From: Lachnospiraceae bacterium
GTDB taxonomy: Bacteria > Bacillota > Clostridia > Lachnospirales > Lachnospiraceae
Direction: 5' to 3'
DNA length: 36,816 bases
Assembly (NCBI GenBank): GCA_017508825.1
Contig: JAFWRC010000117.1
Location: 1-36,816, forward strand
The notes under the pieces were generated by a model. The model was not told where the DNA came from and searched no databases. It was given only the letters and a program-made list of their open reading frames with translations. Below are positions 1 through 36,816 of the stretch, one piece after another. The number at the start of each line of letters is the position of its first letter. Position 1 is the first letter of the stretch. The position numbers and the translations under genes were made by a program.

Positions 1-1361
1 AGAGTATTCAGTTCCTGAATCAGTTCCGCCGCGTAATCATCACTGATTAGTCCTTTTACAATACCGCACTGGATGGCCAGAATATAGCAGGCCACCAGCT
101 GTGTCAGATATCCCTTGGTCGTCGCGACCGCAATCTCCGGTCCTGCCAGCGTGTAGAATACATGATCCGCTTCTCTGGCGATGGAAGACCCGACCACATT
201 TACGATGGCCAGCGTCTTAACACCTTTTTCCTTTGCCATACGCAGTGCCGCCAGGGTATCTGCCGTCTCACCGGACTGGGAGATCAGGATCACCAGGCTG
301 TCCGGCTGCAGTGTCATCCTGCGGTAACGGAACTCGGATGCCAGCTCGCATCTTACCTGCAGATCCGTCAGCGCTTCGATCACATACTGCACTTCCATGC
401 CTACATGCCATGCGGAACCGCAGGCTACAATATACACCTGCCGGAGTCCCTTGATCTCTTCGGCGGTCAGCCCCACTTCCGACAGATCGATCTGATCATC
501 TTTGATGTACTTGCGCAGCGTCGCTTCCATCACCTTCGGCTGCTCGTGGATCTCTTTCATCATGAAATGCTCAAAGCCGCCCTTTTCCGCTGCTTCCGCA
601 TCCCACTGGATCTCGGTGATCTCTTTCTGGATCTCGTCACCGTCCAGGTTGTAGAATGCCACCTTTCCGGCGCTGATCCGGGCCATCTCCAGGTTGCCGA
701 TATAGTATACTTTTCTGGTATGGTTCAGGATCGCCGGTACATCGGAAGCGATAAAGCTTTCCTCTTCCGTAGTACCTATGATCATAGGGCTTTCCTTACG
801 GGCTACAAAGATCTCACCCGGATAATCCTTAAACATTACCTCCAGCGCATAGGAGCCACGCACACGAACCAGTGTCTTAGCCAGCGCATCCAGCGGACCT
901 ACTTTGTATTTCTTATAGTAGTAATCCACCAGCTTGATCAGCACCTCGGTATCCGTCTGGGAATAGAAATGATATCCGTGGCGCTCCAGTTTCGCCTTCA
1001 ATTCCTGGAAGTTCTCAATGATGCCGTTGTGTACACCCACCACTTCGGACTCCACCACACCGGATCCGGATCCGGTACAGTTGCCGCTCACATGCGGGTG
1101 TGCATTGGTACGGCTGGGCGCGCCATGAGTCGCCCAACGGGTATGCCCGATACCGCAATTGCCTTCCGGTACGCGTCCGTCATCCGTCATTTCCATCAGA
1201 TTCTTCAGTTTCCCCGTTGCCTTGAGTACAACCGCCGGCTTTTCGCCATCCCGTACTGCCAGGCCTGCGGAGTCATAACCACGATATTCCAGTTTGGAAA
1301 GTCCCTCCAGCAGGATCGGTGTAGCTGCCTTATTTCCAACATAACCAACGATACCGCACAT
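1..1361 (-). CDS. glmS: Glutamine-fructose-6-phosphate aminotransferase (isomerizing), 3' end outside window
   Basis: GlmS makes glucosamine-6-phosphate from fructose-6-phosphate and glutamine, the first step of UDP-GlcNAc synthesis in the cytoplasm. The minus strand is open from an ATG at 1361 to the left edge, giving about 453 of the roughly 605 residues usual for the family. It begins MCGIVGYVGN, with Cys2 as the N-terminal nucleophile of class-II glutamine amidotransferases. HTRWATHG lies near residues 73-80 and a VHNGIIEN motif near 110. The first SIS sugar-isomerase domain follows, with an ACGSAWHVG motif and a SQSGETADT loop; the second SIS domain is only partly present. A GAGAGGAG ribosome site lies 8-10 bases before the ATG. 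A short insert rich in Gly and Ser (about residues 95-106) sits before VHNG. It has its own promoter. The only thing missing is the C-terminus, lost to the window edge. Confidence 0.95.
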   Translation of the reverse strand, partial: MCGIVGYVGNKAATPILLEGLSKLEYRGYDSAGLAVRDGEKPAVVLKATGKLKNLMEMTDDGRVPEGNCGIGHTRWATHGAPSRTNAHPHVSGNCTGSGSGVVESEVVGVHNGIIENFQELKAKLERHGYHFYSQTDTEVLIKLVDYYYKKYKVGPLDALAKTLVRVRGSYALEVMFKDYPGEIFVARKESPMIIGTTEEESFIASDVPAILNHTRKVYYIGNLEMARISAGKVAFYNLDGDEIQKEITEIQWDAEAAEKGGFEHFMMKEIHEQPKVMEATLRKYIKDDQIDLSEVGLTAEEIKGLRQVYIVACGSAWHVGMEVQYVIEALTDLQVRCELASEFRYRRMTLQPDSLVILISQSGETADTLAALRMAKEKGVKTLAIVNVVGSSIAREADHVFYTLAGPEIAVATTKGYLTQLVACYILAIQCGIVKGLISDDYAAELIQELNT

Positions 1362-1390
1362 ACGCTTTTTCTCCTCTCAGTTGCCTTTTT

Positions 1391-1435
1391 CAGAAAAGGA
1401 CAAAGACATGCCAAATAACCGGTATGCCTTTGTCC
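1391..1435 (-). terminator. Terminator of the MFS gene, overlapping the glmS start of transcription
   Basis: A 15-bp stem (1398-1412 with 1421-1435, containing G-U pairs) with an 8-base loop is followed on the minus strand by TTTTCTG. It lies 46 bp after the MFS stop codon. Its upstream arm touches the -10 box of the glmS promoter, so terminator and promoter are interlocked. Confidence 0.65.
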
Positions 1436-1464
1436 ATATTAGATTACTGCTTTTAATCTGTCAA
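1436..1464 (-). promoter_or_regulatory. glmS promoter
   Basis: Read on the minus strand, TTGACA (1459-1464) and TAATAT (1436-1441) are separated by exactly 17 bases. The start point would be near 1429, leaving a leader of about 68 nt before the glmS ATG. Confidence 0.8.
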
Positions 1465-1481
1465 CTCTTGCAAAAGACTTA

Positions 1482-2834
1482 TTACTTCTTTGCTTCCTCT
1501 GCAGCCTTGCCGCTCGGTCTTACCAATACGAGGCAGAGGATCAGTGCAATGATATACAGCGCGATCGTAAAGTACAGAACGTTCTGATATCCGACCGGAT
1601 TTACCAGGATCGTCTTACCTGCTGCGTCCACACCATGCTCTACAAATTCACCGGTGTTGTTCACGATCAATGTAGCCACCTGATTACCGGTCAGACCTGC
1701 AAACGCCCATGCAGAAAGTGTGATACCGTGGATCGCGGAAATACTTCCCATACCATAGTGATCGGATAACAGTGTCGGTACATTAGAGTAACCGCCGCCG
1801 TAACCTGCATTTACGATAAAGATCAGTGCCAGTACCAGGAAGATCAGCAGACCGTTGCCCTCACCATTCTTGATACCGCCGGTGATCATAACCAGTGCGG
1901 TAAATGCGATGGAAAGGATGAAGATCATCTTGTAGATCGTATTTCTGTCTTTCATAGTATCTGCCCAGGCAGAGAAACCAAGACGACCGCCTGCATTAAA
2001 GATAGCGGAAATCGTAGAGATGATACCTGCATATGCTGCAAGACCAACGCACTTCACGATCATCTTCTCCTGGCTGATCAGCGCCAAACCACAGGTGATG
2101 TTGATGTAGAACATTACCCAGATACCGATATAGTTGGTGATCGGCTTGGTCTTCAGTACCTGCATAATGCTGGGCTTTGCATCCTTGCCCTGCGGCTCAT
2201 GCCAGCCAGCCGGTTTTGCCAGCAACAGATGACCAACGAACATCATTACGAAATATACACCTGCCAGGATCAGGAACATCTTGTAGACACTGCCTTCTCC
2301 CAGATTCTCCAGCATGGACTGCATGATCGGGCTGGCAATGGCCTTTGCTGCACCGAAACCGGCTACTGCCAGACCGGTAGCCAGACCTTTACGATCCTGG
2401 AACCAGAGCATCAGCGTCTTAACCGGAGAAAGATAACCGGTACCCAGACCGACACCCATAATGAAACCGTAGCTGATATAAATACCGATCAATGCAATGG
2501 GGCTGTGCTGATGCTGTCCGCCATAATAAATGAAGAAACCGTTCAGTGCCATACCCAGCGCAAAGCAGATCGTTGCGATCAGTGAAGACTTGTGAATATC
2601 CTTTTCTACGACATTACCGAGGAATGCAGCAGACATACCCAGGAAAAAGATGGCAAAGGAGAATGCCCATTCCGTATCCGCCTTTGTATAGCCGATGTAA
2701 TTTGCGATCTCCTGTGAAAAGATCGACCAGCAATATACCGTACCTATACTGCAGTGCAGTAAAAGCGCCGGGATCGCTGCCCGGATCCATTTGTTTGCCC
2801 GCCATCCGCCGGACTTTTCCGTAGTTCCACTCAT
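1482..2834 (-). CDS. MFS transporter, oxalate/formate antiporter (OFA) family
   Basis: This 450-residue integral membrane protein has about 12 hydrophobic segments and the opening seen in OFA-family members: a short polar N-terminus, then an IPALLLHCSIGTVYCWSIF first helix. Loops carry SYGFIMGVGLGTGYLSPVKT and a WFQDRKGLATG motif between helices 4 and 5, which match the OxlT/OFA signature and the MFS loop 4-5 region. Family members exchange small carboxylates such as oxalate, formate or pyruvate; the substrate here cannot be told from sequence. The ATG at 2834 follows repeated AAGGTAAGG, a modest ribosome site. It is a single gene with its own promoter and terminator, between the LytTR regulator and glmS. 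Confidence 0.85.
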   Translation of the reverse strand: MSGTTEKSGGWRANKWIRAAIPALLLHCSIGTVYCWSIFSQEIANYIGYTKADTEWAFSFAIFFLGMSAAFLGNVVEKDIHKSSLIATICFALGMALNGFFIYYGGQHQHSPIALIGIYISYGFIMGVGLGTGYLSPVKTLMLWFQDRKGLATGLAVAGFGAAKAIASPIMQSMLENLGEGSVYKMFLILAGVYFVMMFVGHLLLAKPAGWHEPQGKDAKPSIMQVLKTKPITNYIGIWVMFYINITCGLALISQEKMIVKCVGLAAYAGIISTISAIFNAGGRLGFSAWADTMKDRNTIYKMIFILSIAFTALVMITGGIKNGEGNGLLIFLVLALIFIVNAGYGGGYSNVPTLLSDHYGMGSISAIHGITLSAWAFAGLTGNQVATLIVNNTGEFVEHGVDAAGKTILVNPVGYQNVLYFTIALYIIALILCLVLVRPSGKAAEEAKK

Positions 2835-2914
2835 GTTTACCTTACCTTACCCTTTCCGAGATGTTGTTAATAGCACGGTTTTCCCCAAAACCGCCGCACA
2901 CAAAACCACACAAT

Positions 2915-2943
2915 ATGATATTCCATTCTCCCGGAAAAAGCAA
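2915..2943 (-). promoter_or_regulatory. Possible MFS gene promoter with leader hairpin
   Basis: On the minus strand TTGCTT (2938-2943) and TATCAT (2915-2920) are 17 bases apart. Downstream, in the predicted leader, CGGTTTT-CCCC-AAAACCG (2876-2893) forms a perfect 7-bp hairpin. An AT-only hairpin (2934-2953) overlapping the -35 may end the upstream regulator transcript. All are modest signals. Confidence 0.45.
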
Positions 2944-2989
2944 ACACTTTTTCATTCAATTCAGTAGAATAATTCCAGAAGATATATCC

Positions 2990-3715
2990 TCAGCCGGAGA
3001 ATTTTGCCTTGATCTCATTATACTTCTCCGTCGTCATCAGTGCCGTCTCATCGATATCCTTCAGTTTCACCGTGTAGGTCCAGCGTCCGTATACCTCCAG
3101 CTTCCGGATTGCATCGATGCGGATGATGTAGGATTTGTGACAGCGCAGGAATTTTGCCGGATCCAGCTTTTCTTCCAGGGAAGACAGCGACTGCGTGGTC
3201 AGAAAAACATCGGTTCCCGTAACGATCCGGGACATGCCGTCCGTCCGCTCGATCATCAGGATATCCGCCGTATCGATCAGGTCGATCTCTTCCTTCCCCC
3301 GGATGATCAGCTTTTCATAAGAAGTTTCCTCCTTTTCCGGTGCCTCTTTGCCGTCCGTCATACTTTTGATCCGCTCCAGCGTCTTTCCGATCCGCTCCAG
3401 ATCAAAGGGTTTCACCAGGTAGTCAAAAGCGTAGATTTCAAAGGCATCCGCCATATATTCGCTGTGGGCCGTAGCAAATACGATCTTGACTTTCGGATCC
3501 ACCTCCGTCAGCGCCTTGGCACACTCCATGCCGCTTTCGCCGCCCAGATCAATATCCATAAAGACTACTTCCGGGCGGAGACGGATAAAATCACTGATCG
3601 CAGCCGCAAAATTACCGCTTGCCGCCACCACCTTGCAGCCTTCCGTCCGTTCGATCATCTTTGTCAGGATATTGCGGATCTGTTCTTCGTCTTCCACCAC
3701 CATTACTCTGATCAT
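2990..3715 (-). CDS. LytTR-family response regulator
   Basis: This 241-residue cytoplasmic protein has an N-terminal receiver domain (about 1-120) and a C-terminal LytTR DNA-binding domain (about 133-236). The receiver shows the acidic pocket EDEE at 8-11, phospho-acceptor Asp54 in VFMDIDLGG, Thr82 in the FATAHSEY strand and Lys102 in YLVKPFD. The LytTR part has the typical RCHKSYIIRIDAI stretch. Regulators of this class act with HPK10/SpoOB-type kinases, and just such a kinase is encoded two genes upstream in the same direction (5271-6026), so the pair probably forms one two-component system (inference). The ATG at 3715 is preceded by AAAGGATAGAG. It ends the kinase-NfeD-FloA-regulator run. 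Confidence 0.9.
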   Translation of the reverse strand: MIRVMVVEDEEQIRNILTKMIERTEGCKVVAASGNFAAAISDFIRLRPEVVFMDIDLGGESGMECAKALTEVDPKVKIVFATAHSEYMADAFEIYAFDYLVKPFDLERIGKTLERIKSMTDGKEAPEKEETSYEKLIIRGKEEIDLIDTADILMIERTDGMSRIVTGTDVFLTTQSLSSLEEKLDPAKFLRCHKSYIIRIDAIRKLEVYGRWTYTVKLKDIDETALMTTEKYNEIKAKFSG

Positions 3716-3742
3716 ATACTCTATCCTTTCTCATGCGCAGAA

Positions 3743-3771
3743 CTGTCGGGATCCTCCACGGATCCCGACAG
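3743..3771 (-). other. Perfect intercistronic hairpin between floA and the regulator gene
   Basis: CTGTCGGGATCC and GGATCCCGACAG form a perfect 12-bp stem with a 5-base loop, 10 bp after the floA stop. No U-run follows on the minus strand, so it looks more like an mRNA-stabilising or processing hairpin, or a weak attenuator, than a full terminator. Confidence 0.6.
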
Positions 3772-3780
3772 CCGGTCCTT

Positions 3781-4761
3781 TCAGTCTTTCTTGTTTTCCA
3801 GATAACTCTTCACGCCGCTTCCGATCTCATTCTTCATCTTGGTGTCAGCCTGTACATTCTTCATATTGTAGTAATCCAGCACTCCGAGACTTCCGGAACG
3901 TAATGCCTCTGCCATCGCGCGCGGCACTTCGGATTCTGCCTTTACCACTTCCGCACGCATTTCCTGCTCCAGAGCGACTGCCATTGCACGTCTTTCCTCG
4001 GCCTTTGCCTGTGCGATCTTGGTATTGGCTTCTGCCTGCAGGCTCATCAGGTTTGCGCCGATGTTTCTGCCGATATCGATATCCGCGATATCAATGGAAA
4101 TGATCTCATATGCCGTACCGGAGTCCAGCCCCTTTTCCAGAACCACCTTTGAGATGTCATCCGGGTTTTCCAGCACGCTGCTGTGGGTCTGCGCGGAACC
4201 TACTGTTGTTACGATACCTTCCCCGACACGTGCCAGGACCGTTGCCTCACCGGCACCACCGATCAGGCGGTCGATATTGGTCCTTACGGTCACACGCGCC
4301 TTTACCAGCAGCTCGATACCGTCTTTTGCCACCGCCGAGATCACCGGTGTTTCGATGACCTTCGGGGTAACGCTCATGGTTACGGCTTCAAATACGTTAC
4401 GTCCTGCCAGATCGATCGCAGATGCCTGCTCAAAGGAAAGGTCCATTCCTGCGCGTTCCGCTGCGATCAGCGCATTGATCACGTTGTCTACATCACCGCC
4501 TGCCAGATAATGTGCTTCCAGCTGATTGGTCTTTACATTCAGACCTGCCTTAGTCGCCTTGATCATAGGTCTTACGATCTTGGCCGGCTGTACACGGCGG
4601 AGCTTCATTCCCACCAGGGTGAAGATCCCGATCTTTACGCCGCTGGCCACGGCGGAGATCCACATTCCCACCGGTACCATTGAGAAAAATACCACCACTA
4701 CTACGATCACCAATACCGCAACCAATGCGATCGGTCCATCTGCCAAATATAACATATTCAT
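3781..4761 (-). CDS. floA: Flotillin-like protein FloA (YqfA family)
   Basis: FloA proteins are membrane-anchored scaffolds that organise functional membrane microdomains. The 326-residue product has the family's usual size and layout: a hydrophobic hairpin or helix at about 8-50 ([21 protein letters not shown]), an SPFH-like middle domain, then a helical region rich in Ala and Glu (about 235-290, [20 protein letters not shown]) characteristic of flotillins. [20 protein letters not shown] and [20 protein letters not shown] are closely similar to YqfA/FloA sequences. A strong AGAGGAGGAGAG ribosome site precedes the ATG at 4761. It lies 27 bp after an NfeD-like gene, the usual partner of flotillins. 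Unusually, a sensor kinase and a response regulator flank this pair. Confidence 0.93.
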
Positions 4762-4788
4762 ATATCTCTCCTCCTCTTCCTGTCGCTG

Positions 4789-5274
4789 TTACTCGGCCTT
4801 CACAATGATCCGGTGATTTTTGATCTCCGTGATCACGAGCGCCGAACCTTTTTTGATGAAATCATTGGATGACTCGATGTCGAGTTTTACTCCTTCAAAT
4901 TCCCCTTTGCCCGAAGGCCTCAGATCCGTCACAGCCGTTCCGGTTCTGCCGATCAGAAATTCCATATCTTCTTCATCAATGAAGGCGTTTTTTCCCGACA
5001 GATCCGTGTCCAGCTTGATCGGTGATTTGATCTTCTGGGAGTTCAGCAGGATCATACTGATCACCAGCATCACCGCGATCAGTACCATCGCGACCGCTCC
5101 GACGATCACCCTCTCCGTGGTAGTCCTCCCTGCAAGAAAGATACCGATCACCGTAAATACGGTTCCGGATATCCCCGGCAGTCCGAACCCCGGCATATAA
5201 AATTCCACTCCGATCAGGAGTATGCCGATGAGCAGTACTGCCACACCTAAAATCTGAATTCCGGTCATTTTCAT
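4789..5274 (-). CDS. NfeD-like membrane protein
   Basis: NfeD proteins accompany flotillin/stomatin genes and are thought to assist their membrane assembly. The 161-residue product is a short-form NfeD. Hydrophobic segments lie at about 6-28, 32-48 and 58-78, with the family motif EFYMPGFGLPGISG near residue 25, followed by a soluble C-terminal OB-fold-like domain (about 100-160, containing LIGRTGTAVTDLRPSG). The serine-protease domain of long NfeD proteins is absent. The ATG at 5274 overlaps the kinase stop codon as ATGA, suggesting coupled translation. A second in-frame ATG at 5268 has better spacing from the AAGGAGG ribosome site and could be used instead. floA follows 27 bp later. Confidence 0.85.
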   Translation of the reverse strand: MKMTGIQILGVAVLLIGILLIGVEFYMPGFGLPGISGTVFTVIGIFLAGRTTTERVIVGAVAMVLIAVMLVISMILLNSQKIKSPIKLDTDLSGKNAFIDEEDMEFLIGRTGTAVTDLRPSGKGEFEGVKLDIESSNDFIKKGSALVITEIKNHRIIVKAE

Positions 5275-6026
5275 CCCCCTCCTTTCCTGTTGTTAAGTTT
5301 GTTGATCTCAACGGTAAATACCGTTTCTTTCTCCTCTGACTTCAGATCGATCGTTCCTCCGTTTTCCCCCAGGATCTCGGAAACGATCGCCAGTCCCATT
5401 CCGTGTCCTTCTTCCTTCTTTGTGGAAAATCCTTTTTTAAAGATCTTCTCCTGCAGATCTTCCGGGATCTGCGGTCCGTTATCTTCTATATAAAATACGT
5501 ACTTCTCCGGTGTTTCCGTGATGTCCACCCGTATCTTTTTCTTTTCCTGTCCGCTCTCTTCCAGCGCCCTTACCGCATTGTCGATCAGATTGGAAAGCAC
5601 TTTGCATAATTCCCAGTCCTCGATCGTAAGATGCTTTAAATCCGACTTTACTTCGATGAGAAACTCCATTCCTTTGGCGTCCGCCTCTGCCGATTTTGCC
5701 GCCAGCAGTGCGTTGATCGCTGGCTTGGAGGTCTTGATCGCTTTTCCGGTCTTCAGCAGTTCCTTGTATACCTGCCGGAGATATTCGTTCATTTCCTCGT
5801 ATTCTTCCAGTTCCATCAGCCCGTATACGATCTGCATATGGTTCAGATAATCGTGCCGGTCCATCCGGAGTTTGTCGTTCAATGCGCTCAGATTGTTGAT
5901 GCTCTCTTTCAGCGACTCCGTCCGGTTCAGCAGCCGGATATAACTCCTTACCAGGATCACGATACATCCGAGCAGGATCACCACCAGGATCACCAAGAGC
6001 AGTATGTTGAATGTTTTATCTCCCAC
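5271..6026 (-). CDS. SpoOB-type sensor histidine kinase (GHKL ATPase)
   Basis: A 251-residue kinase with one N-terminal transmembrane helix (about 6-28), a short coiled region, a SpoOB-like phosphotransfer helix with DRHDYLNHMQIV (His58) and a C-terminal HATPase domain with N-box LSNLIDNAV (Asn150), DNG (182-184) and GHGMGLAI (207-214). It has almost no extracellular part, so it probably senses something in or near the membrane, perhaps through FloA or NfeD (inference). I chose the GTG at 6026 because GGGAGG lies 5 bases before it and because the only good promoter (-10 at 6057-6062) lies downstream of the alternative ATG at 6089, which would add 21 residues. It is the first gene of the run ending with the LytTR regulator. 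Confidence 0.88.
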   Translation of the reverse strand: MGDKTFNILLLVILVVILLGCIVILVRSYIRLLNRTESLKESINNLSALNDKLRMDRHDYLNHMQIVYGLMELEEYEEMNEYLRQVYKELLKTGKAIKTSKPAINALLAAKSAEADAKGMEFLIEVKSDLKHLTIEDWELCKVLSNLIDNAVRALEESGQEKKKIRVDITETPEKYVFYIEDNGPQIPEDLQEKIFKKGFSTKKEEGHGMGLAIVSEILGENGGTIDLKSEEKETVFTVEINKLNNRKGGG

Positions 6027-6056
6027 GTTTGCCTCCCGTCCGGTGTCTATGATCGC

Positions 6057-6084
6057 ATCATAACACAACCGGCCTCCAAAACAA
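6057..6084 (-). promoter_or_regulatory. Promoter of the kinase-nfeD-floA-regulator operon
   Basis: On the minus strand TTGTTT (6079-6084), a 16-base spacer and an extended -10 TGTTATGAT (hexamer at 6057-6062) precede the GTG start by about 30 bases. Its position decides the start of the kinase gene. Confidence 0.6.
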
Positions 6085-6126
6085 TCCATATCGTCTCAAT
6101 CATACAAAAATCCGTCTGAAATGTCA

Positions 6127-6161
6127 TTAAAAAATGAGCGTCCTGCAAACAGAACGCTCAT
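6127..6161 (-). terminator. Intrinsic terminator of the SDR gene
   Basis: A 12-bp stem (ATGAGCGTTCTG with CAGGACGCTCAT on the minus strand) with a 4-base loop is followed directly by a run of six T, 8 bp after the SDR stop codon. Confidence 0.85.
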
Positions 6162-6169
6162 CACTCTCT

Positions 6170-6916
6170 TTAATACGGACTGTCAAATTCCTTTTGTGCT
6201 TTTTCTGCCGCCTCCGCAAGGGAAAGTCCCGAAAATGCCTGCGCTCCGAGGATCCTGCCGGATTTTTTATCATCCAGAAAGGCCCCGATCACAATGCCCG
6301 GGATCGCGCTTTCCGGCGCGTTCGGCGCATTCGGTCCGCCCAGGTCCGTACGGCACCATCCCGGATCCGTCAGGTTGATCATCACATCCGTTCCCTGCAC
6401 GGTCTTTCCGAGATCGATCGTGATCTTATCCAGCGCCGCCTTGCTGGCCGAGTATCCCGCCTGCTCCGGCTCCAGCCGGATACCGCTGGTGGTATTTAAG
6501 ATCCGTCCGAAGCCGCGCTTGATCATCTTCGGCATAAAGTGGTAGCAGATCATCGCCGGCGCAATGGTATTTACGTTAAAGCTGACCAGATAGTCCTCTA
6601 CCGGAGTGGTAAAATACTCCGTGCGGTATGCGATCTGCAATCCCGCGTTATTCAGGACAATATCCACGGTCACGCCCAGTGCATCAATCTCGGAAAGCAT
6701 CTTTTTCACCGCTGCCAGGTCATTTAAGTCCGCTTCCACTTCATGAACCGATACCCCCAGGGCCTCCGCTTCCTGCCGGATCTTCTTTGTGTGTTCCACG
6801 CTCCGGCTGTGCAGGATCAGATTGCATCCCTGCTCCGCCATAAACTTTGCCGAAAGATACCCGATCCCTCTGGCCGCGCCCGTGATCAGTGCCCACCTTC
6901 CTTTTACTGAAATCAT
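6170..6916 (-). CDS. Short-chain dehydrogenase/reductase
   Basis: This 248-residue cytoplasmic protein is a classical SDR of normal length. It has the Rossmann glycine motif TGAARGIG at 12-19, NNAG at 89-92, and the catalytic Ser144, Tyr155 and Lys159 (YSASK). Asp/Arg choices around residues 36-40 (HSRS) suggest NADP(H) rather than NAD(H), but this is weak. The substrate is unknown; the best-known relatives are 3-oxoacyl-ACP-reductase-like and sugar/alcohol dehydrogenases. GGAAGGAGATC precedes the ATG at a good distance. It is a single gene with its own terminator. Confidence 0.9.
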   Translation of the reverse strand: MISVKGRWALITGAARGIGYLSAKFMAEQGCNLILHSRSVEHTKKIRQEAEALGVSVHEVEADLNDLAAVKKMLSEIDALGVTVDIVLNNAGLQIAYRTEYFTTPVEDYLVSFNVNTIAPAMICYHFMPKMIKRGFGRILNTTSGIRLEPEQAGYSASKAALDKITIDLGKTVQGTDVMINLTDPGWCRTDLGGPNAPNAPESAIPGIVIGAFLDDKKSGRILGAQAFSGLSLAEAAEKAQKEFDSPY

Positions 6917-7000
6917 ATCGATGATCTCCTTCCTTTTTTATTTGAGGAAATCATAAAACAGACCGGGCAGTTTCGCTCCTTATTCTATGACCTGCGGGTT

Positions 7001-7028
7001 ATCATATTTTGTGTATAGCAAACGACAA
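7001..7028 (-). promoter_or_regulatory. Possible SDR promoter with an overlapping inverted repeat
   Basis: TTGTCG (7023-7028) and TATGAT (7001-7006) on the minus strand are 16 bases apart. A 21-bp imperfect inverted repeat with TATGA/TCATA ends (6986-7006) covers the -10 and could be an operator. Confidence 0.4.
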
Positions 7029-7091
7029 AACGGAAAGAGTTTGGGTGCTTACTGAAAACAATCTGTTTTTGGCGTTTACTATAAAAAAGGA

Positions 7092-7120
7092 TTGAGAGAA
7101 TGTTGATAGTATGGTAGAAT
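7092..7120 (+). promoter_or_regulatory. tRNA-Leu promoter
   Basis: TTGAGA (7092-7097) and TAGAAT (7115-7120) are separated by 17 bases, about 95 bases before the tRNA. The leader (7131-7209) holds several GGAAC(C/A)-type and CAGTTAC-type imperfect repeats. Confidence 0.6.
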
Positions 7121-7216
7121 AGCAGATGTTCGGAAACCGTAACTACCCGGAACCGTCAAGTTCTGAAACAGTTACTATTGGGAACCATCCGGTTTGGAAC
7201 AGTTACCGGAAATCAA

Positions 7217-7296
7217 GCGGCTATGGCGGAATTGGCAGACGCGCCAGATTTAGGTTCTGGTGGGAGACCGTGCAGGTTCAAGTCCTGTTAGCCGCA
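7217..7296 (+). tRNA. tRNA-Leu (anticodon UAG)
   Basis: The acceptor arms GCGGCTA and TAGCCGC pair perfectly and are followed by discriminator A. The anticodon stem CCAGA/TCTGG encloses loop TTTAGGT, giving anticodon TAG. A long variable arm (TGGGAGACCGT region) and the T-arm AGGTTCAAGTCCT fit a type-II tRNA-Leu. CCA is not encoded. A REP-like hairpin begins 9 bases downstream. Confidence 0.95.
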
Positions 7297-7305
7297 GAAA
7301 TAAAA

Positions 7306-7381
7306 GGTGAGCCAAGGGGACGGTTCTTATGGCAACAAGATCGAAGATCTTTAGCCATAAGAACCGTCCCCTTGGCTCACC
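7306..7381. repeat. REP-like palindromic element, copy 1
   Basis: Two perfectly complementary 28-base arms (7306-7333 and 7354-7381; core GGGGACGGTTCTT) enclose a 20-base asymmetric centre that itself folds (AAGATC-GAA-GATCTT). A second copy lies at 17741-17818 in the opposite orientation, with the centre exactly reverse-complemented. It starts 12 bp after the MATE stop codon. Read on the minus strand it is followed by TTTTATTT, so it probably also ends the MATE operon transcript. The structure suggests a non-autonomous element mobilised in trans (inference). Confidence 0.85.
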
Positions 7382-7392
7382 CGCGGTTTATC

Positions 7393-8784
7393 TCATTCCG
7401 GGATCGGACGGATCACATTTTTATAGATGCGGATCATGAAGAAGCTGGTCACGCACAGCGACATCAGTTCCGCGATCGGGAAGCACCACCAGATCAGATC
7501 CAGGCCGCCGATCTTTGCAAGAATATAGGCTACCGGGATCAATACCACCAGCTGCCGCGCCACGGATACGATCAGACTGTACACACCGTTACCGAGCGCC
7601 TGGAATACGGTGCCGCCGATGATGCAGAACCATGCCAGCAGGTAATGGAATGCGATGATCTTTAACGCCGGCACACCCAGCACGATCAGGCTGGCTTCCC
7701 CGGTATCGAAGATGCGCAGCAGATGCTCCGGGATCAGTTCAAACAGGGCAAATCCGATCAGCAGCAGCAGGAACGCATAAAACATACTGAGTTTGATCAC
7801 CTGCGTCATACGCTTCCGCTTTCTGGCACCGTAATTGAATGCCAGGATCGGTATCATACCGTTATTCAGGCCGAATACCGGCATAAAGAAGAGGCTCTGC
7901 AGTTTGAAATACACGGCAAATACCGAAACAGCCGCCTCGTTCAGCCCCGCCAGGATACGGTTCATGGAGAAGGTCATCACCGAACCGATCGCCTGCATGC
8001 AGATCGACGGAAATCCTACGACATACACCTTTTTAATGATATTCCAATCCGGTTTGAATCCCCGCAGATCCACGCGCACATACTCATTATATTTGTGATT
8101 CAGATAGATCGCCAGCAGGCCTGCACACACCTGGCCAACTACAGTTGCCACGGCCGCTCCCGCCACCTTCATCTCCGGCAACCCGAAATAACCAAAGATC
8201 AGGATCGGATCCAGGACGATGTTGATCACAGCACCGGTGATCTGCGTAAACATGGAATAGATCGTCTTGCCTGTTGACTGCAGCAGACGTTCAAAGATAA
8301 ACTGCGTATAGATACCGAACGAACAGCAGCATACGATCCGCAGGTACTGTGTCCCGTATTCCATTGTAAGACCCGTGCCTTTCTGCAATGCGATCACTGG
8401 TTTTGCCAGAAACAACCCGACCAGAAAGAACAGGATAAAATTGCAGATGGAAAGGAAAACGCCGTTATTGGCCGCTTTCTCTGCCGTTTCATAATCCCGC
8501 TCCCCCAGCGCTCTGGACAGAATGGCATTGACCCCGACACACAATCCTGTCGCAAATGCGATCAAAAGCATCTGAACCGGAAACGCCATACCGAGCGCAG
8601 CAAGCGCTGCTGTCCCCGATTTGCCCGACTCATCCACGATCTTTGCCACAAAAAAGCTGTCTACGATGTTATAAAATGCCTGTACCAGCATCGAGATCAT
8701 CATAGGCAGCGCCATATTGATCAACAGTTTGTTCATGGGCAAGACGCCCATTTTGTTCTCTACGATTTCCCCTGAGTCATTCAT
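7393..8784 (-). CDS. MATE-family multidrug/metabolite exporter
   Basis: A 463-residue protein with about 12 transmembrane segments and typical MATE features: an N-terminal MGVLPMNKLLINMALPMMISMLVQ start, FFVAKIVDESGKSGTAALAALGMAFPVQML in the first bundle, and repeated GxxxQ-like features in both halves. MATE exporters expel cationic drugs or metabolites using Na+ or H+ gradients; the substrate is unknown. I chose the ATG at 8784. A longer open frame upstream (to 8928) encodes only an Arg/Lys-rich stretch that is the shifted reading of the lysine-rich tail of the preceding GGDEF gene. The ATG overlaps the GGDEF stop by 8 bases, with AAGAAAAG upstream, so the two are probably translationally coupled. 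It is the last gene of the ClpX-like/GGDEF/MATE operon. Confidence 0.9.
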   Translation of the reverse strand: MNDSGEIVENKMGVLPMNKLLINMALPMMISMLVQAFYNIVDSFFVAKIVDESGKSGTAALAALGMAFPVQMLLIAFATGLCVGVNAILSRALGERDYETAEKAANNGVFLSICNFILFFLVGLFLAKPVIALQKGTGLTMEYGTQYLRIVCCCSFGIYTQFIFERLLQSTGKTIYSMFTQITGAVINIVLDPILIFGYFGLPEMKVAGAAVATVVGQVCAGLLAIYLNHKYNEYVRVDLRGFKPDWNIIKKVYVVGFPSICMQAIGSVMTFSMNRILAGLNEAAVSVFAVYFKLQSLFFMPVFGLNNGMIPILAFNYGARKRKRMTQVIKLSMFYAFLLLLIGFALFELIPEHLLRIFDTGEASLIVLGVPALKIIAFHYLLAWFCIIGGTVFQALGNGVYSLIVSVARQLVVLIPVAYILAKIGGLDLIWWCFPIAELMSLCVTSFFMIRIYKNVIRPIPE

Positions 8785-10303
8785 CTTTCTTTTCTTTCGT
8801 ATCCTTTTCTTTCTTCTTATCCGCCGGCTTCGCGTCTTCTTCCTCATCCTCCAGCGCTTCCTGCTCCGCTTCACGCATCGCGATCTCCGCAAAAAGCTGC
8901 ATCGGATTTTCCGAATCCAATATCTCATCCGAGAAAGTGATCATGGTATTGCCCCGCTTCTCATCCTGCTGGAATACCAGGAGCATGCGATAGCATGGCT
9001 GTGCGCCGTCCATGGTCACGACCAGCTGGTCCCTGCCATGTTCCTTGCCGTAATACAACTTCTCATCCGCCTGCTTGATCAGGTCTTCCAGTTCACTCTT
9101 CGGCGAACCTTCCACCAGACCGATCGTCATGGTCACACGCAGCGTATGCTGTCCATAGGTCACACTCAGCCCATGCAGACGGTCAATATATTCCTCCAGG
9201 GCAGCTCCCGCATTGATCAGTTCCATATCTTCAAAGATCAGCAGGAATTCCTCACCGCCCCAGCGTACGGCATGACCGCGTCCGCCCATGAGCTCCTTCA
9301 ATTCCCCGGCCACAAATTTCAGCACCTCGTCACCGGCATCGTGTCCATAAGTATCGTTTACTTTCTTAAAAAAGTCAATATCTGCGATCGCAATCGCAAA
9401 CGGAGCGCCTGTTTTGGCAGAACGCCGCTGCATATTTTTCAGCTTGGCATTTCCGTAGCGGCGGTTATACAGCGTAGTCAGCGGATCACATTCCACCAGC
9501 ACGCGCACCGCATTCTGCATACGCACGATATCGCCGCCGGTCTGTCCGATCTCATCCTTGCGTTTGAGCACCGTATCCGGCATGGTATTGCTCAGATTTC
9601 CGCCCACCATTCCGGCCAGGAAATGGTGGATCTGGTTGATCGCATTGACGATACGGCTGGTATAACGGATACTGATAATGCTTGCTGTCAGCAGCCCCAG
9701 GAGCGTGATCACCAGGATCGGCCAGGATGCCTGCGCCGCTTCCTTCTTGATCTCGGCAGAAGTCAGTGCCGTTGCCACCATTCCCGTCAATGCTCCGTCC
9801 GAATTCCACAACGGGATGTAGCAGGCATAGTACAGCTCTCCCATGATCTCTACTTCATAATATAACGGTATCTGTTTCCGCTCCATTTGCGAAGATACCG
9901 CCGCATTGATCGCGCTCCCGGCGTACCGGTTGCCCTCCTCATCCTGCAGCGTCGTCAGGATACGGGCATCTTTAAAAAACAGCGAGATGTGCATGCCGCT
10001 CTTTTCCCGCAGATGGTCCAGAAAAGCGTACTGTTCCGTCAGTTCGATATCCCCTTTATACAGCGAAACATAACCGCCGCCCAGCTGCACCAGCCGGTAA
10101 TCTCCGGGATACATCTCATCATAGCTCTCCGCCACCGCCGAAGCCGTCGCATACAGAGACCGTTGCAGTTCCTCCTGCAGCGAACTCTTTTCCCGCAGCA
10201 CCGCCGTCGCATCGATGATCACGCACATCACAAGCATCGGCAGGATTGTCCGAATTAATACCGCCCTTTGCAGTTTTCCGATTCTTTGCTTTTCTATCTT
10301 CAT
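8777..10303 (-). CDS. Membrane-bound diguanylate cyclase (Cache-HAMP-GGDEF)
   Basis: The 508-residue protein should make the second messenger c-di-GMP. It has an N-terminal membrane helix (about 14-35), an extracellular Cache-like sensor (about 40-190), a second membrane helix (about 193-213), a HAMP-like linker and a GGDEF domain (about 275-435) with DPLTTLYNRRY, ADIDFFKKVNDTYGHDAGD and an intact RWGGEEF active site. The RxxD product-inhibition site five residues before GGEEF is absent. The C-terminal extension of about 70 residues ends in an acidic then lysine-rich tail and is unusual. The ATG at 10303 has only a weak GGGGCG ribosome site. It lies 31 bp after the second ClpX-like gene and overlaps the MATE gene by 8 bases. 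Confidence 0.9.
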   Translation of the reverse strand: MKIEKQRIGKLQRAVLIRTILPMLVMCVIIDATAVLREKSSLQEELQRSLYATASAVAESYDEMYPGDYRLVQLGGGYVSLYKGDIELTEQYAFLDHLREKSGMHISLFFKDARILTTLQDEEGNRYAGSAINAAVSSQMERKQIPLYYEVEIMGELYYACYIPLWNSDGALTGMVATALTSAEIKKEAAQASWPILVITLLGLLTASIISIRYTSRIVNAINQIHHFLAGMVGGNLSNTMPDTVLKRKDEIGQTGGDIVRMQNAVRVLVECDPLTTLYNRRYGNAKLKNMQRRSAKTGAPFAIAIADIDFFKKVNDTYGHDAGDEVLKFVAGELKELMGGRGHAVRWGGEEFLLIFEDMELINAGAALEEYIDRLHGLSVTYGQHTLRVTMTIGLVEGSPKSELEDLIKQADEKLYYGKEHGRDQLVVTMDGAQPCYRMLLVFQQDEKRGNTMITFSDEILDSENPMQLFAEIAMREAEQEALEDEEEDAKPADKKKEKDTKEKKDE

Positions 10304-10334
10304 GTAACGCCCCGCTGTATGATCGATCTGCCGC

Positions 10335-11888
10335 TTATAAATATGCCGGTTTTGCTTCCTTCCGTGCCACCGCCGCCGTGATCAGCACTTCCTTCACGCC
10401 CGGTACCGTCGGCACTTCAAACAACGCATCCTCCAATATTTCATGCACAACTGCATTTAAGCCTCTGGCTCCGATACTCATCTCGTTCACACGGTCGATG
10501 ATCACATCCAGCGCCTCGTCCGTAAAGTGCAGTTCCACGTTGTCTTCCACCATAAATTCTCTCTCGTATCTGGATAAGATACTGTCTTCCGGCTCCACCA
10601 GCACCCGTTTCATCGTCTCCCGGTCCAGTTTCTTAAGAACCGTCACAGTACTCAGACGTCCTGCCAGCTCCGGTTTCATCCCGTACTCCATCAGATGCTC
10701 GGTCTTTAACAGTTCCCCGGTCATCTCAAAATCCTCGTCCTTTGAAATGTCGCTTCCGAAACCGATCCCGCCGTTCACATACTCTTTTTTGACGATCTTT
10801 TCCAGTCCTTCAAAAGCGCCCGCACAGATAAACAGGATATCCGTAGTGTTCATCATAAGGATCTCCTGACCGCCGGACTTGTCCTGCAGCGGCACATCGA
10901 TATCCGTGCCCTCAAACATCCCGAGCAGCTGCCCCTGCAGTTCGTTGTTGATATCGCCGCCTTTGGAATACAGCTTTGCCGGAATGATCTTGTCAAACTC
11001 ATCGCAGAAGACGATGCCGCACTCGGTCAGGTCCACATCCTTTCCGGCTTTCAGGTACAGGTTCAGCAGACTTTCCTCTTTGTTCCTGCCCTTCCACGGT
11101 GTTGCCACAATACCGGAAAAATCCGAGATCACCACCGGCACCGGCACCAGATCCGTCAGACGCCGGATCATCTCCGTCTTGCCGCAGCCGGAAGGGCCGA
11201 CCATCAGCACATTGGTCTTGATCAGATTGGCCTCCGGATGCACGATCCTCAAAAAATGATTATACACCGCCGTGCTCAGCACTTCCTTGGTCTCTTCCTG
11301 TCCGATCACAAAACGGTCCAGATATTCCTTGATCTTCCGCGGCGTATATTCGCGGATAAACTTTCTGCACTCCTCCATAAACGGCAGCTCGGCGCGGTCC
11401 TTCTCCTCTTCCGTCTTGCGCTGCATCTTGATATTGCGCACCTTATTCTGCTGGTAACGCACACGGCATACCGCCAGCTGGCCCAGTTCATCTTCCGCCT
11501 TCTGCCGGTCCGGCTGATCCATCAGCTCAGACTCCATAAAATCAAAGAGTTCTTCCAGATCATCGTTGGTGATCTCCGTCTCCACGGTTCTGGCCATGTA
11601 GAATACCGGATCGTTCTTGTAGGCCGCTGCCGCTTCGCGGATGATCGCCCAGAACGGCGTGCGATACCCTTTTTCCTTAAAGCTCGCGCCCATCAGCTTG
11701 AAAATACTGTCCAGGTTGCGCTCACTCTCAGGTCTGGTAAGCATGATATAATGTAACATAATGCGCAGATAATCGCACAGCAGCTGCTCATTGGAAATAG
11801 CGCCGCCGTTTTCTTTATAAAACGCCAGACGTCCGCGGACATATGCCGCACACTCTTCATCCGATCTGCACTCAAAAATCTGTTTCAT
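10335..11888 (-). CDS. ClpX-like AAA+ ATPase without zinc finger (paralogue B)
   Basis: A 517-residue protein whose C-terminal two thirds (about 185-510) align with ClpX. It has the entry motif YLDRFVIGQEETKEVLSTAVYNH, Walker A GPSGCGKT (231-238), Walker B IVFCDEFD (292-299), the IGF tripeptide (375-377, in GGIGFG) used by ClpX to dock ClpP, the arginine-finger region ELAGRLS and sensor-2 GARGL. The ClpX pore loop GYVG is replaced by a W265-KGR stretch. The first 180 residues are helical and unrelated to the ClpX zinc-binding domain, so substrates probably differ (inference). Its ATG follows the stop of paralogue A directly (TAAATG). It could unfold proteins for ClpP or work as a lone remodeller; no clpP is in the window. 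Confidence 0.85.
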   Translation of the reverse strand: MKQIFECRSDEECAAYVRGRLAFYKENGGAISNEQLLCDYLRIMLHYIMLTRPESERNLDSIFKLMGASFKEKGYRTPFWAIIREAAAAYKNDPVFYMARTVETEITNDDLEELFDFMESELMDQPDRQKAEDELGQLAVCRVRYQQNKVRNIKMQRKTEEEKDRAELPFMEECRKFIREYTPRKIKEYLDRFVIGQEETKEVLSTAVYNHFLRIVHPEANLIKTNVLMVGPSGCGKTEMIRRLTDLVPVPVVISDFSGIVATPWKGRNKEESLLNLYLKAGKDVDLTECGIVFCDEFDKIIPAKLYSKGGDINNELQGQLLGMFEGTDIDVPLQDKSGGQEILMMNTTDILFICAGAFEGLEKIVKKEYVNGGIGFGSDISKDEDFEMTGELLKTEHLMEYGMKPELAGRLSTVTVLKKLDRETMKRVLVEPEDSILSRYEREFMVEDNVELHFTDEALDVIIDRVNEMSIGARGLNAVVHEILEDALFEVPTVPGVKEVLITAAVARKEAKPAYL

Positions 11889-13421
11889 TTAACTCTCCAC
11901 TTCCGGCAGCCGATTTCCGGTACCTTCCGAAGAAATCTCTTCCGTTTCGTATAGCGCTTCCGCGCCTTTTAATATCACATCCTCGTTGATCACAACGCGT
12001 TTAAGCCCCTTCATCTCCGGCGCTATGTACAGTACCTTGCGCAGTGCCTTGCCCAGAATGCTCTGTAACGCTCTCGCGCCCACCGGTGTCTTAAGCGCTT
12101 CCTGTGCCGCAGCCAACAGCGCGCCTTCGGTAAAGATCAGTTCTGCATCCACGGAAAGCCGCAGTTCCCGCTCGTATCGCTCGATCAGGTTGTCCTTCGG
12201 CTCGGTCAGGATACGGATCAGATCCTGCTCGGTAAGCCGCTCCAATACCGCAACCGTCGAAACACGCCCCGCCAGTTCCCGCTTCATTCCGTATTCCATC
12301 AGCACTTCATGGTTGATATTATCCCGCACAAAAGACAGATCCATCTCTTTTTCCAGTGTCGAAAGAAAACCGATGTTTCCCGGCATATTCTCTCTCTTCT
12401 TTTTATCCGAGCGGATATATTCCTCAATGCCCTGAAACGCCCCTGCAAGGACAAAGAGCATATGAGATGTGTTCAAAAGCAGCGGCATGCCGTCTGCCTT
12501 CAGTTCGATCTCGCTGCCTTCAAGCATCGTCAGCATCTGCGACTGCACATCGTCATGGATGTTGACGCCACGCTCCGAGATGGCCGGGAGCAGCAGTTTG
12601 TCAAATTCATCCATAAAGATGATGCCCTTTTCCGCATCCGCTTTTTTCCGTCCGGCCGCCTCGTACAGTTCCAGCAGGATATCCTCTTTGTGCCTGCCGC
12701 GAAACTGACTGGCCCCCAGGGAAGATACGTCTGTAAAGACCATCGGATAATCGACGATCTCCCGGATCCGGCGCATGATCTCCGTCTTGCCACAGCCGGA
12801 CGGCCCGATCAGCAGCACCACATTCGGCGCAAATTTCAGTTCCGGATGCCGCAGGCGCTTTCCATGTCCGTACACTGCCGTACAGACCGCCATCTTGGCA
12901 TCGTTCTGTCCGATGATATAGTCATCCAGATACGCCTTCATCTCCGCCGGTTTCTTCCATTGGCTCTGTAAAGTGCCATCCGATACCTGCCGCAGATAGG
13001 TACGGCGCAGACGCGTGATGCGTCCGAGCACATTCCGTTCGCGGCTGTTCATCGATTTATCCACCGCCTTGCGAAGGGTATCCGCTTCCAGAAAATCCAG
13101 GATAAACCCGGCCCGCTCTCCGAAAATCTCCGTTGAATAGACCAGATCCTCCTCCAGTTTGTCCAGGACATGCAGAAGAGAACGCATCTGCGGCATGATG
13201 CTCGAATCCTCGATCACCCGGAAACACAGGATCTCCAGATAACTGAGTGCCTCCGCATCCGCGATCTGCACGTCGTCGCAGACCAGCGTCAGCCGCCGGA
13301 TAATATAGTCCGAGATATCCTTGCCAAGCATGGAATTGTCCAACAGTTTGTTCCCGGCTGCGCCGATCGGCATGCCGAACATCTTATTCTTTTTTTGTAT
13401 TTCCTGAAAAATATTGATCAT
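11889..13421 (-). CDS. ClpX-like AAA+ ATPase without zinc finger (paralogue A)
   Basis: A 510-residue relative of paralogue B and first gene of the operon. The N-terminal 155 residues are helical and differ from those of B. The AAA+ part shows YLDDYIIGQNDAKMAVCTAVYGH, Walker A GPSGCGKT (206-213), Walker B IIFMDEFD (267-274), IGF (350-352, within NIGFLS), arginine-finger region ELAGRVS (Arg386) and GARALQS at sensor 2. The pore loop is F240-RGR instead of GYVG. All residues needed for ATP use appear intact, so an active unfoldase is likely; retained IGF suggests ClpP contact is possible. The ATG at 13421 has only a weak ribosome site. A promoter lies about 40 bp upstream. Confidence 0.85.
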   Translation of the reverse strand: MINIFQEIQKKNKMFGMPIGAAGNKLLDNSMLGKDISDYIIRRLTLVCDDVQIADAEALSYLEILCFRVIEDSSIMPQMRSLLHVLDKLEEDLVYSTEIFGERAGFILDFLEADTLRKAVDKSMNSRERNVLGRITRLRRTYLRQVSDGTLQSQWKKPAEMKAYLDDYIIGQNDAKMAVCTAVYGHGKRLRHPELKFAPNVVLLIGPSGCGKTEIMRRIREIVDYPMVFTDVSSLGASQFRGRHKEDILLELYEAAGRKKADAEKGIIFMDEFDKLLLPAISERGVNIHDDVQSQMLTMLEGSEIELKADGMPLLLNTSHMLFVLAGAFQGIEEYIRSDKKKRENMPGNIGFLSTLEKEMDLSFVRDNINHEVLMEYGMKRELAGRVSTVAVLERLTEQDLIRILTEPKDNLIERYERELRLSVDAELIFTEGALLAAAQEALKTPVGARALQSILGKALRKVLYIAPEMKGLKRVVINEDVILKGAEALYETEEISSEGTGNRLPEVES

Positions 13422-13457
13422 GTTTTACTCTGTCCCATAGCCTGTTATACCAAGAAT

Positions 13458-13486
13458 ATTTTACGCTTTTTTACGCAAAGTTGCAA
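13458..13486 (-). promoter_or_regulatory. Promoter of the ClpX-like/GGDEF/MATE operon
   Basis: TTGCAA (13481-13486) and TAAAAT (13458-13463) on the minus strand are exactly 17 bases apart. A second, extended -10 (TGGTATAAC) follows 8 bases later. The -35 begins 5 bases after the stop codon of the upstream surface-protein gene, and no terminator separates them, so read-through is also possible. Confidence 0.6.
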
Positions 13487-13490
13487 GTTT

Positions 13491-15704
13491 TCATAACGAA
13501 GGAAGGGTCAGATAAACTTCCCTGTTTATATAACCTGTCAGCCTCTTTTCCCGCGCTTTTACGATCAGGCTGCGGTTCCTGTGAAAACGCACAAATACAG
13601 ATGACATCCGTATGCAGATCCGGTCCGTTTCGCAGCGCTCCAGGATATCCCTGCACAGCTCAATGCTGCAGATGCGCCCTTTCTCCGAACGGATGAGCCT
13701 TCGTCCCAGGCGTTTTTTCCTGCCGTCAATGCCGATGGTATCCACCTCCGCCATTGCAAACAGATAGACCAGCCCGGCGCAGATACCGGCCACGCCGCCA
13801 AGGCAGCCTGTGGTGACCGCCACGACAGCCACGGTCTTCTTCACGGCATCGTCCTGTTTTTTCCCCGCCTCGCCGCTATCCGTCCGCTCGATGGTTTCCG
13901 TGTGTGCGATGGTTTCCGTACGCTCCTGCTCCGCCGCCGGCGTCGAATGCGCTACCGGGATCTGCACCGTTTCCGGCTGTTCTGCAGACACCGGCAGTTC
14001 TTCCGGTACCGGCCGGACTGTCATCTCCGGCTGCTCTGCCGGGACCGTGGATACCTCCTGTTGCGGACGCTCTCCGGGTTGTGGGGTGTCCTCTGTCTCC
14101 GAACCTGTTGATGCCGGCTGTTCCTCCGGCGTTACAGGTTCTTCGGGTACTTCGGTTTCCACGGTTTCTTCGATCTTCTCGGTTTCCGCAGTTTCTTCGA
14201 TCTTCTCGGTTTCTTCGATCTGCTCGGTTTCCTCTGCTCCCATCGTCACATCGATTTCCGGCTCTGTCACAGCTTTGATCTCCGGCTCTTCCGGAACCGG
14301 CTGCGATATCGTTTGTGGAACTTCTTTCGGTGTTTCGGTCGACGTCTCTATTGGTGTTGTCGTTGGTGTTGTCGTTGGTGTTGTCGTCGGTATCGTCGTT
14401 GGTGTTGCCGTCGGCTTCGCCGTTGGTGTAACGGTCGGTATCTTAGTCGGTGTCACCGTAGGTTCCACGGTCGACGTTGCCGTTGGTATCGCCGTTGGTG
14501 TAACGGTCGGTATCTTAGTCGGTGTCACCGTAGGTTCCTCGGTCGGCGTTGCCGTTGGTATCGCCGTTGGTGTAACGGTCGGTATCTTAGTCGGTGTCGC
14601 CGTAGGTTCCTCGGTCGGCGTTGCCGTTGGTATCGCCGTTGGTGTAACGGTCGGTATCTTAGTCGGTGTCGCCGTAGGTTCCTCGGTCGGCGTCGACGTC
14701 GGGATCGCTGTCGGGGTTGCTATCGGCGTCGACGTCGGCGTTGCTGTCGGGGTCACTGTTGGCGTCGGGGTTATCATCCCTTTATTTGTCACCATTTTCA
14801 GGACCGGCTCTTCCTCCCCTGACCAGCGCCACACGCCGGTCGGCTTTCCTTTTCTGTCAAAAACCGTCTCACCGTCCAGCACATAACCGCCAAATTCTTC
14901 CCCTTCCGGCATTTCCGGGACCTCAACCGCTTCATATGTCTCCCCATAACGCGCTTCGAAGCTCTGATCCGGTACTCCGTCCCCGTTCTGATCCGCGCCG
15001 TAGTGAACGATATAGGTATCCGGCGCCCATCGGCTCTCCAAAAAGATCTCTTCTTCGGTATCCCAATGCCATACATCCATAGAACGTCCCTGTCCGTCCA
15101 TCAGCTGGCTGCCATCATACCAATACCCGTCAAAATGATACCCCGGCTCCGCTTTCGGGTACGTCATAAAAGGTATATCCTCGTCATAAGATACGACCAG
15201 GCTCCTGTCCGGTCTGCCATCCTTATCCTGATCGTCACCGTACCAAAGCCGGTAGCTTTTGGGAAGCCACGCAGCATACAGATCCAAAACCGGCTCATCG
15301 AGGTTTGTTTCCGTACCGGTCGGCTCACCATACTCATCATAATAAACCGTCTGGTCGCTCACAAAACCTTCAAAGGTATACCCCTCCCGTTCCGGCACGG
15401 AAATCTCCGGCCAGCTCCCTCCGTTTCGTATTTCAATTTCCTGAAGCCGGATCCCGTCATCCCAAAACCGGATCCGTATCGTGGACGGCTGGTCTTCTGT
15501 GAAGAAAGGATCCTCATCAAAAAACGGATCTCCCGCGGCAAAATCCTCCTGTTCCTGCAATGGTTCTTCTTCGGCCTGCTCCGGTACGGCAGCACCGGCA
15601 GCGATCCAAGTCCATCGGAAAGTTGTGAGCAGCACAGCAAAAAAACACATTGTACTGCCAAGACATCTGAAGATGCCTTTTCTCATCCTATTGCTTTTTT
15701 TCAT
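13491..15704 (-). CDS. Secreted/membrane protein with InlB-type repeats, Thr-Pro stalk and basic cytoplasmic tail
   Basis: I do not recognise this 737-residue protein as a whole. In order it has a signal peptide or anchor (about 8-40); an acidic segment; Flg_new/InlB-like beta repeats (about 75-310, with [18 protein letters not shown] and two aspartate loops like [11 protein letters not shown] that resemble calcium sites); a Thr-Pro stalk (about 315-480) built from 24-residue repeats; a Glu/Thr/Pro-rich region; one transmembrane helix (about 624-654); and an 83-residue basic tail containing four Cys. The topology suggests a surface rod anchored by a C-terminal helix with an inside domain that could signal. 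No LPXTG sorting motif is seen. AAGGAGG precedes the ATG. It lies directly upstream of the ClpX-like operon. Confidence 0.85.
14401..14712. repeat. 72-bp tandem repeat inside the Thr-Pro stalk
   Basis: The block beginning GGTGTAACGGTCGGTATC recurs at 14425, 14497, 14569 and 14641, a fixed 72-bp period. Each unit encodes 24 residues of TPT(E/V)EPT(A/V)[12 protein letters not shown]-type stalk, and the units are nearly identical, so copy number is likely to vary among strains. Confidence 0.9.
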
Positions 15705-15854
15705 CTGGTTTTTCCTCCTTGATCGTTTCGGAGGATAGCCGATCGACAGCTCCCGACTGTCAAATGAAAATCAGATTGTGCGAAAAAGACAATACCATAT
15801 CCGTTTCATTTTGTCCAGCACGAAATTTTTATCGCACTATTTCCCATTGTCTGC

Positions 15855-15891
15855 TATAATATTCTTATGTAACTCAATTTGAACAGTTACA
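15855..15891 (+). promoter_or_regulatory. Carbamate kinase promoter with palindromic operator
   Basis: An extended -10 TGCTATAAT (hexamer 15855-15860) has no recognisable -35. Right at the expected transcription start lies the palindrome TGTAACT-N10-AGTTACA (15868-15874 and 15885-15891), well placed for a repressor. Confidence 0.55.
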
Positions 15892-15948
15892 CTCAAACTT
15901 ATATTCATTATCTTGTGATAAAAATATTTTCCAATGGAGGAACCGGCA

Positions 15949-16884
15949 ATGGCAAAGATGAAAACCGTTGTTTCGTTGGGCCACGAAGCGTTGGGTACCA
16001 CGACACTTGAACAGATGGATGCGGTAAAACATACTGCAAAAACACTGGCAGATCTGGTAGAGCAGAACATGCAGCTCATCATCACCCACTCAAACGGCCC
16101 GCAGGTCAGCATGATCCACAAAGCAATGACTGAATTACGAAGAGTCTATATCGATTACACCCCCGCACCCATGTGTGTCTGCTCCGCTATGAGCCAGGGC
16201 TATATCGGTTATGACCTGCAGAATTCGCTCCGTTCCGAGCTGTACAGCCGCGGCGTGGCAGTTCCGGTCAGCACGATCCTGACACAGGTGACCGTAGATC
16301 CTTACGATGAAGCTTTTTACGAGCCGCAAAAAGCACTGGGCCGTTATATGTCAAAAGAAGACGCTGAGCAGGAACAGCGCAAAGGCAACTATGTTACGGA
16401 AGTTCCCGGAAAAGGCTTCCGTCGTGTCGTTGCTGCCCCGAAGCCGATCGACATCGTAGAGATTGACGCCATCCGTACCTTGAGCGATGCCGGCCAGATC
16501 GTGATCGCATGCGGCGGCGGCGGTATCCCCGTGATCGAGCAGAACCACATCCTGAAGGGTGCTTCTGCCGTGATCGAAAAGGACAGCATTGCAGGAAAAC
16601 TTGCATCCGACCTTGCGGCAGAACAGCTGATCATCTTCACGGGCGTGGACCACGTCTATACCGGTTTCGAAACCGATCATGCCGCTCCGATCGAAAAAAT
16701 GACCTGTGAAGAAGCAAAGGCCCTGATCGAAAAGGATGAGTTCGGCAAGAACAATATGCTTCCCAAGATTGAAGCCGCCATTGCTTATCTGGAAGCCGTT
16801 CCAAACGGCCGCGTGCTGATCACTTCCCTGGACAAGGCTACCGATGCCCTCAAAGGTAAGAGCGGTACCCTGATCACAAAGTGA
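15949..16884 (+). CDS. arcC: Carbamate kinase, divergent form
   Basis: Carbamate kinase makes ATP from carbamoyl phosphate and ADP in the cytoplasm, usually in arginine, agmatine or purine/allantoin breakdown. The 311-residue product has the full amino-acid-kinase fold length and keeps ACGGGGIPV, VIEKDSIAGKLASDLAAEQLIIFTGVDHVY and the C-terminal KIEAAIAYLE...RVLITSLDKA block. Two family signatures differ: the N-terminal LGGNAL is SLGHEALG, and THGNGPQVG is THSNGPQVS. I believe a clostridial subgroup has these, but activity should not be assumed. I chose the ATG at 15949, 8 bases after GGAGG, over an in-frame ATG at 15934 that overlaps that ribosome site. It is the only plus-strand enzyme gene here and no other arginine-pathway gene is near. 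Confidence 0.88.
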   Translation: MAKMKTVVSLGHEALGTTTLEQMDAVKHTAKTLADLVEQNMQLIITHSNGPQVSMIHKAMTELRRVYIDYTPAPMCVCSAMSQGYIGYDLQNSLRSELYSRGVAVPVSTILTQVTVDPYDEAFYEPQKALGRYMSKEDAEQEQRKGNYVTEVPGKGFRRVVAAPKPIDIVEIDAIRTLSDAGQIVIACGGGGIPVIEQNHILKGASAVIEKDSIAGKLASDLAAEQLIIFTGVDHVYTGFETDHAAPIEKMTCEEAKALIEKDEFGKNNMLPKIEAAIAYLEAVPNGRVLITSLDKATDALKGKSGTLITK

Positions 16885-16930
16885 TCCTCCTATACACCAT
16901 CAAGTCAATTACCTGAAAATTTCTCAGATT

Positions 16931-16980
16931 TAACATAAAACAGTTCCGTAACCCATTGTTCCGGAACTGTTTTTATGTTA
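16931..16980 (+). terminator. Carbamate kinase terminator
   Basis: TAACATAAAACAGTTCCG (16931-16948) pairs with 16962-16980, about 17 bp with one bulged A, and the 3' arm contains TTTTTATG. It lies 46 bp after the stop codon and could work in both directions. Confidence 0.8.
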
Positions 16981-17700
16981 CCATCATCGCCTTTTCTTTC
17001 CTGATGCGTCTCTTTTGCATGTTTAATCAGGATTTAATGTATTTGATTTACATAACATAAAATCCCGCAATCACTGATTTCAGCTTACAGAAAACCGCTA
17101 AAATCCCCCCATGACCCAAATGGTCAATTGTTGACTCTAAGGCATTTCCGTTGTTTACCAATTCTTTATATCTTATCATTTTTCACACGTTTGAGCGATT
17201 CATTTACTTAACATAACGTAATCCTGCAACTCCGTTTTATAAATACAGGCAAGGATCCCCCTCTTCCGGCTCACATCAATACGGCCAAATTCTTCCGGAT
17301 CAGTATACATAATCACGGTTTCAGAAGATTTATGTGCTGTTTTCGCTGCTATTGATATTTACATAATGTTTTTCCACATTATTTTCACCTGGTAAACATA
17401 ATATCCATCTGGATTTATACTTTACATAATATAATTGTTCTCTATCTGTTGCATTTTTTTATTTTATCTTTTATTTTATTGCATATTTTTTATTAAATCT
17501 GTTTTTATTTCGTTAATATTAGGATTACATAATTCCTATATACGTTATTCCTTAACCCGCACTCATTATTTATTCCGTTTACATATCTGTTCTCACATAA
17601 TACTTTACATAACCCTGAAATCCATCCCGGCCGCTTATCGTTTGTTTACATATTAATTTTATGTATGCGCGAGCCATGGAGACTTATTATCTCCAACTGA
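16981..17700. other. AT-rich gene-free region with recurring TTTACATAA motif
   Basis: No convincing gene is visible; the longest plus-strand frame (17435-17656) is a low-complexity Phe/Ile/Tyr stretch without a ribosome site. TTTACATAA or a one-base variant occurs at 17047, 17358, 17421, 17524, 17604 and 17645, with related ACATAA sites at 17211, 17396 and 17595. Two of them are followed by AATCC(C/T)GCAA, about 160 bp apart, suggesting old diverged repeats. Confidence 0.5.
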
Positions 17701-17847
17701 CAAATTCCGGTTTGTCGAGCTCACGGACACTCGCTTCGCTCGGCGAGCCACGGGGACGGTTCTTGTGGCTAAAGATCTTCGATCTTGTTGCCACAAGAAC
17801 CGTCCCCATGGCTCACCGACCGCTACATTTCGACAAACCGGAATTTG
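17701..17847. repeat. REP-like palindromic element, copy 2, nested in an outer inverted repeat
   Basis: The inner element (17741-17769 with 17790-17818) matches copy 1 near the tRNA but is inverted. The base pair at the TTATGGC/GCCATAA position is changed on both arms to TTGTGGC/GCCACAA, keeping the stem; two C-A mismatches occur further out. It sits inside a perfect 18-bp outer inverted repeat, CAAATTCCGGTTTGTCGA (17701-17718) with its complement (17830-17847). Confidence 0.85.
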
Positions 17848-17850
17848 CAT

Positions 17851-17885
17851 AAAACCAAAAACCCCCGGCTGTTGCAAGCCAGGGG
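17851..17885 (-). terminator. clpX terminator
   Basis: On the minus strand CCCCTGGCT and AGCCGGGGG form a 9-bp stem (one G-U pair) with a 6-base loop, followed by TTTTTGGTTTT, about 41 bp after the clpX stop codon. Confidence 0.85.
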
Positions 17886-17926
17886 AATAGATACCATGAA
17901 GGTTGTTGTATATCTTATCCGATACC

Positions 17927-19507
17927 TTATTCGGCGCCGCGTACGATGATCTCGGGCGCGCCCTTGCCTTCGAGATAATCGCGGGTGATCGTGACCGTAC
18001 CGATATTGTCGTCTTTAGGGATCTCGTACATGATGTCGACCATGTATTCGTCGAGAATGGAGCGAAGCGCACGGGCGCCGGTCTCCTTTTTGATCGCTTT
18101 CTCCGCGATCAGCTCCAGCGCGTCATCCGCAAAGTTCAGCTTCACCTCATCCAGGGCCAGCAGCTTCTGGTACTGCTTCAGGATCGCATTTTTCGGCTCT
18201 TTCAGGATGCGGACCATCATCTCCTGATCGAGACCTTCCAATGCGCAGACCATGGGAAGACGGCCGACAAACTCCGGGATCATACCGAACTTGCGGATAT
18301 CTTCGGTCTCCACCTTCTGCATGATCTTCTTGCTCTGGTCATCCTTGTCTGCCAGCTCAGCGTGAAATCCAATGCCGCCGCTTTTATTTAATCTGTTTTT
18401 AATTATTTCTTCGATCCCCGGAAATGCACCGCCGCATATAAACAGGATATTGCGTGTGTTCACGGTGGTCGTGGGTACCATTGCGTTCTTGGAAGATGCT
18501 CCGACCGGCACTTCAATATCCGATCCTTCGAGAAGCTTGAGCATTCCCTGCTGTACCGATTCCCCGCTCACATCACGGGAATTGGTATTCTGCTTCTTGG
18601 CGATCTTGTCGATCTCATCGATATAGATGATGCCCTGCTCCGCCTTGTCCACATCATTGCCTGCGGCAGCTAGCAGCTTGCTCACAACGCTTTCGATGTC
18701 ATCACCGATATAACCGGCTTCGGTCAGAGAGGTCGCATCCGTGATCGCAAGCGGAACATTCAGGATCTTTGCCAGCGTCTGTACCAGGTAGGTCTTACCA
18801 CAGCCCGTGGGACCGAGCATCAGCATATTGGACTTCTCGATCTGGATCTCATCCATGGTATTGGTCGCAATCCGCTTGTAGTGGTTGTAGACCGCAACGC
18901 TCATGATCTTCTTGGCTTTTTCCTGTCCGACCACATACTCATCCAGCATCGCCTTGATCTTGTGCGGCGCCGGGATATCTTTCAGTTCGATCAGCGGCTT
19001 GTGCTCGCCTTTTTCCTTCTTTTTCACCTTCTGGCGGCCGCTGAAGCCGAAATCAAAAGGCAGATCCGCAAAGTTGACAAAGCTCACTTTCGGGATACCG
19101 TTTCCCGGCTTCTTCGTCTCGTCTTTTTTCTCCGGTTCATCCGTCTCGTTCTTCTTCAGCTCCCCGGCATCATCCGCTCCGGAACGCGCTTCTTTTTCCA
19201 CTGCAGCTTCACCGTCTTTTGCCGGCTCCTCAGCGCTTTTGTTTGTCATATCCGGATGAAACATCCTCGGATCCATCTGCATGGTCGAAGGGTTATACAT
19301 GCTCATCACCTTTGACCAGTCTATGGCACCGGCGCCGTTCATCCCGCCCATCTGCGCATCGATCATATCCGAAAGCTTGTCCATGCATTCCGGGCAGATA
19401 TACATATTCATCGGCATACGGACCAGTTTGCCGGCCTGGCTCTCCGGTCTGCGGCAGATACTGCAAATCTCGTCATATCCATCCTTATTGTGATCCTGAT
19501 CACTCAT
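17927..19507 (-). CDS. clpX: ATP-dependent Clp protease ATP-binding subunit ClpX, long-linker form
   Basis: ClpX unfolds tagged proteins and feeds them to ClpP. This protein carries the N-terminal zinc-binding domain (Cys15, Cys18, Cys38, Cys41), Walker A GPTGCGKT (232-239), pore loop GYIG (265-268), Walker B IIYIDEID (293-300), the ClpP-docking IGF (379-381), arginine finger in EFVGRLP and sensor-2 GARALRS. At 526 residues it is about 100 longer than usual ClpX. The excess is a charged, low-complexity linker (about 60-165) between the zinc domain and the AAA+ core. GGAGGAACC precedes the ATG. No clpP or trigger-factor gene is adjacent, so this may be a second ClpX beside a housekeeping one elsewhere (inference). 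Confidence 0.92.
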   Translation of the reverse strand: MSDQDHNKDGYDEICSICRRPESQAGKLVRMPMNMYICPECMDKLSDMIDAQMGGMNGAGAIDWSKVMSMYNPSTMQMDPRMFHPDMTNKSAEEPAKDGEAAVEKEARSGADDAGELKKNETDEPEKKDETKKPGNGIPKVSFVNFADLPFDFGFSGRQKVKKKEKGEHKPLIELKDIPAPHKIKAMLDEYVVGQEKAKKIMSVAVYNHYKRIATNTMDEIQIEKSNMLMLGPTGCGKTYLVQTLAKILNVPLAITDATSLTEAGYIGDDIESVVSKLLAAAGNDVDKAEQGIIYIDEIDKIAKKQNTNSRDVSGESVQQGMLKLLEGSDIEVPVGASSKNAMVPTTTVNTRNILFICGGAFPGIEEIIKNRLNKSGGIGFHAELADKDDQSKKIMQKVETEDIRKFGMIPEFVGRLPMVCALEGLDQEMMVRILKEPKNAILKQYQKLLALDEVKLNFADDALELIAEKAIKKETGARALRSILDEYMVDIMYEIPKDDNIGTVTITRDYLEGKGAPEIIVRGAE

Positions 19508-19540
19508 TTAGGTTCCTCCGTTCATTTATTTCTGGTTTAA

Positions 19541-19638
19541 CCCCTCATCCGCCCTTCGGGCACCTGTCTCGCCTCCCGGCTCGGTCCGTGCTAAACAGGC
19601 GCCACTGGCGCCTAGCGCCCCCAGAGGCGGGAAGGCAA
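19541..19638. repeat. GC-rich dispersed-type repeat
   Basis: The segment starts CCCCTCATCCGCCCTTCGGG and ends CCCCCAGAGGCGGGAAGGCA, a pattern I recognise as common in intergenic regions of gut clostridia. A 17-bp palindrome, AGGCGCC-ACT-GGCGCCT (19597-19613), sits inside. It lies in the clpX leader, between promoter and gene. No second copy is in this window. Confidence 0.55.
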
Positions 19639-19656
19639 GTAAAAAGAACTTCCGTA

Positions 19657-19685
19657 TAAATACCAATACTGCATAATAATAACAA
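19657..19685 (-). promoter_or_regulatory. Possible clpX promoter
   Basis: TTGTTA (19680-19685) and TATTTA (19657-19662) on the minus strand are 17 bases apart, just after the htrA terminator. The leader to clpX would be about 145 nt and carries the GC-rich repeat. Confidence 0.4.
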
Positions 19686-19718
19686 AAAATTCTGCCCGTG
19701 TATAGCGCACGGACAGAA
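19684..19718 (-). terminator. htrA terminator
   Basis: An 11-bp stem (TTCTGTCCGTG with CACGGGCAGAA on the minus strand, one G-U pair) and a 7-base loop are followed by TTTTTTG, 39 bp after the htrA stop codon. Confidence 0.85.
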
Positions 19719-19757
19719 CTTTCCTAATCCATCCTTTGTTTTCCGGCCGGGAAACTC

Positions 19758-21119
19758 TCAATTGGTCCTGCCCAGCGTACTCTTATCCCCCAGGGTGATC
19801 TCCAGGGTCATCTCCTGATAACCGTTTCTGGCAGGACGCTCAATCGTAATATCTACCGTAGAGCCTTCCTCGTAATACATCAGCAGGCGCTGCAGCTGTT
19901 CCATGGAGGTAACCTTCTGACCGTCAAACTCCATAATGTAGTCTCCGCGCTGCAGTCCTGCAGCCTCTGCTGCCGAACCTGCATTCACGTTTGCCACATA
20001 CACGCCTTCCGGATAACCGTAGAAAGCGATCTCCTGGCTGGTCACGGTCGCTCCCGTGATCCCCAGATAACCACGGTCGTCTTCATCGACCAGTGTTCTG
20101 GTGGTACGCTGCATCAGGTCTTCGATGATCGGCTGTGCTGCCGAGATCGGGATGGCATATCCCATGCCTTCTACAGAAGACCCGCCAATCTTGTTGGAGT
20201 TGATACCGATCACTTCGCCACGGATATTTAACAGTGCGCCGCCGGAGTTGCCCGGGTTGATCGCCGCATCTGTCTGGATAAAAGTACCAGAGGTATTCTC
20301 CATATCCATCTCACGGTCCAGCGCACTGATCACACCGGTGGTCACGGACTGTCCATACCCCAGTGCATTACCGATGGCGATCGCCGGCTCGCCGACTTTC
20401 AGCGCATCCGAATCGCCCATGGTTGCGATCTCGATGGCATCCAGAGTCTCCGGTGCCAGATCTTCCATTTTGACGGCGATCACCGCCAGATCACGAGAAG
20501 CTTCGGAGCCCTTCACGAGTGCCTGTACCTCCGTGCCGTCCACGAAGTCCACATACAGCTTGTCGTTGCCTTCCACGACGTGATAGTTGGTCACGATCAG
20601 CAGTTCCTCGTCGTTCGATCCGATGATGATACCGGATCCGCTGGACTCGGTAGGAAGTTTATAATAATAATAGCTTTCGTAGCCGTTGTTGGTGATCGAT
20701 ACGATGGACGGCATTACGTTTTCCACGACATCCGTCACATCCGTAACTACCGTAGTTGCCACGCCGGTCGGTATGGACACGTTCTTCTCACTGTCTTCCT
20801 TCGTCGCCGGTGTCGTTCTGGCAATGCTGCCTCTTTCCGTAACGGCCGGTGTTGACGCCGGTGCCGTTTCGATCCAGCCCAGTGCCTGACCTGCTTCCTG
20901 CACACCATAGAAGCCCGCCGCTCCGAAGCCTCCGAAAAAGATGCCCAAAGCAGCGGCTGCCGCTGCCTTCTTCACAAATCCGCCGTTCTTCCTTTTCTTC
21001 TCCGGCTGCTGCTGCGGTGCCGGATAGCCCTGCGGCGGGATATAACCATTATTCCCGGAATTGTATGTTCCCTGCATTCTCGGATCATAACCGTTTGGTA
21101 AACCATTGTTGTTGTACAT
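19758..21119 (-). CDS. htrA: HtrA/DegP-type membrane-anchored serine protease
   Basis: HtrA proteases degrade or refold damaged envelope proteins. The 453-residue product has a cytoplasmic N-terminus rich in Asn, Gly and Pro (1-45), one membrane helix (about 50-72), a Ser/Thr linker, a trypsin-like domain with His180 (NYHVVEG), Asp210 (SRDLAVI) and Ser292 (NPGNSGGA), and one PDZ domain (about 345-440, GVYVANVNAGSAAEAAGLQRGDYI). This is the usual Gram-positive HtrA/YkdA/YyxA layout. GGAAGGAAG precedes the ATG at 21119. It lies downstream of glmM, after an intercistronic hairpin, and upstream of clpX, forming a protein-quality-control pair with it. Confidence 0.93.
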   Translation of the reverse strand: MYNNNGLPNGYDPRMQGTYNSGNNGYIPPQGYPAPQQQPEKKRKNGGFVKKAAAAAALGIFFGGFGAAGFYGVQEAGQALGWIETAPASTPAVTERGSIARTTPATKEDSEKNVSIPTGVATTVVTDVTDVVENVMPSIVSITNNGYESYYYYKLPTESSGSGIIIGSNDEELLIVTNYHVVEGNDKLYVDFVDGTEVQALVKGSEASRDLAVIAVKMEDLAPETLDAIEIATMGDSDALKVGEPAIAIGNALGYGQSVTTGVISALDREMDMENTSGTFIQTDAAINPGNSGGALLNIRGEVIGINSNKIGGSSVEGMGYAIPISAAQPIIEDLMQRTTRTLVDEDDRGYLGITGATVTSQEIAFYGYPEGVYVANVNAGSAAEAAGLQRGDYIMEFDGQKVTSMEQLQRLLMYYEEGSTVDITIERPARNGYQEMTLEITLGDKSTLGRTN

Positions 21120-21154
21120 AAACTTTACACTTCCTTCCAGTATGAAATGATAAA

Positions 21155-21187
21155 GGCCATCGGGAACTCTTTCCGTTCCTGATGGTC
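21155..21187 (-). terminator. Hairpin between glmM and htrA (terminator or attenuator)
   Basis: GACCATC-A-GGAAC pairs with GTTCC-C-GATGGCC (12 bp, one mismatch, 7-base loop) on the minus strand and is followed by the modest T-rich CTTTATCATTT. It lies 88 bp after the glmM stop and about 35 bp before the htrA start, so it may only partly separate the two. Confidence 0.55.
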
Positions 21188-21275
21188 TTCATTCTAGTCA
21201 TGTCCTGTGAACAAAATGTGACGAAAACATTTCAATTCTGTGTTGTTTTTATCATCACTTTGTGAAATAAATCCC

Positions 21276-22622
21276 TTACTCCAGATGGCCTTTCGCACGG
21301 ATCACATCGATCACCTGATCCACGTACTTCTCACACACCTCATTGCTTCCGGCTTCCACCATCACGCGGATCAGCGGCTCGGTTCCGCTCTCGCGCACCA
21401 GGATGCGTCCGTCCTCACCCAGAGCCGCTGCCACATCTGCAACCGCCTTCTGCACATCCGGATCGTTCTGTGCTTCCGGTTTGCTCTTGACGCGCACGTT
21501 CTTGAGTACCTGGGGATAAAATACCACCGGCGCTGCCAGCTCGCTCATAGGCTTTTCCTTCGCCAGCATCACTTCCATCAGCTTCAATGCAGTCAGGATA
21601 CCGTCACCGGTCGTCTCATACTTTAAGAAGATGATGTGTCCGCTCTGCTCGCCGCCCAGACGGTTACCGGTCTGCAGCATATTCTCATATACATACTTAT
21701 CGCCGACGGCCGTCTTGTCATATTCGATGCCGGCCTTGTCAAATGCCTTGTACAGGCCGAAGTTGCTCATTACCGTGGTTACGACCTTGTTGTTCAGCAG
21801 CTTGCCGCGTTCCTTCATATATACGCCGTATACATACAGGATGTGGTCACCGGTCAGGATATTGCCCTTCTCATCGACTGCAAGACAGCGGTCCGCATCA
21901 CCGTCAAACGCAAAGCCGATATCCAGTCCCTTCTCTACTACGAACCTCTGCAGATGCTCGATATGCGTGGATCCGCAGTCAGTGTTGATGTTATATCCGT
22001 CCGGCGCATCGTTCATCACATAGGTCTTTGCCCCCAATGCATCAAATACGCCCTTGGCGATCTGCCAGGAAGCGCCGTTTGCCACATCCAGACCAACCTT
22101 CTTATCCTTGAAGCTGTATTTGGACATAGAGATCAGATGACCGATGTAACGGTTACGTCCTGCCACATAGTCCACGGTACGGCCGATCGCATCGCGCTCC
22201 GCTACCGGGATCTCCAGCTTGCCGTCAATATAATCCTCCACCTTCAGGATGGTCTCTTCGTCCATCTTTTCCCCGCTGCCGTTCAGCAGCTTGATGCCGT
22301 TGTCGTAGTACGGATTGTGGGATGCGGAGATCATGATACCGCAGTCAAAATCATCCACCCGGGTGATGTATGCGACCGAAGGCGTGGTGGTCACATGCAT
22401 AATGTACGCATCCGCGCCGGAAGCCATCAGGCCCGTGCAGAGCGCATACTCAAACATATAACTGGAACGTCTGGTATCCTTGCCGATCACGATCTTGGCT
22501 TTCTTGCCTTCCTTTGCGCCATAGTACCAGCCCAGGAATCGGCCGATCTTGATCGCGTGCTCAAATGTCAGATTCTTGTTTGCCTCCCCGCGGAAGCCGT
22601 CGGTTCCGAAATACTTACCCAT
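21276..22622 (-). CDS. glmM: Phosphoglucosamine mutase
   Basis: GlmM converts glucosamine-6-phosphate to glucosamine-1-phosphate, the step after GlmS. The 448-residue product has the family's length and all its signatures: start YFGTDGFRGEAN, phosphoserine loop ISASHNPYYDNGIK (Ser101), metal loop DGDADR (240-245), sugar-binding GGEQSGHI and phosphate-binding RESGTEPLIRVM near the C-terminus. The ATG at 22622 overlaps the stop codon of the GlmU-like gene by 8 bases, with GAGGAAAAGAG upstream, pointing to coupled translation. Together with that gene and glmS at the left edge, the window encodes most of the route to GlcNAc-1-phosphate. Confidence 0.96.
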   Translation of the reverse strand: MGKYFGTDGFRGEANKNLTFEHAIKIGRFLGWYYGAKEGKKAKIVIGKDTRRSSYMFEYALCTGLMASGADAYIMHVTTTPSVAYITRVDDFDCGIMISASHNPYYDNGIKLLNGSGEKMDEETILKVEDYIDGKLEIPVAERDAIGRTVDYVAGRNRYIGHLISMSKYSFKDKKVGLDVANGASWQIAKGVFDALGAKTYVMNDAPDGYNINTDCGSTHIEHLQRFVVEKGLDIGFAFDGDADRCLAVDEKGNILTGDHILYVYGVYMKERGKLLNNKVVTTVMSNFGLYKAFDKAGIEYDKTAVGDKYVYENMLQTGNRLGGEQSGHIIFLKYETTGDGILTALKLMEVMLAKEKPMSELAAPVVFYPQVLKNVRVKSKPEAQNDPDVQKAVADVAAALGEDGRILVRESGTEPLIRVMVEAGSNEVCEKYVDQVIDVIRAKGHLE

Positions 22623-23280
22623 TGTCTCTTTTCCTCACAATCTCTCCGTTGTTTTTGTATATGCTGTTCTCCGGTACCACACCGCGCACGCAGGAGGTCG
22701 GATACACATTGCTGTTGCGCCCGATCACCGTACCCGGATTGCACACCGAGTTGCAGCCCACTTCCACATGATCGCCCAGCATCGCGCCGAACTTCTTGAT
22801 GCCGGTCTCCATCTGCTCGGTGCCGTTGTGTACGACCACCAGCTGCTTGTCCGACTTGACATTGGATGTGATGGAACCTGCGCCCATATGGGAAAAGTAC
22901 CCCAGGATGGAATCACCCACATAGTTGTAATGCGGCGTCTGTACGTGGTCAAAAAGGATCACGTTCTTGAGCTCTACGGAATTGCCGACCACGCAGTCCG
23001 CGCCAACCAGAGCAGATCCGCGGATGAATGCGCAGTGACGCACCTCCGTATTCGGCCCGATGATGCACGGCGCTCCCAGATAAGCCGACGGGAAGACCTT
23101 TGCGGTCTTGTGTACCCACACATGCTCTTCTCTTTCCTGATAGTCATCGCCCAGGGTCGGTCCTAATTGCAGGATAAAGTCCTTGATCCCCTTTAACGCT
23201 TCCCAGGGGTAGGTGAACTGCGAAAGGTAATCCTTCGCCAGCGTATGTTCCAGGTCATAAAGATCTGCGATCGTATACAT
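22615..23280 (-). CDS. Left-handed beta-helix acyltransferase, GlmU C-terminal-domain-like
   Basis: A 221-residue hexapeptide-repeat protein resembling the acetyltransferase half of GlmU, without the pyrophosphorylase half. After a helical N-terminus (1-50), isoleucine-patch repeats run from about 53 to 205. The GlmU catalytic-histidine segment is recognisable as TPHYNYVGDS (His117, Tyr120), followed by MGAGSITSN (132-140), which corresponds to the GAGTITCN loop of GlmU. It probably acetylates glucosamine-1-phosphate or a related amino sugar, a role supported by its overlap with glmM (inference). Automatic annotation often calls such proteins UDP-N-acetylglucosamine pyrophosphorylase, but no nucleotidyltransferase domain is present. 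The ATG at 23280 has a GTGAGG ribosome site and its own good promoter. Confidence 0.82.
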   Translation of the reverse strand: MYTIADLYDLEHTLAKDYLSQFTYPWEALKGIKDFILQLGPTLGDDYQEREEHVWVHKTAKVFPSAYLGAPCIIGPNTEVRHCAFIRGSALVGADCVVGNSVELKNVILFDHVQTPHYNYVGDSILGYFSHMGAGSITSNVKSDKQLVVVHNGTEQMETGIKKFGAMLGDHVEVGCNSVCNPGTVIGRNSNVYPTSCVRGVVPENSIYKNNGEIVRKRDNG

Positions 23281-23318
23281 CCGGTATGCCTCACTTTCCA
23301 GTTTACATAATTTCCATT

Positions 23319-23347
23319 ACTATACTATATCTTCCGACAGATTGCAA
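23319..23347 (-). promoter_or_regulatory. Promoter of the GlmU-like/glmM pair
   Basis: TTGCAA (23342-23347) and TATAGT (23319-23324) on the minus strand, 17 bases apart, lie about 40 bp before the ATG. Confidence 0.7.
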
Positions 23348-23365
23348 GCAGAACCAAACGCCCCG

Positions 23366-24307
23366 TCACTCTCCCTGCTTCCAATAGTTCGGGTTCATGG
23401 TCACCTTCCGGATCACCCAAGCCGGCAGGCACTTATAATGCTTTCCCAGCTGATAGCCAATGAACTTAAAGCCACTGTTTATGACCATTTCCGGAATCTG
23501 CAGCGGTCTGCCTTTATGCAGGAGATACGCTGTCATATTTTTGATCATCTTCACCCCTTCCGAAGAGGATGAGATCCCGCCGAACACCTCAGGAAACTGT
23601 GCCTGGGAAACGCCCAGATCAAAATTGCGCTGCAGCTGCTGCAGATTACTGTAATGATGCGAATGGATCACCCTGGCCTCCGGCACATAGGCGATCTTCT
23701 CCCCGGCATCCAGGAAATGCCTTGCATTCACCATATCTTCATTAAAGATCATGTGTTTTTCAAATCCGCCAACTTTATCATAGACCTTCCGGTCATAGGC
23801 CGCGCAGACATTGGAGCAGAAAAAGGTCTTGATCCCCATCACCGGGATATCCTCCGCCGATTTGATCACGGCCTTCGGCGGATAGTTGAAATAGCGGCTG
23901 TAGCGCTCCGTGAGCGTTGCATCCTTACCCGGCAGCTGTCTGGCATAGGCCGCAGCCGCTTTTCCTTCCAGCAGCGGTTTCAGCAGCTCTTCCACCAGCT
24001 TATCATCCACCGGCACCGCATCGTCCGTCATACAGATAAAGTAATCGGCATCCGACAGTTCCACGCCCATCCGCCTGGTGCCGCCATGATCAAACTCCTC
24101 CGCCGTGATATGCCGGATCACCAGGTCGTCGTACGGTTCCAAAAAACCGCTTTTCCCAAAATAATCATCAAAATACGCCTGTTCCGTATTGATCAGTATG
24201 ATCCGCTGCACCGGATAAGACTGCCGGTGCAGACGCTCGATCAGCTTTTTACACTTTTCGTCCGGCTTATACACCGGCACGATCACATCCACCTTGCGAT
24301 ACTGCAT
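23366..24307 (-). CDS. Family 2 glycosyltransferase (rhamnosyltransferase-like)
   Basis: The 313-residue protein has a GT-A fold typical of GT2: VDVIVPVYKPDEK at 6-18, nucleotide-binding and metal motif CMTDDAVP (Asp95, Asp96), FFCSNVCAAYDRKVYDKVGGF in the acceptor region and FNEDMVNARHFLDAG as the catalytic-base loop. HGGTRRMGVELSDADYF resembles the HGKTRN-type motif of rhamnosyltransferases. It likely adds a sugar to a cell-surface polysaccharide or glycoprotein at the inner membrane face. Its ATG lies one base after the stop codon of the large peptidase gene, with only a weak GTGGAAT ribosome site, so coupling with that gene is likely and glycosylation of surface proteins is an attractive guess. 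Confidence 0.87.
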   Translation of the reverse strand: MQYRKVDVIVPVYKPDEKCKKLIERLHRQSYPVQRIILINTEQAYFDDYFGKSGFLEPYDDLVIRHITAEEFDHGGTRRMGVELSDADYFICMTDDAVPVDDKLVEELLKPLLEGKAAAAYARQLPGKDATLTERYSRYFNYPPKAVIKSAEDIPVMGIKTFFCSNVCAAYDRKVYDKVGGFEKHMIFNEDMVNARHFLDAGEKIAYVPEARVIHSHHYSNLQQLQRNFDLGVSQAQFPEVFGGISSSSEGVKMIKNMTAYLLHKGRPLQIPEMVINSGFKFIGYQLGKHYKCLPAWVIRKVTMNPNYWKQGE

Positions 24308-24308
24308 A

Positions 24309-27300
24309 TTATTCCACTACTGCCTCACCGTTTACTACTTCAAACTGCGCTCCGTCATACCATACCGTTCCGTTGTACGCCGGATCAAACTTTCCGTTTT
24401 CCACATAGAACCAGTGCCCGTCGTACTTTGTCAGACCGGTGTACTGCGTCTGTGCCTGTCCTTTGGCGAAGAAGTACCAGTCGCCGGTCTGTGTATTCTC
24501 GGGATCCTGCATCAGACCGGAATACTCGCTGATGATACGGCCGGCGCCCACCGCAAACAGTCCGCCGTCATACGAAACAAAGGCGTTCATTCCGGTCGCA
24601 ACCTTGCCGTTTTCAATATAGAACCACTCGCCGTCATACAGGGCCAGACCCACATGCTGTGTCTGTACCTGACCGTTGGAATTGAAATACCATACGAGCG
24701 GATTACTGTGCGGATCGATCATCACGCCGTTCAATCCGGTGTCCAGAGTGCCGCCGGATACGTAGAACTTGGAGCCGTCATAATCCACGTAACCGGTATA
24801 TTTCTGGTTACGCTGTCCGTTCTCCATATATACCCATGGCGCATTCTCTTCCGTACCAAGGATCGCAATGCCGGTATGGTCACTCACCGGTTTATTATCG
24901 ACATACACCACGATGCTTCCGTCTTTCTCTGTGATGACACGCGGCGTCTTGCCGTAATCCGGCCCCGGTGCCGGTGCTTCCTCTACCGTCACTTCGCAGG
25001 TCGCCGTGATCGTCTTGTCCGCATTGGATACCGTGATCGTCGCTGTGCCTGCAGCAAGCGCCGTGATCTCTGCATCATTGTCCAGAACGCTGTCGATGCA
25101 GACCACATTCGCAGCGCTGCTCGTCCAGAGCAGATCCGTTTCCGTTGTGTTTTCCGGTGTCAAAAAGGCAACCAGCGCAGCGGTCTCTCCCACGATCATC
25201 TCCAGGGTCTCCGGATCGATCTCCAGGCCGGTCAATGCTACCGTCTGGGTCTGTACCGTAACCAGACACTCATCCGTGTAACTGCCATCCTCCGTCGTTA
25301 CCGTGATCATTGCCTCACCGGCTGCTACCGCCGTCACCTTACCGTTTTCATCTACGGTTGCTGCAGCTTCATTATCACTGCTCCAGCTCACCTTCTTATT
25401 CGTTGCATTCTCCGGCTCTACGACCGCTGTCAGGGTCTTTTCTTCACCGACCGTCAGTTCCAGCTCGTTCTCATCCAGGCTTACACCGCTGACTTCCACT
25501 ACCGGCGCTGTCACGGTCACGGTACATGTCTTTGAGAACTCCCCATCCTCAGAAGTGGCCGTGATCCCGGTCGTTCCTGCTGCAATTGCAGTAACAACAC
25601 CGTTCTTATCTACGATCGCCACATCCTCATCGCCACTGCTGAACGTGATATTCCGGTTGGTTGCATTGGTCGGAGTAACCCATGCCGCAAGCTTTTTGCT
25701 TTCCCCTTCCACCAACTTCATCGTAACCTGGTCGATCCCGATCCCTTTGACAGCGATCGTTATCTCGACTACCGTAAGTACGAAGGATGTCTCGGCTTTT
25801 CCGTCGGCTGTCGCTACCGTGATCGTTGTAGTCCCCGCTGCCAGCGCTTTGATCTCTCCGTTTTCATCGACCGTAGCCACCGTCGGATCACTGCTGCTCC
25901 AGACATACTCCGGTGTCTCTGCCGTTTCCGGGATCACCGTTACTTCTACTTTCATGGTCATGCCTGTCGTGATCGTCGCCGCCACGTTTTCCACGCGGAT
26001 CTGAAGATCCTCGCTGACCGTTACCACGCACTCCGCCTCGTAACCGCCATCGTTCGTCGTTACGGTGACCGTCGTTTCTCCGGCTGCTACTGCAGTCACT
26101 TTACCGCCTTTATCCACGGTTGCCACCGTCGAATCATCGCTCGTCCAGTTCACGCCCAGATCATCCGCATTCTCCGGTGTGATCGTTGCCGTAAGCGTTT
26201 CGGACTGTCCCGGTGACAGTTTTAATGTTTCCTGATCCAGGCTCACGCCGGTTACGTTTACCACCGCTTTTTTGACTGTCACGTTGCAGCTCGCCGTATA
26301 ACCGCCGTCCGTTGTCGTTACTGTGATCGTTGCGCTGCCGGCCTCAACTGCAGTCACTTTACCATTCTCCTCTACCGTTGCCACTGCCGGCGCATCACTC
26401 TCCCAGGTCAGGCTCTGATCGTCGGCATCTTCCGGCACGACCGTCGCACTCAGCGTGGTTATGGCTCCCTCTTCCATGGTCAGACTGGTTTTATCCAGGC
26501 TCACTCCGGTCACATGATTTACACCGGAAGTATTGCCGTCTACCGTCAGGGCTCCGATCACATAATCACTCTTGTCTTGCGTCCATTTACTGCCGCTGTA
26601 AGCAGAAAACCGGTAATAGCTCTTTCCTTCACAATGCGCCGTCGCAGAATAATACCTGCCGCTGCCGGAAATATTGCGTGTCAGAGCGATCGATGTGCTC
26701 GGTACGCCAAAGGAAACAACGACCGCATAACTGCTGCCCTTCTCCAGCACGACCGGCTCTGCAAGCTTTACCGTGTACTGTCCGCGGAAATATACATTTC
26801 CCTCCGTGGTCGAAGCCAGGGTGCCGGTATCCGGCGTCTCACCGGTCAGATCTTTATAGATCTCTACTTTATAGGAGGAACCGTTGGTACCGATATTCGA
26901 CACATTAAAATCCACAGCCTCCAGTGTTTCCGTTTCTGCGCCGGCCGCTCCGTTTACCGTATATACATTGGCAAACTTCATTTCGCTGGTACCGTTATAG
27001 GAACTGGTTGAATAGATCTGCGAATCATAATAATAGTGGTTATCATAAGGAAATGCCGTATCTGCCTCAAACACCCAAGCGCTCTCGGCAAGCGAAGTAT
27101 CCTCATAAGACATCCAGAAATAGGATCGGTAGGAAGCCTGCGGCGTTGTCGTCCAGCTGTTTCTGATAAGCCACGCGCCGTCGTTTTCCGGCTGCTTTCC
27201 GTTGACCGTATTAAAATATTCTTTCGGGAAATTATCATCCCAGCCAACCGCGATCACCGCATGATTCGTATTGGTATCCACCGGGTTCCAGAACGCATTG

Positions 27301-28169
27301 TGCGTTTCGTTATAATAGGTTTTGTTGCTACTGGGATAGGAATGATAGGATACCCCGACAGCCCCGTTTTCCCGGATGGCGCTTTTCACAAGACCGGGGT
27401 TATCTTTGATGCTGATCTCATAGGCGTTTGTCAAATAAATGGAATCCTGTCGTTCCGTAGACGCGTCCAACGCTCCGCCATCCGCGATCGCCGAAGCATT
27501 TGTATAGGGTGCGGTGCTTTCTGCCGCGTACCCTCTCTGACGCATCAGCGTCTGCGCCGAATGCCGGAGGTTGCCGCCGAAATCCAATATACTTTTATTG
27601 TCCGCGGCGGCATATGACGTGACCCCCACGGTATCGCCGCTGCCCTGCGCAGCCGCCGAAGGTGTTCCGTTATTGTACACCCAGTAAGCCAGATGCAGCT
27701 CGCTCAGATTGATATCCTTGCTTGCCATCCCATGCCGGATCAGATAGGCCTCTGCCAGAAAGACCGAAGAATGCGCCCAGCAGGTGCCATACGGATTCTG
27801 GTTCCGCGTCGCCGGAAAAGTCTCTGTCAGATAAGCCAGCCATTCTCCGTCATAGGATGCCGGGTAAGCGCTCTCCGTCGCTGCTTCCCGGGGCGCGGCA
27901 AAAAGATCCGGATCATCGATCTGTTCCAGCTCCGCACGCATCTCGCCATAGCTTAACCCTGTCTCTACTGCCGGGACATCGTGATCCTCCGGCAGATCGA
28001 TATAGCCGGGCACAAAGACAAATTCTTCTCCGTCGCCGGCGCCTTCGTAATCCTCTTCATCCGATACCACTGCCGTCACCGGTTCTTCCGCAAATACGGG
28101 CAGAGTCTCTCCCACCAGCATCGTTCCGCTCAGAAGCAGCGCCAGCAGTCGGTTCCTACGTTTTCTCAA
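24309..28169 (-). CDS. Secreted papain-family (C1) peptidase with six Big_2 domains and C-terminal surface module
   Basis: A 1286-residue exported protein. It has a signal peptide (1-27, cleavage near VFAEEP), an acidic propeptide-like stretch, a C1A cysteine-peptidase domain (about 105-370) with Gln124, Cys130 (NPYGTCWAHS), His303 (TNHAVIAVGW) and Asn337 (WLIRNSW), a beta-rich lectin-like domain (about 390-545), six bacterial Ig-like Big_2 domains (about 551-1070) and a C-terminal module of YDGxWFY repeats (about 1090-1286) shared with the next two surface genes. It probably cleaves extracellular or host proteins while displayed on the wall. The start is a TTG at 28169, supported by GGAGG nine bases before it and a consensus promoter; no ATG fits as well. 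The glycosyltransferase gene follows one base later. Confidence 0.9.
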   Translation of the reverse strand: MRKRRNRLLALLLSGTMLVGETLPVFAEEPVTAVVSDEEDYEGAGDGEEFVFVPGYIDLPEDHDVPAVETGLSYGEMRAELEQIDDPDLFAAPREAATESAYPASYDGEWLAYLTETFPATRNQNPYGTCWAHSSVFLAEAYLIRHGMASKDINLSELHLAYWVYNNGTPSAAAQGSGDTVGVTSYAAADNKSILDFGGNLRHSAQTLMRQRGYAAESTAPYTNASAIADGGALDASTERQDSIYLTNAYEISIKDNPGLVKSAIRENGAVGVSYHSYPSSNKTYYNETHNAFWNPVDTNTNHAVIAVGWDDNFPKEYFNTVNGKQPENDGAWLIRNSWTTTPQASYRSYFWMSYEDTSLAESAWVFEADTAFPYDNHYYYDSQIYSTSSYNGTSEMKFANVYTVNGAAGAETETLEAVDFNVSNIGTNGSSYKVEIYKDLTGETPDTGTLASTTEGNVYFRGQYTVKLAEPVVLEKGSSYAVVVSFGVPSTSIALTRNISGSGRYYSATAHCEGKSYYRFSAYSGSKWTQDKSDYVIGALTVDGNTSGVNHVTGVSLDKTSLTMEEGAITTLSATVVPEDADDQSLTWESDAPAVATVEENGKVTAVEAGSATITVTTTDGGYTASCNVTVKKAVVNVTGVSLDQETLKLSPGQSETLTATITPENADDLGVNWTSDDSTVATVDKGGKVTAVAAGETTVTVTTNDGGYEAECVVTVSEDLQIRVENVAATITTGMTMKVEVTVIPETAETPEYVWSSSDPTVATVDENGEIKALAAGTTTITVATADGKAETSFVLTVVEITIAVKGIGIDQVTMKLVEGESKKLAAWVTPTNATNRNITFSSGDEDVAIVDKNGVVTAIAAGTTGITATSEDGEFSKTCTVTVTAPVVEVSGVSLDENELELTVGEEKTLTAVVEPENATNKKVSWSSDNEAAATVDENGKVTAVAAGEAMITVTTEDGSYTDECLVTVQTQTVALTGLEIDPETLEMIVGETAALVAFLTPENTTETDLLWTSSAANVVCIDSVLDNDAEITALAAGTATITVSNADKTITATCEVTVEEAPAPGPDYGKTPRVITEKDGSIVVYVDNKPVSDHTGIAILGTEENAPWVYMENGQRNQKYTGYVDYDGSKFYVSGGTLDTGLNGVMIDPHSNPLVWYFNSNGQVQTQHVGLALYDGEWFYIENGKVATGMNAFVSYDGGLFAVGAGRIISEYSGLMQDPENTQTGDWYFFAKGQAQTQYTGLTKYDGHWFYVENGKFDPAYNGTVWYDGAQFEVVNGEAVVE

Positions 28170-28241
28170 ATTCCGGTTCCTCCAAGATCGTGATCGTTAT
28201 CGCAAAAATTCTTGCGTTTAACAGCTCAAAATAATCGGTTT

Positions 28242-28270
28242 ATTATACCATATTTTGTGTTGCTCTACAA
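28242..28270 (-). promoter_or_regulatory. Promoter of the C1-peptidase/glycosyltransferase pair
   Basis: TTGTAG (28265-28270) and a consensus TATAAT (28242-28247, preceded by TGG) are 17 bases apart on the minus strand. A small hairpin, CGCAA-AAATTC-TTGCG (28201-28216), sits in the leader. Confidence 0.8.
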
Positions 28271-28301
28271 TAATGGGATACGGTGCCGCCGTAAACGCAA
28301 A

Positions 28302-28328
28302 GAGGATACCATGAACCATGGTATCCTC
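28302..28328 (-). terminator. Terminator of the PPC-domain protein gene
   Basis: GAGGATACCATG and CATGGTATCCTC form a perfect 12-bp stem with a 3-base loop, 28 bp after the stop codon. The following T-tract is short (TTTGCGTTT), so efficiency is uncertain. Confidence 0.65.
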
Positions 28329-28356
28329 CTGAATCTCTGTCTATATAAAGCTTTTC

Positions 28357-30171
28357 TTACTGCACCATACCGTTCACTACGCGGAAGGTAGATCCGTCAT
28401 ACCTCACAGATCCGGTATAATTGGTTGCAAGCTTGCCTGCCTCTACATAGAACCACTTGCCGTCATACTGTGCCAGGCCGGTGTACTGTGTCTGCGCCTG
28501 CCCCTGGGAGAAGAAATACCAGGCGCCGGTCTTGGTGTTCTGCGGATCCTGCATCAGACCGCTGTATTCCTTAACAATACGGCCTGCCGCTACTGCAAAT
28601 AATCCGCCGTCATAGGAAACGAATGCGTTCAGATCAGTTCTGACCCTGCCACCTTCAATATAGAACCATTCACCGTCATACAGTGCCAGTCCCTCGTGCT
28701 TTGTCTGTACCTGACCGCCGGCCAGGAACCAGAAGGTCTTACCGTCGGAAGGATCCAGTTTCACGCCGTTCAGATCATCTCTGTATACGCCATTCTCCAT
28801 CATCACATAGGCGTTGTCAAATTTCGCAATACCACTGTAGGTTGAATTCGCCTGATACGCGCCGTTTACATACACATCATATCCGCCACGGACATTTGCT
28901 CGCAGCTCGGCATTGGTAGTGATCGGCTGCGGATTCGGAGTAGGATTCGGATTCGGGGTCGGAGTCGGGGTGGGAGTCGGGTTTGACTGGCCATCCATGC
29001 TGATGTTGATCGTATAGTCGCCCCTGCAGCTGTCCCGGTTGGTAAAGCAGAGATAATAGGTTCCGCTGCTCTTCAGGTCTACATTGAAACCGTCATAACG
29101 GAACTTATCGTCTTTCTTGCGGTCAAGCTCCTCTTCCCATACCAGCTTTCCGTTGGAATCATATACACGTACAATGTACTTTTCCAAATAAGACTTTACA
29201 TCCACGTTCAGGTTTCCGGCTGCGGAAACCGAGAACTTGTAATAATCCCATTCATCGCCTTCGCCGATCCGGCCCCGGATCTCTGTCGGAAGCGCAATGT
29301 CATTTGCCTGATCTCTGCTGTCGTTGTGTTCGATCTCGGTGTAATTGGCCGCTGTGCCTTTGGTCTCGATCTCATAGTTTCCGGTATAGGCGCCCGTATC
29401 CCCGGTATTGGTAAAGCAGATATAATAGGTACCTTTGCTCAGATCCTTTTCCAGAGTGAACTTTTTATAATCCTTTCCGGATTCGATCTTCTGATCGCCG
29501 GAATCATAGATCTTATTTTCGTTTTTATCATAAATACGGAAAATAAAGGATCCTACATAGGATTTGATCTCAAAATCCACCTTCTGATCATTGGAAACTT
29601 CAAACTTATAATAGTCCTTGTCATCGGTCATACTGATCATACCTTTGACCACATCACCGAGCACGATATTGTTTGCATTCGCAGGGGAACTGTTGTTTTC
29701 ATTTTCGGTCGCGCGGGACTTGTCAAAATCCGTATCGATCGTATATTTTCCGGTCGTATTATTGCCGGAAACCTTCAGATAATAGGTACCCTTTTCCAGA
29801 TAAAAGGCATAGGAATCCTTACGGGATTCTGTGCTGCTCAACTCCTTCTTCCCCGATTCCCAGATCCGATCATCCGACTTATACAGCTGCAGGTTGTATG
29901 TCTTCATATAAGAAGTCATATCAAAGGAAAATTTGCCGGTCTCATCCAGTACAAGTTTGTAATAATCGTCATCATCCGCATTGTCGATCGCACCGTTGAT
30001 CCTATCTCCCGGTTCAAACGGATCGGCATCCCCTCTGTTGTTATTCCACTCACTTTCCGACATAGCGAAGGCTGTCATAGCCATCCCGTCGAGCATCGGA
30101 TTCAGTATCATTCCGCCACTGAGTACTGCCGAACCGGCCAGTCCCAGCAAACTGCGTTTCCATTTCTGCAT
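28357..30171 (-). CDS. Secreted protein with three PPC domains and C-terminal surface module
   Basis: A 604-residue exported protein of unknown binding target. After a signal peptide (about 1-36, ending near TAFAMS) come three PPC (bacterial pre-peptidase C-terminal) beta-sandwich domains (about 45-155, 160-275 and 280-395), each with a DxDYYKF/DDDDYYKL strand and a GTYYL(K/C) strand; a Pro-Thr-Asn linker (about 400-420); and the C-terminal module with YDGEWFYIEGG and QTQYTGLAQYDGKWFYVE repeats (about 420-604). PPC domains usually help secretion or carbohydrate/protein binding. No peptidase domain is attached. I chose the ATG at 30171, since an in-frame GTG nine bases upstream would touch the AAGGAAG ribosome site. 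It has its own promoter and terminator. Confidence 0.88.
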   Translation of the reverse strand: MQKWKRSLLGLAGSAVLSGGMILNPMLDGMAMTAFAMSESEWNNNRGDADPFEPGDRINGAIDNADDDDYYKLVLDETGKFSFDMTSYMKTYNLQLYKSDDRIWESGKKELSSTESRKDSYAFYLEKGTYYLKVSGNNTTGKYTIDTDFDKSRATENENNSSPANANNIVLGDVVKGMISMTDDKDYYKFEVSNDQKVDFEIKSYVGSFIFRIYDKNENKIYDSGDQKIESGKDYKKFTLEKDLSKGTYYICFTNTGDTGAYTGNYEIETKGTAANYTEIEHNDSRDQANDIALPTEIRGRIGEGDEWDYYKFSVSAAGNLNVDVKSYLEKYIVRVYDSNGKLVWEEELDRKKDDKFRYDGFNVDLKSSGTYYLCFTNRDSCRGDYTINISMDGQSNPTPTPTPTPNPNPTPNPQPITTNAELRANVRGGYDVYVNGAYQANSTYSGIAKFDNAYVMMENGVYRDDLNGVKLDPSDGKTFWFLAGGQVQTKHEGLALYDGEWFYIEGGRVRTDLNAFVSYDGGLFAVAAGRIVKEYSGLMQDPQNTKTGAWYFFSQGQAQTQYTGLAQYDGKWFYVEAGKLATNYTGSVRYDGSTFRVVNGMVQ

Positions 30172-30220
30172 GTTTTGCACCTTCCTTTCATAAAGTTGGC
30201 AATATTATGTAACCTTGTTG

Positions 30221-30249
30221 ATTGTAACAGATATTCTCTTTTTTTACAA
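30221..30249 (-). promoter_or_regulatory. Promoter of the PPC-domain protein gene
   Basis: TTGTAA (30244-30249) and TACAAT (30221-30226) on the minus strand are separated by 17 bases. Confidence 0.7.
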
Positions 30250-30254
30250 GCAAT

Positions 30255-30289
30255 AAAAAAGGGCATCTCTTTTTTTCCCGAGATACCCC
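30255..30289 (-). terminator. Terminator of the FN3/Big_2 surface protein gene
   Basis: On the minus strand GGGTATCTC pairs with GAGATGCCC (9 bp, one G-U) and is followed by TTTTTTATT, 41 bp after the stop codon. Confidence 0.85.
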
Positions 30290-30329
30290 TTCATGCTTAT
30301 GTAAACAATATGCATTTATATGATCACGA

Positions 30330-31940
30330 TCACTTCACCATACCGTTTTCCACCCGGAAGGTCGCTCCGTCGTAATCTACCGAACCATTAAAATCGGCTG
30401 CCAGCTTTCCGTTAATGACATAGAACCATGCGTTATCATACCGTACCAGTCCGGTATACTGCGTCTGCGCCTGACCATCCGCAAAATAATACCAGTCGCC
30501 GGTCTGTGTATTCTGCGGATCCTGCGCGAGACCGTTGTATTCATCCACGATCCGTCCCACCGCAACCAGGAACTTACCGCCGTCATAATCCACCAGCGCA
30601 TTCATCTGTGTCTGTACTGCGCCGTCCTTGATGTAGAACCATTTGCCGTTATACTCCGCCAGTCCCTCATAGTAATACTGCACCTGGCCGTTTGCCAGAA
30701 AATAGAAGATATCCCCCCGGACCGGATCCAGCTGTGCTCCATTCACCTCCTTGGCAACCGCGCCCTCGACCATCAGGAATTTACCACCCTCATAGTCTGC
30801 CATACCGGTGAAATGATCCTTTGTGCTGCCGTCCTTCATTACAACACAGACCGTACCATCCGGCTCTCTCACCATATCCGGCTCATCACGCTTTGCATCT
30901 TCCACAGGCTTGTCCGTACTGACGGTCACGGTGCAGCGATCCGTCACTACAACCCCCGGCACTCCTACGGTAACGGTTGTCGTTCCCGGACGAAGAGCAT
31001 GAATGATCGCAGATCTGCCTTCATTTATGACTTCTACCGTAGCGATCGTCTCGTCTTCACTGCGCCACTCCACCTCGGTATCGCCCCAAAAATCCGCATA
31101 AGCCGTTTTCAGTCCGCTATCCCCTTCCTGCAAAAACAGCTCGTTCCGGTCCATTTTCATCCACCAGTCATCCCCGGCCCGGACCGTAACCGGGATTGTC
31201 ACTTTCGCATCACCGTCTATCACGTATCCCTTAATGGTAGTCCTTCCGGATTTCACGCCACGGATATAAACTTCCAGCGGATGCTCCGGATCAACTGTTA
31301 CGGAAGCTATTTTCGGATCATCGCTTTCCCATTGCAGCCACCATCCATTCTCGACAGGATCCAGATCGGATGGCATAAGCTCTATATTAACAACAATCGT
31401 ATTATCAACAGGCACCTGATACGCCTCCTGCTCCACAAGGATGTCGGTGATCGGGCAGCAGGGGTCGTTCCCCGGTATGATCCACTCCACATTATCGCTT
31501 ACTGCATAAATCTCCCCGTCATATACGGCGCAAACCCGGAGATTGTAGATATCTCCCGGTATCTCGTTTTCATCGTAATTTACACATACATTGGTATTGG
31601 TTGTCGTTTTCCCGCAGAGTTTCCAGACGGGTGTGCCTTCCTTCCGCTGCTCCTCCAATGTCCGGTCTTTATCGTGATTTACATACACTTCATAATAGTC
31701 GGGTGAAACCTTCTCATCGCCGATCATCCGCTCCACCGGATCCCAGCTCATCCTAATGGTTAGATCTTGCTCGATCATGCAATCCACATTTTCGACTTTG
31801 GGAAGGTCCTGCTCTTCTTCCAGGAAGCTCCCCTGTTCTTCCGTCTCCGGCGCCGCATAAACCATCCCGCCGCTCATCTGCGCCGCGGCCATGATCACCG
31901 ATAAGCTCATTCCCATTTTGCGTATCCATTTGTTCACCAC
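30330..31940 (-). CDS. Secreted Ig-like surface protein with C-terminal surface module
   Basis: The 536-residue exported protein starts with a signal peptide (VVNKWIRKMGMSLSVIMAAA..., cleavage near VYAAP). A fibronectin-III-like domain (about 50-160), two Ig-like domains of Big_2 type (about 165-270 and 272-350) and the shared C-terminal module (about 355-536, with YNGKWFYIKDG and QTQYTGLVRYDNAWFYV) follow. It is probably a wall-bound adhesin or structural protein. The GTG at 31940 is seven bases after AGGAGG; a second GTG follows at 31937. The longer open frame up to 32069 runs through the promoter and is not coding. A decayed copy of its 5' half lies at 35391-35623. Confidence 0.87.
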   Translation of the reverse strand: MVNKWIRKMGMSLSVIMAAAQMSGGMVYAAPETEEQGSFLEEEQDLPKVENVDCMIEQDLTIRMSWDPVERMIGDEKVSPDYYEVYVNHDKDRTLEEQRKEGTPVWKLCGKTTTNTNVCVNYDENEIPGDIYNLRVCAVYDGEIYAVSDNVEWIIPGNDPCCPITDILVEQEAYQVPVDNTIVVNIELMPSDLDPVENGWWLQWESDDPKIASVTVDPEHPLEVYIRGVKSGRTTIKGYVIDGDAKVTIPVTVRAGDDWWMKMDRNELFLQEGDSGLKTAYADFWGDTEVEWRSEDETIATVEVINEGRSAIIHALRPGTTTVTVGVPGVVVTDRCTVTVSTDKPVEDAKRDEPDMVREPDGTVCVVMKDGSTKDHFTGMADYEGGKFLMVEGAVAKEVNGAQLDPVRGDIFYFLANGQVQYYYEGLAEYNGKWFYIKDGAVQTQMNALVDYDGGKFLVAVGRIVDEYNGLAQDPQNTQTGDWYYFADGQAQTQYTGLVRYDNAWFYVINGKLAADFNGSVDYDGATFRVENGMVK

Positions 31941-32000
31941 GATAACCCCTCCTTGTATCTGAATGATCTTTGTAGTATTCTTACAAAAAGCAACAAGATC

Positions 32001-32029
32001 ATTATAGTACGCAGGATCTGAATTTACAA
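32001..32029 (-). promoter_or_regulatory. Promoter of the Ig-like surface protein gene
   Basis: TTGTAA (32024-32029) and TATAAT (32001-32006) are 17 bases apart on the minus strand. The leader holds a TTTGTA/TACAAA hairpin. The same promoter and leader, slightly changed (TTGTGA, TATAAT), survive at the decayed copy near 35680-35710. Confidence 0.8.
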
Positions 32030-32030
32030 T

Positions 32031-32070
32031 GATCCGATCCTGGCAAACAAGCGCAAACAAGCTTGCCAAA
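32031..32070 (+). pseudogene. 3' remnant of a membrane-protein gene (copy of the one ending at 36329)
   Basis: GATCCGATCCTGGCAAACAA and the following bases match the 3' coding end of the intact membrane gene (36249-36280), including codons for DLILANKLAK, but contain a 10-bp tandem duplication of GCAAACAAGC. The rest of the gene is missing. Thirty-odd further bases of the same match reappear at 32491-32534. Confidence 0.7.
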
Positions 32071-32103
32071 GCAGAAGAAAAAAAGATTATCTTTAAAGCA
32101 AAC

Positions 32104-32214
32104 GTCTAAATCTCTATTACATTTCACATTTAGACTTGCACAATGTGCGCCTTCGTCTAAATAACGTATTTTTTCACACATTTAGACGGTCGCAGCGATT
32201 GGCTTCGTCTAAAT
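32104..32214. repeat. Alternating GTCTAAAT / ATTTAGAC palindrome array
   Basis: GTCTAAAT occurs at 32104, 32155 and 32207 and its complement ATTTAGAC at 32128 and 32180, evenly alternating every 24-27 bp. The whole forms two tandem 51/52-bp units sharing TTTCACA before ATTTAGAC and CTTC before GTCTAAAT. A TATAAT box follows 6 bp after the last motif, so an operator array is possible. Confidence 0.8.
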
Positions 32215-32242
32215 CTTTGTTATAATAGCATTAATATGTGAG

Positions 32243-32443
32243 ATAAAATTCAGTAATGACCTGTTTACTATAGATAAAGACTACGATCGCATCTTAAGGC
32301 ATAAGATAGAATCATTCCGTCAGGAAACCAAGACGAAAAATAATCTCATGCTCACACTGATCACAACTTACGGTATCAAAAAAAACATGTACAGCGGTTC
32401 TGTTCAGCGCGAGATTATTATGGAGGACTTATTTGAAAGGTAA
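32243..32443 (+). pseudogene. C-terminal remnant of an AAA-type ATPase gene
   Basis: This plus-strand frame has no start codon or ribosome site and reads through to a TAA at 32441-32443. It encodes FTIDKDYDRILRHKIESFRQ followed by TLITTYGIKKNMYSGSVQRE and IIMEDLFER. I recognise this ending as that of a family of stand-alone AAA/ATPase_2-type proteins common in gut bacteria, whose C-termini carry TTFGLK..YS..VQ.E...DDLF. Everything upstream, including Walker motifs, is gone. It lies directly after the GTCTAAAT array and inside the stretch that interrupts the duplicated membrane-gene/vanZ sequence. Confidence 0.5.
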
Positions 32444-32507
32444 AGCTTTCCCGGAATCCGGCCCCGGTTCTTTCCTGCGGGCCGTCCCCCGGATCTTTTC
32501 TGCGCCA

Positions 32508-32538
32508 CAGGCAAAAAGAAAACCGATGGCCCCCGGTT
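32508..32538 (-). terminator. Possible terminator of the GGDEF gene
   Basis: On the minus strand AACCG and CGGTT can pair around GGGGCCAT and are followed by TTCTTTTTG, 12 bp after the stop codon. The stem is short. The same bases at 36310-36330 lie within the coding end of the membrane gene. Confidence 0.4.
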
Positions 32539-32549
32539 TGGTCCGGTCC

Positions 32550-34052
32550 CTATGCTCTAGTCTTCGCGCCCATAGCCTTCAGCTCTTTCTTACGCTCGTA
32601 CATCATCGTATCTGCCCGCTCAAACACATCCCGCAGCTGATGATCCTCCTGCGTCAGGACCGAATAACCGATCGATACCACGACCTCGTCTTCTTTGATA
32701 TTCTCTTCCACCTTTTTGTTAAATCTGTCGATCACTTCCTGCATGGATTCATAACCCTGTCCCTGCAGCAGCACGGCAAATTCATCGCCGCCGATGCGGA
32801 ATACCGCGCCCTGCTTGAAATGCTGACAGATCATAACGCAGGCATCTTTGATCAGCTTATCGCCTGCCGCGTGTCCCTGCGTATCATTGACATGTTTTAA
32901 GCCATTGATATCAGCAACCACGACGCCCAGTTTTTCCACCTCACCGGCCCCGATCTTCCGGTTGATGATTGATTCGTTCTCGGCATATGCATGCTTATTG
33001 CGCACACCGGTGACCGAATCGGTATTCGCCAGCTGCCGGAAGCTCCGGCTGGTTTCCTTCTCCTCTTCCAGTTTCTGCCGCGAAAACTGTTTCAGCTGCC
33101 GGAAAAGGATGACCGCAAGGACCAAAACCGATACAAAAGCAAAAAGGATCAGATTTATACTGGTTTTGAAATTTTCCTGGCTGATATCCCGGATCCGGTC
33201 CCGGATCAGGCTCTCCCGTATCAGTACCGCTACCTGCCAGCCGGTCTCCGGAATGGGCACATAACACAGCGTTTCTTCCATTTCCCCGGAATCAAAAGTA
33301 ATGCTTCCGTATTGTCCGTTCTGGAAATTCTCATAATTACTGTTCCAATCCGCTTCCGGAATATGTCCTTTTAATGCCTCAAAAAAATTGTCCTGCTTAA
33401 TGATCGGGCCCAGTTCGGTTCCGGACAGATTGCCTCCGTTTTTGGCATATAGCGCAAAGTTGGCCCGGTTCTGATCATCAAATGCCAGCAGGTCCGAGAT
33501 CTCGTTGATATCCAACTGGACAAAGCAGGCCTTGAACTTTTTCCCCATCAGGGTCAGTTCCGGTGTCGGGATTGCCAGACAGAGGTGTTTAGAGGAACCG
33601 TAGACGGTAACCGTGGTAATGACCCGGTCGTTGTCCTGCACCTCACTCAAAAACGCGTGCCGGCTTCTGCCGGTATAGGTCGTATACTGCGTATAGACGA
33701 TATTGTCCTCATCCACCAGCGCAAAGCGGTGCAGACCAAGCAGAGATTTGACGATACCGAGGTTGTCACGCAGCTCCTCCTGCGAATCGATGCCTTCTGC
33801 CGCAATAAAAGCGACCGCTTTTTCCATATGTTCAAAATTGTTGCTGATCAGGTTAGAGATGGTACGCGCACGGCGATCCGCCATTTCTTCCAGATAAAAG
33901 GCACTGACTTCGGAAACCGCATCATCGGTTACTCCCCTGGTCTTCCACGCCGCCCATAACGTATTGGCCGTTATCATCGCCAGGACAACCAGGCTGCCCA
34001 GAACCGCAGTAAAAACAATTGTTTTATTTGTGATCTGCTTCTTCTGTTTCAT
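32550..34052 (-). CDS. Membrane-bound diguanylate cyclase (dCache-GGDEF)
   Basis: A 500-residue protein with a first membrane helix (about 12-35), a large extracellular dCache-type sensor (about 40-300, ending ETGWQVAVLI), a second membrane helix (about 302-322), a short coiled coil (LEEEKETSRSFRQLANTD) and a GGDEF domain (about 335-490). The active site RIGGDEF is intact, along with DSVTGVRNKHAY and ADINGLKHVNDTQGHAAGD, so c-di-GMP synthesis is expected. The RxxD inhibitory site is not present. Its ATG overlaps the stop of the upstream lipoprotein gene as ATGA, so the two are translated together. The binding protein may pass its ligand signal to the sensor domain (inference). Confidence 0.9.
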   Translation of the reverse strand: MKQKKQITNKTIVFTAVLGSLVVLAMITANTLWAAWKTRGVTDDAVSEVSAFYLEEMADRRARTISNLISNNFEHMEKAVAFIAAEGIDSQEELRDNLGIVKSLLGLHRFALVDEDNIVYTQYTTYTGRSRHAFLSEVQDNDRVITTVTVYGSSKHLCLAIPTPELTLMGKKFKACFVQLDINEISDLLAFDDQNRANFALYAKNGGNLSGTELGPIIKQDNFFEALKGHIPEADWNSNYENFQNGQYGSITFDSGEMEETLCYVPIPETGWQVAVLIRESLIRDRIRDISQENFKTSINLILFAFVSVLVLAVILFRQLKQFSRQKLEEEKETSRSFRQLANTDSVTGVRNKHAYAENESIINRKIGAGEVEKLGVVVADINGLKHVNDTQGHAAGDKLIKDACVMICQHFKQGAVFRIGGDEFAVLLQGQGYESMQEVIDRFNKKVEENIKEDEVVVSIGYSVLTQEDHQLRDVFERADTMMYERKKELKAMGAKTRA

Positions 34053-35134
34053 ATGATATCCCCATACAGCATTGCCAGCATCGTGGCCGCATCCTCCTGA
34101 TAGATCACCGTTGTGATCTCATCGATCTTTTCCGGAAACAGCTCGCCGGGCTGGTTCCCGTCAGCGATCTTGACCGCCGTCTGTATGGTGTCATACCCGA
34201 TGGAAAAACAGTCCTGCACCCCCAGACAGTAGATCACGCCGTCATTTAAATAACGCAAAGCTTCCTCGTCATGATCCATACCGACGATCACAACGTCGTG
34301 TTGCGTTTCCGTGACCGCCCTAGCGGCCCCGACCGGATTGCTCATGTTGCAGCAGACAAGACCATCCAGATCCGGATGTTCTTCCAGAATTTTAAGAGTC
34401 AGTTCATATGACAGATCCACGGAATCCATATCGTATTCCGTTGCTACGACTTCCATATCACCATACTTGGCAATCGTATCTTTTGCGCCTCTGGCGCGGT
34501 CTTCATGGCAGGGTGCTCCCACGCTTCCTACCAGGATTGCGATCTTCCCACGATACCCAAGTTTTTCGCACAATGCTTCCGTCAGGTCCGCACCGTCCTG
34601 ATAATTATGCGTATTCCCGACGTATGCGATCCTTTTACAGCCTTCCGCCGCATCCGAGCTGGAGAAGGTCATCACTTTGGTTCCGTTATCGATCATCTCA
34701 TCCAGGACCGGTGAAATGATCGCATCATCTGCAACATCCACACCGATCACGTCATAGTCTTGTTTCTGTGCTTCTTCCAGCCGCCGGATCTGGTCTTCCG
34801 CCGATGCGCCTTCCGGGGCCATATATTCATACGTGATCGTAATGCCCTGTTCCAGATACTGCCGCTGTGCTTCCTCCATGCCAAGCGCCACCGCATCCCA
34901 CCACGGATGAACCGTCTTGTAGGTAAAATAGAAATTGTAATGGTCTTTCTTTGGTACATAGGAATCCGGTTCGTGTTCAAAATCCACGGCACCGCTTACC
35001 GTTTCCAACAATACTTCCGTCTGCGAAACACTTTCCCCGCCACTATCAGCGGTCGTCCCTCCCGTACAGGACGTCGAAGCCAGCGTTGCTGCCATTACCG
35101 TAAGCATGATTTTTGTCTTTAAGAATTTCCGCAT
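34049..35134 (-). CDS. Sugar-binding lipoprotein (Peripla_BP_4 / RbsB-like)
   Basis: The 361-residue product is a type-I periplasmic binding protein. It has a lipoprotein signal peptide with lipobox ASTSC (Cys23), a short Ser/Glu linker, then two Rossmann-like lobes: YNFYFTYKTVHPWWDAVALGMEEA, DVIGVDVADDAIISPVLDEM, GKIAILVGSVGAPCHEDRARG, DGLVCCNMSNPVGAARAV and VIVGMDHDEEALRYLNDGVI match the ribose/galactose-binding family. I chose the ATG at 35134 (AGGGG eight bases before, and it begins the signal peptide); the open frame continues to a TTG at 35245 inside the promoter region. No ABC permease genes are nearby. Instead it overlaps a GGDEF gene, so it is probably a sensory co-receptor rather than a transporter part. 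Confidence 0.9.
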   Translation of the reverse strand: MRKFLKTKIMLTVMAATLASTSCTGGTTADSGGESVSQTEVLLETVSGAVDFEHEPDSYVPKKDHYNFYFTYKTVHPWWDAVALGMEEAQRQYLEQGITITYEYMAPEGASAEDQIRRLEEAQKQDYDVIGVDVADDAIISPVLDEMIDNGTKVMTFSSSDAAEGCKRIAYVGNTHNYQDGADLTEALCEKLGYRGKIAILVGSVGAPCHEDRARGAKDTIAKYGDMEVVATEYDMDSVDLSYELTLKILEEHPDLDGLVCCNMSNPVGAARAVTETQHDVVIVGMDHDEEALRYLNDGVIYCLGVQDCFSIGYDTIQTAVKIADGNQPGELFPEKIDEITTVIYQEDAATMLAMLYGDII

Positions 35135-35250
35135 AAGAACAACCCCTGATCTTCTTTCCTTACGTTCTTCCGTCGGAATCCAAACCGTAGGAAAAACCCG
35201 CTGTTTCCGGCAGTTTTTCCACCGCAGATCCGACTTATAACACAAATTAT

Positions 35251-35279
35251 ATTATACCACTCTTTTAGCATTTTGCACA
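35251..35279 (-). promoter_or_regulatory. Promoter of the binding protein/GGDEF pair
   Basis: A consensus TATAAT (35251-35256) preceded by TGG lies 17 bases after a weak -35 TGTGCA (35274-35279) on the minus strand. The leader to the ATG is about 110 nt. Confidence 0.65.
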
Positions 35280-35378
35280 CCGGATTCCTTTTTTTTATAT
35301 CTTTTTTACACATTTTCTACAATCAGATCACCTGCAGGCTTTTCAGAATAAAAAGCCAGAACGTCCTAAAAGGGGTCT

Positions 35379-35393
35379 GCCCCCTTCGGGGGC
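35379..35393. repeat. Short GC hairpin
   Basis: GCCCCC-TTC-GGGGGC is a perfect 6-bp stem-loop in otherwise AT-rich DNA. It marks the left edge of the decayed surface-gene copy. No T-run follows in either direction. Confidence 0.5.
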
Positions 35394-35623
35394 GCCATCA
35401 ACCATCAAGAATTTACCGCCCGCATAGTCAGCCATACCGGTGAAACGATCCTTTGTACTGCCATCCTTCCGCTACTCCTCCAATGTCCAGTTTTTATCGT
35501 AATTTACATACACTTCATAGTAGTCGGGTGAAACCTTCTCATCGCCGATCATCCGCTCATCTGCGCTGTGACTATGACCACCGATAAGCTCATTCCCATT
35601 TTACGTATCTATTTGTTCGCCAT
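35391..35623 (-). pseudogene. Decayed, internally deleted copy of the Ig-like surface protein gene
   Basis: Three pieces match the intact gene at 30330-31940: 35401-35468 matches 30769-30836, 35464-35558 matches 31639-31733, and 35553 onward matches 31870 onward and continues through the leader and promoter to about 35712 (32031). The two deletions (about 807 and 142 bp) fall exactly at short shared sequences, TCCTT and CCGCTC. The ribosome site has lost three bases (AAGGAGGGG became AAGGTG), and the start region reads ATGGCGAACAAATAG, a stop at codon 5. The gene is dead, but its promoter still looks usable. Confidence 0.85.
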
Positions 35624-35765
35624 GATAACACCTTGTATCTGAATGATCTTTGTAGTATTCTTACAAAAACGACAAAAATAAATTATAGTACGTAGAATAT
35701 GAATTCACAATGCAGAATCATAATTATACGCACACTTGTTTCCCGGTTCCAAACGGAGGATTATG

Positions 35766-36329
35766 ATGTTAAAAAAAGATCTGACCATACCTTTTGTCAG
35801 ACTCGTTTCCACCATCGCCCTTGTTGCGCTTCTTTGTGTGGACGCAGTCATGATCTTCTTTGCGCTTTGCGGCTTTCCTGCATGTTTTGATGAACTGATC
35901 GATCCCACACAGGGAACACTTGACGGTGCAGAAACGCCTCTGTTGAACGCACTCGCACAGTTTTTTGCAGGCTTGGGCGTCTTTCTTTTAGGTCTGGTGA
36001 TCGTGATCGGAATTGCCGAGATCTCAGCAAAGATTTTTTTCACCTATAAAGCAGTCAAAGAACATTCTGACGGATTTTATGCCCTGTTTTCGTTGGTTTC
36101 GATCATAGAAGTGATTGCAAACACGATCATTGTATTCTTTGAAGCGCTGATCGATATCAGCCATACAGTGATCGATTCGGATACGGTATCCATACTCTGG
36201 GGCGCCGCCCTCCTAATCAATCTGTTTGTGTTGATATGGCTGATCCCCGATCTGATCCTGGCAAACAAGCTTGCCAAATCGGAATCTTTCTGCGCCACAG
36301 GCAAAAAGAAAACCGATGGCTCCCCCTAA
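35766..36329 (+). CDS. Four-helix membrane protein of unknown function
   Basis: I do not recognise a named family with confidence; it resembles small DUF2975-like membrane proteins. The 187-residue product has about four hydrophobic helices (about 8-35, 58-90, 108-132 and 145-170), acidic external loops (DELIDPTQGTLDGAET) and a polar tail (LANKLAKSESFCATGKKKTDGSP). I chose the second of two adjacent ATGs (35766): the first (35763) is only about three bases from GGAGG. It is divergent from the decayed surface gene, and a 3' remnant of a second copy lies at 32031-32070. The last 15 codons overlap, on the other strand, a vanZ-like fragment. Confidence 0.7.
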   Translation: MLKKDLTIPFVRLVSTIALVALLCVDAVMIFFALCGFPACFDELIDPTQGTLDGAETPLLNALAQFFAGLGVFLLGLVIVIGIAEISAKIFFTYKAVKEHSDGFYALFSLVSIIEVIANTIIVFFEALIDISHTVIDSDTVSILWGAALLINLFVLIWLIPDLILANKLAKSESFCATGKKKTDGSP

Positions 36330-36373
36330 ACTGTTATTAAAAATATCATCCAGTTCAAACATCCTGATATGTC
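36290..36373 (-). pseudogene. vanZ-like gene fragment
   Basis: The minus-strand frame encodes RMFELDDIFNNSLGGAIGFL, which resembles the conserved FxxDDxxxNTLGGxIG end of VanZ-family membrane proteins. The frame then runs antisense into the membrane gene. Upstream it joins, out of frame, the start of a transposase-like sequence, so the gene is cut off. A shorter match (GAIGFLFACGAE) is present at 32495-32534. Confidence 0.4.
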
Positions 36374-36444
36374 GTTCCGCCTCTTTTTTCAAAAATATAT
36401 TTCCCTGGCGCATCAGGTAAATCCACCCAAAAATCGTAGTACAT
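36355..36444 (-). pseudogene. 5' fragment of a transposase gene (IS1634/IS4-like)
   Basis: A 29-codon frame starts MYYDFWVDLPDAPGKYIFEK, continues RGGTTYQDV and stops. I recall similar openings (MYYxFxVxIPxxxGKIxxKxxGxxTYV) in clostridial DDE transposases of the IS1634 type; no database check was possible. AGGAGGGGTT gives a strong ribosome site. The similarity ends where the vanZ-like fragment begins, so the element is truncated to its first 27 or so codons plus leader. Confidence 0.4.
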
Positions 36445-36448
36445 AACC

Positions 36449-36489
36449 CCTCCTATATATAAGGTCTATGTAGACCTATATATAGGAGG
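36449..36489 (-). promoter_or_regulatory. Palindrome that can hide the transposase ribosome site
   Basis: CCTCCTATATATAGGTCTA and its complement (one bulged base, 2-base centre) form a stem of about 19 bp. On the minus strand the 3' arm ends in AGGAGG, the ribosome site four bases before the transposase ATG, and the 5' arm starts with its exact complement CCTCCT. RNA read in from outside would fold and block translation. Confidence 0.6.
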
Positions 36490-36493
36490 CCAT

Positions 36494-36537
36494 AAAGCCC
36501 GTATTTCTGCAAGAAAAACCGCAGAAATACGGGCTTT
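36494..36537. terminator. Strong bidirectional terminator
   Basis: AAAGCCCGTATTTCTGC and GCAGAAATACGGGCTTT form a perfect 17-bp stem with a 10-base loop, with TTTTT on the plus side and a 5' A-run giving U on the minus side. It stands immediately before the ribosome-site palindrome. Confidence 0.85.
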
Positions 36538-36540
36538 TTA

Positions 36541-36719
36541 AGTCTTTTTATTGGCCCATTTTTGATTTAGGTCTAATAATCACTGGAAGTTAACAGCTAA
36601 ATTTGACAAAGAAATAGACCGTCATCAACTTCAGTGAGAGGTGTGGGAGCTCCTGTTGACTTTGTTATAACAAAATAGGGCTATTTTTCAATAGATTTTT
36701 TTGTTTTTGAGATTATGCG
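36541..36719. other. Gene-free stretch with small palindromes
   Basis: I see no gene. TTTGTTATAACAAA (36660-36673) is a perfect 14-bp palindrome, and AAAATA-GGGC-TATTTT next to it with flanking T-runs may terminate the minus-strand gene that begins beyond the right edge. Confidence 0.4.
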
Positions 36720-36816
36720 TTACTTGTTTGTAACCATGTAATGCACGATGGATGCGCATCTTGCTGCTGCTTCTTTTTCAAAGGTTGGATAATCCACTGT
36801 GGCAGAGCCGTCCGCC
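36720..36816 (-). CDS. 3' end of an unknown gene running in from the right edge
   Basis: The minus-strand frame from the right edge is open for 31 codons to a TAA at 36720-36722. It encodes ADGSATVDYPTFEKEAAARC followed by ASIVHYMVTNK. The helical, mixed-charge composition looks protein-like, and a terminator-like hairpin follows, but I do not recognise the family and the fragment is short. Confidence 0.4.
   Translation of the reverse strand, partial: ADGSATVDYPTFEKEAAARCASIVHYMVTNK

What the first reader, a model, noticed from the sequence alone, without database searches (positions are those of the whole stretch)
10335..13421. Two tandem ClpX-like ATPases with new N-terminal domains and altered pore loops
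Both proteins keep every ATPase element and the ClpP-docking IGF tripeptide of ClpX, but both lack the zinc-binding domain and carry different helical N-terminal domains of 155-180 residues. The ClpX pore loop GYVG is replaced by F-RGR or W-KGR in both. The genes abut as TAAATG and may form a mixed hexamer. The same window also holds a conventional ClpX. This suggests a specialised, possibly ClpP-linked unfoldase pair with its own substrates.
Basis: partly seen in the sequence, partly recalled or inferred. Interest (0 to 1): 0.72.

Follow-up and report, generated by a model that had tools for sequence, protein, structure and literature searches.

The report
Paired ClpX-like unfoldases beside c-di-GMP synthase
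A genus of Lachnospiraceae, several of them from the rumen, carries two co-inherited relatives of the protein-unfolding machine ClpX with new front ends and rewired pores, usually beside a gene that makes the signal c-di-GMP, which points to a dedicated unfoldase or protease whose client has not yet been tested.

Summary
Gene A (11889-13421) and gene B (10335-11888) encode AAA+ proteins of the ClpX branch with intact ATPase motifs. They have no zinc domain, no RKH loop, mutually unrelated helical N-terminal domains, and pore-1 loops Q[FY]RGRHK (A) and TPW[KR]GRNKEE (B), each found in 30 of 30 orthologues counted. The aromatic and glycine of GYVG stay and valine becomes Arg/Lys, as in the KYRG loop of the first ring of ClpA and ClpB. 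The ClpP-docking tripeptide is kept in 30/30 A and 29/30 B.

The pair occurs, side by side, in 31 of 35 genomes of one Lachnospiraceae genus and in none of 25 sampled outside it. The tree suggests one old duplication, after which the pair was copied as a unit. A diguanylate cyclase lies immediately or one gene downstream in 30 of 30 testable loci.

Best reading: a mixed ClpX-like ring, probably docking ClpP, acting on operon-linked clients, the cyclase being the leading candidate. Against this, two genomes without A/B keep the cyclase (one with its tail; the other's is cut off), and the divergent second pairs have no such cyclase beside them. The window's third ClpX is a paralogue, not the clpP-linked one. 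New variant of a known kind.

The parts
11889..13421 (-). gene A: ClpX-like AAA+ protein, 510 aa, first of the pair
   Evidence: orthologues in 31 of 35 genus genomes
12954..13421 (-). A N-terminal domain, residues 1-156, six helices, no zinc finger
   Evidence: AlphaFold2 pLDDT 83.5, pTM 0.80; Foldseek PDB: no hit with E<=0.001
12687..12707 (-). A pore-1 loop QFRGRHK (residues 239-245)
   Evidence: Q[FY]RGRHK in 30 of 30 A orthologues counted
12366..12374 (-). A IGF tripeptide (residues 350-352), putative ClpP dock
   Evidence: [IMLVF]G[FY] in 30 of 30; place
10335..11888 (-). gene B: ClpX-like AAA+ protein, 517 aa, second of the pair
   Evidence: orthologues in 31 of 35 genus genomes
11346..11888 (-). 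B N-terminal domain, residues 1-181, helical, unrelated to that of A by profile
   Evidence: AlphaFold2 pLDDT 83.2, pTM 0.73; hhalign with the A domain 3%; Foldseek PDB: no hit with E<=0.001
11079..11102 (-). B pore-1 loop TPWKGRNK (residues 263-270)
   Evidence: TPW[KR]GRNKEE in 30 of 30 B orthologues counted
10758..10766 (-). B IGF tripeptide (residues 375-377), putative ClpP dock
   Evidence: 29 of 30 orthologues counted; place
8777..10303 (-). gene D: sCache_3 + GGEEF diguanylate cyclase with a C-terminal tail, likely same operon
   Evidence: directly downstream of B in 29 of 31 loci
8858..8911 (-). D tail motif (short helix-like stretch, then a charged end) after a hypervariable linker
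   Evidence: alignment of 28 D orthologues, motif judged by eye; also in G015, which lacks A/B
13491..15704 (-). gene E: secreted Pro/Thr-rich protein with a C-terminal membrane segment and cytosolic tail, upstream of A
   Evidence: C-terminal profile hit upstream of A in 21 of 31 loci; topology by eye
17927..19507 (-). ClpX paralogue (zinc domain, GYIG pore, long linker), outgroup, not part of the pair
   Evidence: 553 bits, over the ClpX cut-off

Best explanation
A and B are the two subunits of a dedicated, hetero-oligomeric ClpX-type unfoldase. Each brings a different helical docking domain. The shared ring uses aromatic-Arg/Lys-Gly pore-1 loops, like the recognition ring (D1) of ClpA/ClpB, in place of GYVG, and probably hands threaded chains to the housekeeping ClpP through retained IGF-type loops. 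Its clients are local: the pair appears to sit in one transcription unit with a membrane diguanylate cyclase, and the likeliest role is to remodel or degrade that cyclase (or a partner of it) and so set c-di-GMP output. Shown here: intact ATPase motifs, conserved loops, constant pairing, common origin of the cores, conserved gene order. Inferred: mixed ring, ClpP use, transcription unit, the cyclase as client. My own step estimates: active unfoldase-type ATPase 0.9; A and B work together 0.75; ClpP docking 0.65; cyclase as client 0.3.
For: ATPase motifs are intact in 30/30 A and 30/30 B, and [IMLVF]G[FY] is kept in 30/30 and 29/30, while the residues around it vary. Canonical ClpX proteins of this order also have IGF or MGF there. 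The pair is adjacent in 31/31 carriers, with genes overlapping or lying within 26 bases of each other. In the tree, A+A'+A'' (100/99) and B+B'+B'' (82/35) form one clade (100/100, stem 1.63) apart from ClpX1, ClpX2 and HslU, as expected if the pair was duplicated as a pair. A-B partial distance correlation is 0.58 against 0.33 or less for the five other gene pairs, over 19 genomes. Purifying selection. D is next in 29 of 31 loci and one gene on in a 30th; the last contig ends. A second pair type in G010, and its decayed copy in G003, has another neighbour (757 aa), found only in those 2 of 60 genomes, as if that pair type had its own local partner. ClpA and ClpB D1 both have KYRG; [quoted passage not shown]
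Against: No complex, activity or expression was tested. G015 (99% complete) and G014 lack A/B but keep D. G015 keeps ClpX2-E-D in order and a D tail of the same kind; G014's D is cut by the contig end. So D and its tail do not need A/B, and D may be only a neighbour. The divergent second pairs have no D-type cyclase next to them; in L062 a different GGDEF protein without the tail lies about 2.5 kb away on the other strand, and no 757-aa partner is there. E was not found upstream in 10 of 31 loci. One B (L070) has lost the IGF. In the second pairs the B copies read QGF and GSF there, A'' reads FGF and only A' keeps IGF. The pore-1 loop of A'' has no aromatic (QSAGKH) and that of A' carries an insertion. 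Four D tails end in lysine runs rather than acidic residues (L063-L066). B-clade support is weak (82/35), and long branches meet in the tree.
Confidence: 0.4

Rival explanations
1. A/B form a ClpP-independent remodelling chaperone (as ClpX alone can act) that activates or disassembles the cyclase, the surface protein E or another partner; the IGF loops are inherited or used rarely.
For: Neighbourhood with membrane signalling proteins; loss of the zinc domain and RKH; IGF lost or altered in the divergent pairs and in L070 B.
Against: [IMLVF]G[FY] is kept in 59 of 60 main orthologues while the rest of the loop varies, which argues for a use that needs it.
Confidence: 0.25
2. A and B work with or against the two other ClpX proteins of the cell: mixed rings with ClpX1 or ClpX2, or competition for ClpP, making the pair a regulator of general ClpXP rather than a machine with its own client.
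For: The pair lies about 4.5 kb from ClpX2 in the window, and ClpX2 lies in 20 of 30 carrier stretches fetched (stretches differ in length and some contigs end); a canonical clpX-clpP pair exists elsewhere in the genome.
Against: The B core is about 37-42% identical to ClpX1 and ClpX2 proteins of the genus, and A and B have their own conserved pore loops; A and B distances follow each other more than they follow ClpX2.
Confidence: 0.15
3. The pair unfolds proteins of mobile elements or phages (a defence or counter-defence role) and its place beside the cyclase is incidental.
For: Not in every genome of the genus (31 of 35, two of the four others incomplete); a divergent copy lies beside a phage-integrase-like gene (L062; PHROG integrase E 1.1e-7); a decayed copy exists.
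Against: Kept gene order over the genus; PADLOC gives AAA-type hits only, the best DolB at E 3e-11, and the ClpX paralogue hits the same kinds of model; only two weak ClpA/ClpB-like hits in viral contigs; low dN/dS.
Confidence: 0.07

Closest known systems
ClpX (NCBIfam NF003745 / TIGR00382)
   Same: AAA+ core over its whole length, Walker A/B, Arg finger, sensor 2, IGF-type loop
   Different: No zinc domain, no RKH, no GYVG, different pore-2 loop, scores below cut-off, unrelated N-terminal domains, two different genes
Myxococcus xanthus ClpX3 (PMC11423568; 12 of 27 passages seen)
   Same: A divergent extra ClpX without the N-terminal domain and without RKH; separate role (heat)
   Different: Single gene that lacks the domain rather than replacing it; the passages seen mention no pore-loop change
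ClpA / ClpB first ring (D1), KYRG pore-1 loop (E. coli sequences; PMC9663308, 12 of 34 passages seen)
   Same: Aromatic-Arg-Gly pore-1 loop; [quoted passage not shown]
   Different: D1 is a classic-clade module inside a two-ring protein; A and B have a single ring on the ClpX scaffold, so the likeness is convergent (inference)
ClpI, Actinomycetota (PMC10149685, abstract and passages)
   Same: A Clp unfoldase class found by genome comparison, with a variable N-terminal domain and variable ClpP motif
   Different: ClpB/ClpC-like architecture; the passages seen describe no pair
ClpXP control of c-di-GMP in Caulobacter (PdeA via CpdR; PMC8973945 passages)
   Same: Regulated proteolysis of a c-di-GMP enzyme by a ClpX machine
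   Different: Canonical ClpX with a separate adaptor, and the client is a phosphodiesterase

Membership tests
ClpX | score over the curated family cut-off | tested here: not met
   289.2 (B) and 232.2 (A) against 359 bits for NF003745; 261.3 and 206.8 against 370.75 for TIGR00382
ClpX | N-terminal C4 zinc-binding domain | tested here: not met
   no zf-C4_ClpX in Pfam; no C4 motif in 30 A or 30 B rows
ClpX | GYVG pore-1 loop | tested here: not met
   0 of 30 A, 0 of 30 B; alignment
ClpX | RKH loop at the pore entrance | tested here: not met
   absent at the aligned place in all 13 A and 13 B rows shown; the string RKH occurs anywhere in 1 of 60 proteins. The ClpX paralogue ClpX2 also lacks it (12 of 12 rows) yet the window's ClpX2 passes the family cut-off, so this feature is not strict
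ClpX | complete AAA+ core (Walker A, Walker B, Arg finger, sensor 2) | tested here: met
   30 of 30 A, 30 of 30 B
ClpX | IGF-type ClpP-docking tripeptide | tested here: met
   [IMLVF]G[FY] in 30/30 A, 29/30 B (place by eye)
ClpX | binds ClpP and feeds it unfolded protein | not testable with these tools
   needs biochemistry
HslU (ClpY) | score over the HslU cut-off | tested here: not met
   120.2 and 123.6 against 362.45 bits
two-ring Clp (ClpA/ClpB/ClpC) | two AAA+ rings per chain | tested here: not met
   one AAA+ module in each
two-ring Clp (ClpA/ClpB/ClpC) | D1-type pore-1 motif, aromatic-[RK]-G | tested here: met
   FRG/YRG and WKG/WRG against KYRG of E. coli ClpA 258-261 and ClpB 250-253; a resemblance of one loop only

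The most novel reading that the evidence does not exclude
The first natural obligate hetero-oligomeric ClpX-type unfoldase, as far as I know. It is a modular two-subunit chassis in which a ClpX ring has convergently gained ClpA/ClpB-D1-type pore loops and two new docking domains. Pair types are tied to their own operon-linked clients (a c-di-GMP synthase in most species, a 757-aa protein of unknown family for the second pair type).
Probability: 0.3. Interest if true: 0.8.

Novelty: new variant of a known kind. Interest (0 to 1): 0.6.

Why it matters
ClpX is generally treated as a homohexamer with one GYVG pore (recalled). If A and B form a mixed ring, nature supplies a ClpX in which pore chemistry and docking domain differ by subunit, a question so far approached with engineered linked hexamers (recalled). 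The conserved aromatic-Arg/Lys-Gly loops on a ClpX scaffold offer a clean test of whether pore-1 chemistry alone sets D1-like (recognition) or D2-like (power) behaviour. If the cyclase is the client, this is a dedicated protease or unfoldase for a second-messenger enzyme, encoded with its target.

Tried and rejected

Tail of the cyclase as an A/B-specific docking tag: attractive (by eye a short helix-like motif after a hypervariable linker in the 28 aligned D proteins; last 40 residues net negative in 27 of 28, though four end in lysine runs; basic pore loops). It was demoted, because G015 lacks A/B yet keeps such a tail.

Surface protein E as a constant partner: rejected; found upstream in 21 of 31 loci.

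Gain or loss of A/B in G014/G015: trees of ClpX2 and D place them among early, long branches with G011 and G017, which carry A/B; unresolved. G024 and G033 also lack hits but are only 77% and 67% complete.

Wider spread: the B pore-loop DNA pattern hit 2 of 397 family genomes (only G000, G002 and G015 of these are in the genus) and 2 of 398 phylum genomes; the one outside the genus (G810) is not ClpX-like by eye. The pattern allows no mismatch and misses some arginine codons, so it is not a complete test. The scan of 84,980 species genomes used patterns (TPW[KR]GRNK, DEFDK[IVM][IV]P) that cannot see the second pair type, so that type may be commoner than known. Viral contigs: two weak hits, ClpA/ClpB-like by eye, and none for B'. 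120 phage records match the core at under 60% identity; their pore loops were not looked at.

Papers (eight searches that ran; titles and abstract starts of capped lists only, unless passages are named): ClpX-like + Lachnospiraceae, none; others (15 of 33 listed; 12 of 344; 10 of 62) listed no title on such a pair; some searches were on c-di-GMP, the genus, pore loops and adaptors. Absence from print is not shown.

Mistakes found: misread the A start in L105 (corrected to 785-2248) and the B of L115, which is cut by unknown bases. alone lacked a positive control; supply it. My ORF picker missed A in L053 (present), so the rows counted are 30 A (with L074, without L053) and 30 B (with L053, without the gapped L074); the second pairs L047 and L062 were left out of those counts. 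One search used the 19 genomes that had all four genes.
Full report
What is there. Pfam and NCBIfam place both in the ClpX branch of AAA+ proteins, but below the curated ClpX cut-offs: 232 and 289 bits against 359. Their cores align end to end with solved ClpX structures.

The pore. The alignment of A, B, canonical ClpX, the window's ClpX paralogue and HslU, with the E. coli ClpA and ClpB loops beside it, shows the change clearly. ClpX has TEAGYVGEDVE; A of the window has GASQFRGRHKED and B has VATPWKGRNKEE. The aromatic and the glycine remain; valine becomes arginine or lysine and the following acidic residue becomes arginine. Within the stretches Q[FY]RGRHK (A) and TPW[KR]GRNKEE (B) nothing else varies in 30 of 30 orthologues of each; the flanks vary a little. 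The nearest match I know is the pore-1 loop of the D1 ring of ClpA and ClpB (LLAGTKYRGDFEKR, LVAGAKYRGEFEER). [quoted passage not shown] The pore-2 loops also differ, and the RKH loop is missing.

Other elements. Walker A, Walker B, Arg finger and sensor 2 are intact in 30/30 of each; no C4 zinc motif is found. The ClpP tripeptide is [IMF]G[FY] in 30/30 A and [IML]GF in 29/30 B, the exception being L070 (letters by eye, counts). Whole-gene dN/dS is 0.041-0.070 for A and 0.035-0.093 for B in eight species pairs each, and in all sixteen comparisons higher in the N-terminal domain than in the core; several pairs have dS near or above 1, so the ratios are rough.

The N-terminal domains. AlphaFold2 gives fairly confident helical folds for both (pLDDT 83.5 and 83.2). 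They are not related to each other by profile comparison, and no solved structure matches clearly.

Distribution. In 35 genomes of the genus (own genome included) 31 carry both genes, side by side. The 63 other genomes of that call show only ClpX-level scores to B (best 1.4e-69, against 9e-171 or better for 30 carriers and 4e-110 for the gapped copy of G023). The N-terminal profiles find the same 31 and none of the 25 genomes outside the genus in their sample, one of them from the same family and 24 from the same order. Nine of the 30 record titles name rumen or omasum, one horse faeces; the rest do not say. The genus is probably the one GTDB calls NK4A179 (recalled, from strain names). G014 (94% complete) and G015 (99%) lack the pair; G024 and G033 are too incomplete to judge.

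Origin. A tree of 56 AAA cores puts all A and B in one clade (100/100) on a long stem (1.63), split into A (100/99) and B (82/35). The divergent second pairs of G010 and G011 split the same way, A' and A'' with A, B' and B'' with B. The simplest reading is a single duplication that made the pair, and later copies that moved as pairs; support on the B side is weak and some branches are long. G003 holds a decayed copy of the second type, with pieces of both N-terminal domains but no AAA cores found in the 7.5 kb read. Over 19 genomes the partial correlation of A and B distances is 0.58, against 0.33 or less for the other five pairs of genes; no significance was computed.

Operon. D, a diguanylate cyclase with a sensor Cache domain and an intact GGEEF, follows B directly in 29 of 31 loci (window plus 30), sits one gene further in L098/G005, and cannot be judged in L105, where the contig ends. 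Gaps are short, from -4 to +185 bases. E, a secreted Pro/Thr-rich protein with a C-terminal membrane segment and cytosolic tail (by eye), precedes A in 21 of 31. D ends in a variable linker, a short helix-like motif (by eye) and a charged end, net negative in 27 of 28. In G015 the order ClpX2-E-D is kept with only A and B missing, flanked by an HtrA-like and a MATE-like gene (by eye), and D still has such a tail. G014 keeps ClpX2 and, at the contig end, D without A/B. The second pair type has its own neighbour, a 757-aa protein with no match in Pfam, NCBIfam, PHROGs or PADLOC at the limits used, found only in the two genomes with that pair type (2 of 60). The second pairs are not next to a D-type cyclase.

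How it most likely works. A and B assemble together. The two helical domains choose clients, the ring threads them with D1-like loops, and ClpP receives the chain. Operon partners are the first candidates for clients, above all the cyclase, which would make the pair a local control on c-di-GMP. ClpXP control of a c-di-GMP enzyme is known in Caulobacter (PdeA; PMC8973945, passages). Everything after 'A and B belong together' is inference. The cyclase link is weakened by the genomes that keep the cyclase without A/B, though the main A/B pair has not been seen without the cyclase where it could be checked (30 of 30 loci).

Against known things. This is a ClpX relative that fails four ClpX tests and meets two. 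Divergent extra ClpX proteins are known: M. [quoted passage not shown] New Clp classes are still being found (ClpI; PMC10149685, abstract and passages). No title on such a pair turned up in the listed results of searches. I rate it a new variant of a known kind.

Noticed in passing
window 17927-19507: ClpX paralogue with zinc domain, extended linker, GYIG pore and no RKH, next to an HtrA-type protease gene in the window and in relatives; also found in at least six other genera of the family.
   Followed up: partly
G000:C296 11540-12044 (L005, L006): Remnant of another clpX: zinc domain and start of the core, then only the C-terminal part in another frame; a second ClpP-like gene lies about 3 kb away.
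   Followed up: partly
L047 (G010:C143) 249-6087: Second, divergent pair A'B' followed by a 757-aa protein and preceded by a 110-aa protein, neither with a convincing Pfam match.
   Followed up: partly
L143 (G003:C66) 1315-5310: Decayed copy of the second module: N-terminal domain pieces of A' and B' remain, AAA cores not found, a 757-aa-type protein is still present.
   Followed up: partly
L062 (G011:C74) 6103-9201: Third divergent pair; the A'' pore-1 loop has lost the aromatic (QSAGKH). An integrase-like gene lies beside it.
   Followed up: partly
window 13491-15704: Surface protein E with Thr-Pro repeats; its full-length relatives range from 599 to 1280 aa, with the C-terminal membrane and cytosolic part best kept by eye.
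   Followed up: partly
L098 11572-13086: 504-aa protein with no Pfam or NCBIfam match between B and the cyclase in G005.
   Followed up: partly
L103, L104, L106, L110, upstream of A: Protein E was not found here; L106 and L110 have a 277-287-aa ion-channel-like protein upstream of A and L104 a fragment of one (by eye, not tested).
   Followed up: no
window 24309-28169 and 28357-30180: Large surface proteins: the first with papain-type peptidase, Big_2 and choline-binding repeats, the second with choline-binding repeats.
   Followed up: no
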